Shown here one piece after another: positions 1-52,383 of a DNA stretch of 52,383 bases (position 1 is its first letter; every line of letters begins with the position of its first letter). Source of the stretch: Asaia bogorensis (GTDB lineage Bacteria; Pseudomonadota; Alphaproteobacteria; Acetobacterales; Acetobacteraceae); contig NZ_UEGO01000040.1 in the NCBI RefSeq assembly GCF_900465345.1, positions 1 through 52,383 on the forward strand, read 5' to 3'. The notes under the pieces are model-generated. The model saw nothing but the letters and a program-made list of their open reading frames with translations. It was not told the origin of the DNA and made no database searches. The position numbers and the translations under genes were made by a program.

Positions 1-249
1 CTGATAAAGATGCTGCCGTGCGATAGCGTGCCGCCGGGCCACGTCCGCCACACTGGCCCCGTCGATCCCGACCTCCGCCAGGATCCGTAGCTTCTGCTCA
101 TCCGTCCAGCGACGCCGCCGCTCGACACCTACCAGGATCTCAGCCCGCATCGTCACCATCCACAAGCGACGTCAGTATTGACGCCAATAATGACGTCAAC
201 TTACTCCCAAGCGACACACCTCAGAAGGCGGCCTCGAGCGGCCGGTTAC
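1..249. repeat. Terminal redundancy: repeat of 52135-52383
   Basis: These bases are identical to the last 249 bases of the window and contain the 5' part of the IS66 tnpA gene plus the IS66 end. The element ends at base 249 and is followed at 250-257 by agaaagag, the same octamer that precedes the other IS66 end (49873-49880). The two window ends are therefore the two sides of one insertion. This stretch is an untrimmed overlap of a circular sequence, not a second IS66 remnant. The non-redundant length is about 52,134 bp. Confidence 0.93.
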
Positions 250-257
250 AGAAAGAG
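250..257. repeat. IS66 target-site duplication, right copy
   Basis: The octamer agaaagag directly follows the IS66 end at base 249 and matches the octamer at 49873-49880 on the far side of the element. Eight-base duplications are characteristic of IS66-family transposition, so this marks a simple insertion. Confidence 0.93.
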
Positions 258-1038
258 GAAGCGTCGCATGTTATAGACGATATTGGCCAGATCGATCTTC
301 ATGGTGGCCCGGGTGATACCCACGGTCTGGACGAACAGACCCGTCTGCGATTTCTGATCAGCGAAGACGTGCTCGACACGCGACTGGATCACCGATTTTT
401 CTGCGTTGGGCTGCTGGGTGTGGCGGGACATGGGCTTGAGATGCGGCTTTTTCCTGTGGACCTTCGAGACGAAACCCTCCTTTTCCATGAAGGCCTCATT
501 GACTTTCGAGCGATACGCCGTGTCTGCTCAGACGCCTGAGGCCGTATTGGCTTTATCTAACAGCCCCTCTCTTAATCGCTCTTAATCGCGCACCATCACT
601 GGCGGCGGCATCCGTCGCTTTCCATTTTCGGATGAACCGGAACTTCCGGTCGATGGAGATGTGCGATTTATAGCCAAAGAACGGAATGGCGAGGTCCATG
701 GTCGGCATGGTTCCATCTTCCTGCCGTTTTGCTTTCGTGAACTTCAGCGTCCAGCGCGCATGCCTGTCCTTGTGGGACAGCTTTGACGCCTTGTCCTGCC
801 AGCCTTCGGGGATCTGGCCTGCCCGAAGATCCGCTTTCTCGGCATTCGTGTTGCGCTGCCTTGGAGCGGCCACCAGTGTGGCATCCAGAATCTGGCCGGA
901 CATCGGCAAATACCCGGCGTTGCGCAGGGTAGCATCAAACCGGTCAAACAGTGTTTGGATGGCCCCCGCCTGGGTCAGACGCTCGCGAAACAGCCAGATT
1001 GTTTTGGCATCGGGCACCCCCGATCCGACAGTCCCAGG
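250..1038 (-). pseudogene. IS5-family-like DDE transposase, degenerate (copy A, main part)
   Basis: Read on the minus strand, this encodes most of a DDE transposase. An internal part runs from VPDAKTIWLFRERL through FFGYKSHISIDRKFRFIRKW, and the C-terminal part contains KVHRKKPHLKPM and SRVEHVFADQ. The frame is broken around 560-590, where the motif cttaatcg occurs twice in tandem, and again by a stop near 525. The N-terminus is cut off at 1038 by an IS6-family end. The C-terminus is split by IS66 and resumes at 49880 on the minus strand (frame FLFL to EREAERERV). The product cannot be functional. Family assignment rests on the YKSHISID and C-terminal motifs. Confidence 0.8.
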
Positions 1039-1873
1039 GGCTCTGTTGCAAAATCTTGGATTGTTAGCGCAAACTCGAGGCTCAGGGCTTTTCAGAATGT
1101 GTAGACCCCGAACTGCCTCTCGATCAGGCGCATTTCTCCCATGATACCCTTTTCCTGCTGCCAGGGTTTGGCTCGCCCCTTTTTCAGGGCGCGCATGACT
1201 TCGAAACCCTTGATCGTGGCGCAAGCGGTTTTCAGGTTTTTGAAACCACGAGCCGGCCTGATCAGCTGTTTCAGCTTGCCATGATCGGCCTCGATTACGT
1301 TGTTCAGATATTTCACCTGACGGTGTTCCACCATATCCGGCAGTTTTCCGTCTTTTTTGAGTTCGCTGATCGCGATGCCGTCGGTCGGGGCCTTGTCCGT
1401 GTTGATCGTCTCGGGCTTCTCCCAGTCCTTCAGACCGTTCACCGCTTTGCCCAGAAAGTGCTGCGCAGCCTTGGCATTCCTGGTCGGCAAGAGATAGAAA
1501 TCGATCGTATTGCCGTTTCTGTCGACAGCCCGATACGGATACGCCCATACTCCCCTGACCTTGATATAACTCTCGTCCATCCGCCAGCTGCGGGTGAAGC
1601 CCGGGCGTTTCCAGTATCAGCGCAGGCGCTTTTCGATCTCAGGCGCGTAACGCTGGACCCAGTGGTAGATCGTTGAATGATCAACGTTGACGCCGCGTTC
1701 GGCCAGCATGGTTTCAAGATCCCGATAGCTGATCCTGTAGCGACAATACCACCGCACAGCCCACAGGATCACCTCACCCCGGAAATGTCGTCCCTTGAAG
1801 TCACTCATACACCATGTCCCACGCCAAAACCGTGGCCGGTTTCAAACAGGGAGACCGACTTTGCAAAAGAGCC
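1039..1873 (-). mobile_element. IS6-family insertion sequence (835 bp)
   Basis: The left end reads ggctctgttgcaaaa (from 1039), an IS6/IS26-type inverted repeat. The right end reads tttgcaaaagagcc (1860-1873), its complement with one mismatch. The single transposase gene lies between them on the minus strand. The flanking octamers (gtcccagg on the left, gatccgta on the right) do not match, so the original target duplication is gone. This suggests that the element took part in a deletion or recombination between the two IS5-type fragments on either side. Confidence 0.85.
1092..1808 (-). pseudogene. IS6-family transposase with internal TGA
   Basis: The reading frame starts MSDFKGRHFRGEVILW and would be about 238 aa, the normal IS6/IS26 size. 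It has the N-terminal helix-turn-helix region (ISYRDLETMLAERGVNVDHSTIYHWVQRY) and the DDE core: DESYIKVRG, then the second D in INTDKAPTD, then the E in NNVIEADHGKLK. A TGA at about 1617-1619 replaces the tryptophan expected in the family motif RLRWYWKRPGF (here RLR-stop-YWKRPGF). The rest of the frame is clean, so the nonsense change looks recent. A sequencing error or readthrough cannot be excluded. Confidence 0.85.
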
Positions 1874-2213
1874 GATCCGTAAATGGCGGACGGCGCATGC
1901 CGGCGCCAGACTGCGCAAAGGTCTGCTGGATAAAACCAATACGGTCCCCGCAGTATGGGCCGACATGGCCTACCGCTCAAAGGCCAATGAAGACGTCATG
2001 GAAACGCAGAGCTTTGTCTCGAAGGTTCACAGAAAAAAGCCGCATCTCAAACCGATGCCTCAGCATATCCAGAGGGTCAACGCAGGAAAATCGGTCATCC
2101 GATCTCGGGTCGAGCACGTCTTCGCTGATCAGAATTCTCAGACGGGACTGTTCATCCGAACTGTCGGCATGACCCGAGCGATTATGAGAATCGGACTGCT
2201 GGCGGTAATGTAA
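1874..2213 (+). pseudogene. IS5-family-like transposase C-terminal fragment (copy B)
   Basis: In the opposite orientation to copy A, this encodes the C-terminal third of a closely related transposase: IRKW, then GARLRKGLLDK, FVSKVHRKKPHLKPM, SRVEHVFADQ, and a stop after RIGLLAVM. The block between IRKW and GARL is rearranged relative to copy A, and the last residues (LANIVYNMRR in copy A) are replaced. It abuts the IS6 end at 1873. It is a truncated remnant with no intact N-terminal domain. Confidence 0.75.
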
Positions 2214-2257
2214 GATCTAATAGACCCTAGCTTTCAACATAGAAAGCATTCCTCTCC

Positions 2258-2298
2258 GCTGCAACTGCCATGTTTTAGCTATACGTCCTGAGCCTAAC
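2258..2298 (+). mobile_element. Remnant of an IS5-family 3' end
   Basis: The stretch ending gtcctgagccta (to 2298) resembles the last about 40 bases of the IS5-family element at 4581-5414 (shared blocks TGTT, GCTAT and GTCCTGAGCCTA at the same spacing). Only this end is left. It suggests that a related copy once sat beside the bacteriocin genes. Confidence 0.55.
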
Positions 2299-2321
2299 GC
2301 GTAGTCAATTCCGGAAAATTT

Positions 2322-2606
2322 TTAAATAGAAAAAACCACTGTCAACAGAAGAACTGAAGATACCATAAGAAAATCGCTAACAGACCTTTGGCTTTTTTCA
2401 CGAATTTTTCTATTATTCATGTAAGACGAAATAATTATCCAAGAAGCCAAGATCGCCACCAAAGAAACAATAGTGTATGATGACGATTGGGGAGTCGTCT
2501 TCGTTATATTATACGCATGACTCAAAACGCTACATAATGAGCCCAAAAAATATATCAACACGCCACTGCAAATTGCCTGAATTTCTAGACGAATCATGTT
2601 ATTCAT
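2322..2606 (-). CDS. Small membrane protein, candidate bacteriocin immunity protein
   Basis: This 94-aa protein has three predicted membrane spans (about residues 8-28, 45-62 and 80-94) and a basic loop (NNRKIREKSQR) before the last span. I recognise no named family. It lies 63 bp downstream of the GG-leader peptide gene at 2670-2900 on the same strand, with a 19-bp perfect hairpin between them. Small polytopic membrane proteins next to class IIb bacteriocin genes are typically immunity proteins, so that role is inferred from size, topology and position. The region is AT-rich compared with the flanking transposons. Confidence 0.6.
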   Translation of the reverse strand: MNNMIRLEIQAICSGVLIYFLGSLCSVLSHAYNITKTTPQSSSYTIVSLVAILASWIIISSYMNNRKIREKSQRSVSDFLMVSSVLLLTVVFSI

Positions 2607-2616
2607 TCCATGTGCG

Positions 2617-2659
2617 AAATAACACTTGCGTATAGCTTATCTATACGCAAGTGTTATTT
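2617..2659 (-). promoter_or_regulatory. 19-bp perfect hairpin between peptide and immunity genes
   Basis: The arms 2617-2635 and 2641-2659 are exactly complementary over 19 bases with a 5-base loop. The hairpin begins about 10 bp after the peptide gene stop and ends about 10 bp before the immunity candidate start. On the transcribed (minus) strand no clear U-run follows. It is therefore better read as an attenuator or an mRNA-stabilising stem that sets the ratio of peptide to immunity transcript than as a full terminator. Confidence 0.7.
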
Positions 2660-2669
2660 ATAATTATTA

Positions 2670-2900
2670 CTATTCGGCCATCTGTCTTAGCCATGTGGCT
2701 CCAGCCACGAGAGATGCACCACCTACCGCAAATCCAGCCGCCGCACCTGCACCAATCGCTGAACCGGCAATGAACGGTGCTGCTGCGACAGCGGCAGCAC
2801 CAACGATACCATATAATGCAGCCTCACCGGCATATCCCCAGTTCACTCCGCCAGAGATATGATCAAAATCGTCGTCACTGAGGGTCTGGATATCGTTCAT
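2670..2900 (-). CDS. Double-glycine leader bacteriocin precursor (class IIb-like)
   Basis: This 76-aa peptide has an acidic leader, MNDIQTLSDDDFDHISGG, with the classic hydrophobic spacing before Gly-Gly, so cleavage is predicted after residue 18. The mature part of about 58 residues is rich in Gly/Ala with several GxxxG-type patterns (e.g. GAGAAAG) and a terminal WLRQMAE. These are features of pore-forming two-peptide or circular-like bacteriocins. A C39-peptidase ABC exporter encoded at 47447-49561 is the expected processing and export partner. The ribosome site GAAAGG lies about 10 bp upstream of the ATG. No close named homologue is recognised. Confidence 0.8.
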   Translation of the reverse strand: MNDIQTLSDDDFDHISGGVNWGYAGEAALYGIVGAAAVAAAPFIAGSAIGAGAAAGFAVGGASLVAGATWLRQMAE

Positions 2901-3682
2901 TTTGAATACCTTTCGTCAGTTGGTTACACAAAAAATATATTCTGTAATTTTCAGTATTTAATAGTAAATTTTTGGAAATGTTTCGACATTTTTCTAGAAG
3001 TTTTATAGTTACGCTTAGATCCTATTTGGAAACTATGAGAAGTGTGATTCAAGCTCTGGATGTAGGCGCCAGAGCGGAGAGCCAGAGTGGTCGAAATTGT
3101 CCGATAGACGAAGCGTTATCCGTCTGACATGACGGATGAAGAATGAGAGCGGATCACGCCCTTGATGCCGGATTCGGGGCGCATATGTCGACTATGGGAT
3201 GTCGCATTTTGCGAAGTAATCAGTCCAGGGCACTATCCGGTCCGATCTGGGTGTGGATAGCGAATGCTGCCAATTAATTTCGGACACTGGCACGGCGTTA
3301 AGTCAGTTCGGCAACCGAGATGATTGACGGCCAGAGCATCAATGCGCCGTGAGCGCCGCATCGACGTCTCACAGGTCATAACCATCGTCGCCACGGGCGC
3401 TAGCCCCGGAAATGCCGTCCCTTGAAGTCAATCAGGCCAATCGCCCTGCACAAGAACCGGCTGCATGCGTGAATGCCAATTTTGCAATAGAGTTTGTTGT
3501 AATATCTTCGTGTACGGTACCGAAGCCTTCCGTAGGGAGGGTTTAGGAGGACACACTATAAACAGCAATGTCACATTACGGACGAGTCAGTGACCACGCT
3601 CTTTGATATTACAGCTCCCTATACGTTATCATATCGAACCGAAATACCAACCAGAAGCTCGAGCGGGACCTTTTCAACACAA
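2901..3682. other. Gene-poor stretch with IS debris
   Basis: No convincing gene is seen here. Bases 2901-3010 are AT-rich and probably hold the promoter of the minus-strand peptide gene. Around 3130-3300 a frame beginning MTDEE-stop-ERITPLMPDSGR resembles the start of an IS5-type transposase but is full of stops. Bases 3406-3432 match the N-terminal coding end of the IS6 transposase at 1771-1808 (about one mismatch), followed near 3480 by a tttgcaatagag sequence like a decayed IS6 end. The rest, to the start of the membrane protein gene, is not recognised. Confidence 0.5.
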
Positions 3683-4120
3683 TCAACGCCAAAACAGACA
3701 AGCAAAAATTATTATGAGAGAATTACACAATAAATGTGACAGTGATGTTGTCATGAACGCATTTAATCTCATACGGTTTGCACGAAAATAGCATAGCGAA
3801 AAGTTTGCTCCACCCAATAATCCTGGCAGCAGAGCAACAAAAAATCCCCTTCCATCGATATGGATAGTATAAAATAGCAATATAGATGAAATGAAATAAA
3901 TTGATGGTTTCTTGTAAAAAGCCTTGTATATTATATGTTGAAATACAAAAGTTTCAATAAAAGGCGCAATCAACAATCCGGACAAAAGGACAAAAATCAT
4001 ACCATGACTTATGTTGTTGCCACTATCTTCAGGTATATTCAAGGTTGTAGATATTGCATTTGTAATAACTACTAGCGGAATACTATGCTCCGCTAGTAGT
4101 TTTGCTGTTGCGTTTTTCAA
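3683..4120 (-). CDS. CPBP-family intramembrane protein, candidate immunity protein
   Basis: This 145-aa protein has about four membrane spans and the CPBP/Abi layout. FIETFVFQHIIYKAF corresponds to the EExxxR-containing segment but carries ET and lacks the second Glu and the Arg. HIDGRG and a late SHLLCN segment correspond to the His positions. CPBP proteins commonly act as bacteriocin immunity proteins (SkkI/PlnI type). The proposed TTG start overlaps the stop of the upstream peptide gene (TTGA), implying translational coupling; an internal ATG at MIFVLLSG is an alternative. The degenerate catalytic motif argues for an immunity rather than a protease role, which is inference. Confidence 0.65.
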   Translation of the reverse strand: MKNATAKLLAEHSIPLVVITNAISTTLNIPEDSGNNISHGMIFVLLSGLLIAPFIETFVFQHIIYKAFYKKPSIYFISSILLFYTIHIDGRGFFVALLPGLLGGANFSLCYFRANRMRLNAFMTTSLSHLLCNSLIIIFACLFWR

Positions 4121-4287
4121 AAAGAATTGAATCCTTCGTAAACTCCACCAGCAAAATTATATGCAGCTTCGCCACCCTGTAAAACCATTTCCCCAATCTT
4201 CTTCCATGGGATAGCGCCAGATATGAAGTCCAAGTCTTCTATATCTAAGTCAATCAACGGCAGGTCATTAGAAGATAAATCAAGCAT
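4117..4287 (-). CDS. GA-type double-glycine leader peptide (class IIb-like)
   Basis: This 56-aa peptide has an acidic leader, MLDLSSNDLPLIDLDIED, then LDFISGA, which fits a Gly-Ala double-glycine processing site at residues 24-25. The mature part of about 31 residues starts IPWKKIGEM and contains a GGEAAYNFAGG block with spaced glycines, then ends EGFNSF. It overlaps the CPBP gene by 4 bases and lies 20 bp downstream of a third, truncated peptide gene. The paired small, glycine-motif peptides plus a CPBP protein match the architecture of a two-peptide bacteriocin with immunity. The start is the ATG at 4287, preceded by AGGG. Confidence 0.75.
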   Translation of the reverse strand: MLDLSSNDLPLIDLDIEDLDFISGAIPWKKIGEMVLQGGEAAYNFAGGVYEGFNSF

Positions 4288-4307
4288 AGCAACAACCCTA
4301 AAGTTAT

Positions 4308-4418
4308 TTAGGAGATTCCACCATAAGAGGTTGCAACACCATATGCAAAGCCCTTCGCAGCGACGCCAATTACATAACCAACGTCATGGAAAAACCCTGA
4401 ACCCCATGATCCTGTTAT
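4308..4418 (-). pseudogene. Truncated double-glycine peptide gene (partner peptide)
   Basis: The minus-strand frame encodes ITGS, then WGSGFFHDVGYVIG, then a Gly/Ala-rich tail ending YGGIS-stop. ITGS fits the end of a double-glycine leader (GS variant), so the mature peptide of about 32 residues is complete. The leader and start codon are missing because a 38-bp Tn3-family inverted repeat begins at 4419, exactly after the Ile codon. It probably formed the second component of a two-peptide bacteriocin with the gene at 4117-4287. Without a start and leader it should no longer be made or exported. Confidence 0.7.
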
Positions 4419-4456
4419 GGGGGCGTCACATAGAACGGGCACGGATATACGCTAAG
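4419..4456 (+). repeat. Solo 38-bp Tn3-family terminal inverted repeat
   Basis: The segment starts with GGGG and ends with TACGCTAAG, the conserved outer and inner ends of Tn3-family repeats, and is exactly 38 bp. It matches 31 of 38 positions with the repeat at 14732-14769. No transposase belonging to it is found next to it. The element it ended has been deleted, leaving its edge inside a bacteriocin gene. Confidence 0.75.
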
Positions 4457-4532
4457 GGATCCCCCACTGGCGGAACAGTTCGGATCGGGCTTTCCCGAAA
4501 GGGATGGTGAAATGGGAAGGCGGGCATTTCTG

Positions 4533-4573
4533 ATCCTCTCCCGTTGCACGCTTGGCGTACAACGGGAGAGGAT
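4533..4573. repeat. 14-bp perfect palindrome with 13-base loop
   Basis: The arms atcctctcccgttg (4533-4546) and caacgggagaggat (4560-4573) are exactly complementary. The loop also contains a short acg/cgt complement, so the fold can be extended. It sits in the 124-bp leftover between the solo Tn3-type repeat and the IS5-family element, next to no gene start. It may be the terminal hairpin of a lost element or an orphan terminator. Confidence 0.5.
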
Positions 4574-4580
4574 ATGTCGT

Positions 4581-5414
4581 TAGGCTCAGGACCCATTGAT
4601 CTGGGCGGTCGAATATGATTCAGGCTCCTGCGAGGAGACTGGGTATGAGCGACCTGTATTGGCTGACGGACGAGCAGATGGCCCGTCTGGAGCCGTTTTT
4701 TCCGAAAAGCCACGGTAGGCCGCGGGTAGATGACCGGCGTGTGCTGAGCGGCATCATTTTTGTGAACCGCAACGGACTGCGCTGGCGGGACGCACCGTGG
4801 GAGTATGGCCCGCCCAAGACGCTCTATAATCGCTGGAAACGCTGGGGTGCAGCGGGGATCTTTGTCCGGATGATGGATGGTCTGGCGGCGGGCAGGTCAG
4901 ATCACCAGACGATCATGATCGACGCGACCTATCTGAAGGCGCACCGCACGGCCTCGAGCCTGCGGGTAAAAAAGAGGGTGCAGGCCGCCTGATCGGTCGC
5001 CCCAAAGGGGGCATGAATACCAAGCTGCACGCGGTAACGGACAAGAACGGTCGCCCGATAAGGTTCTTCATGACGGCAGGGCAGATCAGCGACTATACTG
5101 GTGCTGCTGCCCTTCTGGATGATCTGCCTGCCGCAAAGTGGCTCCTGGCCGATCGCGGCTACGATGCCGACTGGTTTCGGGATGCCTTGGAGGAAAAAGG
5201 GATCAAACCCTGCATTCCAGGACGAAAATCCCGCGGGAAACCCGTCAAATATGACAAGCGCAAATACCGCCGCCGCAATCGTATCGAGATCATGTTCGGG
5301 CGCCTGAAGGACTGGCGCCGCGTCGCCACGCGCTACGATAGATGCCCTGTCGTGTTCCATTCCGCCATCTGCCTCGCCGCCACCGTCATGTTCTGGCTAT
5401 GAGTCCTGAGCCTA
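4581..5414 (+). mobile_element. IS5-family insertion sequence (IS427/IS1031-like group)
   Basis: The ends are inverted repeats: taggctcaggac at 4581 and its complement gtcctgagccta ending at 5414. The element is about 834 bp and carries one transposase in two overlapping frames. The right flank continues as the interior of an exporter gene (identical to 48671 onward, ctaggggcg). The left flank is unrelated transposon debris. The exporter gene's 5' two-thirds has therefore been lost through this element. Confidence 0.85.
4645..5402 (+). CDS. IS5-family transposase, two frames joined by -1 frameshift
   Basis: The first frame starts MSDLYWLTDEQMARLEPFFP (preceded by GAGGAG) and stops near 4992. 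It holds the DUF4096-type N-terminus and the first catalytic Asp (MIDATYLKAHRTASS). The second frame carries the rest: GRPKGGMNTKLHAVTD, the second Asp in LADRGYDADWF, and the Glu in RRRNRIEIMFGRLKDWRR. At 4968-4974 the heptamer AAAAAAG would shift the ribosome back one base and give the family sequence EGAGRLIGRPKGG. Both halves are otherwise intact, so the element may still be active. Confidence 0.85.
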
Positions 5415-6291
5415 GGGGCGCGAATGGTGCTTTCAGCGGAGATGTCGGTCGGAATGCTGGTGGCTTTCCTGGGTTATCGCGACCAGTTTTCCAGCCGTTT
5501 CGGCAGTCTGGTAACTGCTGGATTCAAGATTAGAAATCTGCGCGTAAAGTGTGACCGACTGTCGGATATTGCGTTGGCCGACGCCGAGGTGTCGGAGGGT
5601 GACAGGGGCTCTAAGCTTGCTGCTTTTCCTGCCTCTGAAACTGAGACTGACGGAGCAGTCCTCGAGTGTCGGAACGTAGGCTACCGGTATGGCAAGGAAG
5701 ATAACTGGGGTTTTTAGAAATGTAAATTTGCAAGTTCCAGCTGGGAAAAGCCTTGCAATCACGGGGCCGTCGGGCTGCGGAAAATCGACATTGTTGGCGA
5801 TCCTGATGGGGTTGGTTCAGCCGGAAGAAGGGGAGGTTCTGTGGAACGGTGTTGTAATCGGACCATCTAACCGCGAAGCATATCGGTCTCAGATCGCGGG
5901 AGTGCTTCAGGACGATATTCTATTGTCGGGTAGTATTGCGGAGAATATTGCGGGATTTGACGAGAATATCGATCTTATCCGAGTGGCGGAATGTGCAAGA
6001 GACGCACAAATTTTAGCCGATATTCAGAGAATGCCAATGAATTTTGATACGCTTGTCAGTGAAATGGGGCACACTCTTTCAGGAGGCCAACGGCAGCGTA
6101 TTATTTTAGCCCGTGCCCTCTATCGTAAGCCTAAAATCCTCTTTTTAGATAAAGCAACTAGCAATCTTGATGTCAAGGCAGAGCAGTCCATTGAAAATAA
6201 TCTTGTTAGCATAGAAACTACGAGGATTATTGTTACGCACCGAGGTGAAACTCTTCAGAGAAGTGGTTATGTATTCGCGATGCAATATTAA
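5415..6291 (+). pseudogene. Truncated, frameshifted second copy of the peptide ABC exporter
   Basis: This is the C-terminal part of a peptidase-containing ABC transporter, homologous to 48673-49555. The N-terminal C39 peptidase and most membrane spans are missing, cut by the IS5-family element. One extra G in ataactggggttt (intact copy: ataactgggttt) breaks the frame near 5710. The nucleotide domain is recognisable (GPSGCGKST, then LSGGQRQR), but the Walker B motif reads LFLDKATS instead of LFLDEATS, replacing the catalytic Glu with Lys. DNA identity to the intact copy is nearly complete to about 5738, then falls sharply. Confidence 0.9.
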
Positions 6292-6414
6292 TTATTTTCC
6301 TAACTTGTTTGTGCAGGGCGGTCTAACGCGGGCCACCGGCGCGCTTCAAAAGTATATTTGTGGTAAGATAATATTTAGCGATCCTTAAATACTTTAATAT
6401 TACTGCCGGTCATG
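6292..6414. other. Convergent intergenic gap
   Basis: This 123-bp gap lies between the plus-strand exporter remnant and the minus-strand secreted protein gene. It contains a short GC-rich block (about 6320-6345) that looks foreign to its AT-rich surroundings, but no recognisable gene or terminator. Confidence 0.4.
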
Positions 6415-7014
6415 TCATTGCTTTTCAATATTTGAAGAAAAGTCTTCTTTTCTTAATCTTTCTGCTAAATCTTTCAGATTCGTAATATTCATAGCATTAC
6501 GCACATTATCCGAAACTAATTCGGAATCAAACGGTTCTCTTGATGCCTCTCCAATAGGATCACCGTTCTTATCTAGGTCATAATGCGTCTGTGTGCCAAA
6601 TATTTGAGGCTTTCCTATCGTTATAAGATAACGATCAAGAGTGGCTGCTGAGATCCAAGAGGCCCTTTTATATCCCTTTGATAGAGATACAATAGAAAAT
6701 ATATGTGCTAGCAAGTAGTTTTTTGGATTACTTCCATGCTGTTCTATGAAGGCGGCCTCATAATAGTCAAGACCTGTCTTTATTCCATTGTTTTTAAGCA
6801 TTTTTTCTACAATAGATATTCTATAATTATCAGCCTCTGAGAGTTTTTTCCAGTTAATGTTTGGAGTGGCGCGGTCAGACTGATCTTCGTGGAAAAGTTT
6901 TTTCAATTCACTGCTGTCATGGCTTATTGCTTCAGCGGAAAAAGCGCTATGGGCGCTGACATTGAAAACAAATATCAGTAACAGTATTGTTGCGGTAGCT
7001 TTAAATTTTAGCAT
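6415..7014 (-). CDS. Secreted DUF6624-like protein of the graspetide set
   Basis: This 199-aa protein has a clear signal peptide (basic start MLKFKAT, hydrophobic core ILLLIFVFNVS, cleavage near SAFSA). The central part, YEAAFIEQHG, then LAHIFSIV, AATLDRYLITIGKPQIFGTQ, resembles the motif set of DUF6624 (H-rich helix, then DR and GTQ). The function of that family is unknown to me. It starts 14 bp after the ATP-grasp ligase stop and so ends a three-gene minus-strand unit. A role in maturation, immunity or target interaction outside the cytoplasm is possible. Family assignment is by motif memory only. Confidence 0.6.
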   Translation of the reverse strand: MLKFKATATILLLIFVFNVSAHSAFSAEAISHDSSELKKLFHEDQSDRATPNINWKKLSEADNYRISIVEKMLKNNGIKTGLDYYEAAFIEQHGSNPKNYLLAHIFSIVSLSKGYKRASWISAATLDRYLITIGKPQIFGTQTHYDLDKNGDPIGEASREPFDSELVSDNVRNAMNITNLKDLAERLRKEDFSSNIEKQ

Positions 7015-7028
7015 GAGGTATTCTCCCG

Positions 7029-7967
7029 CTATTGTCGCAAATATTCCACGATTGCATTTGCGACGTTGTGGGCAGTATTCGAGCCGATAAGTGCATCAAT
7101 CCAGTCCCATTGCCCTGTTGGATTTATATCCAAAAAAATATAATCATCCTCATCGGTTTTTATCATATCAATCACGCCATAGTTTAGTCCAATAAGTCTC
7201 ATGAACAAATTAAGCTTATGGACTAAATCTTTTGGTATAGTGGTCTCGAAAAACATTTCGCGACGTAATGATTCTTTCCTCCAATCAATCACGGCGTGAT
7301 CGTAATTCTGACTATCAATGCCTATCGCGGATATGGACCCAAGACACCAGATCAATCTTAATTCATATTTTTTCTTGATATACTTCTGTATTAAATTAGG
7401 AGCTATTTTGCAAGAGTTCCTGAATGAATCTATATCATGCCTAGTCATTAATGACGTATAAACTATTTTATTTCCAATAAAGGGACTTGATAGGGTTTTG
7501 TAAACAACCTCATCATGCGCAATAGTAAAATTTTCAATCTCGTCATATGAGTTTGAGACGATACTAGGGGGAATTAAAAGACCAGATTCCAATGCTTTTT
7601 TTAGCGCATATACTTTGTATGAGGCTTTATCTTTGTTTGTTTTTTTATCAATCCACAAAGTATCTCTATCAAGTTGCTGAAGGCCCAAAAGAGCATGCAT
7701 CCATTCAGTCCGACAAAAATCTCTCTCGAGGGTTACATTGGAGTCTATATCATCTGGCCAATTGTCTTTGAACATCCAAAGAATAACTCGATTGCTATCA
7801 GCAAGTTTGAAGAAATCTCCACTATTTTGGGGAGAAAAAGAAAAATCTAAGTCAAAATCTCTATCCACGAGGGTTGATTGCGCGCCGATATTCCGTAACG
7901 CTGTTGCTATTGTTTGTCCGTGTGAGTTTGATTTGTCGCAAAAAATTAGAACGCCATCATTCATCAT
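7029..7967 (-). CDS. MvdC/MvdD-like ATP-grasp peptide ligase (graspetide maturase)
   Basis: This 312-aa protein matches the microviridin-type ATP-grasp ligase layout. It has an N-terminal domain ending near residue 110, then an ATP-grasp core with lysine motifs (VVYKTLSSPF), YELRLIWCLGS, GIDSQNYDHAVIDWR, NYGVIDMI, and the Mg-binding stretch FLDINPTGQWDWID. Enzymes of this family close omega-ester or omega-amide rings between Asp/Glu carboxylates and Ser/Thr/Lys side chains of a precursor peptide. It lies just downstream of a 55-aa GG-leader peptide rich in Asp, Lys, Ser and Thr (8032-8199), which is the obvious substrate. A hairpin separates the two genes. Confidence 0.85.
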   Translation of the reverse strand: MMNDGVLIFCDKSNSHGQTIATALRNIGAQSTLVDRDFDLDFSFSPQNSGDFFKLADSNRVILWMFKDNWPDDIDSNVTLERDFCRTEWMHALLGLQQLDRDTLWIDKKTNKDKASYKVYALKKALESGLLIPPSIVSNSYDEIENFTIAHDEVVYKTLSSPFIGNKIVYTSLMTRHDIDSFRNSCKIAPNLIQKYIKKKYELRLIWCLGSISAIGIDSQNYDHAVIDWRKESLRREMFFETTIPKDLVHKLNLFMRLIGLNYGVIDMIKTDEDDYIFLDINPTGQWDWIDALIGSNTAHNVANAIVEYLRQ

Positions 7968-7985
7968 TGTGGCCTTAATATTGTT

Positions 7986-8027
7986 ATCCTCACATGAGTC
8001 ATGGTTAGATATGATTCATGTGAGGAT
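7986..8027 (-). promoter_or_regulatory. 12-bp perfect hairpin between graspetide precursor and ligase
   Basis: The arms atcctcacatga (7986-7997) and tcatgtgaggat (8016-8027) are exactly complementary. Inner bases extend the stem with one mismatch. The hairpin starts five bases after the precursor stop and ends 18 bases before the ligase start. As at 2617-2659, it sits between an abundant-peptide gene and its partner gene, consistent with partial termination or processing that lowers ligase expression relative to precursor. Confidence 0.65.
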
Positions 8028-8031
8028 GCAC

Positions 8032-8199
8032 TTAATCGTTATATTTTTTCGAATTTCCATGGTCATCACTGACCACTATTACCGTCGGCTTGTTTTTTAC
8101 GGGTGTGATTCCCCCGAAGACATCTGACAATTCTTTTTCCGTTAGTGGCTTGACGTCCGACGTTGCGAGACGTACACCCATAGCAATAGTATTTCCCAT
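8032..8199 (-). CDS. Graspetide-type precursor peptide with GG leader
   Basis: This 55-aa peptide, too short for standard gene calling, starts MGNTIAMGVRLATSDVKPLT and continues EKELSDVFGG, a canonical double-glycine leader end at residues 29-30. The core of 25 residues begins ITPVKNKPT and holds VSDDHGNSKKYND, giving Asp acceptors and Lys/Ser/Thr donors for ATP-grasp cyclisation. AAGGGA lies about 13 bp upstream of the ATG. The ligase follows on the same strand after a hairpin. The core does not show the microviridin TxRxPSDxDE motif, so the ring pattern would be different. The substrate role is inferred from position and composition. Confidence 0.75.
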   Translation of the reverse strand: MGNTIAMGVRLATSDVKPLTEKELSDVFGGITPVKNKPTVIVVSDDHGNSKKYND

Positions 8200-8216
8200 T
8201 TTGGATTATCCCTTGC

Positions 8217-8251
8217 TGTATTTTGGTTGCCTATAGTGCAACCAAAATACA
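8217..8251 (-). promoter_or_regulatory. 14-bp perfect inverted repeat upstream of graspetide precursor
   Basis: The arms tgtattttggttgc (8217-8230) and gcaaccaaaataca (8238-8251) are exactly complementary with a 7-base centre. The site ends 17 bp before the precursor ATG, right beside its ribosome site. It could be an operator for a missing regulator, or a 5' leader hairpin controlling translation. Confidence 0.5.
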
Positions 8252-8327
8252 TAGAACCCGATTTGTCGTATCCGTGACAAGAAAAAATTATCTGTCTGGT
8301 TCTGAAATGGGGTGGGTTCCGGCTGAG

Positions 8328-8441
8328 GGCGCTGATGCGGCTCTGTTGCAAAGGCTGGAGCGGTTTATGTGGACCTGATTTTTGGGCTTTTCAGAAGGTG
8401 TAGATCCCGAACCGCCTTTGCAACAGAGCCGCATCAGCGCC
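8328..8441. mobile_element. IS6-family miniature remnant in a 28-bp inverted repeat
   Basis: Segments 8328-8355 and 8414-8441 are perfect 28-bp inverted repeats. Each holds an IS6-type end (ggctctgttgcaaa) plus gctgatgc outside it, in mirror orientation. Between them is about 58 bp that matches the 3' end of the IS6 transposase (gggcttttcagaa, compare 1086-1120). Inverted rather than direct flanking octamers point to intramolecular replicative transposition (inversion) followed by deletion. Confidence 0.7.
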
Positions 8442-8771
8442 ATGTTTTTTCGATCCCTTCCCGTGATTGTCGGTCGATTTGGCCCGTTGCAGGACAAAAA
8501 CAGCACGCTCTGCCGTTTTCTAAGAGAAGTGGACCCAGAGGTGGCCCCCTCCGTTCGGACAGTTTTGTGGGCCTGATAAGCTATAGCCGGTTGTTGTCAT
8601 GCAGCAGCCGAAGCCCGGATCATCATGACCACCGCAACACTGGATACGTCCCGCGTCGCCGCGTAGTCATAAGAAAACCCTCCACTCCGAGGGGGCAAGC
8701 TCACGGTTACTGACGAAGATGAGGCATTAGACTCAAGCGAACTGACCTCTGTCACTTCCGGTACGGTTCAC
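8442..8771. other. Gene-free stretch downstream of the restriction operon
   Basis: No convincing gene is present. Around 8677-8697 the sequence accctccactccgagggg can form a short GC-rich stem that could end transcription. The remainder looks like decayed mobile-element sequence of unknown type. Confidence 0.4.
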
Positions 8772-9509
8772 TTATACCTCGCCCTTCCGCGCCAAGCGTA
8801 GCATCAGTTCGGACATGGTGACGCCCTCGGTTTTTGCACGGGTACTCATGTCGTCGTGTAGGACCACGTCTGAACCCCGCCAAACCACGTCCGTTCGACG
8901 TATTGGCTCCATCGCTATGTGCTCGTAACTCTCGGGGAACGCCCAGAAGCACTTGCGGCAGGTCTCCGGCTCGCGGAGCTTGTAATTGAGGCACGCTTCG
9001 CACGCCCAGGACTTGGAACGCTGGCTGGACTTGTCCAGCGGCATAAGCTCTTCCAGGCGCCAATTAGGGATTTCGGGATCGCCCAGCACCCGGAAAGGGA
9101 CGCGATGGTCAACAGTCAGGGCGGTGGCCGGCATGGTCGCCCCAGTAAGCCAATCGACATGCCCGTAGTGAGCCAGTACCTTTGCCTTTACTGTCTTCGG
9201 GATAATGGTCCGGCCGTTGAAACGGCCCTCAACAATATCCCCGGCACGTCCAAGGGTGTATCGCCCGGTCCGGCCTCCGGTGCTGCTCCTGGCTTCGCCC
9301 GTGATTAACGGAATGCCCGCATCCCGTACGTCGCGTGCCGCGCTGGCGGCATCCCTATATCCTGCTGCTTCGAGTTCCTCCGTCGTCACGGAGCCGTTGC
9401 GGAGTATTGCGTTGAGCAAGACTTTGCCCCGCTTGCTTCCTTTGTTGAGGAATCGTTCGGCCATCTCGCGGACGGCGGGGTCGATGTTTGGCTCGGACTC
9501 GTCAGGCAT
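8772..9509 (-). CDS. HNH-type restriction endonuclease
   Basis: This 245-aa protein has an N-terminal winged-helix-like region (about residues 28-90, including VTTEELEAAGYRD) and a C-terminal HNH-like nuclease region. The latter has TVDHRVPF (about 131-138), LEELMPL, and a four-cysteine zinc site CEAC and CRKC (about 168-186). It is encoded 52 bp downstream of a Dam-type adenine methyltransferase and an XRE regulator on the same strand. This gives the order regulator, methylase, nuclease, typical of a controlled type II system. The recognition sequence cannot be read from the protein. Confidence 0.75.
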   Translation of the reverse strand: MPDESEPNIDPAVREMAERFLNKGSKRGKVLLNAILRNGSVTTEELEAAGYRDAASAARDVRDAGIPLITGEARSSTGGRTGRYTLGRAGDIVEGRFNGRTIIPKTVKAKVLAHYGHVDWLTGATMPATALTVDHRVPFRVLGDPEIPNWRLEELMPLDKSSQRSKSWACEACLNYKLREPETCRKCFWAFPESYEHIAMEPIRRTDVVWRGSDVVLHDDMSTRAKTEGVTMSELMLRLARKGEV

Positions 9510-9561
9510 GTACCTAGGATACGGGACCGCGCCGCCATGAGTCTAGCCGGCGCGCGCCTCC

Positions 9562-10467
9562 TCAGTAGGCGAGGACCGCTTGGCGAGCGAGTGAGCGGTC
9601 TAGGCGCAGCACTTCCATCACCGGCTCCGCCAAGCCTTCGGACAGGTAGAGGCTCTCCACCGTCTCGTCTGTGCCGCCGTTCAACGTCGCTTGGCTGGAG
9701 CGCCCGGCGTGGAGGCTGAGGCGGACCAGCCGCAAATCATCCGGCAGCGGCGGGGCGTAGACCTTCTCGCCGCACATCCCATCGTAGGACAGCGCGAACT
9801 CGATACGGCGCGCGATGAGGGGGCGCAGGCCCGCTACCAACCGCTCTTGCGTCATCCACTCGGCGTAGCGCCGGTCCCGGCCTATGGAGGTGCCCAGATA
9901 AGGCGGGTCCATATAGATGAAGTCCCCCGGCTTTGCATCGACCAACGTATCCACCCAATCGCTAGCGCGGATTTCCGTTTTTCCGCTCAGTAGGCGAGAC
10001 GCTCCCTCGATAGCAGCCCGCATTTTATCAGGGCGCATCCCGAGCCGCCGCTTATCGACCGACTGCGTAAACGCACCCTTGGCATTGAACCGGACGGCAT
10101 TCTTAACGCAGCGACAAAGCAAATAGAGCAGGTCAACCGGATCACTGTTTTCGTTGAAACGCTCGCGCACGCGGTTAAAGTAATCGGGGTCTCCCGCCGT
10201 TTGCCCCATCCATATCTCAGTATAACGAGAAGCGGTCTGACCCGGGTGAGCGAGGATGGCTTGCCAAAGATGCATCATCGGAGCCAGCGAGTCGCCGAGC
10301 ACGATCCGCCGTGGATTTCGTTTTGCCGCAGCCCAAAGGGACATTGCTGCCGAGCCTGCGAAGGGCTCGTACCAAGTGTCGATCCGATCAGGAATATAAC
10401 GTCCAATAAGGGGTGCCAAGAGGCGTTTGCTGCCTTGGTAAGGAATGGGATGCGGGAGTTTTATCAC
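9562..10467 (-). CDS. DNA adenine methyltransferase, D12/Dam class
   Basis: This 301-aa enzyme transfers a methyl group from S-adenosylmethionine to adenine N6. Motif X is PYQGSKR (about residues 9-15), the SAM-binding motif I is YEPFAGSAAMSLW (about 33-45), and the catalytic motif IV is DPPYLG (about 187-192). It follows the XRE gene by 14 bp and precedes the HNH nuclease, whose cutting it should block. Spacing suggests one transcript. Confidence 0.85.
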   Translation of the reverse strand: MIKLPHPIPYQGSKRLLAPLIGRYIPDRIDTWYEPFAGSAAMSLWAAAKRNPRRIVLGDSLAPMMHLWQAILAHPGQTASRYTEIWMGQTAGDPDYFNRVRERFNENSDPVDLLYLLCRCVKNAVRFNAKGAFTQSVDKRRLGMRPDKMRAAIEGASRLLSGKTEIRASDWVDTLVDAKPGDFIYMDPPYLGTSIGRDRRYAEWMTQERLVAGLRPLIARRIEFALSYDGMCGEKVYAPPLPDDLRLVRLSLHAGRSSQATLNGGTDETVESLYLSEGLAEPVMEVLRLDRSLARQAVLAY

Positions 10468-10481
10468 TAACTATCCATCCT

Positions 10482-10763
10482 TCACGTTCCCTTCGAATTT
10501 GCCGTGATACCGTAAGGGCGATTCTGCTCGTCTATAAGCAACCCAACCCCCGCGTTTTCTAGTACGGCTCGAAGAGCCTCTAGGTTATTTCGCATGGGCG
10601 TACGTCTGCCGCTCTCGAAATCTTTCAAGGTGCTGTGGCCAATCTTTGCTCGTCGCGCTAACTCCTCTTGCGACCAGCCAAGCCAGCCTCGCGCCGCGCG
10701 GCACTGATCTGGTGAAAGCATGGAAATATCATATTGCTGATAGGCTAATTTAGTCAACGTCAT
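10482..10763 (-). CDS. XRE-family controller of the restriction-modification operon
   Basis: The protein is 93 aa from the first ATG; a second ATG (MLSPDQCRAARGWLGWSQE, start 10721) fits the usual family start better. The helix-turn-helix is WSQEELARRAKIGHSTLKDFESGRR. It is the first gene of the minus-strand unit and probably binds its own promoter region (10764-10800) to delay nuclease expression on entry into a new host, as controller proteins do. Confidence 0.75.
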   Translation of the reverse strand: MTLTKLAYQQYDISMLSPDQCRAARGWLGWSQEELARRAKIGHSTLKDFESGRRTPMRNNLEALRAVLENAGVGLLIDEQNRPYGITANSKGT

Positions 10764-10845
10764 CTTTTATGGATGACTGCACAAATCATTCAGGAAGGTT
10801 GTGGTCTGCCCTAGAAAAATTGATCCATTTCGGAAAAGAGTCCTG

Positions 10846-11094
10846 ATGGATAAGACGATGGATCGACAGAGATCTATGGCGGAGCAGATTGTCGCGAGGC
10901 TGCATAAGATCTAGGTTCAGGTTGGTCGAGGTGCCACGGCGGAGGAAGCGTGCCGACAAGTAGGCATTGCCGAGCAGACATTATATCGATGGGGCAAGGA
11001 ATATGGCGGTCTGAAAGTCGACCAGGTCCGGCTGATCCGCTCTGGGACTGGAGGAGACAAGTTTTCACAAGCTACAGGCTCCCTGATACACTAA
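10846..11094 (+). pseudogene. IS3-family orfA remnant
   Basis: The frame MDKTMDRQRSMAEQIVARLHKI-stop-VQVGRGATAEEACRQ, then GIAEQTLYRWGKEYGGLK, matches the helix-turn-helix orfA of IS3-family elements. A TAG interrupts it after about 22 codons, and it ends without orfB. It is dead debris between the restriction operon and the WGR/recombinase genes. Confidence 0.75.
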
Positions 11095-11131
11095 GGTATA
11101 CCCTGATACACTATTAGAAATAGTGTATCAC
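11081..11131. promoter_or_regulatory. Regularly spaced direct and inverted repeats
   Basis: The sequence ccctgatacacta occurs at 11081-11093 and 11101-11113, exactly 20 bp apart. Its complement tagtgtatcac follows at 11121-11131, again 20 bp on. The last two form a 12-bp perfect hairpin (11104-11115 with 11119-11130, loop aga). The array lies 113 bp upstream of the WGR gene. Two-turn spacing on one helix face indicates cooperative protein binding. Which protein binds is unknown. Confidence 0.6.
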
Positions 11132-11243
11132 AGCGCGCCGCCGCCGTCTGTCTTCCCGTTCTGACATATCCCCGAAAACGCTGATCTTCCGGTCGATCTC
11201 GCTGTCTTCCCTCTGCCGATTGTGATACAGTTCTCGCGGATAA

Positions 11244-11543
11244 ATGCCCAAAGCGTCTCAAAAGGCCTCGTCCCGCCCCCTCACCCAGCTTAGCCTCTTC
11301 CCTGAAGAGGCCGATCTCGCGCGCATCGACGCCACCGCCAATTGCTGGCGCTTTTACCGCCTCTCCTTGCAGGAAGATCTCTTCGGCGGCACCGCCCTCA
11401 TCCGTCACTGGGGACGGATCGGCACAGGCGGCCAATTACGTGCGGCCCTCTATCGCGATCGAGGCGCGGCCCAGGGTGCTCTTGAGGACCTGCTGGGGCA
11501 GAAAATGAAGCGGGGCTATCGGGCACGGAAGGACAGTATGTGA
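11244..11543 (+). CDS. WGR domain protein
   Basis: This 99-aa protein is essentially one WGR domain (named for the conserved Trp-Gly-Arg, here HWGRIGTGGQ at about residues 55-64) after a short basic, proline-containing tail. WGR domains bind nucleic acid in poly(ADP-ribose) polymerases and in many small plasmid proteins; the role of the stand-alone form is not established. It lies just upstream of a tyrosine recombinase on the same strand. Confidence 0.8.
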   Translation: MPKASQKASSRPLTQLSLFPEEADLARIDATANCWRFYRLSLQEDLFGGTALIRHWGRIGTGGQLRAALYRDRGAAQGALEDLLGQKMKRGYRARKDSM

Positions 11544-11671
11544 AACAGAAAGGGATGAGGGCTCTGCCCTCACACGCCCCCAGGGTCCCATCGCGGCAAC
11601 GCGATGGAATGGGACTGCAGGAGGCGCGGCCTCCTGCACCTCGATCAGGTAACTCGGCGCCTGTGGGAGGG

Positions 11672-12250
11672 ATGCAGCTCTTTGATCCGAAGGGCGCGCG
11701 AAAATATCTGACCATTGCCGAGCGCGATCGTTTCCTGAAAGCGGCCGAGCTGGCACCGCGTGAGGCGCGGACCTTGTGCATGACCCTGGCCTGGTCGGGA
11801 TGTCGGTTGTCCGAGGCTCTGGCGCTGACAGCCGATCGGGTCGATCTCGCCTCTGGCGTCCTGGTGTTCGAGACCCTGAAAAAACGCCAGGCGGGGATCT
11901 ATCGCGCCGTGCCCGTCCCCCCTGCCCGGCTCGACGCTCTCGATCTGGTCCATGGGTTGCGCGCGCTTCAGCGCAAGGGCGCACGTCATCAAGAGACCCG
12001 TCTCTGGCCCTGGTCGCGCATGACCGGCTGGCGGGCTGTGCATGCGGTCATGGAGGAAGCCGGGCTATCCGGCGTGGCGGCGTCGCCCAAGGGGCTACGG
12101 CATGCTTTTGGGGTGGCGGCCGTCTCCAATGCCATTCCCCTCAATCTTGTTCAGAAATGGCTCGGTCACGCCCAGCTCTCCACCACCGCCATCTACGCCA
12201 ATGCCTCAGGCGTCGAGGAGCAGGTTATTGCCCGGAGAATGTGGGGATAG
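11672..12250 (+). CDS. Tyrosine recombinase/integrase
   Basis: From the ATG at 11672 (MQLFDPKGARKYLT) the protein is 192 aa, close to a catalytic domain only. An upstream GTG at 11540 would add 44 low-complexity residues. The catalytic residues are visible: Arg in SGCRLSEALAL, His in LRHAFGVAA, His in LGHAQLSTT, and the Tyr nucleophile in AIYANASG. It probably resolves plasmid multimers or mobilises the neighbouring segment. The short N-terminus lacks a full core-binding domain. Confidence 0.8.
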   Translation: MQLFDPKGARKYLTIAERDRFLKAAELAPREARTLCMTLAWSGCRLSEALALTADRVDLASGVLVFETLKKRQAGIYRAVPVPPARLDALDLVHGLRALQRKGARHQETRLWPWSRMTGWRAVHAVMEEAGLSGVAASPKGLRHAFGVAAVSNAIPLNLVQKWLGHAQLSTTAIYANASGVEEQVIARRMWG

Positions 12251-12402
12251 ATGCGCTTGGTGCTGATCCATAGCCAACCAGTGGGGCGAAGTCCGTGCCG
12301 CTGAATTGCCGTGCGATTAGAAACAAGATTTTTCTTTGAGAGGCGCAGGTGATGAATCTTGCCTTGGGCTTCCCCTCTTGCCGGCAAGACTGATTATCGC
12401 TT

Positions 12403-12428
12403 ATGACCACATGCAAACATGCGGTCAT
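12403..12428. promoter_or_regulatory. Imperfect palindrome upstream of small parA
   Basis: The site begins atgacc (12403-12408) and ends ggtcat (12423-12428), with catgcaaacatg-type sequence between. Related motifs (tgcaatcat, catgtaaacatg) recur at 13046-13070 and near 13399, flanking the parA/RHH pair. They are candidate operator/centromere sites for the ribbon-helix-helix protein. Confidence 0.5.
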
Positions 12429-12442
12429 GTAAGGATATGCAC

Positions 12443-13096
12443 ATGCCAACAATTGCAATCATTAGTCAGAAAGGCGGCGCCGGCAAGACCACCCTCGCCT
12501 TGCATCTGGCCACCGCCGCCGAAGATGCCGGGCATACCGCGCTGGTGATTGACCTCGATCCCCAGGCGACGGCGAGCCAATGGGCGGCATGGCGTCAAGA
12601 TGCGCCCCCGGTCGTGATCGACAGCGCCCCCCCTCGCCTCGCCCCCAAGATAAAGCAGGCGACGGGTCAGGGCGCGGCGTTCATCGTGATTGATACCCCT
12701 CCTCATGCCGACAGCGCAGCCAGCGCTGCCGTCGAGGCGGCCGACCTGGTACTGATCCCGTGTCGGCCGAGCGCGTTCGACTTAGCCGCGATCAAGACGA
12801 CTGCCAGTCTTGTGAAGATGCGCGGCAAGCCCGCGTTCGTGATCTTCACGGCGGGAAGCCCGACTGCGCCGCGCATGTATGACGAGGCCGCGCAACTTGT
12901 GCAGGATTATGGGCTGAAGGCTTGCCCGCACCATATGGCCGATCGCGCAGCCTTCCGTCACGCAGCGGCCGAGGGAAAGACCGCGATGGAGATCGAGCCG
13001 AACGGTAAGGCGGCCGATGAGGTGAGGCAGATTTACAAGTGGGTATGCAATCATGTAAACATGCAATCATTAAAGAAGTGGAGAGCTAGCGTATGA
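12443..13096 (+). CDS. parA: ParA-family partition ATPase (small type)
   Basis: This 217-aa protein starts MPTIAIISQKGGAGKTTL, with the deviant Walker A lysine signature at the N-terminus and no helix-turn-helix domain (type Ib ParA). Walker A' is LVIDLDPQATAS and Walker B is FIVIDTPPH. AAGGA lies 8 bp before the ATG. Its stop overlaps the start of the next gene (ATGA). It would move plasmid copies by ATP-dependent nucleoid binding, partnered by the RHH protein. Confidence 0.88.
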   Translation: MPTIAIISQKGGAGKTTLALHLATAAEDAGHTALVIDLDPQATASQWAAWRQDAPPVVIDSAPPRLAPKIKQATGQGAAFIVIDTPPHADSAASAAVEAADLVLIPCRPSAFDLAAIKTTASLVKMRGKPAFVIFTAGSPTAPRMYDEAAQLVQDYGLKACPHHMADRAAFRHAAAEGKTAMEIEPNGKAADEVRQIYKWVCNHVNMQSLKKWRASV

Positions 13097-13386
13097 GCAG
13101 CCGGAAAGGATCATTGCTTGCATTGCGGGATCGCGATTCCGCGCCGTCGCCGGCGAAGACCAAGGCGGACACACTGATCGCGCCTAGCAGCGGCACGGCG
13201 ATGGGTAGTAGCCCGGTTGCGCCGAGCCGCCAGGGCAAGAAGGCGATGACGGGCTATTTCAGCCCGGAAATGTCGTTCGCCATGCACATGACTGCCCGCA
13301 AGCATGGCATGAGTTTGCAGGACGCGATGGCCGAGGCGTTCAACGACTGGCTCCGCAAGATGGGAGAAAGTCCTGTAGGCAAGTGA
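13093..13386 (+). CDS. Ribbon-helix-helix partner of ParA (ParG-like)
   Basis: This 97-aa protein has a flexible basic N-terminus and a C-terminal ribbon-helix-helix-like segment: MTGYFSPEMSFAMHMTARK, then GMSLQDAMAEAFNDWLRK. It overlaps parA by 4 bases. Small RHH proteins with tails act as centromere-binding proteins and autorepressors with type Ib ParA, the tail stimulating the ATPase. Assignment is by size, fold signature and position. Confidence 0.7.
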   Translation: MSSRKGSLLALRDRDSAPSPAKTKADTLIAPSSGTAMGSSPVAPSRQGKKAMTGYFSPEMSFAMHMTARKHGMSLQDAMAEAFNDWLRKMGESPVGK

Positions 13387-13672
13387 GTATGTTCACGTGC
13401 AATCATTTGTGAGAGACGTAGAAATAGTCGGTCGGATGGTTTCGTTGCAGCGAGCGGCGTGAAGTGGTCCCGGATGTGGAACACAGCTTGCCCTCTGAAC
13501 GACCAGACATATTGAGCAAAACGATTCAATCATTCGTTAGTAGCCTTGGAATACCCTTGGACAGACTGTCCGTCCCCCCCCTTATAGCCACGATCAGACA
13601 AGATCATCGATAAATGGAGGTGCCCATTTCATTGACGAATCAGCAGCTTTACCTCTTAATATTACATTGCGC
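13387..13672. other. Intergenic stretch
   Basis: It has a further tgcaatcat motif near 13399, a C8 run at 13573-13580, and no gene. The end of the minus-strand secreted protein gene follows. Confidence 0.4.
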
Positions 13673-14653
13673 TTACGGTTCCTCCTCCACCGCTGTAGAT
13701 GCGACACGCATTTCCGTAGGGGAGGAAACAGTGGCTTTCGGTGGAGGGTAGGGTACATTGGCGGGCGAGAGAAATATCTCTTGGTTCGGTATATCTAGAA
13801 TCATGTTAAATCGATATAGTATGTCCTCACCCAAGATATTTTCTTCGGCGTCTCGCATAACTGCTAATCTCGGATTAGTAACAGTAAAGTCACCTATCTT
13901 AAGTTCGCGAAACTTATGATAAACTCCCAATAAAATATTTCCAGAGGCGGCTCGCATATGGGGATCATTCGCAAAAGAAGAAAATGGAATACCCATAGAT
14001 TTAGCGGTATTCATTGCGACAGCACTATGGTTGGACGTGAATGATATTTTGGCAGCAATGGGATGACCATCTATAACTATGGTAACTTGGTTATATTGCG
14101 GTTTAACATTTCCTGTGTTTACTAGTTTTACTAACGTACTATTGGGTAACATATTTCCTATACTTGGACAGTTTTCTCCTCCATACTTGAATATATAGAA
14201 GTTCTGATTCGAACTATCTATATATTCAGAAAACAAAGATAAGATGTCATACCCCACAATGCCGAGAGCCTCAGCGGATCTAGCTTCGGAAATCTGCCGT
14301 TTATCGAAAGTTAAAACCCTCACATTGGTGATATCAAGAGGACCCAATTTGAGAGAATTTAGATCCGCTTCAGATGCCACACCAAAACCGGTAAAATTAT
14401 AGTATTCTGTGTTGAACAATGATTGTAACCAAAGTCCTCTGTGCTGAAATATGGTTGTTTTAGTAGAATATGGTGAAAAGAAAAGGTGTGATGAGATACC
14501 GTTCAATGTTGCGGGAATAAGGGGAGATCCTCCTTTGTTAGACATAGGCAGTATGATAGTATCATGAATACATCGCTGTATATCACTGCCAATGACTGAC
14601 TTCGGAATAAGCATAAATCCGACGAGGAAAAGAGAGGTTCTCGCGCTTTTCAT
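13673..14653 (-). CDS. Secreted retropepsin-like protein lacking catalytic DTG motifs
   Basis: This 326-aa protein has a signal peptide (MKSARTSLFLVGFMLIPKSVIG). Two repeated halves follow the layout of bacterial retropepsin-like aspartyl proteases: strand-loop starts LIPATLNGISSHLFF and VTIVIDGHPIAAKISF, and flap/helix blocks ALGIVGYDILS and NILGEDILYRF. At the places where D-T/S-G should appear the sequence reads FFSPYSTKTT and SFTSNHSAV, so both active-site aspartates are missing. It may be a binding or decoy protein. It is AT-rich like the bacteriocin genes and may share their origin. Confidence 0.65.
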   Translation of the reverse strand: MKSARTSLFLVGFMLIPKSVIGSDIQRCIHDTIILPMSNKGGSPLIPATLNGISSHLFFSPYSTKTTIFQHRGLWLQSLFNTEYYNFTGFGVASEADLNSLKLGPLDITNVRVLTFDKRQISEARSAEALGIVGYDILSLFSEYIDSSNQNFYIFKYGGENCPSIGNMLPNSTLVKLVNTGNVKPQYNQVTIVIDGHPIAAKISFTSNHSAVAMNTAKSMGIPFSSFANDPHMRAASGNILLGVYHKFRELKIGDFTVTNPRLAVMRDAEENILGEDILYRFNMILDIPNQEIFLSPANVPYPPPKATVSSPTEMRVASTAVEEEP

Positions 14654-14731
14654 AATCCGTCTTCCTCTTGAGATAAAATTTTGATTTTATACAGTTCTTG
14701 GTTTCGTATCTTCGAAATACCGCGGCTGCCT

Positions 14732-14862
14732 GAGGGTGACACATACAACGGGCACAGATATACGCTTGGCTTATCGGAAAACACCTGTTTGCCGAAGCCG
14801 GAAGAATTTTCATTTAAGTTCATTGGTCTGTTCGTGAGCGTATATCTGTGCCCGTTGTATGT
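14732..14862. mobile_element. Tn3-derived miniature inverted-repeat element (TIME-like)
   Basis: Positions 14741-14766 and 14837-14862 are 26-bp perfect inverted copies of a sequence with the Tn3-type inner end (agatatacgct). The left copy extends outward to GAGGG at 14732 as a 38-bp repeat similar to the one at 4419. The right copy is cut at 14862 by the next transposon. About 70 bp without coding capacity lies between. Such elements are moved in trans by Tn3-family transposases. Confidence 0.65.
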
Positions 14863-14901
14863 GGGGTTGGTTCAGGCTGAGGGCGAAATGACACCCTAAG
14901 C
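14863..14901 (+). repeat. Left terminal inverted repeat of the Tn3-family transposon
   Basis: This 39-bp repeat begins ggggttggttcaggctg and ends acaccctaagc. It pairs with 19803-19841 (four mismatches). It directly abuts the truncated miniature element on its left. Confidence 0.88.
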
Positions 14902-14965
14902 AGAATGGCGATTGCACGGCAGGAAGCCAGCACGTCTGATTTTGCGTTCTGCTGTGCTTAAAATC

Positions 14966-16027
14966 TCAAGGTTCCAGCAAGCGTTGCGTGGCGCCGTTCC
15001 AGCGCCATAGGGAGCTGCCGGTAAGCCGCGTGCCTCCCCACCAACGGTGAACCGGGTTGTGCTGCGACCAGTTTGCCGCACCGTCCCGCACCCGGCGCCC
15101 AAATTCTGTCAGAGTGACCGGCGATTCCATGAATGTCCGCCGTCGGGTCTCGTCATCATGCATGGCAAGGTCAAACGACGTCTCAGTGATGCCCGCCAAC
15201 GCGGGCATGTGCGCTGTGCCGAGCGCGCACATCGTCTGGCCGAACTCCCAGAAACCGGGTGCCATGCGGGTGCTGACCTGTCCTACCCTCTGAAGCAGCG
15301 CCGTTGCCGGGCGATCCTTGTCCTTGAACGGGTAATCGACCGCTTCTCCGCGCGCTTCGATCTTGTCCCACCATTCGTATCGCTCGGTCAGGCGCAATAT
15401 GCGTCGCGCGCCGGCGCCGAGGCCTGATGCGTCCGGCAACTCGTCGAGCATGCCGAGGACGGCGTTGCGCAGGCCTGGCAAGCGACCAAGATCCTCGTTC
15501 AGCAGTGCAGCCCAGGCTTGCGGAGTGGAGGTGCGGAATGCCGCCCAGGCGCGGGACGCCAGCCCTACGTCTTTGATCGTGATGGGAACGGGCGGCATGA
15601 ACCAGTTTCCCGGGTTGCGAGCGCCCAAACGCTCCTCTGATTGCTTAAGGCGCAGTTTGGGCAGGATCTCCGGGATGTGGCCGATCCAGTCGAGCAGCTG
15701 GATCAAGGTCAGCTGTGCGTTGGGATCAGGATCGATCCAGAACGTCACCTGGTCGAACTGACGGGCCAGATCCGGCAGGCCGGACCAAACGCGGATTTCG
15801 CGTGAGGGTACGCCCTTGGGTTCGACGTCGAACCACCAGTCTTCAAAGGGTAATCCTTCAGCTTCATATAGGGCACGGCGATCGGTGAAGAAGCGTTCTG
15901 GCGGGCCCGATGCCGGGATCGGCCCTTCGGCCAATCGGCGGACAAACGTTATGACGCGATCGCCGATACCGGCCGCGAGCAGATGGCCGCGACCGCTGTC
16001 GCAAGTGGTTAGAAGAAGCTCTGACAT
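14966..16027 (-). CDS. DUF1835-like passenger protein of the Tn3-family transposon
   Basis: This 353-aa protein begins MSELLLTTCDSGRGHLLAAG and RRLAEGPIPASGPPERFFTDRRALYEAEG, resembling the DUF1835 N-terminal pattern (TNGDS..L...l.EGP......R). The remainder is predicted soluble, ending RWWGGTRLTGSSLWRWNG. No enzymatic motif is visible. It lies between the left repeat and the resolvase, the usual place for passenger genes. Its function is unknown to me. Confidence 0.6.
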   Translation of the reverse strand: MSELLLTTCDSGRGHLLAAGIGDRVITFVRRLAEGPIPASGPPERFFTDRRALYEAEGLPFEDWWFDVEPKGVPSREIRVWSGLPDLARQFDQVTFWIDPDPNAQLTLIQLLDWIGHIPEILPKLRLKQSEERLGARNPGNWFMPPVPITIKDVGLASRAWAAFRTSTPQAWAALLNEDLGRLPGLRNAVLGMLDELPDASGLGAGARRILRLTERYEWWDKIEARGEAVDYPFKDKDRPATALLQRVGQVSTRMAPGFWEFGQTMCALGTAHMPALAGITETSFDLAMHDDETRRRTFMESPVTLTEFGRRVRDGAANWSQHNPVHRWWGGTRLTGSSLWRWNGATQRLLEP

Positions 16028-16186
16028 GGGAACCTCCGTGTTATCGCCATATCAGCCTCCATCGGTCACTTCGGGCAAGTGATCCTTGTAAGGTGCGTTT
16101 GCTTTTTGGTTTGCTAAATTTAGACGCTGACGCTCGAGAGAAGAGTGAATATTGCCATCTTGGCAAGGTCATGGGTCTAGCCCCGC

Positions 16187-16843
16187 TCACCCCGTAATTC
16201 CGATATCAGAAACCGACTCCAGGCGCGATCGCCCAATGATCGCAGCTACTGTGTTTTTGCTGAGCCCGAGGTCGCGGGCGATCCACCGATAACTGCGTCC
16301 CTCCTCGACCAGGGCGAGTACCTTGGGCGCGAGCCGATCAGACTTTGGCCGATCGCCAAGTTGGCGTCCCAGCTTGCGACCACGTGCCCGGGCGGCGGCG
16401 AGGCCCGAGCGGACTCGCTCGCTCAGCATGTCGCGTTCAAACTGAGCGATACCGGCGAGTAGCGTCGCCATCATCCGACCGTGCGGGGTATCAACCTCGA
16501 AAGTCATGCCGCTCATTGCGACGACCGACACGCGCCAGCCCGACAGACGGTTCAGCGTATCGAGCAGGTCCTGCGTCGAGCGACCCCAACGACTCAGCTC
16601 AGTCACGAGGATCGCATCGATCCGACGTGCTTGCGCCAGTTTCATCACTTCGGTTCGCGCGGCCCGGTTTGCCTTCATGCCGGATGCGGTTTCGCGGAAG
16701 GTTCCGACCACCTCGTAACCGCCGCGCTCGGCAAAACCCGTCAGATCGCGCAACTGCCGCTCGCAGGATTGGTCCGCCGTCGAAACACGGGCGTAGATGA
16801 CCGCGCGTTGTCCCAATTGAACCCCTCCGGATTTATGCCCCAC
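16187..16843 (-). CDS. tnpR: Serine recombinase (Tn3-family resolvase)
   Basis: The protein is 218 aa. The N-terminal catalytic domain has the nucleophile Ser in YARVSTADQ, then TELSRWGRSTQDLL and GIAQFERDMLSERVRSGLAAARARGR. The C-terminal helix-turn-helix is GRSYRWIARDLGLSKNTVAAII. It resolves transposition cointegrates at a res site, probably in the 67-bp gap to the divergent transposase gene. The ATG at 16843 adds a short lead; a start nearer QLGQRAVIYAR is possible. Confidence 0.9.
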   Translation of the reverse strand: MGHKSGGVQLGQRAVIYARVSTADQSCERQLRDLTGFAERGGYEVVGTFRETASGMKANRAARTEVMKLAQARRIDAILVTELSRWGRSTQDLLDTLNRLSGWRVSVVAMSGMTFEVDTPHGRMMATLLAGIAQFERDMLSERVRSGLAAARARGRKLGRQLGDRPKSDRLAPKVLALVEEGRSYRWIARDLGLSKNTVAAIIGRSRLESVSDIGITG

Positions 16844-16904
16844 AAACCCTTGATTGACGTGGGGTCAGTGTTGTCCAAAACAGACATCTGTTCAACTGGG
16901 ACAA
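16808..16904. promoter_or_regulatory. Candidate res/operator: inverted 15-mers at resolvase-transposase divide
   Basis: ttgtcccaattgaac (16808-16822) and gttcaactgggacaa (16890-16904) are inverted with one mismatch. They frame the divergent starts of resolvase and transposase. This is where Tn3-family res sites and their resolvase-binding subsites lie. Binding would both resolve cointegrates and repress both genes. Confidence 0.5.
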
Positions 16905-16910
16905 TCGTGT

Positions 16911-19808
16911 ATGCCTAGACGTCATATCCTCATCGACCGGCAACGAGCGGCCCTGCTCGATCTGCCGGTCGATGAGGTAGCGCTGCTCCAGCATTACATC
17001 CTGGCAAACGACGATCTGATCCATGTCAATCAGCGACGCCGTCCGGAGAACCGGATTGGTTTCGCCCTGCAACTGTGCGCGTTGCGTTACCCTGGACGGA
17101 GCCTGGCGCCGGGAGAACTGATCCCGCAGGTCATTTCCACCTTTCTCGGTGCCCAGCTCGGTATCGCCGGAGATACGCTTGTCCGGTATGCCGTGCGACG
17201 TCAGACACGTCAGCAGCACATGGAAGCCTTACGCCGTATCTACGGATACGGCACATTTCCCAGCCAGGGTGCTCGCGCCCAGGCTTTCCGAGACTGGCTG
17301 TCCGTCGAAGCCGAACAGGCGCGATCGAACGAGGATCTCGCTCGACGTTTCATCGCCCGCTGCCGCGCAACCATGACCATTTTGCCTGCGATCTCGACCA
17401 TTGAGCGTCTGTGCGCGGATGCGCTCGTCGCCGCCGAGCGGCGGATGGAGAAGAAAATCGCCCAGCAGCTTGATCCCGCCGCCTGTTCTCGGCTGGACGA
17501 CCTCACGACCGAAATACTGCCGGGCGGAATCACCCGGTTCATCTGGTTGCGGCGGATCGAGCCGGGCAACAATTCGGCCGCGGCAAACCGGTTGCTGGAT
17601 CGCCTGGAATTTCTGCGTGCAGTGAATCTGGATACGCGATTGCTGGCAGGCGTTGCGCCGCATCGCGTCGCTCGTCTGCGCCGTCAGGGGGAGCGCTATT
17701 TTGCCGATGGATTACGTGACATCAACGCCGAGCGGCGCCGTGCCATTCTCGCTGTATGCATCATTGAGTGGGGCACCGCGACCGCCGACGCTATTATCGA
17801 AACTCATGACCGGATCGTCAGCCGCACCTGGCGGGAGGCGAAACAGTTACATGATGCGCGGATCGCAGACGCAAGAACGTCCGTGGCCGAAACGCTGGGC
17901 AGTTTCACCACTCTGGGTAGGTCGCTCCTCGCCGCCTACGGAGACGGTGCCTCTCTGGAAGAGGCGGTCGCGGATTCAGCCGGATGGGAGCAGCTGACCC
18001 GCCTCGTCGCCACTGGCATGCAACTGACAGACACGCTGGGTGACGATCCGCTGGCCCATGTCGATCAGGGTTATCATCGCTTCCGCCGCTACGCACCGCG
18101 CATGCTGCGGTGCCTGACGCTCGAAGCCGCGCCGGTTGGCCGCCCGCTGCTGGACGCGGCTATAGCCATCGCGATCAAGGGGGCCATTTCGGCAGGTGAT
18201 GCCTTCCTCCGCCCTCATTCGAAGTGGCGCCGTCATTTGCGGGTGAAAAGCGACGATGACGCGCGCCTACGGGAAGTGGCGGTGATGTTTCACCTGCGAG
18301 ATGCTTTGCGTGCCGGCGATATCTGGATCGAACGGTCGCACCGATATGGCGATCTCCGGGAGGTCCTGGTGCCGATGCCGGTCGCGCTGGCAACAACGCT
18401 GGCGGTCTCACCCGACCCGCATGTCTGGCTGGCCGAGCGCAAGGCGCGTCTCGCTGATGGGCTCGTCCGCCTGGGCCGCGCTGCCCGTAAAGGGACGATC
18501 CCGCAAGGCGTCATCGAGGACGGTGTGCTCCGGATCGACCGCCTGACTGCGGATGTTCCGGATGGCGTCGAGGCCCTGATGCTCGACCTGTATCGGCGAA
18601 TGCCACCCGTCCGCATCACCGATCTCCTGTTGGAGGTCGATACGGCACTCGGTTTCACTGAACACTTCACGCATCTGCGCACCGGCGTACCCTGTGACGA
18701 TCGGATCGGCCTGCTCAATGTCCTGCTCGCCGAAGGGCTGAACCTCGGGCTGCGCAAGATGGCCGAAGCGTCGAACACGCACGATTATTGGGAGCTTTCC
18801 CGGCTGGCACGCTGGCATGTGGAAAGTGAAGCGATGAACCAGGCGCTCGCGGCCGTGGTCGCTGCCCAAGGGGAGCTTCCCATGGCACAGGTCTGGGGCA
18901 TGGGCACAACCGCATCTGCCGATGGGCAGTTCTTTCTAGCCGCGCGGCAGGGCGAAGCGATGAACACGATCAACGCCCGGTATGGCAATGATCCGGGCAT
19001 CAAGGCCTACACCCATGTAAACGATCGTTTCGCGCCATTTGCCTCGCGCACGATCCCCGTCACGGTCAACGAGGCCCCCTACCTCCTCGACGGGCTGACG
19101 ATGAACGAGGCCGGGCGGCGGATCGAGGAGCAGTATGCCGACACAGGCGGTTTCACCGACCATCTGTTCGGGATCAGCGCGATGCTGGGTTACCGTCTGG
19201 TGCTGCGTATCCGCGATCTACCGTCCAAAAAACTGTATGTGTTCGATTCCGCCGCCACACCTCGGGACCTGAGACCTTTGGTCGGTGGCAAGGTGCGTGA
19301 GGCGCTGATTGTTGCCAATTGGCCCGATCTCTTCCGGTGTGCTGCGACCATGAGCGCAGGACAGGTCGCGCCGAGCCGGATTTTACGCAAGCTCGCAGCC
19401 TATCCGCGTCAGAACGATCTGGCGGCGGCGTTGCGGGAGGTCGGCCGGATCGAGCGCACCCTGTTCATTATCGAATGGCTTCTTGATGCCGGCATGCAAC
19501 GCCGTGCTCAGGTCGGCCTCAATAAGGGGGAGGCACACCACGCGCTCAAGAATGCATTGCGGATCGGGCGCCAAGGCGAAATCCGCGATCGCACGACCGA
19601 AGGACAGCATTACCGGATCGCAGGCCTCAATCTGATCACGGCCATCATCATCTACTGGAACACGCTGCACCTTGGTCATGCTGTCGAAGCACGGCGCCGG
19701 GAGGGTCTCGACACGCCCGATCACCTCCTTGCCCATGTCTCACCGCTCGGGTGGGCGCACATTCTTCTGACCGGCGAATACCTCTGGCCCAAGGACGCAA
19801 ATGCTTAG
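16911..19808 (+). CDS. tnpA: Tn3-family transposase TnpA
   Basis: The protein is 965 aa from ATG 16911 (MPRRHILIDRQRAALLDLP), a normal full length for the family. The N-terminal DUF4158 region (QRRRPENRIGFALQLCALRYPGR) is present. The C-terminal catalytic core has SSADGQFF-type sequence (TASADGQFFLAARQ), then HVNDRFAPF, and the last acidic residue in LNKGEAHHALK. It performs replicative transposition from the 39-bp ends. No frame damage is seen, so it is probably active. Confidence 0.92.
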   Translation: MPRRHILIDRQRAALLDLPVDEVALLQHYILANDDLIHVNQRRRPENRIGFALQLCALRYPGRSLAPGELIPQVISTFLGAQLGIAGDTLVRYAVRRQTRQQHMEALRRIYGYGTFPSQGARAQAFRDWLSVEAEQARSNEDLARRFIARCRATMTILPAISTIERLCADALVAAERRMEKKIAQQLDPAACSRLDDLTTEILPGGITRFIWLRRIEPGNNSAAANRLLDRLEFLRAVNLDTRLLAGVAPHRVARLRRQGERYFADGLRDINAERRRAILAVCIIEWGTATADAIIETHDRIVSRTWREAKQLHDARIADARTSVAETLGSFTTLGRSLLAAYGDGASLEEAVADSAGWEQLTRLVATGMQLTDTLGDDPLAHVDQGYHRFRRYAPRMLRCLTLEAAPVGRPLLDAAIAIAIKGAISAGDAFLRPHSKWRRHLRVKSDDDARLREVAVMFHLRDALRAGDIWIERSHRYGDLREVLVPMPVALATTLAVSPDPHVWLAERKARLADGLVRLGRAARKGTIPQGVIEDGVLRIDRLTADVPDGVEALMLDLYRRMPPVRITDLLLEVDTALGFTEHFTHLRTGVPCDDRIGLLNVLLAEGLNLGLRKMAEASNTHDYWELSRLARWHVESEAMNQALAAVVAAQGELPMAQVWGMGTTASADGQFFLAARQGEAMNTINARYGNDPGIKAYTHVNDRFAPFASRTIPVTVNEAPYLLDGLTMNEAGRRIEEQYADTGGFTDHLFGISAMLGYRLVLRIRDLPSKKLYVFDSAATPRDLRPLVGGKVREALIVANWPDLFRCAATMSAGQVAPSRILRKLAAYPRQNDLAAALREVGRIERTLFIIEWLLDAGMQRRAQVGLNKGEAHHALKNALRIGRQGEIRDRTTEGQHYRIAGLNLITAIIIYWNTLHLGHAVEARRREGLDTPDHLLAHVSPLGWAHILLTGEYLWPKDANA

Positions 19809-19841
19809 GGTGTCATCTCGCCCCCAGCCGGAACCGACCCC
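19803..19841 (-). repeat. Right terminal inverted repeat of the Tn3-family transposon
   Basis: This 39-bp repeat overlaps the last codons of the transposase and runs gcttagggtgtcatc to accgacccc, complementary to 14863-14901 with four mismatches. Confidence 0.88.
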
Positions 19842-22213
19842 TTCAGGATCTTGTTGCCCCCGGTGAGACGGAGCGGACACAGATGGGCTGGATGCGCGAT
19901 TGGTCTGAGTCGCCTTCTGCCAGCAATCTGAAAGGCATTATCGACCGTCTGGATAAAGTGCGTGCCGTTGGGATCGAATCCGATCGGCTACGCCGGATCC
20001 ATGCTGCACGCTATACGGTCATCGCGCGGACTGCGGGAATTGTCACCACGCAGCACGTCCGGCGGCTGGATCACCGCCGACAACTCGCGACGCTAATCGC
20101 TTTTGTGATCGAGATGGAAGCGACGCTCACGGACGCCGCAGTCATCATGGTTGAGAAGATGATCGGCTCCCTCTTTCGGCGCGCGGATCGAACACGGTCA
20201 GATCGGTTGCTCGGCCAAGCCCGTTTGCTCAAGGATTTGGCGAGGATTCACGTCAAACTGGTTCGCGTCCTGCTCAAGGCGAAAGAGGAGAGTGTCGATC
20301 CGGTCGAGGCGATTCAGGCTCACCTGGGATGGGATCGGCTAACCCATAGTGCACAAATTGCCGAAGACCTGACCCGTTCCAGCGAGGACGATCTGCGCGA
20401 CGTTGTCGAACGCTATCCGTCTGTGCGGAAATTACTCCCCGCTTTTCTTGCTGCCTTTACCTTCCACGCCGCACGCAGCAACGATCCACTGCTGGGCGGG
20501 ATCGATGCGCTGAAGAAGATGTATCGTGACGGGCGTTCGGTGCTGCCGAAACGGGTGCCACTATCCTTCCTCAAGCCACAATGGGCGAAGATCGTTTGTG
20601 TCGGTGACGGCCTGATCGACCGGCGAGCCTATGAGATTGCTGTCCTGGTTCATCTGCGGGAGCGGCTGGGATCGGGCAGTATTTGGGTGGATGGCAGTCG
20701 GGCTTACCGCACGCTCGACGACTATCAGTTGCCCAAGGCTGAGTTTTCAATCATGCGTGCAGAGGACCGGTTAGGACTGGCGGTACCATCGTCATTCTCG
20801 GCATGGCTTGCGGCCCGACAGGCCATCATGTCGGGCCGTATGGCGGCTGTCGAACAAGCAGCGTCGGCTGGCACGTTGGTCGATGTCACGATCGAACGCG
20901 GCCAGCTGACGATCTCACCGCTCCGCCGCTCGCCCGCTGATCAGGCTGACATTCTCAAGGCACGCTTATATGGCCTGGTGCCACGCGTCCGGATCACCGA
21001 TCTGCTCGTTGAGGTCGCCGCATGGTCGGGCTTCACGGATCATTTTGTCCATGCCCGAAGCGGCGAGCCGACATCCGACCAGCCTGCCCTGATGGGGTCC
21101 ATCCTTGCCGATGCTACCAATCTGGGACTAGGTCGGATGGCCGAAAGCTCGCGGGGGCTGACCCTGTCTCGATTGCGATGGACTACCGAATGGCATGTCC
21201 GCGATGAGACGTATCTCGCTGCGCTGGCGGCAATCGTGAATTGTCATACAGCTCACCCGATGGCGCGTATCTGGGGCGATGGCGACGTGTCGTCGTCCGA
21301 CGGCCAGTTCTTTCGCGCTGGCGGCCGCGGTGAAGCACGCGCTGACTACAACGGCCGCTATGGCACGGATCCCGGCGTCCTGTTTTACACGCATGTTACC
21401 GATCGCTATACGCCGTTCCACACCAAGGTCATCGCGGCGAATGCGGGAGAGGCCGCCCATGTCCTGGACGGTTTACTCAACCACGAAAGCGAACTGACCA
21501 TTCGCGAGCACGCGACCGATACGGCCGGTGCCATCGATCATGTCTTCGGACTGTGTCATCTGTTGGGCTTTCGGTTCGCCCCGCGTATCCGGGATCTGAA
21601 CGAACGTCGTCTCTACAGCCTTGCGTCGCCGGTGCCGTGGCCCACCCTGCGACCGCTGGTCGCGGGTCCGATCAATGTCCGGGCTATCGAGGAGGACTGG
21701 AATGAGACCCTGCGCCTGGCCGCATCGATCCGTGCGGGAACAGTCACGGCTTCGGTCATGTTGCGCAAGCTGGCAGGTTATCCCCGCCAAAATCCTGTGG
21801 CACGCGCCTTGCGCGAAATTGGCCGTGTCGAGCGCACTCTGTTCATGCTCGACTGGTTCGATGATCCCGAGCAGCGACGGCGAACCGGCAGCGTTCTCAA
21901 CAAGGGTGAGGCGCGTAATGCGCTCGCCCGCGCCGTGTTTTTCAATCGTCTGGGCGAACTGCGAGATCGCACGTTCGAAAACCAACGGCACCGAGCGTCC
22001 GGTCTGACGCTGGTGACAGCAGCGGTGACATTATGGAACACGGTCTATCTGGATCGGGCCGTGCGGCATCTTCGTCAAACGGGCATCGCGGTGCCCGACG
22101 ATGTGCTCGCCCACGTGGCCCCCCTGGGCTGGGAGCATATCGGCCTGACAGGTGATTACCTTTGGAGCGAGATCGGGCAGCCCCGAGACGATTTCAGGCC
22201 GCTTCGGCTGTAA
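19842..22213 (+). pseudogene. 5'-truncated second Tn3-family transposase
   Basis: The frame runs open from the right end of the first transposon. It lacks about 180 N-terminal residues including the DUF4158 region. The rest is intact: SSSDGQFFRAGGRGE, YTHVTDRYTPFH, and LNKGEARNALARAV near the C-terminus. It is clearly a different Tn3 lineage from the upstream TnpA. Its own end repeat follows at 22230. The cut at 19842 shows that the first transposon inserted into, or recombined with, this one and removed its left side. Confidence 0.88.
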
Positions 22214-22229
22214 TCCGCCCTCCAAAATC

Positions 22230-22267
22230 CTTAGCGTACGTTTTCGAACAGAATCTCACCGGGCCCC
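22230..22267 (-). repeat. 38-bp Tn3-family end repeat of the truncated transposon
   Basis: It reads cttagcgtacg inward and gggcccc outward, exactly 38 bp, 16 bp after the truncated transposase stop, the usual spacing. Its left partner is lost. Confidence 0.75.
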
Positions 22268-22270
22268 CAA

Positions 22271-22477
22271 ATGGATAAGACACGCCAACGGCGCCAGTTT
22301 GAATTACACGTGCGCCTCCAGAAACCTTTGATGCAATGGTATTCTGCCCTCGATAGAGCAGTCCCGGGACGAGTGCAGTTCGGATTTCCGTCAGAAATGC
22401 CGATGGAGACGAGGCGTCGGGACCGATACGACCTTGCCGCGTTCGATCGCTTGATCGCCGAATTACCAAATGGGTGA
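22271..22477 (+). CDS. Small basic hypothetical protein in Tn3 remnant
   Basis: This 68-aa frame begins MDKTRQRRQFELHVRLQKP and ends RLIAELPNG. It lies between two Tn3-family end repeats. No family is recognised and no strong ribosome site is seen. It may be a real small gene of the outer transposon or chance. Confidence 0.3.
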   Translation: MDKTRQRRQFELHVRLQKPLMQWYSALDRAVPGRVQFGFPSEMPMETRRRDRYDLAAFDRLIAELPNG

Positions 22478-22487
22478 ACTGATCAGC

Positions 22488-22525
22488 CTTAGCGTAAGAT
22501 TTCGCCCTCTACCGCAAATGACCCC
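22488..22525 (-). repeat. Another 38-bp Tn3-family end repeat
   Basis: It starts cttagcgtaagattt and ends aaatgacccc, exactly 38 bp, in the same orientation as the repeat at 22230 but with a different middle. It marks the right edge of a third, older Tn3-family element. Confidence 0.75.
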
Positions 22526-22842
22526 TTCTCGATCCTTACCATCTCGACCTGATGCTCTCGCCTGGTCGCTTGCGAGATGGCCGTCTCAGCAGCGCAAACC
22601 GGTTTTCTGCCAATGACGCGCATTATGGAGACATGGAATACGGGTGCGGACTGCTTGTATCTGGTCCGAGTGAACGCAACGCCGGCATCCTGCACTATGG
22701 TATGATAAATGGATTTGCATGCGTTTTGCAGACATATACGAAATCGCGAACAACGTTCTGTGTATTGTGTAATGGTGACATTTGGCCAGGCATGCCTTTT
22801 AGCGCGATCCGTAAGGTCGTTATCTCTCGATATTTGTCCTGA
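22526..22842 (+). pseudogene. C-terminal fragment resembling a beta-lactamase-fold serine hydrolase
   Basis: The frame NDAHYGDMEYGCGLLVSG, then GILHYGMINGFACVL and TFCVLCNGDIWPG resembles the end of penicillin-binding/beta-lactamase-like hydrolases (YGYG..., HGG..GF, VVLSN). The catalytic N-terminal part is absent, cut by the transposon edge at 22525. Identification is weak and by pattern only. Confidence 0.35.
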
Positions 22843-23243
22843 ATATTGAATCTGATCTTACGATGTTTTCCGAAAAGATTTGACGAGGTGGTTGAGAGAT
22901 AAAAAACGCTTTGACGGGAAACATGTATTTTTCGACATTGGACCGATCGCTTGGAAAATGGCTCGGGAAACGGATCTTCTGATATTCGTAAGACGCTGTT
23001 GGAATGCCCCTTGCATCGGAAACTGACCACTTCAGGTTTTCCAACATGCTAAACGTATATCCGCGCCCATTTTATGTACCACCCTCTATATTAGACCCTC
23101 TTCTGTGCGAATTAATCTTGTTTCGAATGCGCATGAAACTCGAACCTCGCTACCTTCCCATTGCTTTACGTCTTGCCAGACCTCCCTCACGTTCTTCTCT
23201 CTCGATCTGATCCCAGAAATCGCCGAATGGTCTTGCAACGGTA
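22843..23243. other. Intergenic stretch before the nitrate operon end
   Basis: No convincing gene is seen in these 400 bp. The composition shifts from transposon-like to AT-richer. The minus-strand nitrate operon ends at its right edge. Short open frames here have no recognisable motif. Confidence 0.4.
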
Positions 23244-24122
23244 TTATTTGCTCCATGGAAGGAGGTCGTCATCGGCATTTATCCAGCTTAGCGCCTGCAT
23301 CTCGGCAGCGATCCAGTCGATGGACTGATCATGTGATCGCCCAAGCTCGATCGCATGTGGAGCAATGCGGCTAGGCATAATCGCCTGTACAGCTTTCGTC
23401 GGGAGGGCCAGCCCACCCGCGTCGACGGGACGGCTCAGCATGCCGAGCGACGTTTCATGCTCCGCTGGGTCGAGGCAATGGGCGATCGATGTCTTTAGGA
23501 CGCGCGTCAGTTGCATGGCATGCACGGGGTGACGTTCCGCCCAAGTCTCGGTCACGACGCACTGCTTTTCCAGATGACCTGGCTTGATAGCTGCCGATCC
23601 GCTAACGATTCGCCCAAGTCCAGCCTGTTCCGCGGCAGTGCCCCATGGCGGTCCAGCGCAGAAACCATCAATTGTCCTGTTTGCCAGTGCTTCCAGCATC
23701 ATATCGGGCGGCATGATGATCAGATGTTCGAGCGCGCGCGGGCACTGTGCGAGCAGATACCGCCTCAACAGCAGGAAATGCGTCGAATAAGGGTGAACAA
23801 CTGCCATGCATGGTGCAGACCTCTCAAGATAAGTCTGGTCGCGCAGAACGATCGTGTTGCCACCGAAGGACAGATCGGCAACAACCCGTAACGGTGTCGG
23901 TCGGCCACGCTTACCCAGATAGGTCATGATCGCAAGCGGCGGGAAGACCACGGCCGCGTCCAGCCGTCCCCAGCTCAACCCGTCCGCGATATTGGCCCAT
24001 GACGGTTCCACCACGATGTCAGCTTCAATATCGGCCTGCGCGAACAGGTTTTTCTCATGAGCCATGAGAATCGGCAGACTGTCAGCTAACCGCAGGAGGC
24101 CGATACGAAACGGAACGCTCAT
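23244..24122 (-). CDS. nasS: NasS-like nitrate sensor protein
   Basis: This 292-aa protein resembles NrtA-type periplasmic nitrate-binding proteins but has no signal peptide (starts MSVPFRIGLLRLADSLPILMAHE), as for cytoplasmic NasS. Ligand-domain blocks include LSWGRLDAAVVFPPLA, VHPYSTHFLLLRRYLL and DGFCAGPPWGTAAEQAG. In nitrate-free cells NasS holds the antiterminator NasT; nitrate or nitrite releases it. It is the last gene of the operon, overlapping nasT by ATGA. Confidence 0.85.
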   Translation of the reverse strand: MSVPFRIGLLRLADSLPILMAHEKNLFAQADIEADIVVEPSWANIADGLSWGRLDAAVVFPPLAIMTYLGKRGRPTPLRVVADLSFGGNTIVLRDQTYLERSAPCMAVVHPYSTHFLLLRRYLLAQCPRALEHLIIMPPDMMLEALANRTIDGFCAGPPWGTAAEQAGLGRIVSGSAAIKPGHLEKQCVVTETWAERHPVHAMQLTRVLKTSIAHCLDPAEHETSLGMLSRPVDAGGLALPTKAVQAIMPSRIAPHAIELGRSHDQSIDWIAAEMQALSWINADDDLLPWSK

Positions 24123-24700
24123 GACTTCGGCCCCGGAGCCTTACGGTCGAGATACTGATGACAGATATCGACCATGCGGCGTCCATCCTGCATCGCGCGC
24201 TTTTGGAACCATCGATGGGCGGCGGCCTCACTGGTATTTTCAGATTTCATGAATAGTCTCTTGGCTTGATCGATTGCTGCGCGATCAGACAGATGGCGCT
24301 GTGCATCGCTCAGGGCGCGCGCCTGGGCCTGAAAGCGACCGAAAAGTGCTATTGCCGCTCTCAGTAGCGGCTTGACGTCGTGTGGGAGGGTCTCAATCAC
24401 GTTATAGGAGCACACACCTGCATCAAAGGCTTCGCGCATCAGCGCCTCGTCATCCCGATCAACGAACAATGCGATTGGGCGATCCGTGCCTGCCCCAGCC
24501 AGCACGCGTACACTGTCAAGCGCATCGCGATCCGCACGGTCCAGATCGACCAGCACAATATCGGGTTGCACCATCCGCACCGCATCAAGCAGGGTCATGC
24601 CCGGTTCGGGCCGCATGACCGTCAATGCTGCATCGACACTCAGTATGTCTGAAAGGGCGACGGCACGACGAGGACTGGAATCGGCGATCAAGACACGCAT
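24119..24700 (-). CDS. nasT: NasT-like ANTAR antiterminator
   Basis: This 193-aa protein has an N-terminal receiver-like domain (MRVLIADSSPRRAVAL, then DIVLVDLDRAD) and a C-terminal ANTAR RNA-binding domain (RAAIDQAKRLFMKSENTSEAAAHRWFQKRAM). ANTAR proteins bind paired hexaloop hairpins in leader RNA and prevent termination. A matching hairpin lies upstream of narK (34275-34294). The gene starts 3 bp after the nitrate reductase stop. Confidence 0.88.
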   Translation of the reverse strand: MRVLIADSSPRRAVALSDILSVDAALTVMRPEPGMTLLDAVRMVQPDIVLVDLDRADRDALDSVRVLAGAGTDRPIALFVDRDDEALMREAFDAGVCSYNVIETLPHDVKPLLRAAIALFGRFQAQARALSDAQRHLSDRAAIDQAKRLFMKSENTSEAAAHRWFQKRAMQDGRRMVDICHQYLDRKAPGPKS

Positions 24701-24703
24701 GCC

Positions 24704-27700
24704 TTAATAGACATCCCTTGCATATCGTCCGGACCTCGTCATTTCATCCACATATCCCGCCGCTTGCGCGGGTTCCATATTCCCATGCTGCTCAATGATT
24801 TCGCGCAGGCACAGATCGACATCGCGAGCCATGTGGCTCGCATCGCCGCAGACAAAGACATGTGCGCCACGCGCGATCCAGTCCCATAAGGCAGGGCCAG
24901 CGGCCTTCATGCGATCCTGAACGTAGATGCGAGCCTCTTGATCACGCGAGAAGGCCAGATCGATCCGGGTGAGGATCCCGTGTGCCTGCAACGCCGCGAG
25001 TTCGTCGCGATAGTAAAAACCAGAGGCTGCATTGCGTTCACCAAAAAATAGCCATGCTTCGCCAGGTGCCCTCATGGCTGCGCGATGCTGCAGGAAGCCA
25101 CGGAATGGGGCGATACCGGTGCCCGGTCCGATCATGATGATTGGGGTCGCGGTATCGTCTGGCAGACGGAAGTGTCCGGATTTCTGCACGAACAACGCCA
25201 CATCTGCACCGATCTGCAGTCCCGCGAGCCAAGGCGAACATGTTCCGGGATAGGGCTCGCGCACGACCCCCACCGTGAGATGGACTTCGCCCGGATGGGC
25301 AAGAGGTGAGGACGCAATGGAATACAATCTTGGCTGCAGCCTGCGGAACAGGGTCGGAATCTTGTCCAGCGTGATCGCGCGCCCAGCGGACTGAAGCATC
25401 TGAGGCAAATACCCCGATTCTACCTCAAGATGCTCTTGCATGGCGGTATTGGCTCGCGACAGGTCAAAATGAGTCGTCAACGCCTCGCGTAATGTCACAG
25501 TACCAGACAATGGCAGATCGATTGGTGTTTCACCTTCGTATCCAAGGGCACATAATACTTGGTCGACGACCTCGACCCGATTGTGCGGCCAGACACCCAA
25601 AGCATCGCCTGGCTCATAGGCAAGATTTGTTTGCGCAATGTCGAATCCGATCAACCGTGTTTGCCGGCTGGCGCCTTCGGGCGTCAGCAGAACATTTTGG
25701 CACAGTTTCGCTATTACGGGCGTATTGCGTGGAGTGAGCGTAATGGTTGCAGGAGGGATCGACGCGCTGCTTTCTCCTAGGATCGCGCATAACCGTGCTT
25801 GCCATTCGGCGCGGCCGACGTCGTCATCAGGCTCGCAATCGTAGCGTCCCTGCAGCGTCTTGCTCCCAAGTTCCGCCAGTCGAGCATCCAAAGCGCGACC
25901 GAAACCGCAGAAATTCGCGTAACTCGAGTCCCCGAATGCTAGCACGGCATGGCGCATGTCGATGATCGGTGTGGAACGGGCCTGAAGCGCACCCCAGAAT
26001 GAGGCAGCGCAATCGGGGGGATCCCCATCCCCGAATGTCGACACGACAAAGATTATATTCCCTTGGGGCAAATCATCAACGCTGGCTACATCAAGGCAGA
26101 TGCATCGGCCACCCAGTGCAGCAGCTAGCCCTTTAGCTGCGTCTTCCGCTCGTCCGGTCTGAGAGGCCCAGAATACCGTCGGATGCGGGGAGTACGTTTC
26201 TAAGTTGTTCATCGGCGCGTCATGCGGTTTGCGTGCATACAGGCCTGCCAGCAACCCATCGATCCGCAAGCGTTCCGTCTCGGAGAGCGGCGCGCGATGC
26301 GGCACGACCGGTAAATCATCCGAAGGGGGCGATAGGCGTAAGCCTTCGAGAAAGCCTGCAAGCCAGTGCTGTGCCATCTCTGACAAGGGAGCCGATGCTA
26401 TCTCCCCGACCTTCAACTGAGCTGCAAGGCGAGAAACAATGTCTAACTCTGGCATAATTATAGGCGCTGCTACTCGCGTTAGGTTGACCGCACACAGCTT
26501 GAATCCGGGCTGGAGCGAGATCGGATCGACCGCGTCAGGCGTCAGGACATTAACCGCCAGATCCGCTCCGAACGCATCGTTCCAGTGAAACGGGGCAAAA
26601 CACACACCCGGCGGCACACGGTCGCTGATCCGGACAGGCAAGGTCGCCGACCCGCGACGCGACCGGATCAGCACACGATCGGCAGGATCGAGCGCCAGAT
26701 CGTGCGCAGTATCTGGATGCACCTCCAGAAACGGCTCCGGATGCAGCTTGCACAAGGAGTCGACCGTGCCTGTCTTGGTCAGCGTGTGCCAATGATGCTG
26801 CAGACGACCCGTATCCAGCACAAACGGATACGTTGCATCCGTCCGTTCGCCCTTTTCCAGAAAAGGCCGCGCAAGAAACACGGCCCGACCGTCATCGGTT
26901 GCAAACCGCGGACCCGACCGTGGATCGGGCCGGTAACGGATCGGGTGACGTGCCTTCGAATCGCCGGGGGGGCTCGGCCACTGAACCGGACCCTGCATCA
27001 GCCGCGCATGACTGATTCCTGAAATATCGTAGCCCGTCCGGGGGTTGGCAAACCCGGCCGCCTCGGCAAATACCTCGGCGGCACTGGTAAAATCGAATCC
27101 TTCATATCCCATGGCGCGCGCGACACGGGCTATAATGTCCCAGTCCGGCAAAGCCTCGCCTGGCGGCGGCACAGCGGCACGTGTCAGGGTCATGGTCCGC
27201 TCGGAATTGACCTGAACGCCATCCCCTTCAGCCCAAAGGGCACCAGGCAGAAGGATGTCGGCATAGGCCGTCGTTTCCGCACTCCTGAAAGCGTCCTGCA
27301 CAATCACGCATTCCGCCTTCTGCAATCCGGCAATCACGCCATCGCGTCGCGCAACGCTTGCCACCGGATTGGTACAGATAATCCAGACCGCCCTGATCTC
27401 GCCCCGGGCCATCGCCTCGAACAGGCCGATCGTTCCGAAACCCTCTGCCTCGCGGATCGTATCGGGCGGTAGCCCCCAGACTTTCTCGGCAAAAAGACGA
27501 TCCTCTGCCACCATTGCACTGCGCTGACCCGGCAGACCCGGCCCCATATAGCCCATTTCCCGGCCACCCATCGCATTGGGTTGACCTGTCAGGGAAAACG
27601 GACCGCTGCCGGGTTTGCAAATTGCCCCGGTCGCCAGATGCAGGTTGCACAGCGCGTTGGTATTCCAGGTTCCGGTCACACTCTGGTTCAGCCCCATGGT

Positions 27701-28582
27701 CCAAAGGCTCATCCAGGCCCCCGATTCCGCAATCCAGTAGGCAGCCTGCTTGAGATCGTCGATGGCAATACCCGTCGTTTCGGCCACCTGCTCAGGCCCG
27801 TACTGCGCCAGAAACGGGACCATTGCCTCCCATCCTCGGGTATGAAGGGCTATGAACTCCCGGTCGATTGCATCCCAGGCCAGAAGCAGATGCAGGATAC
27901 CGTTCAGCAGGGCAAGATCGGTTCCCGGCCGGATCTGAAGAAACAGATCGGCCTTGTCGGCTGTCGCGGTCCTGCGCGGATCGACCACAATCAGCCGTGC
28001 GCCCTGCCGCTTGCGATCCAGCAGCCGCAGGAACAGGATCGGATGGCAGTCCGCCATGTTCGCACCGATAACGAAAAACAGATCGGCGTGATCGAAATCC
28101 TCATAGGAGCCGGGCGGAGCATCCGCGCCCAGCGAGGTTTTGTATCCTGCCCCTGCAGACGCCATACAGAGGCGCGAATTGGATTCGATATGCTGCGTGC
28201 GCCAGTACCCCTTGGCCAGCTTGTTGGCGAGATACTGCGCCTCCATCGTCATCTGACCGGATACGTAGAGCGCCAGAGCATCCGGCCCGTGCGCATCGAG
28301 AATGGCACGCAACCGCTGCGCCGTCCGCCCGATCGCATCTTCCATGTCCAGACGCTGCGGCTCCGCATCCCGCGCAGGCCGGATCGCCGCATGGGTCAAC
28401 CGACCGGGTGCTGTAATCGGCTTGTCACAGGAACTGCCCTTGGTGCAGAGCCGCCCGCGATTGGCCGGATGGTCCGGATCGCCGCGCAGCTTCACGATCC
28501 GGCCAGCCTCAACCTCGAAAACAATGCCGCAACCTACTCCGCAATAGGGACAGGCCGACCGGATGGCATCAGGCAGGGCCAT
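24704..28582 (-). CDS. nasA: Assimilatory nitrate reductase fused to a CysJ-like diflavin reductase
   Basis: This 1292-aa enzyme reduces nitrate to nitrite. Residues 1 to about 690 form the molybdopterin oxidoreductase: the [4Fe-4S] cysteines at CPYCGVGC near the N-terminus, GRLCTKGSS, and a C-terminal dinucleotide-binding domain ending near GFKLCAVN. From about 795 there is a flavodoxin domain (VFWASQTGRAEDAAKGL), then a FAD-binding domain (RLYSIASSPLAHPGEVHL) and an NAD(P)H domain (IGPGTGIAPFRGFLQHR, then FVCGDASHMARDVD). Usual NasA stops near 870-900 aa. The fusion would let NADPH electrons pass within one chain. It starts 6 bp after nirBD. Confidence 0.92.
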   Translation of the reverse strand: MALPDAIRSACPYCGVGCGIVFEVEAGRIVKLRGDPDHPANRGRLCTKGSSCDKPITAPGRLTHAAIRPARDAEPQRLDMEDAIGRTAQRLRAILDAHGPDALALYVSGQMTMEAQYLANKLAKGYWRTQHIESNSRLCMASAGAGYKTSLGADAPPGSYEDFDHADLFFVIGANMADCHPILFLRLLDRKRQGARLIVVDPRRTATADKADLFLQIRPGTDLALLNGILHLLLAWDAIDREFIALHTRGWEAMVPFLAQYGPEQVAETTGIAIDDLKQAAYWIAESGAWMSLWTMGLNQSVTGTWNTNALCNLHLATGAICKPGSGPFSLTGQPNAMGGREMGYMGPGLPGQRSAMVAEDRLFAEKVWGLPPDTIREAEGFGTIGLFEAMARGEIRAVWIICTNPVASVARRDGVIAGLQKAECVIVQDAFRSAETTAYADILLPGALWAEGDGVQVNSERTMTLTRAAVPPPGEALPDWDIIARVARAMGYEGFDFTSAAEVFAEAAGFANPRTGYDISGISHARLMQGPVQWPSPPGDSKARHPIRYRPDPRSGPRFATDDGRAVFLARPFLEKGERTDATYPFVLDTGRLQHHWHTLTKTGTVDSLCKLHPEPFLEVHPDTAHDLALDPADRVLIRSRRGSATLPVRISDRVPPGVCFAPFHWNDAFGADLAVNVLTPDAVDPISLQPGFKLCAVNLTRVAAPIIMPELDIVSRLAAQLKVGEIASAPLSEMAQHWLAGFLEGLRLSPPSDDLPVVPHRAPLSETERLRIDGLLAGLYARKPHDAPMNNLETYSPHPTVFWASQTGRAEDAAKGLAAALGGRCICLDVASVDDLPQGNIIFVVSTFGDGDPPDCAASFWGALQARSTPIIDMRHAVLAFGDSSYANFCGFGRALDARLAELGSKTLQGRYDCEPDDDVGRAEWQARLCAILGESSASIPPATITLTPRNTPVIAKLCQNVLLTPEGASRQTRLIGFDIAQTNLAYEPGDALGVWPHNRVEVVDQVLCALGYEGETPIDLPLSGTVTLREALTTHFDLSRANTAMQEHLEVESGYLPQMLQSAGRAITLDKIPTLFRRLQPRLYSIASSPLAHPGEVHLTVGVVREPYPGTCSPWLAGLQIGADVALFVQKSGHFRLPDDTATPIIMIGPGTGIAPFRGFLQHRAAMRAPGEAWLFFGERNAASGFYYRDELAALQAHGILTRIDLAFSRDQEARIYVQDRMKAAGPALWDWIARGAHVFVCGDASHMARDVDLCLREIIEQHGNMEPAQAAGYVDEMTRSGRYARDVY

Positions 28583-28588
28583 ATCGGC

Positions 28589-31474
28589 TCAGACCGGAAC
28601 GAGGGCCGGTTCCGGCGTCCGGATCTCCACCCGTCCCTCATGAATCCGCGCATCCCATACGCGCAGGGCAACGCTTGCATCCTCTAGGCATTCCCCGTCA
28701 CGCAGACGGAAATGCTGCTTGTAGAGCGGAGAGGCCACCACAATTTCTCCTTTCAGATCGCCTATAATTCCGCGTCCGATGACATTGGCCTTCGAAAAGG
28801 GATCATGATTGTCGATGGCAAAAATGCGCGCCGGCCCCCCCGTCGTTGCAGGCAGATAAAACAGGGCCACCTGTGCGCCTTCCCACCAGGCGACCACACC
28901 TGAATTGGGAACGAGATCTCCCTCCTCGCACAGTGTCTGCCAGTCACGGGGACCGACACCCGCCGGACTGCCGGAACCATTTTCCGCAGGTCTGACCTGA
29001 TCACGCTCGGGCACGGTCTGCACGTTCGGGTCGGGTCGGCTGTCATTGACAAAGGTCCGGAACCGCTTGAGCTTGTCCCGATCCGAAAGTGCATCGCGCC
29101 ATTCGCAGTGATAGCTGTCCACAACGCTCTGCATCTGGCGCTCGAGCTCGTCAGCAATGCCCAGGCTGTCCCTAATGATGACATCCCTGAGGTAATCGAG
29201 ACCGCCTTCGAGAGTCTCCCGCCAGACGGAGGTCCGCTGAAGCTTGTCGGCCGTGCGGATATAGAACATCAGGAAACGATCAATATATCGGACGAGAGTC
29301 TCCGAATCGAGATCGGTCGCGAACAGTTCAGCATGCCGCGGACGCATGCCCCCGTTGCCGCAGATATACAGGTTCCAGCCGTTTTCAGTGGCAATCACCC
29401 CGACATCCTTGCCCTGCGCCTCCGCGCATTCGCGCGTACAGCCGGACACCGCGAATTTCAGCTTGTGCGGGCTGCGCAGTCCTTTGTAGCGGTTTTCAAG
29501 GTCGAGCGCCTGACCAACACTGTCCTGCACGCCGTAACGACACCAGGTACTCCCCACACAGGATTTCACGGTACGGGTCGACTTGCCATATGCGTGACCG
29601 GTCTCGAAACCCGCCTCGATCAGTTCAGCCCAGATATCGGGAAGCTGATGGATCTGCGCGCCAAACAGGTCAATGCGCTGTCCGCCCGTAATCTTGGTAT
29701 AGAGCCCGTATTTCTTTCCGACCTGCCCCAGAACAATCAGCTTGTCCGGCGTGATCTCGCCGCCCGCAATACGCGGCATGACGGAATAAGTGCCGTTTTT
29801 CTGCATATTGGCCATGAAGGTGTCATTCGTGTCCTGCAGCGGAATATAGGCCGGATCGGTGATCGGCCTGTTCCAGGCAGAGGCAAGGATCGACCCGACT
29901 GTGGGCTTGCAGATATCGCAGCCCAGTCCGCCATTGCCATGCTTCTCCAGCAGCTCGCCAAAAGTCCGTATATTGTGAACCCGGACAAGCGCATAAAGCT
30001 CCTGTCGCGTATGGGAAAAATGTTCGCACAGGGAATGATCGACCTCGATCCCGCGTGCGGACAATTCCGTTTCGAACACGGATTTGAGCAGACCCGCACA
30101 TCCGCCGCAGCCTGTCGAAGCCTTGGTCTGCGTCTTCAGCGCACCGAACTCCGTGCATCCTCCTTCAATGGCCGCGCTGATCGCCCCTTTGGTGACATTA
30201 TGGCACGAGCAGATCATCGCCGTATCGGGCAGTGAATCCGCACCCAGAAGCACCGCACCCTCACCGCGGGGCAGGATTAGGGCAGCCGGATCGGCTGGCG
30301 GGCTGATGGCATTTTGTACGAATTGCAGGATCGTATCGTAGTAGGAATTATCGCCCACCAGCACGGCACCGGTTATGCGCTTTCCATCGGCTGAAAGCAC
30401 AAGACGGCGATAGGAACCGTCCGCCTCCCCGATAAAGCGATAACTGGTCGATCCGGGTTCGGCCCCCTGTGCATCGCCGATCGAACCGACGTCCACCCCG
30501 AGCAGTTTCAGCTTTGTGGACATGTCTGCCCCGGTAAAGGCCGCATCTTCCCCCGCAATGACGGCCGCCGCTGTACGCGCCATGGTGTAGCCCGGTGCAA
30601 CAAGACCGAAAACACGCTCCTGCCACGACGCACACTCGCCAATCGCAAAGACATGCGGGTCACTGGTGCGGCACTGGTCATCCACCGCAATCCCACCGCG
30701 TGCGCCCGTCTCCAGTCCGCAACCACGCGCAAGCGCATCATTGGGCCGGATCCCGGCCGAAAATACGACAAGATCGGTTTCCAGCATGGATCCGTCCGCA
30801 AAGACCAGTCTGTGCCGCAGGGTTTCCCCCGGCTCGATCGCCTGCGTTGCATGCGCGGTACGCACATCGATCCCCATGGTTTCGATCCGGTGACGCAACG
30901 CCCGCCCGCCCTCCTCGTCGAGCTGGACCGGCATCAGGCGCGGTGCAAATTCGACCACGGCCACATCCAGCCCGAGGGACTTGACCGCATTGGCCGCTTC
31001 CAGGCCCAGCAGACCGCCGCCGATTACCACGCCATGCCGCGCACCCTGTGCCGCCACGCGGATCGCATCGAGATCGTCGAGCGTACGATAGACGAGGCCG
31101 GCCGTTCCAGAATTGCCCGGCACAAACGGCACAAACGGATAGGAACCGGTCGCAATCACAAGGGTCCCATAGGGAAAATCTCCCTGTCCGGTGCGGATCA
31201 TCCGGGCCTCGCGGTCGATGGCCGTCACAGCCACACCAAGATGAAGCGTGATCCCGTGCGCATCATGAAAACCTTCCTCATGCAGACGCAGGGAAAGAGC
31301 ATCCTGTCCGGTCATGTATTCGGTCAGATGCACCCGGTCATAAGCGGCGTGCCGCTCGGCTCCGAACACGTGGATCCGGTGCGTCTCGTGCAATCCATGA
31401 CTGACGAGCTGTTCGGCGCAGTAATGGCCAACCATGCCGTTGCCGATGATGATGATATTGGTCGTGTCAGTCAT
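28589..31474 (-). CDS. nirB: Assimilatory nitrite reductase, NirB-NirD fusion
   Basis: This 961-aa enzyme reduces nitrite to ammonium with NAD(P)H. It has an N-terminal FAD/NAD domain (IIIIGNGMVGHYCAEQL), a [2Fe-2S] BFD-like domain near 420 (CSCHNVTKG, then TGCGGCAG), and siroheme/[4Fe-4S] cysteines near 638-680 (CVGSTWCRYG, CTRECAE). From about 855 there is a NirD Rieske-fold domain (DLVPNSGVVAWW, then SPLYKQHFRLRDGECLED). The NirD part lacks the Rieske cysteines, which is normal for NirD. In many bacteria nirB and nirD are separate; here they are one frame. It follows the porin gene by 17 bp. Confidence 0.92.
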   Translation of the reverse strand: MTDTTNIIIIGNGMVGHYCAEQLVSHGLHETHRIHVFGAERHAAYDRVHLTEYMTGQDALSLRLHEEGFHDAHGITLHLGVAVTAIDREARMIRTGQGDFPYGTLVIATGSYPFVPFVPGNSGTAGLVYRTLDDLDAIRVAAQGARHGVVIGGGLLGLEAANAVKSLGLDVAVVEFAPRLMPVQLDEEGGRALRHRIETMGIDVRTAHATQAIEPGETLRHRLVFADGSMLETDLVVFSAGIRPNDALARGCGLETGARGGIAVDDQCRTSDPHVFAIGECASWQERVFGLVAPGYTMARTAAAVIAGEDAAFTGADMSTKLKLLGVDVGSIGDAQGAEPGSTSYRFIGEADGSYRRLVLSADGKRITGAVLVGDNSYYDTILQFVQNAISPPADPAALILPRGEGAVLLGADSLPDTAMICSCHNVTKGAISAAIEGGCTEFGALKTQTKASTGCGGCAGLLKSVFETELSARGIEVDHSLCEHFSHTRQELYALVRVHNIRTFGELLEKHGNGGLGCDICKPTVGSILASAWNRPITDPAYIPLQDTNDTFMANMQKNGTYSVMPRIAGGEITPDKLIVLGQVGKKYGLYTKITGGQRIDLFGAQIHQLPDIWAELIEAGFETGHAYGKSTRTVKSCVGSTWCRYGVQDSVGQALDLENRYKGLRSPHKLKFAVSGCTRECAEAQGKDVGVIATENGWNLYICGNGGMRPRHAELFATDLDSETLVRYIDRFLMFYIRTADKLQRTSVWRETLEGGLDYLRDVIIRDSLGIADELERQMQSVVDSYHCEWRDALSDRDKLKRFRTFVNDSRPDPNVQTVPERDQVRPAENGSGSPAGVGPRDWQTLCEEGDLVPNSGVVAWWEGAQVALFYLPATTGGPARIFAIDNHDPFSKANVIGRGIIGDLKGEIVVASPLYKQHFRLRDGECLEDASVALRVWDARIHEGRVEIRTPEPALVPV

Positions 31475-31491
31475 GTCCGGAATGTCCTTTT

Positions 31492-33015
31492 TCAGAACTT
31501 GAGCATCATGGTCTGCATGATGAAGACGCCGCTACGGGCACCGGCCCGTAGCATGGCGTGCGAGGCGGAAAAGCCCGCGAAATCCTGGGTCCACGTCCAG
31601 TGCGGCGCGAAATTCCAGGCGGCCTGTGCCTGGGGTATGGTACCAATATAGCCCCCTGACAGTCTGTCACGCCAGGAATAGGTCTTTCCAACAGCATAGA
31701 CGGCATCATTAGTACTCTCCCGCCAGAAAAACGGAAGATGCAACTTGATATGAAAGGTCGATGACGGCGCAAGATCAAGCAATGGTCCAACACCGACAAG
31801 ATTTTGCGATGTAAGCGACAAGGTTACGTCATTGTAATAGGGCAGCGGAAAATAGGGCGTGGCAAAGGTACCGACCGCCTCGCCCTGCGAGCGGTAGGAG
31901 CCGCCCGAAAACAGATCGGCCTGCACACCGAGACTGGGTTTCCAGGCTCTGGCAGACGCGGCGTAAAGAACAGCCGCATTCACCGCATAAGCCCGGACGG
32001 CCCGGTTCGGCAGGGTCCGGTCTACCGGACGGTACTGCCCGCCCTGGAACACGCCTGTCAGATTGATCGCGATCGGCCCTGCCTTGCCCCACAGCCGCGC
32101 ACCCATATTGTCACGCCGTGTCGATCCGGCCTGCGTACGGCCCTGGGCCAGCAGGGGCTGGGCAGCCAGGGAACCGGAAAAGAGATAACCGATATAGAAC
32201 AGATCAGCGAAGAGCTGTCCCGGCTTGCCCCACAGTCTGAAGCCCGGAAGAGCCGTCGAGCTGTACCCACCGAACATCCGCGCAGCATAGTTCGTCCCGT
32301 CTGAGAAAATCCCGACAGGCAGCTTGTTGGTCTGTGCGAAATCGAACAGATCGAGCCGTGTCCGCTTCCAGATCGCATAGCCGCGCACCCCGTCCCATGT
32401 CTGCTGCGCATTGGTCAGATCACGCGCGGACTGCATCGAGACCGGGGCATCGAGAAACACCTGCCGACCTCCGATGACACCTGCCTTCGCGCCCAGAACG
32501 GTGCCATGTATCTCCAGAATACCCTGTTGCAGGTCCAGCCGTTCGCGCTGGATACCGGTCTGATACCCGTAATAATTCGAGCCACCAGCCAACGCCTGAA
32601 GCAGTTCGGCATAGACCCGGACATGCTTTCCGATATGCAGATCCGCACCATACTGGCTGCGCAGGAGCAGACGGGAGGCATCTGTCTTGCCTGCCGTCCC
32701 CATCAGAGGCTGGTTCTCGAAAATATACCGTAGCCGCTCCTCACCGAAAAAACTGATCCAGATATCGCCCTTGTCTGTCAGGGAGACATGCTTGAGACGG
32801 GAGAACCAGTCGCGCGGGCGCTTCTGACCAGGTATCGTCGTGATCGTGGACCAGTCCTGTGCCCAGGAGACCTGTCCGACCCCGCCAACCGTCCCGAAAC
32901 CCGCCGCCGCGCCATCGCCCGTACTGAAGACACCATACGGCCCGGCAGCGGCCTGTGCTGCAGGCAGTGCGAGAAAGACCGGAAGAGCCGACAGCGCACA
33001 AAGCCACCCCTTCAT
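31492..33015 (-). CDS. Alginate-export-type outer-membrane porin of the nitrate operon
   Basis: The protein is 507 aa from the ATG at 33015 (MKGWLCALSALPVFLALPAAQA, a clear signal peptide). The start overlaps the narK stop (ATGA), which favours it over the longer frame from 33174. The body is strand-rich with YGADLHIGKHVRVYAELLQ and LDLQQGILEIHG, as in the alginate_exp/porin family, and ends in Phe (MMLKF), the usual beta-barrel signature. Position suggests passage of nitrate or nitrite across the outer membrane; the substrate is inferred. Confidence 0.8.
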   Translation of the reverse strand: MKGWLCALSALPVFLALPAAQAAAGPYGVFSTGDGAAAGFGTVGGVGQVSWAQDWSTITTIPGQKRPRDWFSRLKHVSLTDKGDIWISFFGEERLRYIFENQPLMGTAGKTDASRLLLRSQYGADLHIGKHVRVYAELLQALAGGSNYYGYQTGIQRERLDLQQGILEIHGTVLGAKAGVIGGRQVFLDAPVSMQSARDLTNAQQTWDGVRGYAIWKRTRLDLFDFAQTNKLPVGIFSDGTNYAARMFGGYSSTALPGFRLWGKPGQLFADLFYIGYLFSGSLAAQPLLAQGRTQAGSTRRDNMGARLWGKAGPIAINLTGVFQGGQYRPVDRTLPNRAVRAYAVNAAVLYAASARAWKPSLGVQADLFSGGSYRSQGEAVGTFATPYFPLPYYNDVTLSLTSQNLVGVGPLLDLAPSSTFHIKLHLPFFWRESTNDAVYAVGKTYSWRDRLSGGYIGTIPQAQAAWNFAPHWTWTQDFAGFSASHAMLRAGARSGVFIMQTMMLKF

Positions 33016-34217
33016 ATCCGCCCGCCGGAAGCGAGGCTCCGGGTTGGCGCCCAGCGCGTATGAGCCAGCCATACAGAGAGCAGACCGAATAACGAGAAAG
33101 CGGCAAACACCAGAAAAGCCGCCCCGTATCCCCCTGTCGCATGACGGATGGTCCCCAGAAGAACCGGCAGACAAAACCCGCCAATCCCGCCGCTCATGCC
33201 GACAAGTCCAGTCAGGATCCCCACGGATTGCGGAAAACGGGTCGGCACGAGCTGGAATACGGCACCATTTGCAAGACCCAGAACCATCATGCCGACAAAA
33301 AAGGCGCCCAGTGCAAGCAGAAGGGACGGCAGCCCGATACCGATCGACAGATAGATGATGCAGGCGGCGGCAAAGAGGATAGACAGGGCACGGGTTCCCC
33401 CGATCCGGTCGGCCAGCGCTCCCCCCAGCGGTCGCACGAAAGACCCTGCGAACACAATTGTGGCGGTACAGAACCCCGCTGTCGCAGGCCTGAGGCCGTA
33501 CTGGTCGTTGAAGTAGATGGTCAGGAACGAGGCCAGACCGACGAACCCGCCAAAGGTTACGGCATAAAATCCCATCAGGATCCAGGCATCACACCGACGC
33601 AGCAAAGGCCCCCAAGCGCACAGCCTCCCGCTCGAGCGACGCTGGGGTGGCTCTCGGGATATTGCTAGAAACACGATCAGCACGACCGTGAGTGGTATGA
33701 CCGCGAGCCCAAGGACGTTCACCCAGCCGAATCTGACTGCAAGAACAGGCGCAACCAGCGCTGCAAAGGCGGTGCCGGAATTCCCGGCGCCTGCTATGCC
33801 CAGAGCTGTCCCCTGATACTGGGGGGGATACCAGCCCGAAACCAATGGCAGTGCCACAGCAAAAGACCCACCTGCTATCCCTAGCAGAAGGGCAAGTGGG
33901 AACATCGCCACATATGAGGAGGGCGACGCAAACCATGTCACGATCAATCCCAAAATTACAGTGACCTGTGCTGCAATCGCGCTTCGGCGCGCACCAAAGA
34001 GATCCACGCAGGCGCCAAGCACGACACGAAAAACGGCGCCTGCCAGCACCGGCATCGCCACCAGAAATCCCTTCTGACCTGCGTTAAGATGCAGGTCATG
34101 AGAGATAGCAATGCCTAGAGGACCGAGTAGCACCCAGACCATAAAAGAAACGTCGAAATACAGGAAAGCAGCAATGAGTGTCGGCAGGTGGCCGGCTTTA
34201 AAGAATGACCTGTCCAA
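33012..34217 (-). CDS. narK: NarK-family nitrate/nitrite transporter
   Basis: The major-facilitator protein is about 401 aa from a TTG at 34217 (LDRSFFKAGHLPTLIAAFLYFDVSFMVWV), which matches the family N-terminus; a TTG at 34253 is also open. About 12 membrane spans are seen, with glycine-rich signature segments (AGGSFAVALPLVSGWYPPQYQG, given here only as the region 33790-33860) and GLVGMSGGIGGFCLPV. It is the first gene of the nitrate operon and probably brings nitrate in. GGGA lies upstream of the chosen start. Confidence 0.88.
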   Translation of the reverse strand: MDRSFFKAGHLPTLIAAFLYFDVSFMVWVLLGPLGIAISHDLHLNAGQKGFLVAMPVLAGAVFRVVLGACVDLFGARRSAIAAQVTVILGLIVTWFASPSSYVAMFPLALLLGIAGGSFAVALPLVSGWYPPQYQGTALGIAGAGNSGTAFAALVAPVLAVRFGWVNVLGLAVIPLTVVLIVFLAISREPPQRRSSGRLCAWGPLLRRCDAWILMGFYAVTFGGFVGLASFLTIYFNDQYGLRPATAGFCTATIVFAGSFVRPLGGALADRIGGTRALSILFAAACIIYLSIGIGLPSLLLALGAFFVGMMVLGLANGAVFQLVPTRFPQSVGILTGLVGMSGGIGGFCLPVLLGTIRHATGGYGAAFLVFAAFSLFGLLSVWLAHTRWAPTRSLASGGRI

Positions 34218-34400
34218 GGCAGTTCCCGAATGGCAGCATGCGCGATAGCGCAATCCACCAAGCCCTCAAGGCATCAGGGCCGCCCTTGACCCTGAATTCG
34301 ATCATGATGCTTGTGAGGCCAGTGCCTCCATTGACACGGCTTTAAACTAGAAATCTTTTACCAGATGCATCGATCCGATGTCAAAACGAAACACATGGAG
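34218..34400 (-). promoter_or_regulatory. Candidate promoter and ANTAR antitermination leader of the nitrate operon
   Basis: On the minus strand TTGACA (34379-34384) and TAAAAG (34355-34360) stand 18 bp apart, a plausible sigma70 promoter. Downstream, 34275-34294 folds into a 7-bp stem (CAGGGTC/GGCCCTG with one G-U pair) closing a hexaloop AAGGGC, with A at position 1 and G at position 4 as ANTAR targets require. A weaker hexaloop stem (GAGG/CCTC) lies 20 nt earlier at 34315-34328. The 3' arm of the main stem overlaps a competing stem GCCCT/AGGGC (34262-34280). This is consistent with a switch, although no U-run follows. Confidence 0.55.
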
Positions 34401-34622
34401 ATGTGACATTACAGGTATGTCATGAACGGATATGAAGGCGCAGAGAGACCAGCATAGCATTTTCTATCGATTAGCATGCGCGCAGAATTTGATGCCTCTG
34501 AATATCAGCAGGCCCCGAAATTAAGCATCTGAATTACAACAAACATCAAAGGCGTTGCCTTTTTGAATGATATGGACGATATTTTCTCTTAGTATCGTTC
34601 AAATCACTCTTAAGGGGCTGTA
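34401..34622. other. Intergenic region between divergent nitrate and parA operons
   Basis: This AT-rich region holds the promoter of parA-parB-rep. Near 34541-34590 on the plus strand are imperfect inverted segments (aaaggcgttgcctttt; gatatggacgatatttt). No gene is seen. Confidence 0.4.
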
Positions 34623-35822
34623 ATGAATTCAATCGTCAGTCAGATCGGTGATCTCGCTGAGGCTGGCGAGCGCATGATCGAGCGACTACGCCGTAAGGCT
34701 TTTCTCCCTGATAGCCGCAAAGGACTCAATGTGCGCATTGGCATTGCCGATGCTGCCCAGTTGCTAGACTGCTCCACCAACCGCATCCGTATGGCGGAGG
34801 ACGACGGGCGCCTTCCCCCACCTCCAGCTTCGGAAACCGGCCGTCGTCTCGGCTATAGTATCGCCGAATTGCTACACATGCGCGATGTGTTAGGTGCCTC
34901 GCCACGGCGTGCGTCTTCTGACGCTCCCGCCATCATTGCGGTGCAGAATTTTAAAGGTGGTGTCGGTAAATCAACCGTAACCACCCACCTCGCTCACTAC
35001 TTTGCAATTCAAGGTTACCGAGTACTCGTAGTTGATTGCGATAGCCAGGCAACAACAACCACGTTATTCGGTTTTAATCCCCATTTCAATATCAGTCGGG
35101 AAGAAACGCTTTACCCGTATCTTTCAATTGATCCAACGCAAGCAGATCTCTCTTATGCAGTCAAACGGACACCGTGGCCCAATGTTGACTTAATTCCATC
35201 TAATCTCGAGTTATTTGACGTTGAATATGAGCTCGCTGCGGCTGGTAGCGATGGACAGTCGGTACTGGCTGCCCGCTTCCGCAAGCTGAAACAGGGTCTC
35301 GCTGAACTCGCCCGAGCCTACGATATTGTGCTGCTGGATCCGCCTCCTGCCCTCGGCACCATTTCATTAGCAGTAATGCAGGCCGCCAATGCGCTTTTAG
35401 TGCCGCTTGCGGCAACAACGCCAGATTTCTGCTCAACTGTGCAATTCCTTTCCATGATGGATCAGGTACTGCAGCAACTAGTCGGCGCTGGCATTTCATT
35501 AGACTACAACTTCATACGGTTGATCTGCTCGAAATTTGACGGCAATGATCCTTCGCACGCCATGATCCGCTCAATTATGGAGCAAACCTTTGGACCGGCT
35601 CTGCTGGCGGTACCAATTTTGGACTCTGCCGAGATTAGTCACGCCTCCCTTCGCATGATGACGATCTATGAACTGGAAAAGCCCATCGGCACTGCGAAGA
35701 CACACAAGCGGTGCCGCGCTAATCTCGATGAGGCGTTGGGCCAAGTTGAACAATTGGTGCGGCAGAGCTGGGGGCGCGTCCCCCCGGCCCGAGAAGAAGA
35801 GGTGTTCGATGCCGCAGGCTAA
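34623..35822 (+). CDS. parA: ParA-type partition ATPase with N-terminal HTH (type Ia)
   Basis: This 399-aa protein has an N-terminal MerR-like DNA-binding region (about 35-95: IGIADAAQLLDCSTNRIRMAEDDGRLPPPP), then the deviant Walker A QNFKGGVGKSTVTTHL (about 108-122), LVVDCDSQATTT and VLLDPPPALG. Type Ia ParA proteins both segregate the plasmid and repress their own operon through the HTH. It is the first gene of parA-parB-rep, 38 bp ahead of parB. Confidence 0.9.
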   Translation: MNSIVSQIGDLAEAGERMIERLRRKAFLPDSRKGLNVRIGIADAAQLLDCSTNRIRMAEDDGRLPPPPASETGRRLGYSIAELLHMRDVLGASPRRASSDAPAIIAVQNFKGGVGKSTVTTHLAHYFAIQGYRVLVVDCDSQATTTTLFGFNPHFNISREETLYPYLSIDPTQADLSYAVKRTPWPNVDLIPSNLELFDVEYELAAAGSDGQSVLAARFRKLKQGLAELARAYDIVLLDPPPALGTISLAVMQAANALLVPLAATTPDFCSTVQFLSMMDQVLQQLVGAGISLDYNFIRLICSKFDGNDPSHAMIRSIMEQTFGPALLAVPILDSAEISHASLRMMTIYELEKPIGTAKTHKRCRANLDEALGQVEQLVRQSWGRVPPAREEEVFDAAG

Positions 35823-35860
35823 GACCGTTCTTCCTCTACCTCGATCGATGGAGCTCGATC

Positions 35861-36898
35861 ATGTCGCGTAAGCAAAACTCTTATCTCGCGGATCTGCTCA
35901 AGGACGATCCAACTAATGATGCAATTTCTCCTGCCCCAGTTGTCGAACGCGCACGCGCTTCGACTTTGTTGCACCGGGAATCGGCTCTCGCACGCGTACA
36001 GTCCGGTGAAGTACGCCAGGTTACACAACTCTTGTTGGATCCGGCACGCGTTCGTGTCTGGCCCGGCAATGCTCGTCTATATGACCAGCTTTCGGAAGCT
36101 AGTTGCGCCGACCTGATTGACTCGCTTATCGCCGAAGGTGGGCAAAAGGTGCCAGCGGTGGTGCGTCGGATCAGCAATGATCCCCACTACGATTATGAGG
36201 TAATTGCTGGCACACGTCGGCACTGGTCGATCAGTTGGTTGCGGACGCATTCCTATCCTGACATGCAATTTGTCGCCCAAGTGGTAACGCTTGACGATGA
36301 AGCTGCCTTCAGGTTGGCCGATCTTGAAAACCGAGCCCGGCGAGACGTTTCAGATGTTGCCCGTGCCCGCAATTATGCTGCTGCGCTAATACAGCACTAT
36401 GGTGGCAAGCAGAAGCGGATGGCCGAACGCCTGCGGGTTTCCGAAGGCTGGTTGTCAAAAATGCTGCAGGTTGCACGTATCCCTGACGAAGTGCTCGCGG
36501 CCTTTCCGTCATGGGATGTTGTGCTGCTGAAGCCGGCCTATACGTTGGCGCGGGCACTCGATGAACATCATGCGGCGGAGCGGATAACACAGGCTGCCCG
36601 CACATTGGCTAATGAACAAGCCGCCGCGCGGCGGCAGGATGAATTGCCAATTCCGGCGGCTGAAGTGTTGCGCCGCTTGCTTGCAGCAGGGAGCGCACCC
36701 GATGAAGTCCCATCCGCAAGTGTGGCGACATACAACTCTCAATTGGGACGCCCTGCATTGACGATTCAGTCTATCAACCGGCAAGGGGTTACCGTGCGGC
36801 TGCACGCCGCTTCTGGTGCCGATAATGAGGAACTAGTAGCCACGTTGCGTCAGGCGCTGGCTGATTTGGATGCTTCCGGTCGTAGGGTAAGGCAATGA
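35861..36898 (+). CDS. parB: ParB-type centromere-binding protein
   Basis: This 345-aa protein has the ParB/Srx CTPase domain around 50-150, with an arginine box IAGTRRHWS, followed by a helix-turn-helix (KQKRMAERLRVSEGWLSKMLQVARIP). Two perfect palindromes immediately downstream (36901-36914 and 36953-36966) are its likely parS sites. It works with the ParA just upstream. Confidence 0.9.
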   Translation: MSRKQNSYLADLLKDDPTNDAISPAPVVERARASTLLHRESALARVQSGEVRQVTQLLLDPARVRVWPGNARLYDQLSEASCADLIDSLIAEGGQKVPAVVRRISNDPHYDYEVIAGTRRHWSISWLRTHSYPDMQFVAQVVTLDDEAAFRLADLENRARRDVSDVARARNYAAALIQHYGGKQKRMAERLRVSEGWLSKMLQVARIPDEVLAAFPSWDVVLLKPAYTLARALDEHHAAERITQAARTLANEQAAARRQDELPIPAAEVLRRLLAAGSAPDEVPSASVATYNSQLGRPALTIQSINRQGVTVRLHAASGADNEELVATLRQALADLDASGRRVRQ

Positions 36899-36900
36899 TC

Positions 36901-37024
36901 TTTCCCCGGGGAAACTTTTCTAGGTCCACTTCTCGAGTGGCGGTAATGACAGTTTCCCCGGGGAAACTTTTTTTCTGACTGTCGGTGTTCGACAGTTTTG
37001 CAATCCATTCTTTCCCCGAGGAAG
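36901..37024. promoter_or_regulatory. Three parS-like palindromes between parB and rep
   Basis: TTTCCCCGGGGAAA occurs perfectly at 36901-36914 and 36953-36966, the second extending to the 16-bp palindrome GTTTCCCCGGGGAAAC. A degenerate third copy, TTTCCCCGAGGAAG, lies at 37011-37024 and overlaps the ribosome site of rep (start 37034). The sites are probable ParB-binding centromeres. The third suggests that ParB, or Rep itself, also limits rep expression. Confidence 0.75.
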
Positions 37025-37033
37025 TGTTTTAAG

Positions 37034-38182
37034 ATGATCAAACCGAGCCCCGGGGCCTCGACATATCTGGATCCTTTCCTACCATACTTGGCTGATCTGG
37101 CATTTCGCGACCAACGCGAGATAATGGAACGACCGTTCTTCAGTTTGGCTAAGACGAAGCGTATCAAGCCGATCGACTACCGCAGCCCTGACGGCAAGCA
37201 ATGGGTTCATGTCTCGGCTAATCCGGATTACGGCATGGCAACAATCTGGGACGCCGATATTCTAATCTATTGTGTTAGCGTACTCGCGGACATGGCACGT
37301 CGTGGCATCAATGATATACCGCGCACGTTGCATCTAATGCCCTATGACCTACTGCGTGCCATAGGTCGCCCGACCACCGGCCGTGCCTATGAATTGCTAG
37401 GCCAATCGTTGGACCGATTGGTCGCAACCACCGTCAAGACCAACATCCGTGCTGAGAACCGGCGTGAGGCCACATTTTCTTGGCTAGATGGCTGGTCACA
37501 GCTGGTCGACGAGCGTACCGAACGCAGTCGTGGCATGACACTTGAACTGTCCAACTGGCTTTATGAAGGCGTATTAATGACTGGCGGCGTCCTGTCGATC
37601 GACCGGGCGTATTTCGATATTTCCGGCGGTCGCGAGCGCTGGCTTTATAAGGTGGCACGCAAGCACGCAGGTGGGGCGGGAGAAGGCGGCTTCGCAATTT
37701 CCTTGCCGACCCTGTTTGAAAAATCCGGTGCCGAGGGTGTGTATCGGCGCTTCAAGTTCGAGATCGCTAAATTGGTCGAACGCAATGATCTTCCAGGCTA
37801 CCGCCTTACACTCGAAGAACCAGCTGATAGACATGAACCCCTGCTTCGTATGCAGCGGATTCAGATTGGACCTGATCCTGCAACTTCCAACTTAACCGCT
37901 CGTCTCTCTAGGAGGCCTGCACACATCGCACGTGAGGCAGAAATGCTTTTGACGCCGAGTGACGCTCACCCCACGGTTCCGGTGGCTGAGCGGGACGTGA
38001 CGGCAGCGACCCTGAAAATCCTGCGCACCGAATTTCCAGGATGGGACTTCCAAGTCCTACACCAAGAGTTTCGTCACTGGCTCGACGCCGATCCAGCGCG
38101 AACTCCAGCCAACTACCAACAAGCCTTCATCGGCTTTGTACGTCGTTATGACGTCCAGAACCGACATTTGTTAGGACGCTAG
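37034..38182 (+). CDS. repA: Plasmid replication initiator, RPA/RepA family
   Basis: The protein is 382 aa from ATG 37034 (MIKPSPGASTYLDPFLPYLADLAFRD; the GAGGAAG upstream fits). The family core is visible: WVHVSANPDYGMATIWDADILIY, RTLHLMPYDLLRAIGRPTTGRAYELL and ISGGRERWLYKVARKHAGG. Such proteins bind iterons and open the origin. Four iterons follow at 38362-38445. A longer frame from 36998 is open but lacks a ribosome site. Confidence 0.9.
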   Translation: MIKPSPGASTYLDPFLPYLADLAFRDQREIMERPFFSLAKTKRIKPIDYRSPDGKQWVHVSANPDYGMATIWDADILIYCVSVLADMARRGINDIPRTLHLMPYDLLRAIGRPTTGRAYELLGQSLDRLVATTVKTNIRAENRREATFSWLDGWSQLVDERTERSRGMTLELSNWLYEGVLMTGGVLSIDRAYFDISGGRERWLYKVARKHAGGAGEGGFAISLPTLFEKSGAEGVYRRFKFEIAKLVERNDLPGYRLTLEEPADRHEPLLRMQRIQIGPDPATSNLTARLSRRPAHIAREAEMLLTPSDAHPTVPVAERDVTAATLKILRTEFPGWDFQVLHQEFRHWLDADPARTPANYQQAFIGFVRRYDVQNRHLLGR

Positions 38183-38361
38183 GAAATGCATGTCTCCGCC
38201 AATCCTGCCAAAAAGCGTTCCCGAAGTGTCGGTGCTCAGTGAGAGCGTAGGCTTACGAGTGTGGACGTAGTCTAGAATTGCGTGATCTGAAGTTTTTCTA
38301 AGACAACATCACAAATCTAGGTTCATTCCTCTGAGTATTATCAACAACGGCGAGAGCGGAT
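38183..38361. other. Origin-proximal spacer
   Basis: It links rep to the iterons and holds no gene. The sequence is AT-rich in its second half. Confidence 0.4.
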
Positions 38362-38445
38362 CGACACTTCAGGAACAGTTTGCCGACACTTCAGGAACAG
38401 CCGGATCGACACTTCAGGAACAGTTTGCCGACACTTCAGGAACGG
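38362..38445 (+). repeat. Iterons of the replication origin (oriV)
   Basis: Four copies of cgacacttcaggaacag start at 38362, 38384, 38407 and 38429; the last ends cgg. Spacing is 22-23 bp, two helical turns. Copies 1-2 and 3-4 share the spacer tttgc, so the array is itself a duplicated pair. The next 85 bp are AT-rich and carry TTATCCAGA (38487-38495), close to a DnaA box, which fits an initiator-loaded melting region. Confidence 0.85.
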
Positions 38446-38707
38446 ACATTGAATAATAAGATTGTGCTATCAATGGGTTATGAACGTTATCCAGAGGCTT
38501 AACTTATTAACTATTATAATTAACCTTCTAACGCCTCAGAATTTTGAAGAGCGGAATAATCCTATGGTCATTCTATGGCTGCATCTGTCTAAGACTGTTT
38601 GGAAATAAGATGCTCCGATCAAAATCACACGTAGCAACGTTCAGTAGTTGAGCTTACGTGAGGAACCTTATAAGACTAAGTCCTGTAGACCAGGTTGGGA
38701 GTAAATT
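38446..38707. other. AT-rich origin melting region and toxin-antitoxin promoter
   Basis: An A/T-rich block (38450-38530) follows the iterons and includes the DnaA-like site at 38487. The later part precedes the antitoxin gene and probably holds its autoregulated promoter. No gene is seen. Confidence 0.5.
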
Positions 38708-38953
38708 ATGCGAACGGTTAACATTCATGAAGCTAAGACGCATCTGTCGAAGCTGATTGAAGATGCCCAGAAGGGCGAAAGCTTCATCATTGCCAAATCC
38801 GGCAAACCGATCGCGCGGGTCAGTCCGATTTCTGCTCCTGAAGGCGCTGCAAAGAAACGTCTGGGGTTCATGGTGGGCCAGATCCAGGTGCCCGATGATT
38901 TTGACAAGATGGGTCAGGACAGCATCACCACGCTCTTCGATGGTCCGACATGA
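38708..38953 (+). CDS. Phd/YefM-family antitoxin
   Basis: This 81-aa protein begins MRTVNIHEAKTHLSKLIEDAQKGESFIIAKSGKPIARV (regions 38708-38821), the standard Phd/YefM DNA-binding fold. The C-terminal part (GFMVGQIQVPDDFDKMG) would wrap the toxin. Its stop overlaps the toxin start (ATGA). It represses its own promoter and neutralises the PIN toxin. Confidence 0.9.
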   Translation: MRTVNIHEAKTHLSKLIEDAQKGESFIIAKSGKPIARVSPISAPEGAAKKRLGFMVGQIQVPDDFDKMGQDSITTLFDGPT

Positions 38954-39336
38954 AGCTTCTGCTCGACACCCATCTCCTGCTCTGGGCCGCAGGTGCCCCG
39001 GACAGACTTTCCGCAGAAGCCCGGTCCCTTCTGTCTGATCCCGATCATATTCTGGTTTTCAGTGCTGCCAGTCTGTGGGAGATCACCATCAAGGCCGGGC
39101 TGGGACGGGCCGATTTCAAGGTCGATCCCCATCTGCTTCGACGTGGTCTGATCGAAAATGATTATGAAGAACTACCGATTACGAGCCGCCATGCGGTGGC
39201 CGTGTCAGGCCTGCCCGAAATCCACCGTGACCCATTTGACCGTATTCTGGTCGCACAGGCCCTTGTGGAGGGTCTGACGCTCCTGACCCACGACCCTCTC
39301 GTACAAGCCTATCCAGGGCCAGTGAAAGCGGTCTGA
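38950..39336 (+). CDS. PIN-domain (VapC-type) RNase toxin
   Basis: This 128-aa protein has the four acidic PIN positions visible: Asp in LLLDTHLLLW, Glu in SLWEITIKAGLG, Asp in HRDPFDRILVAQA, and Asp in LLTHDPLV. VapC-type enzymes cut specific RNAs. Paired with the Phd-type antitoxin it forms a plasmid addiction module next to the origin. Confidence 0.9.
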   Translation: MKLLLDTHLLLWAAGAPDRLSAEARSLLSDPDHILVFSAASLWEITIKAGLGRADFKVDPHLLRRGLIENDYEELPITSRHAVAVSGLPEIHRDPFDRILVAQALVEGLTLLTHDPLVQAYPGPVKAV

Positions 39337-39368
39337 GAGGGTGTCTGGCTTGCGGGTGTCTCCCGGTT

Positions 39369-39962
39369 ATGCGTGGGGAGTATCTTATCTCTGCTTCAGG
39401 TGGGGTGGGTGACATGGCGCAGGATGCTGAAAGACCGAGCGAGATCCGGCCCTTTTCCCTGCGCACCGCAATCCTTTCAACGCAGGTGTGTGGGGGGCTT
39501 GGCTGGATCGGAATCGTGCTCCTTCAGAGGCGCAATTTTCTGGCTGTTCTGATGGGGTCTCCGCCGGGAGGCAGTCAGATTGTCCCGATCCTCGCCGGGT
39601 TCCTTTATGGCGGCGTTTTTGGCGTGCTGGCGTGGCTCCTGGTGAGGCAACCGTTCATGATGGGCGTCACCAGGCGCTATGTCGCTCTGACCTCGGCGGT
39701 CAGGGCATGGCCTGCGATCATCGCGGTTTCAGTGTTTGCCGGGGCGGGAGAGGAAGTGCTGTTCCGGGGTGCCCTGCAATACTGGCTCGGCGTGATCGGT
39801 ACCGCGTTCCTGTTCCTCGGCATGATCCCTCTGGGACTGGCTGCGTCCCACTGGGGATTGATCGGGCCGATCGTGGCCCATGCTCTCATCGATGTGATCT
39901 TGTTCAGCGCATTCTCTGCCATGAGGCAGACAGATACGGATCGTCAGTTGCCCGTTATCTGA
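39369..39962 (+). CDS. CPBP-family intramembrane metalloprotease
   Basis: The protein is 197 aa from 39369, or 182 aa from the ATG at 39414 (MAQDAERPSEIRPF), which has the better upstream GGGTG. About five membrane spans are seen. The CPBP motif EEVLFRG and a later HALIDVILF His segment are intact, unlike the CPBP-like protein at 3683-4120. Members process membrane proteins or act as Abi-type immunity factors; the substrate is unknown. Confidence 0.8.
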   Translation: MRGEYLISASGGVGDMAQDAERPSEIRPFSLRTAILSTQVCGGLGWIGIVLLQRRNFLAVLMGSPPGGSQIVPILAGFLYGGVFGVLAWLLVRQPFMMGVTRRYVALTSAVRAWPAIIAVSVFAGAGEEVLFRGALQYWLGVIGTAFLFLGMIPLGLAASHWGLIGPIVAHALIDVILFSAFSAMRQTDTDRQLPVI

Positions 39963-40005
39963 CGTCGGGCATCCGACGACGGTCTGGCTGATGGGTGGGC
40001 GCGTG

Positions 40006-40281
40006 TCAGGTCTCTTCCTTGTCGGCATCGAAGGCCCGCAATCCGGTTCGTCGCCATCTTGTCCTGAGATCGGCAGGAGAGGTCGTACCACTGCCCTGAA
40101 GCTGTGCTGCGAGGTCGAGGAAGGCCCCCAGCAGGGTCGCGCGGTCATCCTGTGTGAGGTCCACCAGACCGGCCTTCTGCACTAGCCCGCCCAGTTCGAT
40201 CATATGGCGTGTACGCTTGCGTCGTGACCTGGCCCAGTCCCGCATGTCCTCGCGCGCCTTTCTCAGCCTGTGACGGCCCAT
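40006..40281 (-). CDS. traD: TraD-like conjugal transfer protein (small)
   Basis: The protein is 91 aa from ATG 40281: MGRHRLRKAREDMRDWARSR, RKRTRHMIELGGLVQKAGL, then DDRATLLGAFLDLA. This matches the small TraD of Ti-type MOBQ plasmids (IELGGLV..AGL motif). It follows the traC-like gene in the usual traC-traD order, divergent from traA. It is an accessory to the relaxosome. Confidence 0.75.
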   Translation of the reverse strand: MGRHRLRKAREDMRDWARSRRKRTRHMIELGGLVQKAGLVDLTQDDRATLLGAFLDLAAQLQGSGTTSPADLRTRWRRTGLRAFDADKEET

Positions 40282-40309
40282 GAGGGCATTCTGGCGTGCC
40301 AGTCGCCTC

Positions 40310-40603
40310 TCAAGCGTCCGGAGCCCCGTCAGCAGCCTGCTGTGAGGCTCTGCTGGCCCTGCGCTTTGGCCTGGCCTGAAAGAAGGCCTGACCGCGCTCG
40401 CTCCACCTCGCGATCGCTTCGGGTTTGTCCTCTGCCTGTTCCAGAGCCGAAAGAAGAACCCCGGCCAGGGCTTCGACGGGGAGGGCATCCGCGCCCAATG
40501 CCTCGACCAGTTCGCCCAGCTGCATGGTTCTCTGTGCCTTAAGGGCTTTGGCCCGTTTCTGCAGGGCGACAAGCTCTGCATCGATATCGCGTGGCTTACG
40601 CAT
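40310..40603 (-). CDS. traC: TraC-like relaxosome accessory protein
   Basis: The protein is 97 aa: MRKPRDIDAELVALQKRAKAL, then QLGELVEALGADALPVEALAGVLL, then a basic tail. This corresponds to the TraC/MobC-like accessory protein that aids relaxase at oriT. It is the first gene of the minus-strand pair, divergent from the relaxase. Confidence 0.75.
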   Translation of the reverse strand: MRKPRDIDAELVALQKRAKALKAQRTMQLGELVEALGADALPVEALAGVLLSALEQAEDKPEAIARWSERGQAFFQARPKRRASRASQQAADGAPDA

Positions 40604-40756
40604 TTTGACTCTGGCTCCTGCTTCCGCTGTGTCTGCTGTCAGGTTCTGATGGGGTTACTGTCGTCATCAACCTTGTATGGTGCACCGTATCACAGGGAGA
40701 AGAACCGCGTCACTCTGGGTGGAACTGGAGCGGATGTGTTTTGGCCTCGATGTGGA

Positions 40757-40786
40757 AGTGCGCGCTTATATGTCATGGGATGACAT
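40757..40786 (-). other. Candidate oriT with MOBQ-type nic
   Basis: On the minus strand a 7-bp perfect hairpin (ATGTCAT/ATGACAT, 40770-40786) is followed after one base by TAAGCGCGCACT (40757-40768). This agrees at 10 of 12 positions with the RSF1010-type nic region TAAGTGCGCCCT. It lies just ahead of the relaxase gene, between it and traC. Cutting would be by Tyr25 of the relaxase. Confidence 0.65.
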
Positions 40787-40814
40787 GACGCGTTGCAGGT
40801 GATAGCGTGCCCCC

Positions 40815-43800
40815 ATGGCGATCTACCACCTGCATGTGAAAGTTATCAGCCGGGCCACGGGCCGAAGTGCGGTAGCCGCTGCGGCCTACCGTGCGGCGGC
40901 CTGTCTGCAGGATGAGCGACTGGATCGTGCCCATGATTTCAGCAGGAAAGAGGATGTCGTTCATTCCGAGATCCTGATGCCCGAGGGAGCGCCGGAGCGA
41001 CTGCGTGATCGGTCTGTGTTGTGGAACGAGGTCGAGGCTGGCGAGAAGCGCAAGGATGCCCAGCTGGCGCGTGAGGTGGAGTTCGCCATTCCGCGTGAGA
41101 TGAGCCAGGCGCAGGGTATTGCCCTGGCGCGGGATTTCGTGCGCGAGCAGTTCGTCTCCCGTGGCATGGTGGCCGATCTCAATGTGCATTGGGATCGGGT
41201 GGAGGATGAGAACGGGCAGATTGTCTGCAAGCCCCATGCCCATGTGATGCTGTCCATGCGTTCGGTCAGTGAGGCGGGTTTCGGTCTCAAGGTAACGGAA
41301 TGGAATGACCGGGGCTTGCTCAGGGTCTGGCGGGAGCGCTGGGCGGCTCTGGCCAATGAGCGTCTGGCCGCCCTGGATATCGATGTGCGCATCGATCATC
41401 GGTCCCTTGCCGATCAGGGGATTGCTCTGGAGCCGCAGAACAAGATCGGCCCTGCCGGGATGCGTCGCGAAGAGCGGGGCGAAGAGGCGGAACGGGCGGC
41501 CGAGCATCTGGAGATTGCGCGGCGTAACGGCGAGCGGTTGCTGGCCGCGCCTGTTCTGGCGCTGGAGGCGCTGACACGACAGCAGAGCAGTTTCACCCGC
41601 CAGGATCTCGCGCGGTTCGTCCATCGCCATACGGTGGATGAGGCGCAGTTCGGTGCGGTGATGGCGCAGGTCGAGGCGTGTCCCGAGCTGGTTGTGCTGG
41701 GTCGTGACGGGTATGGGCGCGAGCGGTTCTCGTCACGGGAGATGGTGGCGGTCGAGCAGAGGCTGGAAGCGGCCAGTCTGGCTCTGGGGCAGAGACAGGC
41801 TCATGCGGTGCCGGTGGGTCTGCGTCGTGCGGCCATGGGGCGGAATGATCTTGGAGAAGAGCAGGCTCTGGCCCTTGGGGAGGTGACGCGGTCGCGGGAT
41901 CTGTCTGTGGTGGTGGGCTACGCTGGTACGGGCAAGAGCACGATGCTGGGTGTGGCCCGTTCCGTGTGGGAGACAGCCGGGTATCGTGTGCGGGGGGCGG
42001 CGCTCTCGGGCATTGCGGCGGAAGGGCTGGAGGCAGGATCGGGGATCGAGAGTCGGACCCTGGCCTCGCTGGAGCGGGGCTGGGTGGCGGGTGTGGATCT
42101 GCTTGCGCGTGGTGATGTGCTGGTGGTCGATGAGGCCGGGATGGTGGGATCGCGCCAGATGGCGCGCGTTTTGTCTGCCGTACAGGATGCTGGGGCCAAG
42201 CTGGTTCTGGTGGGGGATCCCGAGCAGCTGCAGGCGATCGAGGCCGGGGCGGCGTTCCGGGCTGTGGCCGAGCGTGTGGGATCAGTCGAGATCACGACTG
42301 TGCGCCGGCAGGGCGCGGGGTGGCAGCAGGAGGCCACGAAGGAGCTGGCGACGGGACGCACGGGTACTGCGCTGGATCGCTATGAGGCGGCGGGGATGGT
42401 GCGGGGGCATGAGACGCTGGAGGCGGCGCGTGCGGCCGTTGTGGCGTCCTGGCGGGCGGGAGGCGGAGCAACTTCAGGTTGCCGTCAGATCATGCTGGCG
42501 CATCGACGGGTGGATGTGCGGGCCCTGAATGAGGCGGCGCGGTCCCTGTGTCTGGAAGCCGGTGAGTTGGATCGCGAGCGGGCGCTGTCCGTGATGACGG
42601 CGCAGGGTGAGCGCGTGTTTGCGCCAGGGGATCGGGTGTATTTCCTGCGCAATGATCGTGGGTTCGGGGTGAAGAACGGGACGCTGGGGACGATCTGTGA
42701 TCTGTCCGGCGATGATGAAGTCGGGGTTGTGGTCTCGGTTCGGCTGGATGGGGCGCGTGTGGGTGATGTGGGGCATGTCGTGTCCGTGTCGCTGCGCGCG
42801 TATGACGCGCTGGATCATGGTTATGCGGCGACCATTCACAAGGCGCAGGGTGTGACGGTGGATCGGGCGCATGTGCTGGCTACGGGCAGCATGGACCGGC
42901 ATGGCGCCTATGTGGCGCTGTCGCGTCATCGCGAGGCCGTGTCGGTTCACTGGGCGCAAGACGATGTCGGGGATCGGGATGGGCTGGTGCGGCGTCTGTC
43001 GCGCGAGCGGCTCAAGGATACCACGCTGGATTATCCTCAGGGGCCTGGTGGTGGTCGACAGAGTTCAGAGAGATCAGCGCGGGCCTATGCGCGCAGGCGT
43101 GGGCTTGGTGTGCCGGAAAGCCGGATCGTGCTGCCGGAATTGGGTGAGGATCCGTTTGCGGGGCTGGATCTGGGTGTTGCCGCGAGGGGGCAGGATGATG
43201 CCTTTGCTTCGCTGCGTCTCAATCCCGATCGTCGGGTGCCTGTTGCTGCTTCCGATCCTCAGGACATGCTTGAGCGGGCTGTTGCCCGGTATGCGCAGGC
43301 CTTTCTGGCTGTGGGGCGGATGCATGAGGCGCGGCTCCCTGTTCTGACGCATCAGGAGCAGTCGCTGGATAGAGCGACAAAGGCTCTGGAGCGTGTGCGT
43401 CCGGGTGCCATTGATGATCTGCTCATGGCCCTGCGGCATGAAGACGATGTGCGTGTGGCGCTCCTGACCCTGGAGGGGGTGGAGCGTGGTGTGGTCCTGA
43501 CGCGGGCGATCCTGCAGGAAGCCAGGATACGGCGGTCCCCCGGATTAAGGGCGCAGCGTTTCATGAGGGTCTGGGAGGGGCTTGAGACCGCTCAGGCGCG
43601 CGATGAGGCGCTAGTGCAGCTCGGGAAGGATGCAGAGATGCGCTCACTTTTGCGGCGCAAGGGGGCGTCATTCGGGGTGACGCCGGGCTCGGTGCTGGAT
43701 CTGTCGATCCGGGCGCTCGATGTGCCGAAGAAACGTGCGCCGCGTCTGGGGCATGAGCGCAGGCCCGAGGCAGAGCCCGCACCGAAGCGTGACACAGGCT

Positions 43801-43817
43801 GGAGCAGAGGGCGTTAG
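40815..43817 (+). CDS. traA: TraA-type relaxase-helicase (MOBQ)
   Basis: The protein is 1000 aa. The relaxase domain is at 1 to about 230, with the nucleophile Tyr25 in AVAAAAYRAAA and the metal-binding histidines in CKPHAHVMLSMR. A RecD-like helicase follows: Walker A VVGYAGTGKSTML (about 365), VVDEAGMVGSRQM, VGDPEQLQAIEAG, and late motif GYAATIHKAQGVT. It nicks oriT, stays bound to the strand and helps unwind it. No mating-pair genes occur in the window, so transfer would need a helper system. Confidence 0.92.
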   Translation: MAIYHLHVKVISRATGRSAVAAAAYRAAACLQDERLDRAHDFSRKEDVVHSEILMPEGAPERLRDRSVLWNEVEAGEKRKDAQLAREVEFAIPREMSQAQGIALARDFVREQFVSRGMVADLNVHWDRVEDENGQIVCKPHAHVMLSMRSVSEAGFGLKVTEWNDRGLLRVWRERWAALANERLAALDIDVRIDHRSLADQGIALEPQNKIGPAGMRREERGEEAERAAEHLEIARRNGERLLAAPVLALEALTRQQSSFTRQDLARFVHRHTVDEAQFGAVMAQVEACPELVVLGRDGYGRERFSSREMVAVEQRLEAASLALGQRQAHAVPVGLRRAAMGRNDLGEEQALALGEVTRSRDLSVVVGYAGTGKSTMLGVARSVWETAGYRVRGAALSGIAAEGLEAGSGIESRTLASLERGWVAGVDLLARGDVLVVDEAGMVGSRQMARVLSAVQDAGAKLVLVGDPEQLQAIEAGAAFRAVAERVGSVEITTVRRQGAGWQQEATKELATGRTGTALDRYEAAGMVRGHETLEAARAAVVASWRAGGGATSGCRQIMLAHRRVDVRALNEAARSLCLEAGELDRERALSVMTAQGERVFAPGDRVYFLRNDRGFGVKNGTLGTICDLSGDDEVGVVVSVRLDGARVGDVGHVVSVSLRAYDALDHGYAATIHKAQGVTVDRAHVLATGSMDRHGAYVALSRHREAVSVHWAQDDVGDRDGLVRRLSRERLKDTTLDYPQGPGGGRQSSERSARAYARRRGLGVPESRIVLPELGEDPFAGLDLGVAARGQDDAFASLRLNPDRRVPVAASDPQDMLERAVARYAQAFLAVGRMHEARLPVLTHQEQSLDRATKALERVRPGAIDDLLMALRHEDDVRVALLTLEGVERGVVLTRAILQEARIRRSPGLRAQRFMRVWEGLETAQARDEALVQLGKDAEMRSLLRRKGASFGVTPGSVLDLSIRALDVPKKRAPRLGHERRPEAEPAPKRDTGWSRGR

Positions 43818-43818
43818 A

Positions 43819-44484
43819 ATGAGCGGTAATGCAGCACAGGCATTCGATGATCTGCGGGCCGAGGTTTCGGTCCTGCGCAAATCGGTGGAGCGTCTGCCCG
43901 AGGACTGGCGCGATGCCATGCCGCCGGATACGAGCCTGGATCTGGGGCAGGTCAAGCGCGCGATCGGCGTCATCGAGCAGCGTCTTGGCGAGATCGAGGG
44001 GTGTTCGGTGTTGCGGATGTCCCCGGCCGAGTTTCGGGTCGGGATCGAGCGGGTTGTCAGTGAGCGTTTGACGGGGGCCCTATCCGGGGTTGGTGTGGTT
44101 GAGAAGTCTCTGTCGAAGGAGAGTGAGGCTCTGCGTTCTGCCCTGCCTCAGCTGCGTGATGCGATGCGGCAGAAGAGGCTGCTCGGGATCCTGTTCGGTG
44201 TGGGGCTTCTGGTCGGGGTTGTGGCCCCTGTTGCGCTGCTTGCCTGCATGCCCGTCTGGGTGCGTCAGGATCTGGCCATGTACTCGTTGCCGGGCACAGG
44301 AACCTATGTGGGGGCAGGGATCATGGAGCGGGCTGATCCAACCTTCTGGCAGGACATGCTGAACCGGTACAACTTCGTTGACCGGCACAGGGACGAAATC
44401 GATCTGTGCAAACGGGTTTTAACACAAGAGAAGGAAAGTGAGCATTACTGCAGCTTCATCTACAAAAAGAGCGAAAGCTACTGA
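43819..44484 (+). CDS. Membrane-anchored protein downstream of traA (DUF6118-like)
   Basis: The protein is 221 aa from ATG 43819, one base after the traA stop. It has a helical N-terminal half with coiled-coil character (FDDLRAEVSVLRKSVERLPEDW), one membrane span near residues 117-137 (LLGILFGVGLLVGVVAPVAL), and an outer domain with a few cysteines. Such genes follow traA on alphaproteobacterial plasmids and are often labelled DUF6118. The role is unknown, possibly in mobilisation. Confidence 0.6.
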   Translation: MSGNAAQAFDDLRAEVSVLRKSVERLPEDWRDAMPPDTSLDLGQVKRAIGVIEQRLGEIEGCSVLRMSPAEFRVGIERVVSERLTGALSGVGVVEKSLSKESEALRSALPQLRDAMRQKRLLGILFGVGLLVGVVAPVALLACMPVWVRQDLAMYSLPGTGTYVGAGIMERADPTFWQDMLNRYNFVDRHRDEIDLCKRVLTQEKESEHYCSFIYKKSESY

Positions 44485-44597
44485 GTATTATTTCTGCTTA
44501 TTTATAAGTAATTATCTGGATCTATGATTAAAATGAATATTTACATATATGTTAAACGCTTGCATATTATAATAAAACAATTAAGTATAACAATTAC

Positions 44598-45962
44598 TCA
44601 TTTAGTGCCAAATAATTTCCCTTTTACCTGTTTAAGGTGAGCCGTAGGATCGTAAGGCGTGACATCAAGCTGAAGATCCTTGGCTGTGAGGCGTCCGATT
44701 GCAGCAGCGAGAGCGTAGGAATCGATAACAGTGTTGGCAACGTTTTGAAGCTGCGTCTTTTGCTGCTGAAAAAGAAGCTGCTGTTGCTGAAGAACCTCAA
44801 AGGTTGTCCGGACACCTAGCAATTCCTGTTGCTGGATTGAACGTAATGCATCTTCCCCCAGGGAAACGGCTTGTTTGTTACGGATGAGCTGATCACGATC
44901 GGATCCAAGCCTTTGCCACGCACTAATGACCGTTTGGATGGCAATCCTACGCTGGTTTTCCAGCTCATGTCGTGCTGCATCGACCGCACGACGAGCTGCT
45001 CGGATCTGGGCGTATTCTCCCCCGCCCTGATAAAGAGGAATACTGGCCTGAACGGTCACGGATGCGGCATTTTGCGTGAACTTGGCTTCGTTCTGGTTCA
45101 CCTGCCGTGCGTAAGCGGCTTGTGCAGAAATCTGCGGAAGCAGACCCGCGATCGCAACTTTGACTGCGTTCTGGCTCGCAGCAAGTGCGAATTTTGCTGT
45201 ATTGATTTGGGGGGCATTTTCGAGAGCCGCTTGTTGTGCATCGTTTGTCGATTGAAGCAAAACTGTAACGGGCGATGGAACCAGCAGGCGGTCGGGGGCA
45301 GGCCTGCCGATCATGCGCTCAAAAGCTGCTTCTGCCACGTTGACATCGCTTTCGGCTAGGCGTGTCGCTGCCCTGGCCGCTTCATATTGTGACTTTGCTT
45401 GAAGAACATCGGTCTGCGTAGCTTGGTTCAGGGCGAGCTGGTGTGTCGTCAATTGAACCTGACCTTCAAGTGTCTTTTCGTTCCTTACAGTTAGGACAAG
45501 AACCTTGCGGGCCTGAACCAGAGATACATACGCCGAAACGACGTTCTGAAAGACCTGTTGTTCCGTCTGTATCAGGTTTGCCCGTTCCTGAAGGACTGTA
45601 TTCATGGCCTGTCGGGTGGAAGCTATCGTTTTCCCGCCCATGAATAAAGGCTGGGTAATAGTGACGCCGGCACCATATCCAGGCGCGGCAAAACGCTGAT
45701 CGTAGCGGAAAGAGCCGCCATAGGGATAAGTCACATAGTTGGATTGGCTGTAATTGGCAGCCGCGTTTCCCGAGATCGTAGGACGCCAGCCAGAAAGAGC
45801 TTTTGGGACGGCCTCATCCGTTTGCTCGAGAACAGATCGTTCTCTAAGAATTTGGGGATTGGAGTGATAGGCGAGCGCGAGGGCTTCGGTGAGTGTCATG
45901 GTTCCCGGCCTGTCAGCATAAGCCGGGTTCGTAACGAGTATCAGCGTTATGAATAAAATCAA
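44598..45962 (-). CDS. tolC: TolC-family outer-membrane efflux protein
   Basis: This 454-aa protein has a signal peptide (MILFITLILVTNPAYA). The repeated TolC halves are LTEALALAYHSNPQILRER, then VSAYVSLVQARKVLVL, and VQASIPLYQGGGEYAQIRAARRAVDAARHELENQRR. It forms the outer duct for the adjacent type I system (HlyD and peptidase ABC transporter encoded divergently). Length and motifs are typical. Confidence 0.92.
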   Translation of the reverse strand: MILFITLILVTNPAYADRPGTMTLTEALALAYHSNPQILRERSVLEQTDEAVPKALSGWRPTISGNAAANYSQSNYVTYPYGGSFRYDQRFAAPGYGAGVTITQPLFMGGKTIASTRQAMNTVLQERANLIQTEQQVFQNVVSAYVSLVQARKVLVLTVRNEKTLEGQVQLTTHQLALNQATQTDVLQAKSQYEAARAATRLAESDVNVAEAAFERMIGRPAPDRLLVPSPVTVLLQSTNDAQQAALENAPQINTAKFALAASQNAVKVAIAGLLPQISAQAAYARQVNQNEAKFTQNAASVTVQASIPLYQGGGEYAQIRAARRAVDAARHELENQRRIAIQTVISAWQRLGSDRDQLIRNKQAVSLGEDALRSIQQQELLGVRTTFEVLQQQQLLFQQQKTQLQNVANTVIDSYALAAAIGRLTAKDLQLDVTPYDPTAHLKQVKGKLFGTK

Positions 45963-46103
45963 GCATTGATGATGGATTTTTCTGAAAATTGTCTGTCATC
46001 CCACGATGTCTTATTTCTTGATTGTTGTCTGAAACCTCCTAATCTATCAATCTAGTATCGATAGATTGTTTTCTGATTTTTCGGTTGAGCCTGTGAGGGA
46101 ATT
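45963..46103. promoter_or_regulatory. Divergent promoter region tolC/hlyD
   Basis: This 141-bp region lies between the TolC start (minus) and the HlyD start (plus). It includes an inverted repeat aatctatc/gatagatt (46041-46067 region), a possible shared operator. It is AT-richer than the genes on both sides. Confidence 0.45.
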
Positions 46104-47447
46104 GTGTCGGAGGAAGCATCTCGCCCACTGTTTCGGGCGGAAGCGCTCAAATGGCGTCAGGAAGCCTGGATTGGTTCTGTTCAGATCATTGAGCCGCTTT
46201 CTGGGCGGATTGCGTCTCTTTGTACCGTTTTTTTGGTCGTTGTCCTTGGTGTTTATGTTGTTTTTGGCAGCTATACGCGCCGCATCCACGCTAATGGTCT
46301 GATGCTTCCGCCAGAAGGTCTTGTTATCGCGGAGGCTGATCAGAATGGGGTTGTCTCCCAAGTTGCGGTAAAGGAAGGCGCTCACATAAAGGCCTCAGAT
46401 CGACTGTTTTCCTTGGACGTATCCAGCTGGTCGGAGGATGGGGCGACAGGACAGAAATCTCTCGAAAGTCTGTTGTCCGAGCAGACCCTGCTGACAAGGC
46501 GGCGGATGCTTCTGACACAGGATTCCCCACTCGAATTGGCTTCCTACAAAGAAGAACTGATAGCGTTACAAAAGCAGCAGTCCATGTTGAACGATCAGAT
46601 TAGCCGGGATAATGCTTCCTTGCCGCTGATCGAGCGGGCAATGAATGAGATGCGAACGGCGATCGGAACGCATCTGGTGACAGAAAGCCAGTTCCAAAGT
46701 CAGCTTTATACTTATGTTCAGTTTATGAACACGCATTCGCAGACCTTGCGGACATTGGTAGAGACTGGCGGTCAGATAACAGATCTGCACTACAAAATCG
46801 ACCGGCATTCTTACAAGACGAGTGAGGACCTCAATGATATTGATGTCCGGTTGGCGGATCTGGGCCGCCAAATTGCGCAAGCGCATGGACAGGCAGAAAC
46901 GGTAATCGATGCGCGTGTTAGCGGCACCGTGGACGGTGTCCGTGTGTCGGTGGGTCAAAGGGTTTCGGTTGGGCAGCCTCTGGCCAGTCTGCTTCCGGAC
47001 AACGGAGAGCTTCTGGCCGAGCTGTATGTCAATAGCCGGGCTATCGGCTTCGTGAGGCCGGGGCAGCGGGTTTTGCTGAAATACGCGGCTTATCCTTATC
47101 AACGGTTCGGATTGCATGAAGGCACCGTTGTTGAGGTTACGAAAGCGCCACTCCCGGAACGGATTGGCAACGTACCGAAAGACGAACGGACTTCCGAAAC
47201 GGCAGCTTCTACGACTTCGGCATCGCCACAGGGTGATATCTACCGGATCCGGGTCCGCCCCGATCAGGATTACATCGTGGCATATGGGAAACAGGAGCGT
47301 CTGACACCCGGTATGGCTGTAGAGGCAGATATCGCCATTGATAAGAGGCGACTATATCAGTGGCTACTAGATCCTGTTTTGTCAGTATCTGCGACACTAC
47401 GGTCGGTGTCGACTTCTGATTTAATGTCTCGAAAAGGGACATTGTGA
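46104..47447 (+). CDS. hlyD: HlyD-family periplasmic adaptor of the bacteriocin exporter
   Basis: This 447-aa protein starts at a GTG (MSEEASRPLFRAEALKWRQEAW). It has one membrane span at about 36-56, a lipoyl-like part (GVVSQVAVKEGAHIKASDRLF), long coiled coils (about 110-240), then ARVSGTVDGVRVSVGQRVSVGQP and a beta-barrel domain. It bridges the ABC transporter and TolC. Its stop overlaps the transporter start (TGATG), so the two are co-translated. Confidence 0.92.
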   Translation: MSEEASRPLFRAEALKWRQEAWIGSVQIIEPLSGRIASLCTVFLVVVLGVYVVFGSYTRRIHANGLMLPPEGLVIAEADQNGVVSQVAVKEGAHIKASDRLFSLDVSSWSEDGATGQKSLESLLSEQTLLTRRRMLLTQDSPLELASYKEELIALQKQQSMLNDQISRDNASLPLIERAMNEMRTAIGTHLVTESQFQSQLYTYVQFMNTHSQTLRTLVETGGQITDLHYKIDRHSYKTSEDLNDIDVRLADLGRQIAQAHGQAETVIDARVSGTVDGVRVSVGQRVSVGQPLASLLPDNGELLAELYVNSRAIGFVRPGQRVLLKYAAYPYQRFGLHEGTVVEVTKAPLPERIGNVPKDERTSETAASTTSASPQGDIYRIRVRPDQDYIVAYGKQERLTPGMAVEADIAIDKRRLYQWLLDPVLSVSATLRSVSTSDLMSRKGTL

Positions 47448-49561
47448 TGCTCAAGGTGATCCAGACGGGCTTCCGGCGCAAGGTGCCGGTTATTCTCCAG
47501 ACCGAGACAGCAGAATGCGGCCTGGCCTGTCTTGCCATGATCCTGTGCTATCAGGGGCATTTGATTGATCTTGCAACTCTCCGTCGTCAGGCCGCCGTTT
47601 CGGGATCAGGCCTCAATCTACGTACTTTGATTAAAATTTCGGATCGCTTTGGCCTGAATGCCCGCCCGGTCAAGCTTGATCTTTCAGCGCTTGGAAAACT
47701 CTCCTTACCTTGTGTCCTGCATTGGGACTTCAACCATTTCGTTGTTCTGGTGTCATTGAGGGACAATGAAGCCCTGATCAACGATCCGGCACGAGGTGCA
47801 CGGACGCTATCGATCGAAGAAGTGTCTCGACATTTCACGGGTGTTGCCTTGGAGCTGACGCCCGCAGCAAAATTTGAAAAACGCGACGATCGCCGGTTCC
47901 TGAAAATCGGAGATATGTTCCAGAATATCTCCGGGCTTAAGGGAGCGCTTCTTGCGCTCGGCGGACTATCGCTTGGACTGGAGGTGATTGCACTCGTTAA
48001 TCCCATGCTCTCACAGGTGATTATTGATGAAGTGCTGACAACGGGTGATCGCTCGCTTCTCTGGACGGTTGCTGCGGGGTTGGCGATCCTCATTACTGGG
48101 CAGGTTGTCATCGCGTCTTTTCGCTCCTGGATGGTGATGTTGCTATCCACCCGAATTTCGGTGCAGTGGAATGTCAGCCTATTTACTCATCTGATGGGAC
48201 TACCGCAGGATTTCTTCTCCAAGCGCGGTGCCGGCGACATCCTGTCGCGCTTCGGAAGTCTTGGGACGATCCAGCAGACATTCACTACCGATCTTGTTCA
48301 GAGCATCATGGACGGGATCATGGCAGTCGGCATGTTCGTTATGATCGTGATCTACGGCAAATGGCTCGCGGCGATCGTCGTGGTATCGTCGGTGCTGGAT
48401 CTGATAATCCGTCTTATTCTGTTTGGACCCTATCGAGAAATATCGGAAGAGGCACTGGTTCATGGAGCAGCCCAGCAAGGACATTTTCTCGAGACGCTTC
48501 GCGGGATGCGCACGATCAAACTGCTATCGTTAGAGAACCGCCGGAAAATTGCTTGGGGGAACAAGCTGGTCGATAGCATCAATGCAGGTCTGAAGATCCA
48601 GAGATACGATTTGATTTTCGCGCGTGCTCAGGAGGCGCTGTTCGGTATCGACCGAGTGCTTATGTTGGTTCTAGGGGCGCGAATGGTGCTTTCAGCGGAG
48701 ATGTCGGTCGGAATGCTGGTGGCTTTCCTGAGTTATCGCGACCAGTTTTCCAGCCGTTTCGGCAGTCTGGTAACTGCTGGATTCAAGATTAGAAATCTGC
48801 GCGTACAGTGTGACCGACTGTCGGATATTGCGTTGGCCGACGCCGAGGTGTCGGAGGGTGACAGGGGCTCTAAGCTTGCTGCTTTTCCTGCCTCTGAAAC
48901 TGAGACTGACGGAGCAGTCCTCGAGTGTCGGAACGTAGGCTACCGGTATGGCAAGGAAGATAACTGGGTTTTTAGAAATGTAAATTTGCAAGTTCCAGCA
49001 GGAAAAAGTCTCGCAATCACGGGGCCGTCGGGCTGTGGAAAGTCGACATTGTTGGCGATCCTGATGGGGCTGGTTCAGCCGGAAGAAGGACAGATTCTGT
49101 GGAACGGCGTAGAGCTGGGGCCGTCTAACCGCGAAGCATATCGATCTCAAATCGCGGGAGTGCTTCAGGACGATATTCTTCTGTCAGGCAGTATTGCGGA
49201 AAATATTGCTGGTTTTGATGAGGCAATGGACCTAGCCCGGGTTGTAGAGTGCGCGAGAGATGCTCAGATCCTGGCGGATATCCAGCGCATGCCGATGGGG
49301 TTCGAGACGCTGATTAGCGAGATGGGGCATACCTTGTCGGGAGGGCAGCGTCAGCGTGTGATCTTGGCACGAGCACTTTATCGTACGCCCCGTATTCTGT
49401 TTCTGGATGAAGCGACCAGTAATCTTGATTCTACATCAGAGCAGGCAGTAGAAAACGTGCTCGATACGCTGACAATGGCACGAGTAATTGTCACACATAG
49501 GACTGACACAGCCAAAAGAGCTAACATGAACTTTTTGATGCAAAGCACCTGTTTCAAATGA
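47447..49561 (+). CDS. C39 peptidase-containing ABC transporter (double-glycine peptide exporter)
   Basis: The protein is 704 aa from ATG 47447; the GTG at 47444 is equally possible. The N-terminal C39 cysteine protease has the nucleophile in TAECGLACLAM (about Cys24), His in HWDFNHFVVL (about 97) and Asp in NDPARG (about 113), all present. Six membrane spans follow, then the ATPase: GPSGCGKSTLL (about 525), LSGGQRQR (about 630), LFLDEATSNLD (about 650). It should cut leaders after GG/GA/GS and export the peptides encoded at 2.3-8.2 kb, which on the circle lie about 5 kb away. Confidence 0.93.
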   Translation: MLKVIQTGFRRKVPVILQTETAECGLACLAMILCYQGHLIDLATLRRQAAVSGSGLNLRTLIKISDRFGLNARPVKLDLSALGKLSLPCVLHWDFNHFVVLVSLRDNEALINDPARGARTLSIEEVSRHFTGVALELTPAAKFEKRDDRRFLKIGDMFQNISGLKGALLALGGLSLGLEVIALVNPMLSQVIIDEVLTTGDRSLLWTVAAGLAILITGQVVIASFRSWMVMLLSTRISVQWNVSLFTHLMGLPQDFFSKRGAGDILSRFGSLGTIQQTFTTDLVQSIMDGIMAVGMFVMIVIYGKWLAAIVVVSSVLDLIIRLILFGPYREISEEALVHGAAQQGHFLETLRGMRTIKLLSLENRRKIAWGNKLVDSINAGLKIQRYDLIFARAQEALFGIDRVLMLVLGARMVLSAEMSVGMLVAFLSYRDQFSSRFGSLVTAGFKIRNLRVQCDRLSDIALADAEVSEGDRGSKLAAFPASETETDGAVLECRNVGYRYGKEDNWVFRNVNLQVPAGKSLAITGPSGCGKSTLLAILMGLVQPEEGQILWNGVELGPSNREAYRSQIAGVLQDDILLSGSIAENIAGFDEAMDLARVVECARDAQILADIQRMPMGFETLISEMGHTLSGGQRQRVILARALYRTPRILFLDEATSNLDSTSEQAVENVLDTLTMARVIVTHRTDTAKRANMNFLMQSTCFK

Positions 49562-49647
49562 GAAATAGTGGGAGCAGTCCCGAATCTCGATCCTCCCAGT
49601 GTCTGCGTTTACCATTCCCGACTTGACATGAAATTCCCTGAACCCAA
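49562..49647. other. Short spacer downstream of exporter
   Basis: It contains the weak stem tgggag/ctccca near 49568-49600, which may end the exporter transcript. No gene is seen. Confidence 0.4.
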
Positions 49648-49880
49648 TTAAAAAACTGAATGAAAAAACATCATCACGAAAATAATTGACGACACATAAA
49701 AAATCGCTTGCATATGGAGGGATCGAAGAACCGTTGGTTGAAGCATCTGGCTGGTGATTTTGGGCTTTTGTCGTACTGACTGACGGCACCCGAGGTGGCT
49801 TTTGGTTTGCCTTTTGGGCAGATTGGGCGCTGTTTCCTCCGGAATGGCTACGCGCTCGCGTTCGGCCTCTCGAGAAAGAG
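49648..49880 (-). pseudogene. C-terminal end of the IS5-family transposase (copy A), split by IS66
   Basis: The minus-strand frame from 49880, EREAERERVAIPEETAPNLPKRQ, joins in frame to the fragment that ends FLFL at 258 when IS66 and one target copy are removed. It then runs into non-element sequence before a stop at 49648. The exact IS border was not found. Confidence 0.7.
49873..49880. repeat. IS66 target-site duplication, left copy
   Basis: The octamer agaaagag immediately precedes the IS66 end at 49881 and matches 250-257. Confidence 0.93.
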
Positions 49881-49907
49881 GTAACCGTCCGCTCAAGGCC
49901 GCGGTGT

Positions 49908-51518
49908 TCAGGCGGCGTGTTTCTGTGCTGGGGCGAGAGGCCGCCAGTTCCAGGGCAGGAGCTCGTCGAGGCGGTTGATCCTGTGCTCGTTGATGCGGGC
50001 GATCGTGTCGGCGAGATAGTCCTGCGGGTTGAGGCCAGCGAGCTTGGCGCTTTCGATCAGGGTCATGGCGTCGGCGATATTGTCGCCGCCCGCGTCCGAC
50101 CCGGCGAACAGGTAGTTTTTCCGGCCGATGCAGACGGGGCGCACGGCGCGTTCGGCGGCGTTGTTGTCGATGGCAACGCGGCCGTCTTCCAGGAACAGCG
50201 TAAAAGCAGCCCAGCGATTGAGGGCGTAGCGAATGGCCTTGGCCAGTTCGCCCTTGGCCGGGATCCGCGCGAGCTGCGTTTCGCACCAGGCGTGGAACGC
50301 CAGGACACGCGGGCGGCTCTCGGCGTTCCGGACCGCCAGGCGCTGCTCGGGCGGTTTCCCGTTGATGGCGCGCTCGATGTCATACAGCGCCCCGATCCGG
50401 TCGAGCGCCTCTTTCGCCAGCGCCGAGCCGCTGCCTTGCCAGACATCGTGGAAATCCCGCCGCCAATGAGCCCAGCACGCGGCTTCGCGCACGCGGGCAA
50501 CGCCGCTGGCATCGGGCTGGTAAAGCGCACGGAACCCGCCATAGGCGTCAGCCTGCAGAATGCCCGAGAATTTTGCCAGATGGGTTTGCGGGTTGATCCC
50601 GCGTCGGTCGGGCGAGAACCAGTAGGCAACGGCCGGTGGATCGGATCCGCCCCAGGGGCGCGGATCGCGCACATAGGTCCAGATGCGCCCTTCCTTGACG
50701 CCGCGCTTTGTGCCGATCTGTCGCAGGCGCGGGTCGAGCACCCGGATCGGGGTATCGTCGGCGTGGAGGTGATCGGACGCCGTGACAACGTCCCGGATCC
50801 GGGATGCCAGCGGGCGCAGAACTCCGATCGCCTGACCACACCAGTCGATCAGCGTCGAGCGCGGGATCTCGACACCCTGCCGCGCCAGGATCTCGCTCTG
50901 CCGATACAGCGGCAGGTGATCATCAAATTTCGAGACCAGGATATGGGCGAGCAGGCCGGGACCCGCCATGCCGCGTGGCACCGGCCGGGGAGGAGCTGCC
51001 GGTTGGACCATCGTCTCGCAGCACCGGCAGGATTTCTTCAGCCGTGCCGTTTCGATGATTTTCAGTCGGGCAGCCACCAGTTCGAGGATCTCGGCGACAT
51101 CCTTGCCCACCAGGCGCAGCGGGCCGCCACATGCGGCGCAGGTTTCGCCGGGATCGAGCACGACCTGCTCGCGGGGGACGCTGTCGGACACGCGCGGCTT
51201 GCCGCGCTCGGGCCTGGCCTCCGATGTCGTGTCCGTATTCGGCAAGACCACCGGATCAGCAGAAAGATCCGCCGCCGCCATGGCGATCTCGACGTCCTCG
51301 AGCAGCAGTTCGAGTTGTGCGACCTCGCGCTCGATCTTCTCCGAACTGACGCCGAATTTCTGCTTCCGCAGCTTTGCGATGGTGACCTTGAGCGATTGCA
51401 CCAGCGCATCGTAGGTCCGCTCCGATGCCGTCAGTCGGGCGATCTGCTCCTGCTGGGCCAGGATGATCGCCTTAAGCGCGGTCAGATCGTCGGGCAGGAT
51501 GTCAGCGCCGATTGTCAT
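49908..51518 (-). CDS. tnpC: IS66-family transposase TnpC
   Basis: This 536-aa protein is the catalytic subunit. It has an N-terminal leucine-rich coiled coil (LKAIILAQQEQIARLTASE), a zinc-finger region (CAACGGPLRLVG, then KKSCRCCETMV), and a DDE core: HADDTPIRVLDP, LQADAYGGFRALY, and the acidic residue in VAIDNNAAERAVRP. The C-terminal IS66 domain is NYLFAGSDAGGDNIADAMTLIESAKLAGLNP (positions 50033-50125). Length is normal. Confidence 0.93.
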   Translation of the reverse strand: MTIGADILPDDLTALKAIILAQQEQIARLTASERTYDALVQSLKVTIAKLRKQKFGVSSEKIEREVAQLELLLEDVEIAMAAADLSADPVVLPNTDTTSEARPERGKPRVSDSVPREQVVLDPGETCAACGGPLRLVGKDVAEILELVAARLKIIETARLKKSCRCCETMVQPAAPPRPVPRGMAGPGLLAHILVSKFDDHLPLYRQSEILARQGVEIPRSTLIDWCGQAIGVLRPLASRIRDVVTASDHLHADDTPIRVLDPRLRQIGTKRGVKEGRIWTYVRDPRPWGGSDPPAVAYWFSPDRRGINPQTHLAKFSGILQADAYGGFRALYQPDASGVARVREAACWAHWRRDFHDVWQGSGSALAKEALDRIGALYDIERAINGKPPEQRLAVRNAESRPRVLAFHAWCETQLARIPAKGELAKAIRYALNRWAAFTLFLEDGRVAIDNNAAERAVRPVCIGRKNYLFAGSDAGGDNIADAMTLIESAKLAGLNPQDYLADTIARINEHRINRLDELLPWNWRPLAPAQKHAA

Positions 51519-51580
51519 GCCGAAAGAATAGCAGAGAACTGGCGGAATTCGGCGGTTTTAATCCGGTTTCGATCGAAAAA

Positions 51581-51928
51581 TCACGCTACTCGCGACGGCG
51601 GCGCCGACCAGGCTGGCCGTCTCCAGTCCATCCCTTCCCATAACATGGCGACCTGTGCCGCGGTCAGTCGCGCGACCCCGTCGGCCGGTGTCGGCCAGGG
51701 AAAACGTCCTTGCTCGAGCACCTTGTAATACAGGCAGAAGCCCTGGCCGTCCCAGGTCAGCAGCTTGATCCGGTCACCGCGTCGGCCGCGAAACGCAAAG
51801 ATCGCACCCGAACTCGGGTTCTGCCGCAATGTGTCCTGCACCAGGGCGGCCAGCCCCCCGATGCCCTTGCGCATGTCGGTGACACCGCAGGCCAGATAGA
51901 TCCGAGCGCCACTCGCCAGCCCGATCAT
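51581..51928 (-). CDS. tnpB: IS66-family accessory protein TnpB
   Basis: The protein is 115 aa with IYLACGVTDMRKGIGGLAAL, then GAIFAFRGRRGDRIKLLTWDGQGFCLYYKVLEQGRF (positions 51705-51815), the typical TnpB/Orf34 sequence. Its start overlaps the tnpA stop (ATGA). Confidence 0.92.
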   Translation of the reverse strand: MIGLASGARIYLACGVTDMRKGIGGLAALVQDTLRQNPSSGAIFAFRGRRGDRIKLLTWDGQGFCLYYKVLEQGRFPWPTPADGVARLTAAQVAMLWEGMDWRRPAWSAPPSRVA

Positions 51929-52284
51929 GCCGTCTCCGCCACCCGGATCAGCCGGGCGATCGTTGCATCCGGTGCATCACCGGCAATCCGCACGATGCGT
52001 CCGTTCGCCAGCACGATCTCGAGGCGGGGCGGCTCGCCTGAGGGGGGCGCATCCATGATGGGCTCCACCGGCAGGAAACAGACTTCCGACGGGGCCGGGA
52101 CGGCCGGCTGGCGACGCCGGAACCAGGCCCGCCACTGATAAAGATGCTGCCGTGCGATAGCGTGCCGCCGGGCCACGTCCGCCACACTGGCCCCGTCGAT
52201 CCCGACCTCCGCCAGGATCCGTAGCTTCTGCTCATCCGTCCAGCGACGCCGCCGCTCGACACCTACCAGGATCTCAGCCCGCAT
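51925..52284 (-). CDS. tnpA: IS66-family accessory protein TnpA (HTH)
   Basis: The protein is 119 aa from MRAEILVGVERRRRWTDEQK (start 52284); five extra codons are open upstream to 52299. The helix-turn-helix is GASVADVARRHAIARQHLYQWRAWF. It binds the element ends. Its first third is repeated at 1-150 because of the terminal redundancy. Confidence 0.9.
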   Translation of the reverse strand: MRAEILVGVERRRRWTDEQKLRILAEVGIDGASVADVARRHAIARQHLYQWRAWFRRRQPAVPAPSEVCFLPVEPIMDAPPSGEPPRLEIVLANGRIVRIAGDAPDATIARLIRVAETA

Positions 52285-52383
52285 CGTCACCATCCACAAG
52301 CGACGTCAGTATTGACGCCAATAATGACGTCAACTTACTCCCAAGCGACACACCTCAGAAGGCGGCCTCGAGCGGCCGGTTAC

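Follow-up and report, generated by a model that had tools for sequence, protein, structure and literature searches.

A putative plasmid-borne export island for double-glycine-leader peptides in Asaia bogorensis, with cargo probably exchanged through the 3' end of the exporter gene

The stretch of DNA analyzed here (the window) was a contig of 52,383 nt from the acetic acid bacterium Asaia bogorensis. Positions 1-249 were identical to positions 52135-52383, giving a 249-bp exact overlap of the contig ends, and an IS66 element (49881..52383, with 52135-52383 repeated as 1-249) with terminal repeats GTAAC...GTTAC lay across this junction, flanked on both sides by an 8-bp target duplication, AGAAAGAG. 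No second full IS66 copy was present in the assembly, in which the sole other match was 166 bp at 78%. The overlap, terminal repeats, and target duplication bear out the circle that the first-pass annotation had proposed, with its junction at IS66, and the distance from the exporter end to the first peptide gene on this circle was approximately 5.2 kb, close to the 5 kb proposed. Some 5 kb therefore separate an intact peptide exporter from three intact genes with double-glycine (GG) leaders, which run convergent to it. The carrier of this peptide-export island is a small plasmid.

The exporter region (44598-49561) consisted of ORFs for a TolC-like outer-membrane channel (44598..45962, minus strand) and an HlyD-like periplasmic adaptor (46104..47447, plus strand; five syntenic A1 relatives at 63-73% identity), followed by a Peptidase_C39 ABC exporter of the kind that cuts GG leaders and exports peptides (47444..49561, plus strand; PF03412 at 127.5 bits, with ABC_membrane and ABC_tran). 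The C39 Cys/His/Asp residues, Walker A and B motifs, and signature motif were all present in the exporter, as the first-pass annotation of a TolC-HlyD-C39 system implied, and the catalytic residues, membrane and ATPase domains, and HlyD and TolC partners together place it among the type I C39 peptide exporters (PCATs). Only one C39 domain was found in the genome, that of this exporter, so all GG peptides of the strain would share it. Its close form was missing from the 8 other genomes of the genus and thus looks acquired.

The intact GG-leader ORFs (2670-2900, 4117-4287, and 8032-8199) were all on the minus strand. Among 533 window ORFs of 30-140 aa, the leader pattern ended within residue 32 in 3/533, namely these three, whereas in 200 shuffles of the region such ORFs numbered 0.09 on average and never more than 1. 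The first-pass annotation had counted four such genes, each beside an immunity or tailoring gene. Three of them stood, while the fourth (4308-4418) was without a leader; the neighbours were confirmed as a 94-aa three-segment protein, a CAAX-protease/Rce1-like protein, and an ATP-grasp ligase with a DUF6624-like protein.

The first gene (2670..2900) encodes a bacteriocin-like peptide of 76 aa with the leader ...LSDDDFDHISGG, and has a relative in genome G295 (62% over residues 7-54, E 1e-8). The adjacent 94-aa membrane protein (2322..2606, minus strand), a candidate immunity protein with three hydrophobic segments, had no family match in profile searches. G295 showed the same pairing of a GG peptide followed by a small hydrophobic-looking protein. 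We also compared the 76-aa peptide and its neighbour with a pair in genome G337, and found no convincing relation.

The second gene (4117..4287) encodes a 56-aa lactococcin G-beta-like peptide with a GG-type (GA) leader, and overlaps by 4 bp the gene of a CAAX-protease/Rce1-like candidate immunity protein (3683..4120, minus strand; PF02517 at 27.1 bits, cut-off 22.4). Relatives of the CAAX-type protein were found in 11/397 genomes, its own included, and no convincing GG-leader peptide was found at the 10 short loci, nor at 7 of these when longer stretches were read. The few leader-pattern matches at these loci look like chance. The adjacent partner gene (4308..4418, minus strand) was broken: only the mature part after ...ITGS, with two GxxxG motifs, was present, and a Tn3-type transposon end repeat (4418..4455) replaced the leader, beginning about four codons ahead of the expected cleavage site. 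Because this alpha-like partner lost its leader, the two-peptide pair is probably dead. The set resembles class IIb bacteriocins of the lactococcin G type in its two adjacent small GxxxG peptide genes, one GG-type leader, and following immunity-like gene, but differs in its Gram-negative host, in the leaderless partner where class IIb has two complementary GG-leader peptides, and in a profile match below the cut-off (NF038034, E 0.0024, 18.1 bits against 37).

The third gene (8032..8199) encodes a putative 55-aa graspetide precursor with the leader ...LTEKELSDVFGG, and its core, ITPVKNKPTVIVVSDDHGNSKKYND, contains Ser, Thr, Lys, and Asp. It is placed like the 55-aa GG precursor of genome G387, which shares the genus code of Gluconacetobacter azotocaptans, although the two precursors could not be aligned by BLASTP. 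The MvdC-like ATP-grasp ligase (7029..7967, minus strand) matched TIGR04185 at 152 bits, under the equivalog cut-off of 425. Its four best NCBIfam matches were all ribosomal-peptide ATP-grasp models, each under its cut-off, and together with a DINPTGQW motif they assign it to the graspetide branch. The exported protein at 6415..7014 (minus strand) had no direct Pfam match, staying below the PF20329 gathering score; it was related to the G387 DUF6624 protein (E 6e-4), which matched PF20329 at 53.4 bits, and to two plasmid proteins (34.5% and 41.3% identity) that matched PF20329 below the cut-off (E 0.034 and 2.6e-4). We therefore name it DUF6624-like only. No convincing shared precursor was found among small ORFs beside the other seven ligases of the family, several of which were on short contigs. 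Modules of this kind, with precursor, ligase, and DUF6624-like protein, have been published: graspetides with leader-cleaving transporters are described in PMC8939145 and PMC13097080, and groups 18, 20, and 23 combine DUF6624 with a leader-cleaving NHLM-type transporter (PMC13097080). The island shares with these groups the ATP-grasp ligase, DUF6624-like protein, GG-leader precursor, and nearby C39 transporter, and differs from them in its acetic acid bacterium host and in an exporter shared with unmodified peptides.

A role in immunity fits the small membrane and CAAX-type proteins that accompany the peptides, and one peptide matched the lactococcin G-beta model best, if weakly; both suggest a bacteriocin role over the improbable alternative that the products are signals or protease inhibitors, with a microviridin-like graspetide and Ala/Gly-rich peptides for communication. 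That alternative is consistent with the profile searches, in which no window peptide matched any database model, bacteriocin models included, above its cut-off, and with the description, in the available text of PMC8939145, of microviridin, the founding graspetide, as a serine protease inhibitor. A tblastn search of the 56-aa and 76-aa peptides against plasmids gave no match.

All five strong hairpins of the window (5/5) were inside the island, and 20 shuffles of the region gave 0 each. Three of them directly followed the three intact peptide genes, at 2617..2658 behind the 76-aa gene (minus strand; 19-bp perfect stem, z -7.8), at 4065..4102 behind the 56-aa gene (minus strand; z -6.1), and at 7986..8026 between the precursor and ligase genes (minus strand; z -6.3). 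The hairpin scan placed the others upstream of the precursor gene (8217..8250, minus strand; z -5.3) and between the Tn3-type end and IS5 (4533..4572). A hairpin was also found 5-48 bp behind the GG peptide gene in 8/14 related loci scanned, with none behind the G387 precursor gene. The G+C content of the exporter was 50-54%, and that of most cargo bins was a step lower, at 36-46%.

Mobile elements surround the cargo. Transposase remnants (246..2213), IS5-like and IS6-like ORFs by eye, lie between exporter and cargo and include a 257-bp inverted similarity (310-566 and 1920-2176). The 25-bp core of the repeat at 4418-4455, which we take to belong to the Tn3 family, recurred twice (14741-14765 and 14838-14862), each copy having 2 mismatches, and 36 plasmid records contained short similar stretches. 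An IS5-family element (4581..5415, plus strand) was recognized from plasmid records: the ten listed of 626 matching records had 79.5-81.9% identity over about 4581-5415, and 8/10 of these ten were annotated as 'IS5 family transposase'. A megablast search of 2200-8300 and 44500-49900 against plasmids returned, among the matches listed, transposase-type stretches only and no close relative of the island.

The IS5 element is followed by the ATPase end of a second C39 exporter (5415..6291, plus strand), which is truncated and frameshifted; its open piece matched TIGR03797 with E 7.8e-59. Over 5462-5701 this remnant was 99% identical to the intact exporter (238/240), and the near-identical part (~99%) spanned approximately 290 bp; beyond 5701, identity was 94%, then 82-90%, then 41-72% in successive stretches. 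The tail of the remnant was 59% identical both to the tail of G387, the other graspetide locus, and to that of the window exporter. The fall in the remnant's identity was stepwise with no single sharp break, which counts against an exchange model. The remnant lies inside the first-pass annotation's own interval, and the 'one exporter' of that annotation overlooks it. Rather than one designed locus, the island combines two exporter-plus-cargo units, and the exporter of one of them is a relic.

With at least 4 mobile-element traces in 8 kb, one peptide gene and one exporter already broken, and an acquired-looking exporter, it is conceivable that the island has decayed, its cargo being relic DNA on a plasmid among IS elements and its exporter serving other substrates or none. 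We consider this unlikely: the ligase, precursor, exporter trio, and 76-aa peptide with its neighbour are intact, hairpins are kept directly behind each intact peptide gene, and the genome yielded no further C39 exporter. More plausibly, the graspetide unit arrived with its own exporter and IS activity took out most of it, in which case the remaining intact exporter must serve all cargo.

In G387, genes for a GG-leader precursor, a graspetide ligase, and a DUF6624 protein directly faced an exporter trio in convergent orientation. Its C39 and TolC proteins were 81% and 69% identical to those of the window, whereas the ligases were only 32% identical. The co-occurrence of homologous loci with this exporter, on which the first-pass annotation had staked its reading, was thus seen in one further genome, where it concerns the graspetide part. 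Together with the sole C39 domain, this synteny partly supports delivery through one exporter; the broken class IIb-like partner and the relic exporter do not agree with a single designed locus. A GG-leader ORF was present within 5 kb at 23/33 related exporter loci read, against 4.2 expected in shuffles, and no other locus was found that combined plain peptides with a graspetide beside a single exporter. At exporter loci of genus code g33 (Bombella-type), the TolC-HlyD-C39 trio was present in 7/7 and GG-leader ORFs within 5 kb in 6/7. The available text of two surveys lists no RiPP clusters in the Asaia or Saccharibacter-Bombella clades (PMC8776678) and no bacteriocins by BAGEL4 in Bombella (PMC9147383); set against them, the g33 loci suggest a peptide repertoire that annotation tools missed.

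To examine exchange of cargo, exporters were compared along their length. Four closely related exporters, each with a different cargo (window, G387, G277, and G337), had 84-93% identity in the body and 37-60% in the last 60 residues, and this drop was observed in 6/6 pairs. None of the within-group control pairs (57/57 without a drop) behaved in this way; between-group pairs were computed and left out of this count. Against Bombella-type exporters, the tails of G277 and G337 dropped to 37-48% and that of G387 less (57-61%), while the window exporter showed no drop (body 68%, tail 65-70%). In G362, the cargo was unlike that of others of its genus code and the tail was unchanged. Third-position G+C of the tails fell to the cargo level or lower in G387, G277, and G337; the window exporter's own tail was not AT-rich (third-position G+C 43). 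Third-position identity between G387 and G277 broke near codon 459 (maximum chi2 35.2; none of 300 shuffles exceeded 15.1), the only pair for which this test is informative, since third positions were saturated in most exporter pairs, including the window exporter against its relatives. The control pair Bo118/Bo211 gave a borderline breakpoint signal at the very end (18.3 versus 16.2).

The tails might also have diverged without exchange, if the C-terminal 60 residues evolve fast under relaxed constraint or co-adaptation. The G070 tail, outside the clade, was also low against several exporters (45-61%). In the tail tree, the window, remnant, and Gluconacetobacter-type tails grouped together on long branches (84/89 support), and the topological proof of tail exchange that we sought was not obtained: the ordinary clade was not rejected (AU p 0.244), a result consistent with fast divergence. 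We regard this explanation as rather unlikely, as mostly silent third positions also break near codon 459 in G387/G277, the third-position G+C of those tails reaches cargo level or lower, the remnant on the plasmid is plainly mosaic, and no control pair shows the drop. Exchange of cargo through recombination inside the exporter's 3' end is likely, if unproven. Cargo units would be swapped by homologous recombination within the ATPase-coding 3' end, and the last codons of the gene would consequently travel with the cargo.

We therefore favour, at a probability of about two-thirds, a plasmid-borne GG-peptide export island in which one exporter serves three convergent cargo units and cargo has been exchanged via the exporter's 3' end. 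The type I exporter (TolC, HlyD, C39-ABC) would cut the leaders and export the products of these units: the 76-aa bacteriocin-like peptide, with the small membrane protein as its immunity candidate; the two-peptide class IIb-like set with its leaderless alpha-like partner; and the graspetide, whose precursor core the ATP-grasp ligase would cross-link ahead of leader removal. GG-leader peptides of Gram-negative bacteria were reportedly described by Dirix in 2004. Like Gram-negative GG-leader/C39 type I (class II microcin-like) systems, the island has C39-ABC, HlyD, TolC, GG peptides, and small membrane proteins, but its cargo mixes modified and unmodified peptides and lies convergent downstream of the exporter. 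In the orphan modules of CDI and Rhs toxins, a displaced 3' fragment of the shared gene lies beside its own cargo. The island is similar in keeping a 3' fragment with a near-identical stretch that could be used for recombination, whereas its shared gene encodes an exporter and not the toxin itself. Every kind of gene in the island is already known; the exchange model is new.

A broader reading, which we hold tentatively and at somewhat less than even odds, is that acetic acid bacteria possess exchangeable cassettes of an exporter 3' end with convergent cargo genes, displaced ones persisting as orphan tails (5415-8199) that would use the intact exporter in trans. If so, one exporter could switch between, or add, unmodified bacteriocins and enzyme-modified peptides. 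The favoured reading offers a way in which a bacterium could replace the peptide weapons it secretes and still keep one exporter, and if this exporter does handle both the graspetide and the plain peptides, the plasmid would be a compact natural test of the cargo tolerance of C39 exporters.

The window is the complete contig C23 (52,383 bp) of an Acetobacteraceae genome, and its bases 1-249 are identical to its last 249. An IS66 element with matching terminal repeats (49881-52383) contains this end overlap, and the 8-bp sequence AGAAAGAG borders it at either end when read across the contig ends, as expected of the target duplication left by one IS66 insertion. Its own end overlap aside, IS66 had a single other match in the assembly (166 bp at 78%). 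Together, the end identity, the duplication and the weakness of this match indicate that the circle closure at IS66 proposed in the first-pass annotation is sound. The circle carries plasmid genes, namely ParA/ParB-like and RPA-type replication genes, and a 1000-aa TraA-like ORF that was named by eye. Two exact 42-bp direct repeats located directly 3' of the RPA-type gene (38357-38443) may be iterons. Nitrate/nitrite assimilation-type genes were also observed on the plasmid at 23244-31474 (NMT1-like, molybdopterin reductase with flavodoxin domains, and nitrite/sulphite reductase domains).

A double-glycine (GG) leader pattern ending by residue 32 was found in 3 of the 533 window ORFs of 30-140 aa (2670-2900, 4117-4287 and 8032-8199), every one inside the 2.2-8.3 kb island. 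The mean in 200 shuffles was 0.09 and the maximum 1. The island described earlier is real and well placed. Four leader-type genes had been proposed there; the fourth, 4308-4418, still encodes the mature part, which contains two GxxxG motifs, but a 38-bp repeat stands in place of the leader. We take this repeat, from its form, to be a Tn3-family end; its core recurs as an inverted pair at 14741-14862 with two mismatches. Adjoining that pair, in a low-G+C stretch, is a gene for a secreted-looking protein with a retropepsin-like domain (13673-14653; PF13650, 40.2 bits), which has weak similarity (20%, E 5e-6) to a protein encoded next to a GG peptide of the Acetobacteraceae genome G277 and is possibly a third, displaced cargo unit.

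A hairpin scan (stem of at least 13 bp, at most one mismatch, loop 3-10) detected five hairpins in the whole window, all five within 2.2-8.3 kb, and none in any of 20 shuffles of this region. Each of the three intact peptide genes has one directly 3' of it (z -6 to -8). Another of the five, a strong hairpin with 18 paired bases, lies at 4533-4572, between the Tn3-type end and an IS5 element, with no intact gene adjoining. When 14 related loci were scanned for stems of at least 12 bp, 8 had a hairpin 5-48 bp 3' of a GG peptide gene; L069, L070 and L071 had none at all, L062 (genome G387) and L076 had none close to the peptide gene, and no GG gene was found in L066. The hairpins may act as attenuators, so that peptide would be made in excess over the product of the downstream gene.

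The exporter at 44598-49561 has intact catalytic motifs and the only C39 domain found in the genome. Once the circle is closed, the elements run TolC(-), HlyD(+), C39(+), IS elements, cargo(-), and the cargo is convergent with the exporter. The first-pass annotation had assumed a single exporter and overlooked a second one, of which a truncated and frameshifted ATPase end remains at 5415-6291, directly behind an IS5-family element. This remnant is 99% identical to the intact exporter over 5462-5701 (238/240); past 5701, identity is 94% for about 120 bp, 82-90% for 120 more, and 41-72% up to the end. The remnant is convergent with the graspetide genes, a layout also present in G387: TolC(-), HlyD(+), C39(+, 81% identical), ATP-grasp(-), DUF6624(-) and GG-leader precursor(-), with the ligase and DUF6624-like genes not in the same order as in the window. 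This shared layout suggests that the graspetide unit brought along an exporter of its own and that the present single exporter is what remains. In the portions of the literature consulted, the C39 peptidase/ABC transporter has the highest weighted frequency of the genes found with graspetide ligases, HlyD is also frequent, and a peptidase is said not to be typically encoded in graspetide loci (PMC8939145); DUF6624 occurs in graspetide groups 18, 20, 23 and 42, and NHLM-type transporters in groups 2, 8, 14, 16, 18, 20, 21 and 23 (PMC13097080). As far as these portions go, the graspetide unit is therefore of a described kind.

Among 397 family genomes, 9 had a ligase match (E<=1e-10) and 71 an exporter match (E<=1e-120), the window's own genome included in both counts. 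Two of these nine genomes (G000 and G387) have the ligase next to a trio-type exporter (TolC, HlyD, C39-ABC); of the seven remaining ligase loci, some are on short contigs or close to contig ends. A GG-leader ORF lay within 5 kb of the exporter in 23 of the 33 loci read in longer stretches, mostly the best-scoring ones, versus 4.2 expected (five shuffles each). HlyD matches were found in 3 of 8 other genomes of the genus, all at 40-42%, which makes the window's trio appear acquired. A relative of the 76-aa peptide is encoded in G295, with a 102-aa hydrophobic-looking protein encoded behind it on that strand; the exporter of G295 lies on this contig too, at a distance of about 185 kb. In G246 (L074, 12720-14963), five GG-leader peptides of 100-115 aa stand in tandem upstream of an HlyD-C39 exporter.

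We compared the window exporter with three close ones, those of G387, G277 and G337, which share one genus code. The cargo of the four differs: a class IIb-like set in the window, a graspetide in G387, GG peptides with retropepsin-like proteins in G277, and a 109-aa GG peptide with a 74-aa protein in G337. Identity was 84-93% over residues 160-420 and 37-60% over residues 640-700, and this drop was seen in all six pairs, which share members and are not independent (Fisher p 5e-5 to 2e-16); the G337 exporter is split across two contigs. Over the final 60 codons, third-position G+C was 17-30% in G387 and G277 and 10-27% in G337, versus 65-68% for gene or body, and that of the two ligases was 35-36%; in the window exporter it falls only from 57% to 43%. 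Among control pairs, likewise non-independent and restricted to within-group comparisons, the tail-to-body ratio was 0.87-1.20 in 21/21 pairs of seven Bombella-type exporters and 36/36 pairs of nine more distant ones. For G387/G277, the sole different-cargo pair with unsaturated third positions, third-position identity fell from 0.74 to 0.50 at codon 459 (maximum chi2 35.2, versus at most 15.1 in 300 shuffles).

Other results count against exchange: the tail tree did not reject an ordinary clade (AU p 0.244), G362 has different cargo with an unchanged tail, and the control pair Bo118/Bo211 showed a break of borderline strength at the extreme end. Compared with Bombella-type exporters, the tail drop was present in G277 and G337, smaller in G387 and absent in the window exporter, and the G070 tail was low against several exporters. 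At the loci themselves, the G277 exporter (L063, 11024-14595) lacks its first ~70 residues and an intact C39 start; two GG-leader ORFs and two retropepsin-like proteins follow it (matches one just below and one above the cut-off), with an 18-bp hairpin 3' of the first GG peptide. In G337 (L140, 910-1523), an IS-like element splits the exporter, and the 109-aa GG-leader peptide and the 74-aa hydrophobic-looking protein lie behind the tail; the same kind of locus occurs on a 21,871-bp contig of Gluconacetobacter azotocaptans LMG 21311.

In the parts of the published surveys consulted, Asaia and the Saccharibacter-Bombella clades yielded no RiPP clusters, and Bombella no bacteriocins (PMC8776678, PMC9147383), and the accessible text on gluconacin, a Gluconacetobacter bacteriocin, yielded nothing on its leader or transporter. 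Searches for graspetides with Acetobacter found no report, and those for cassette exchange of exporters no related one, as judged from the listing. The parts of the system are of known kinds; the novelty lies in the evidence for re-joining of exporter and cargo within the exporter 3' end, together with the orphan exporter tail. From sequence comparison, it is likely, if unproven, that exporter and cargo have been joined, broken and re-joined within the exporter 3' end, and that the orphan tail on this plasmid documents such breaking and re-joining.
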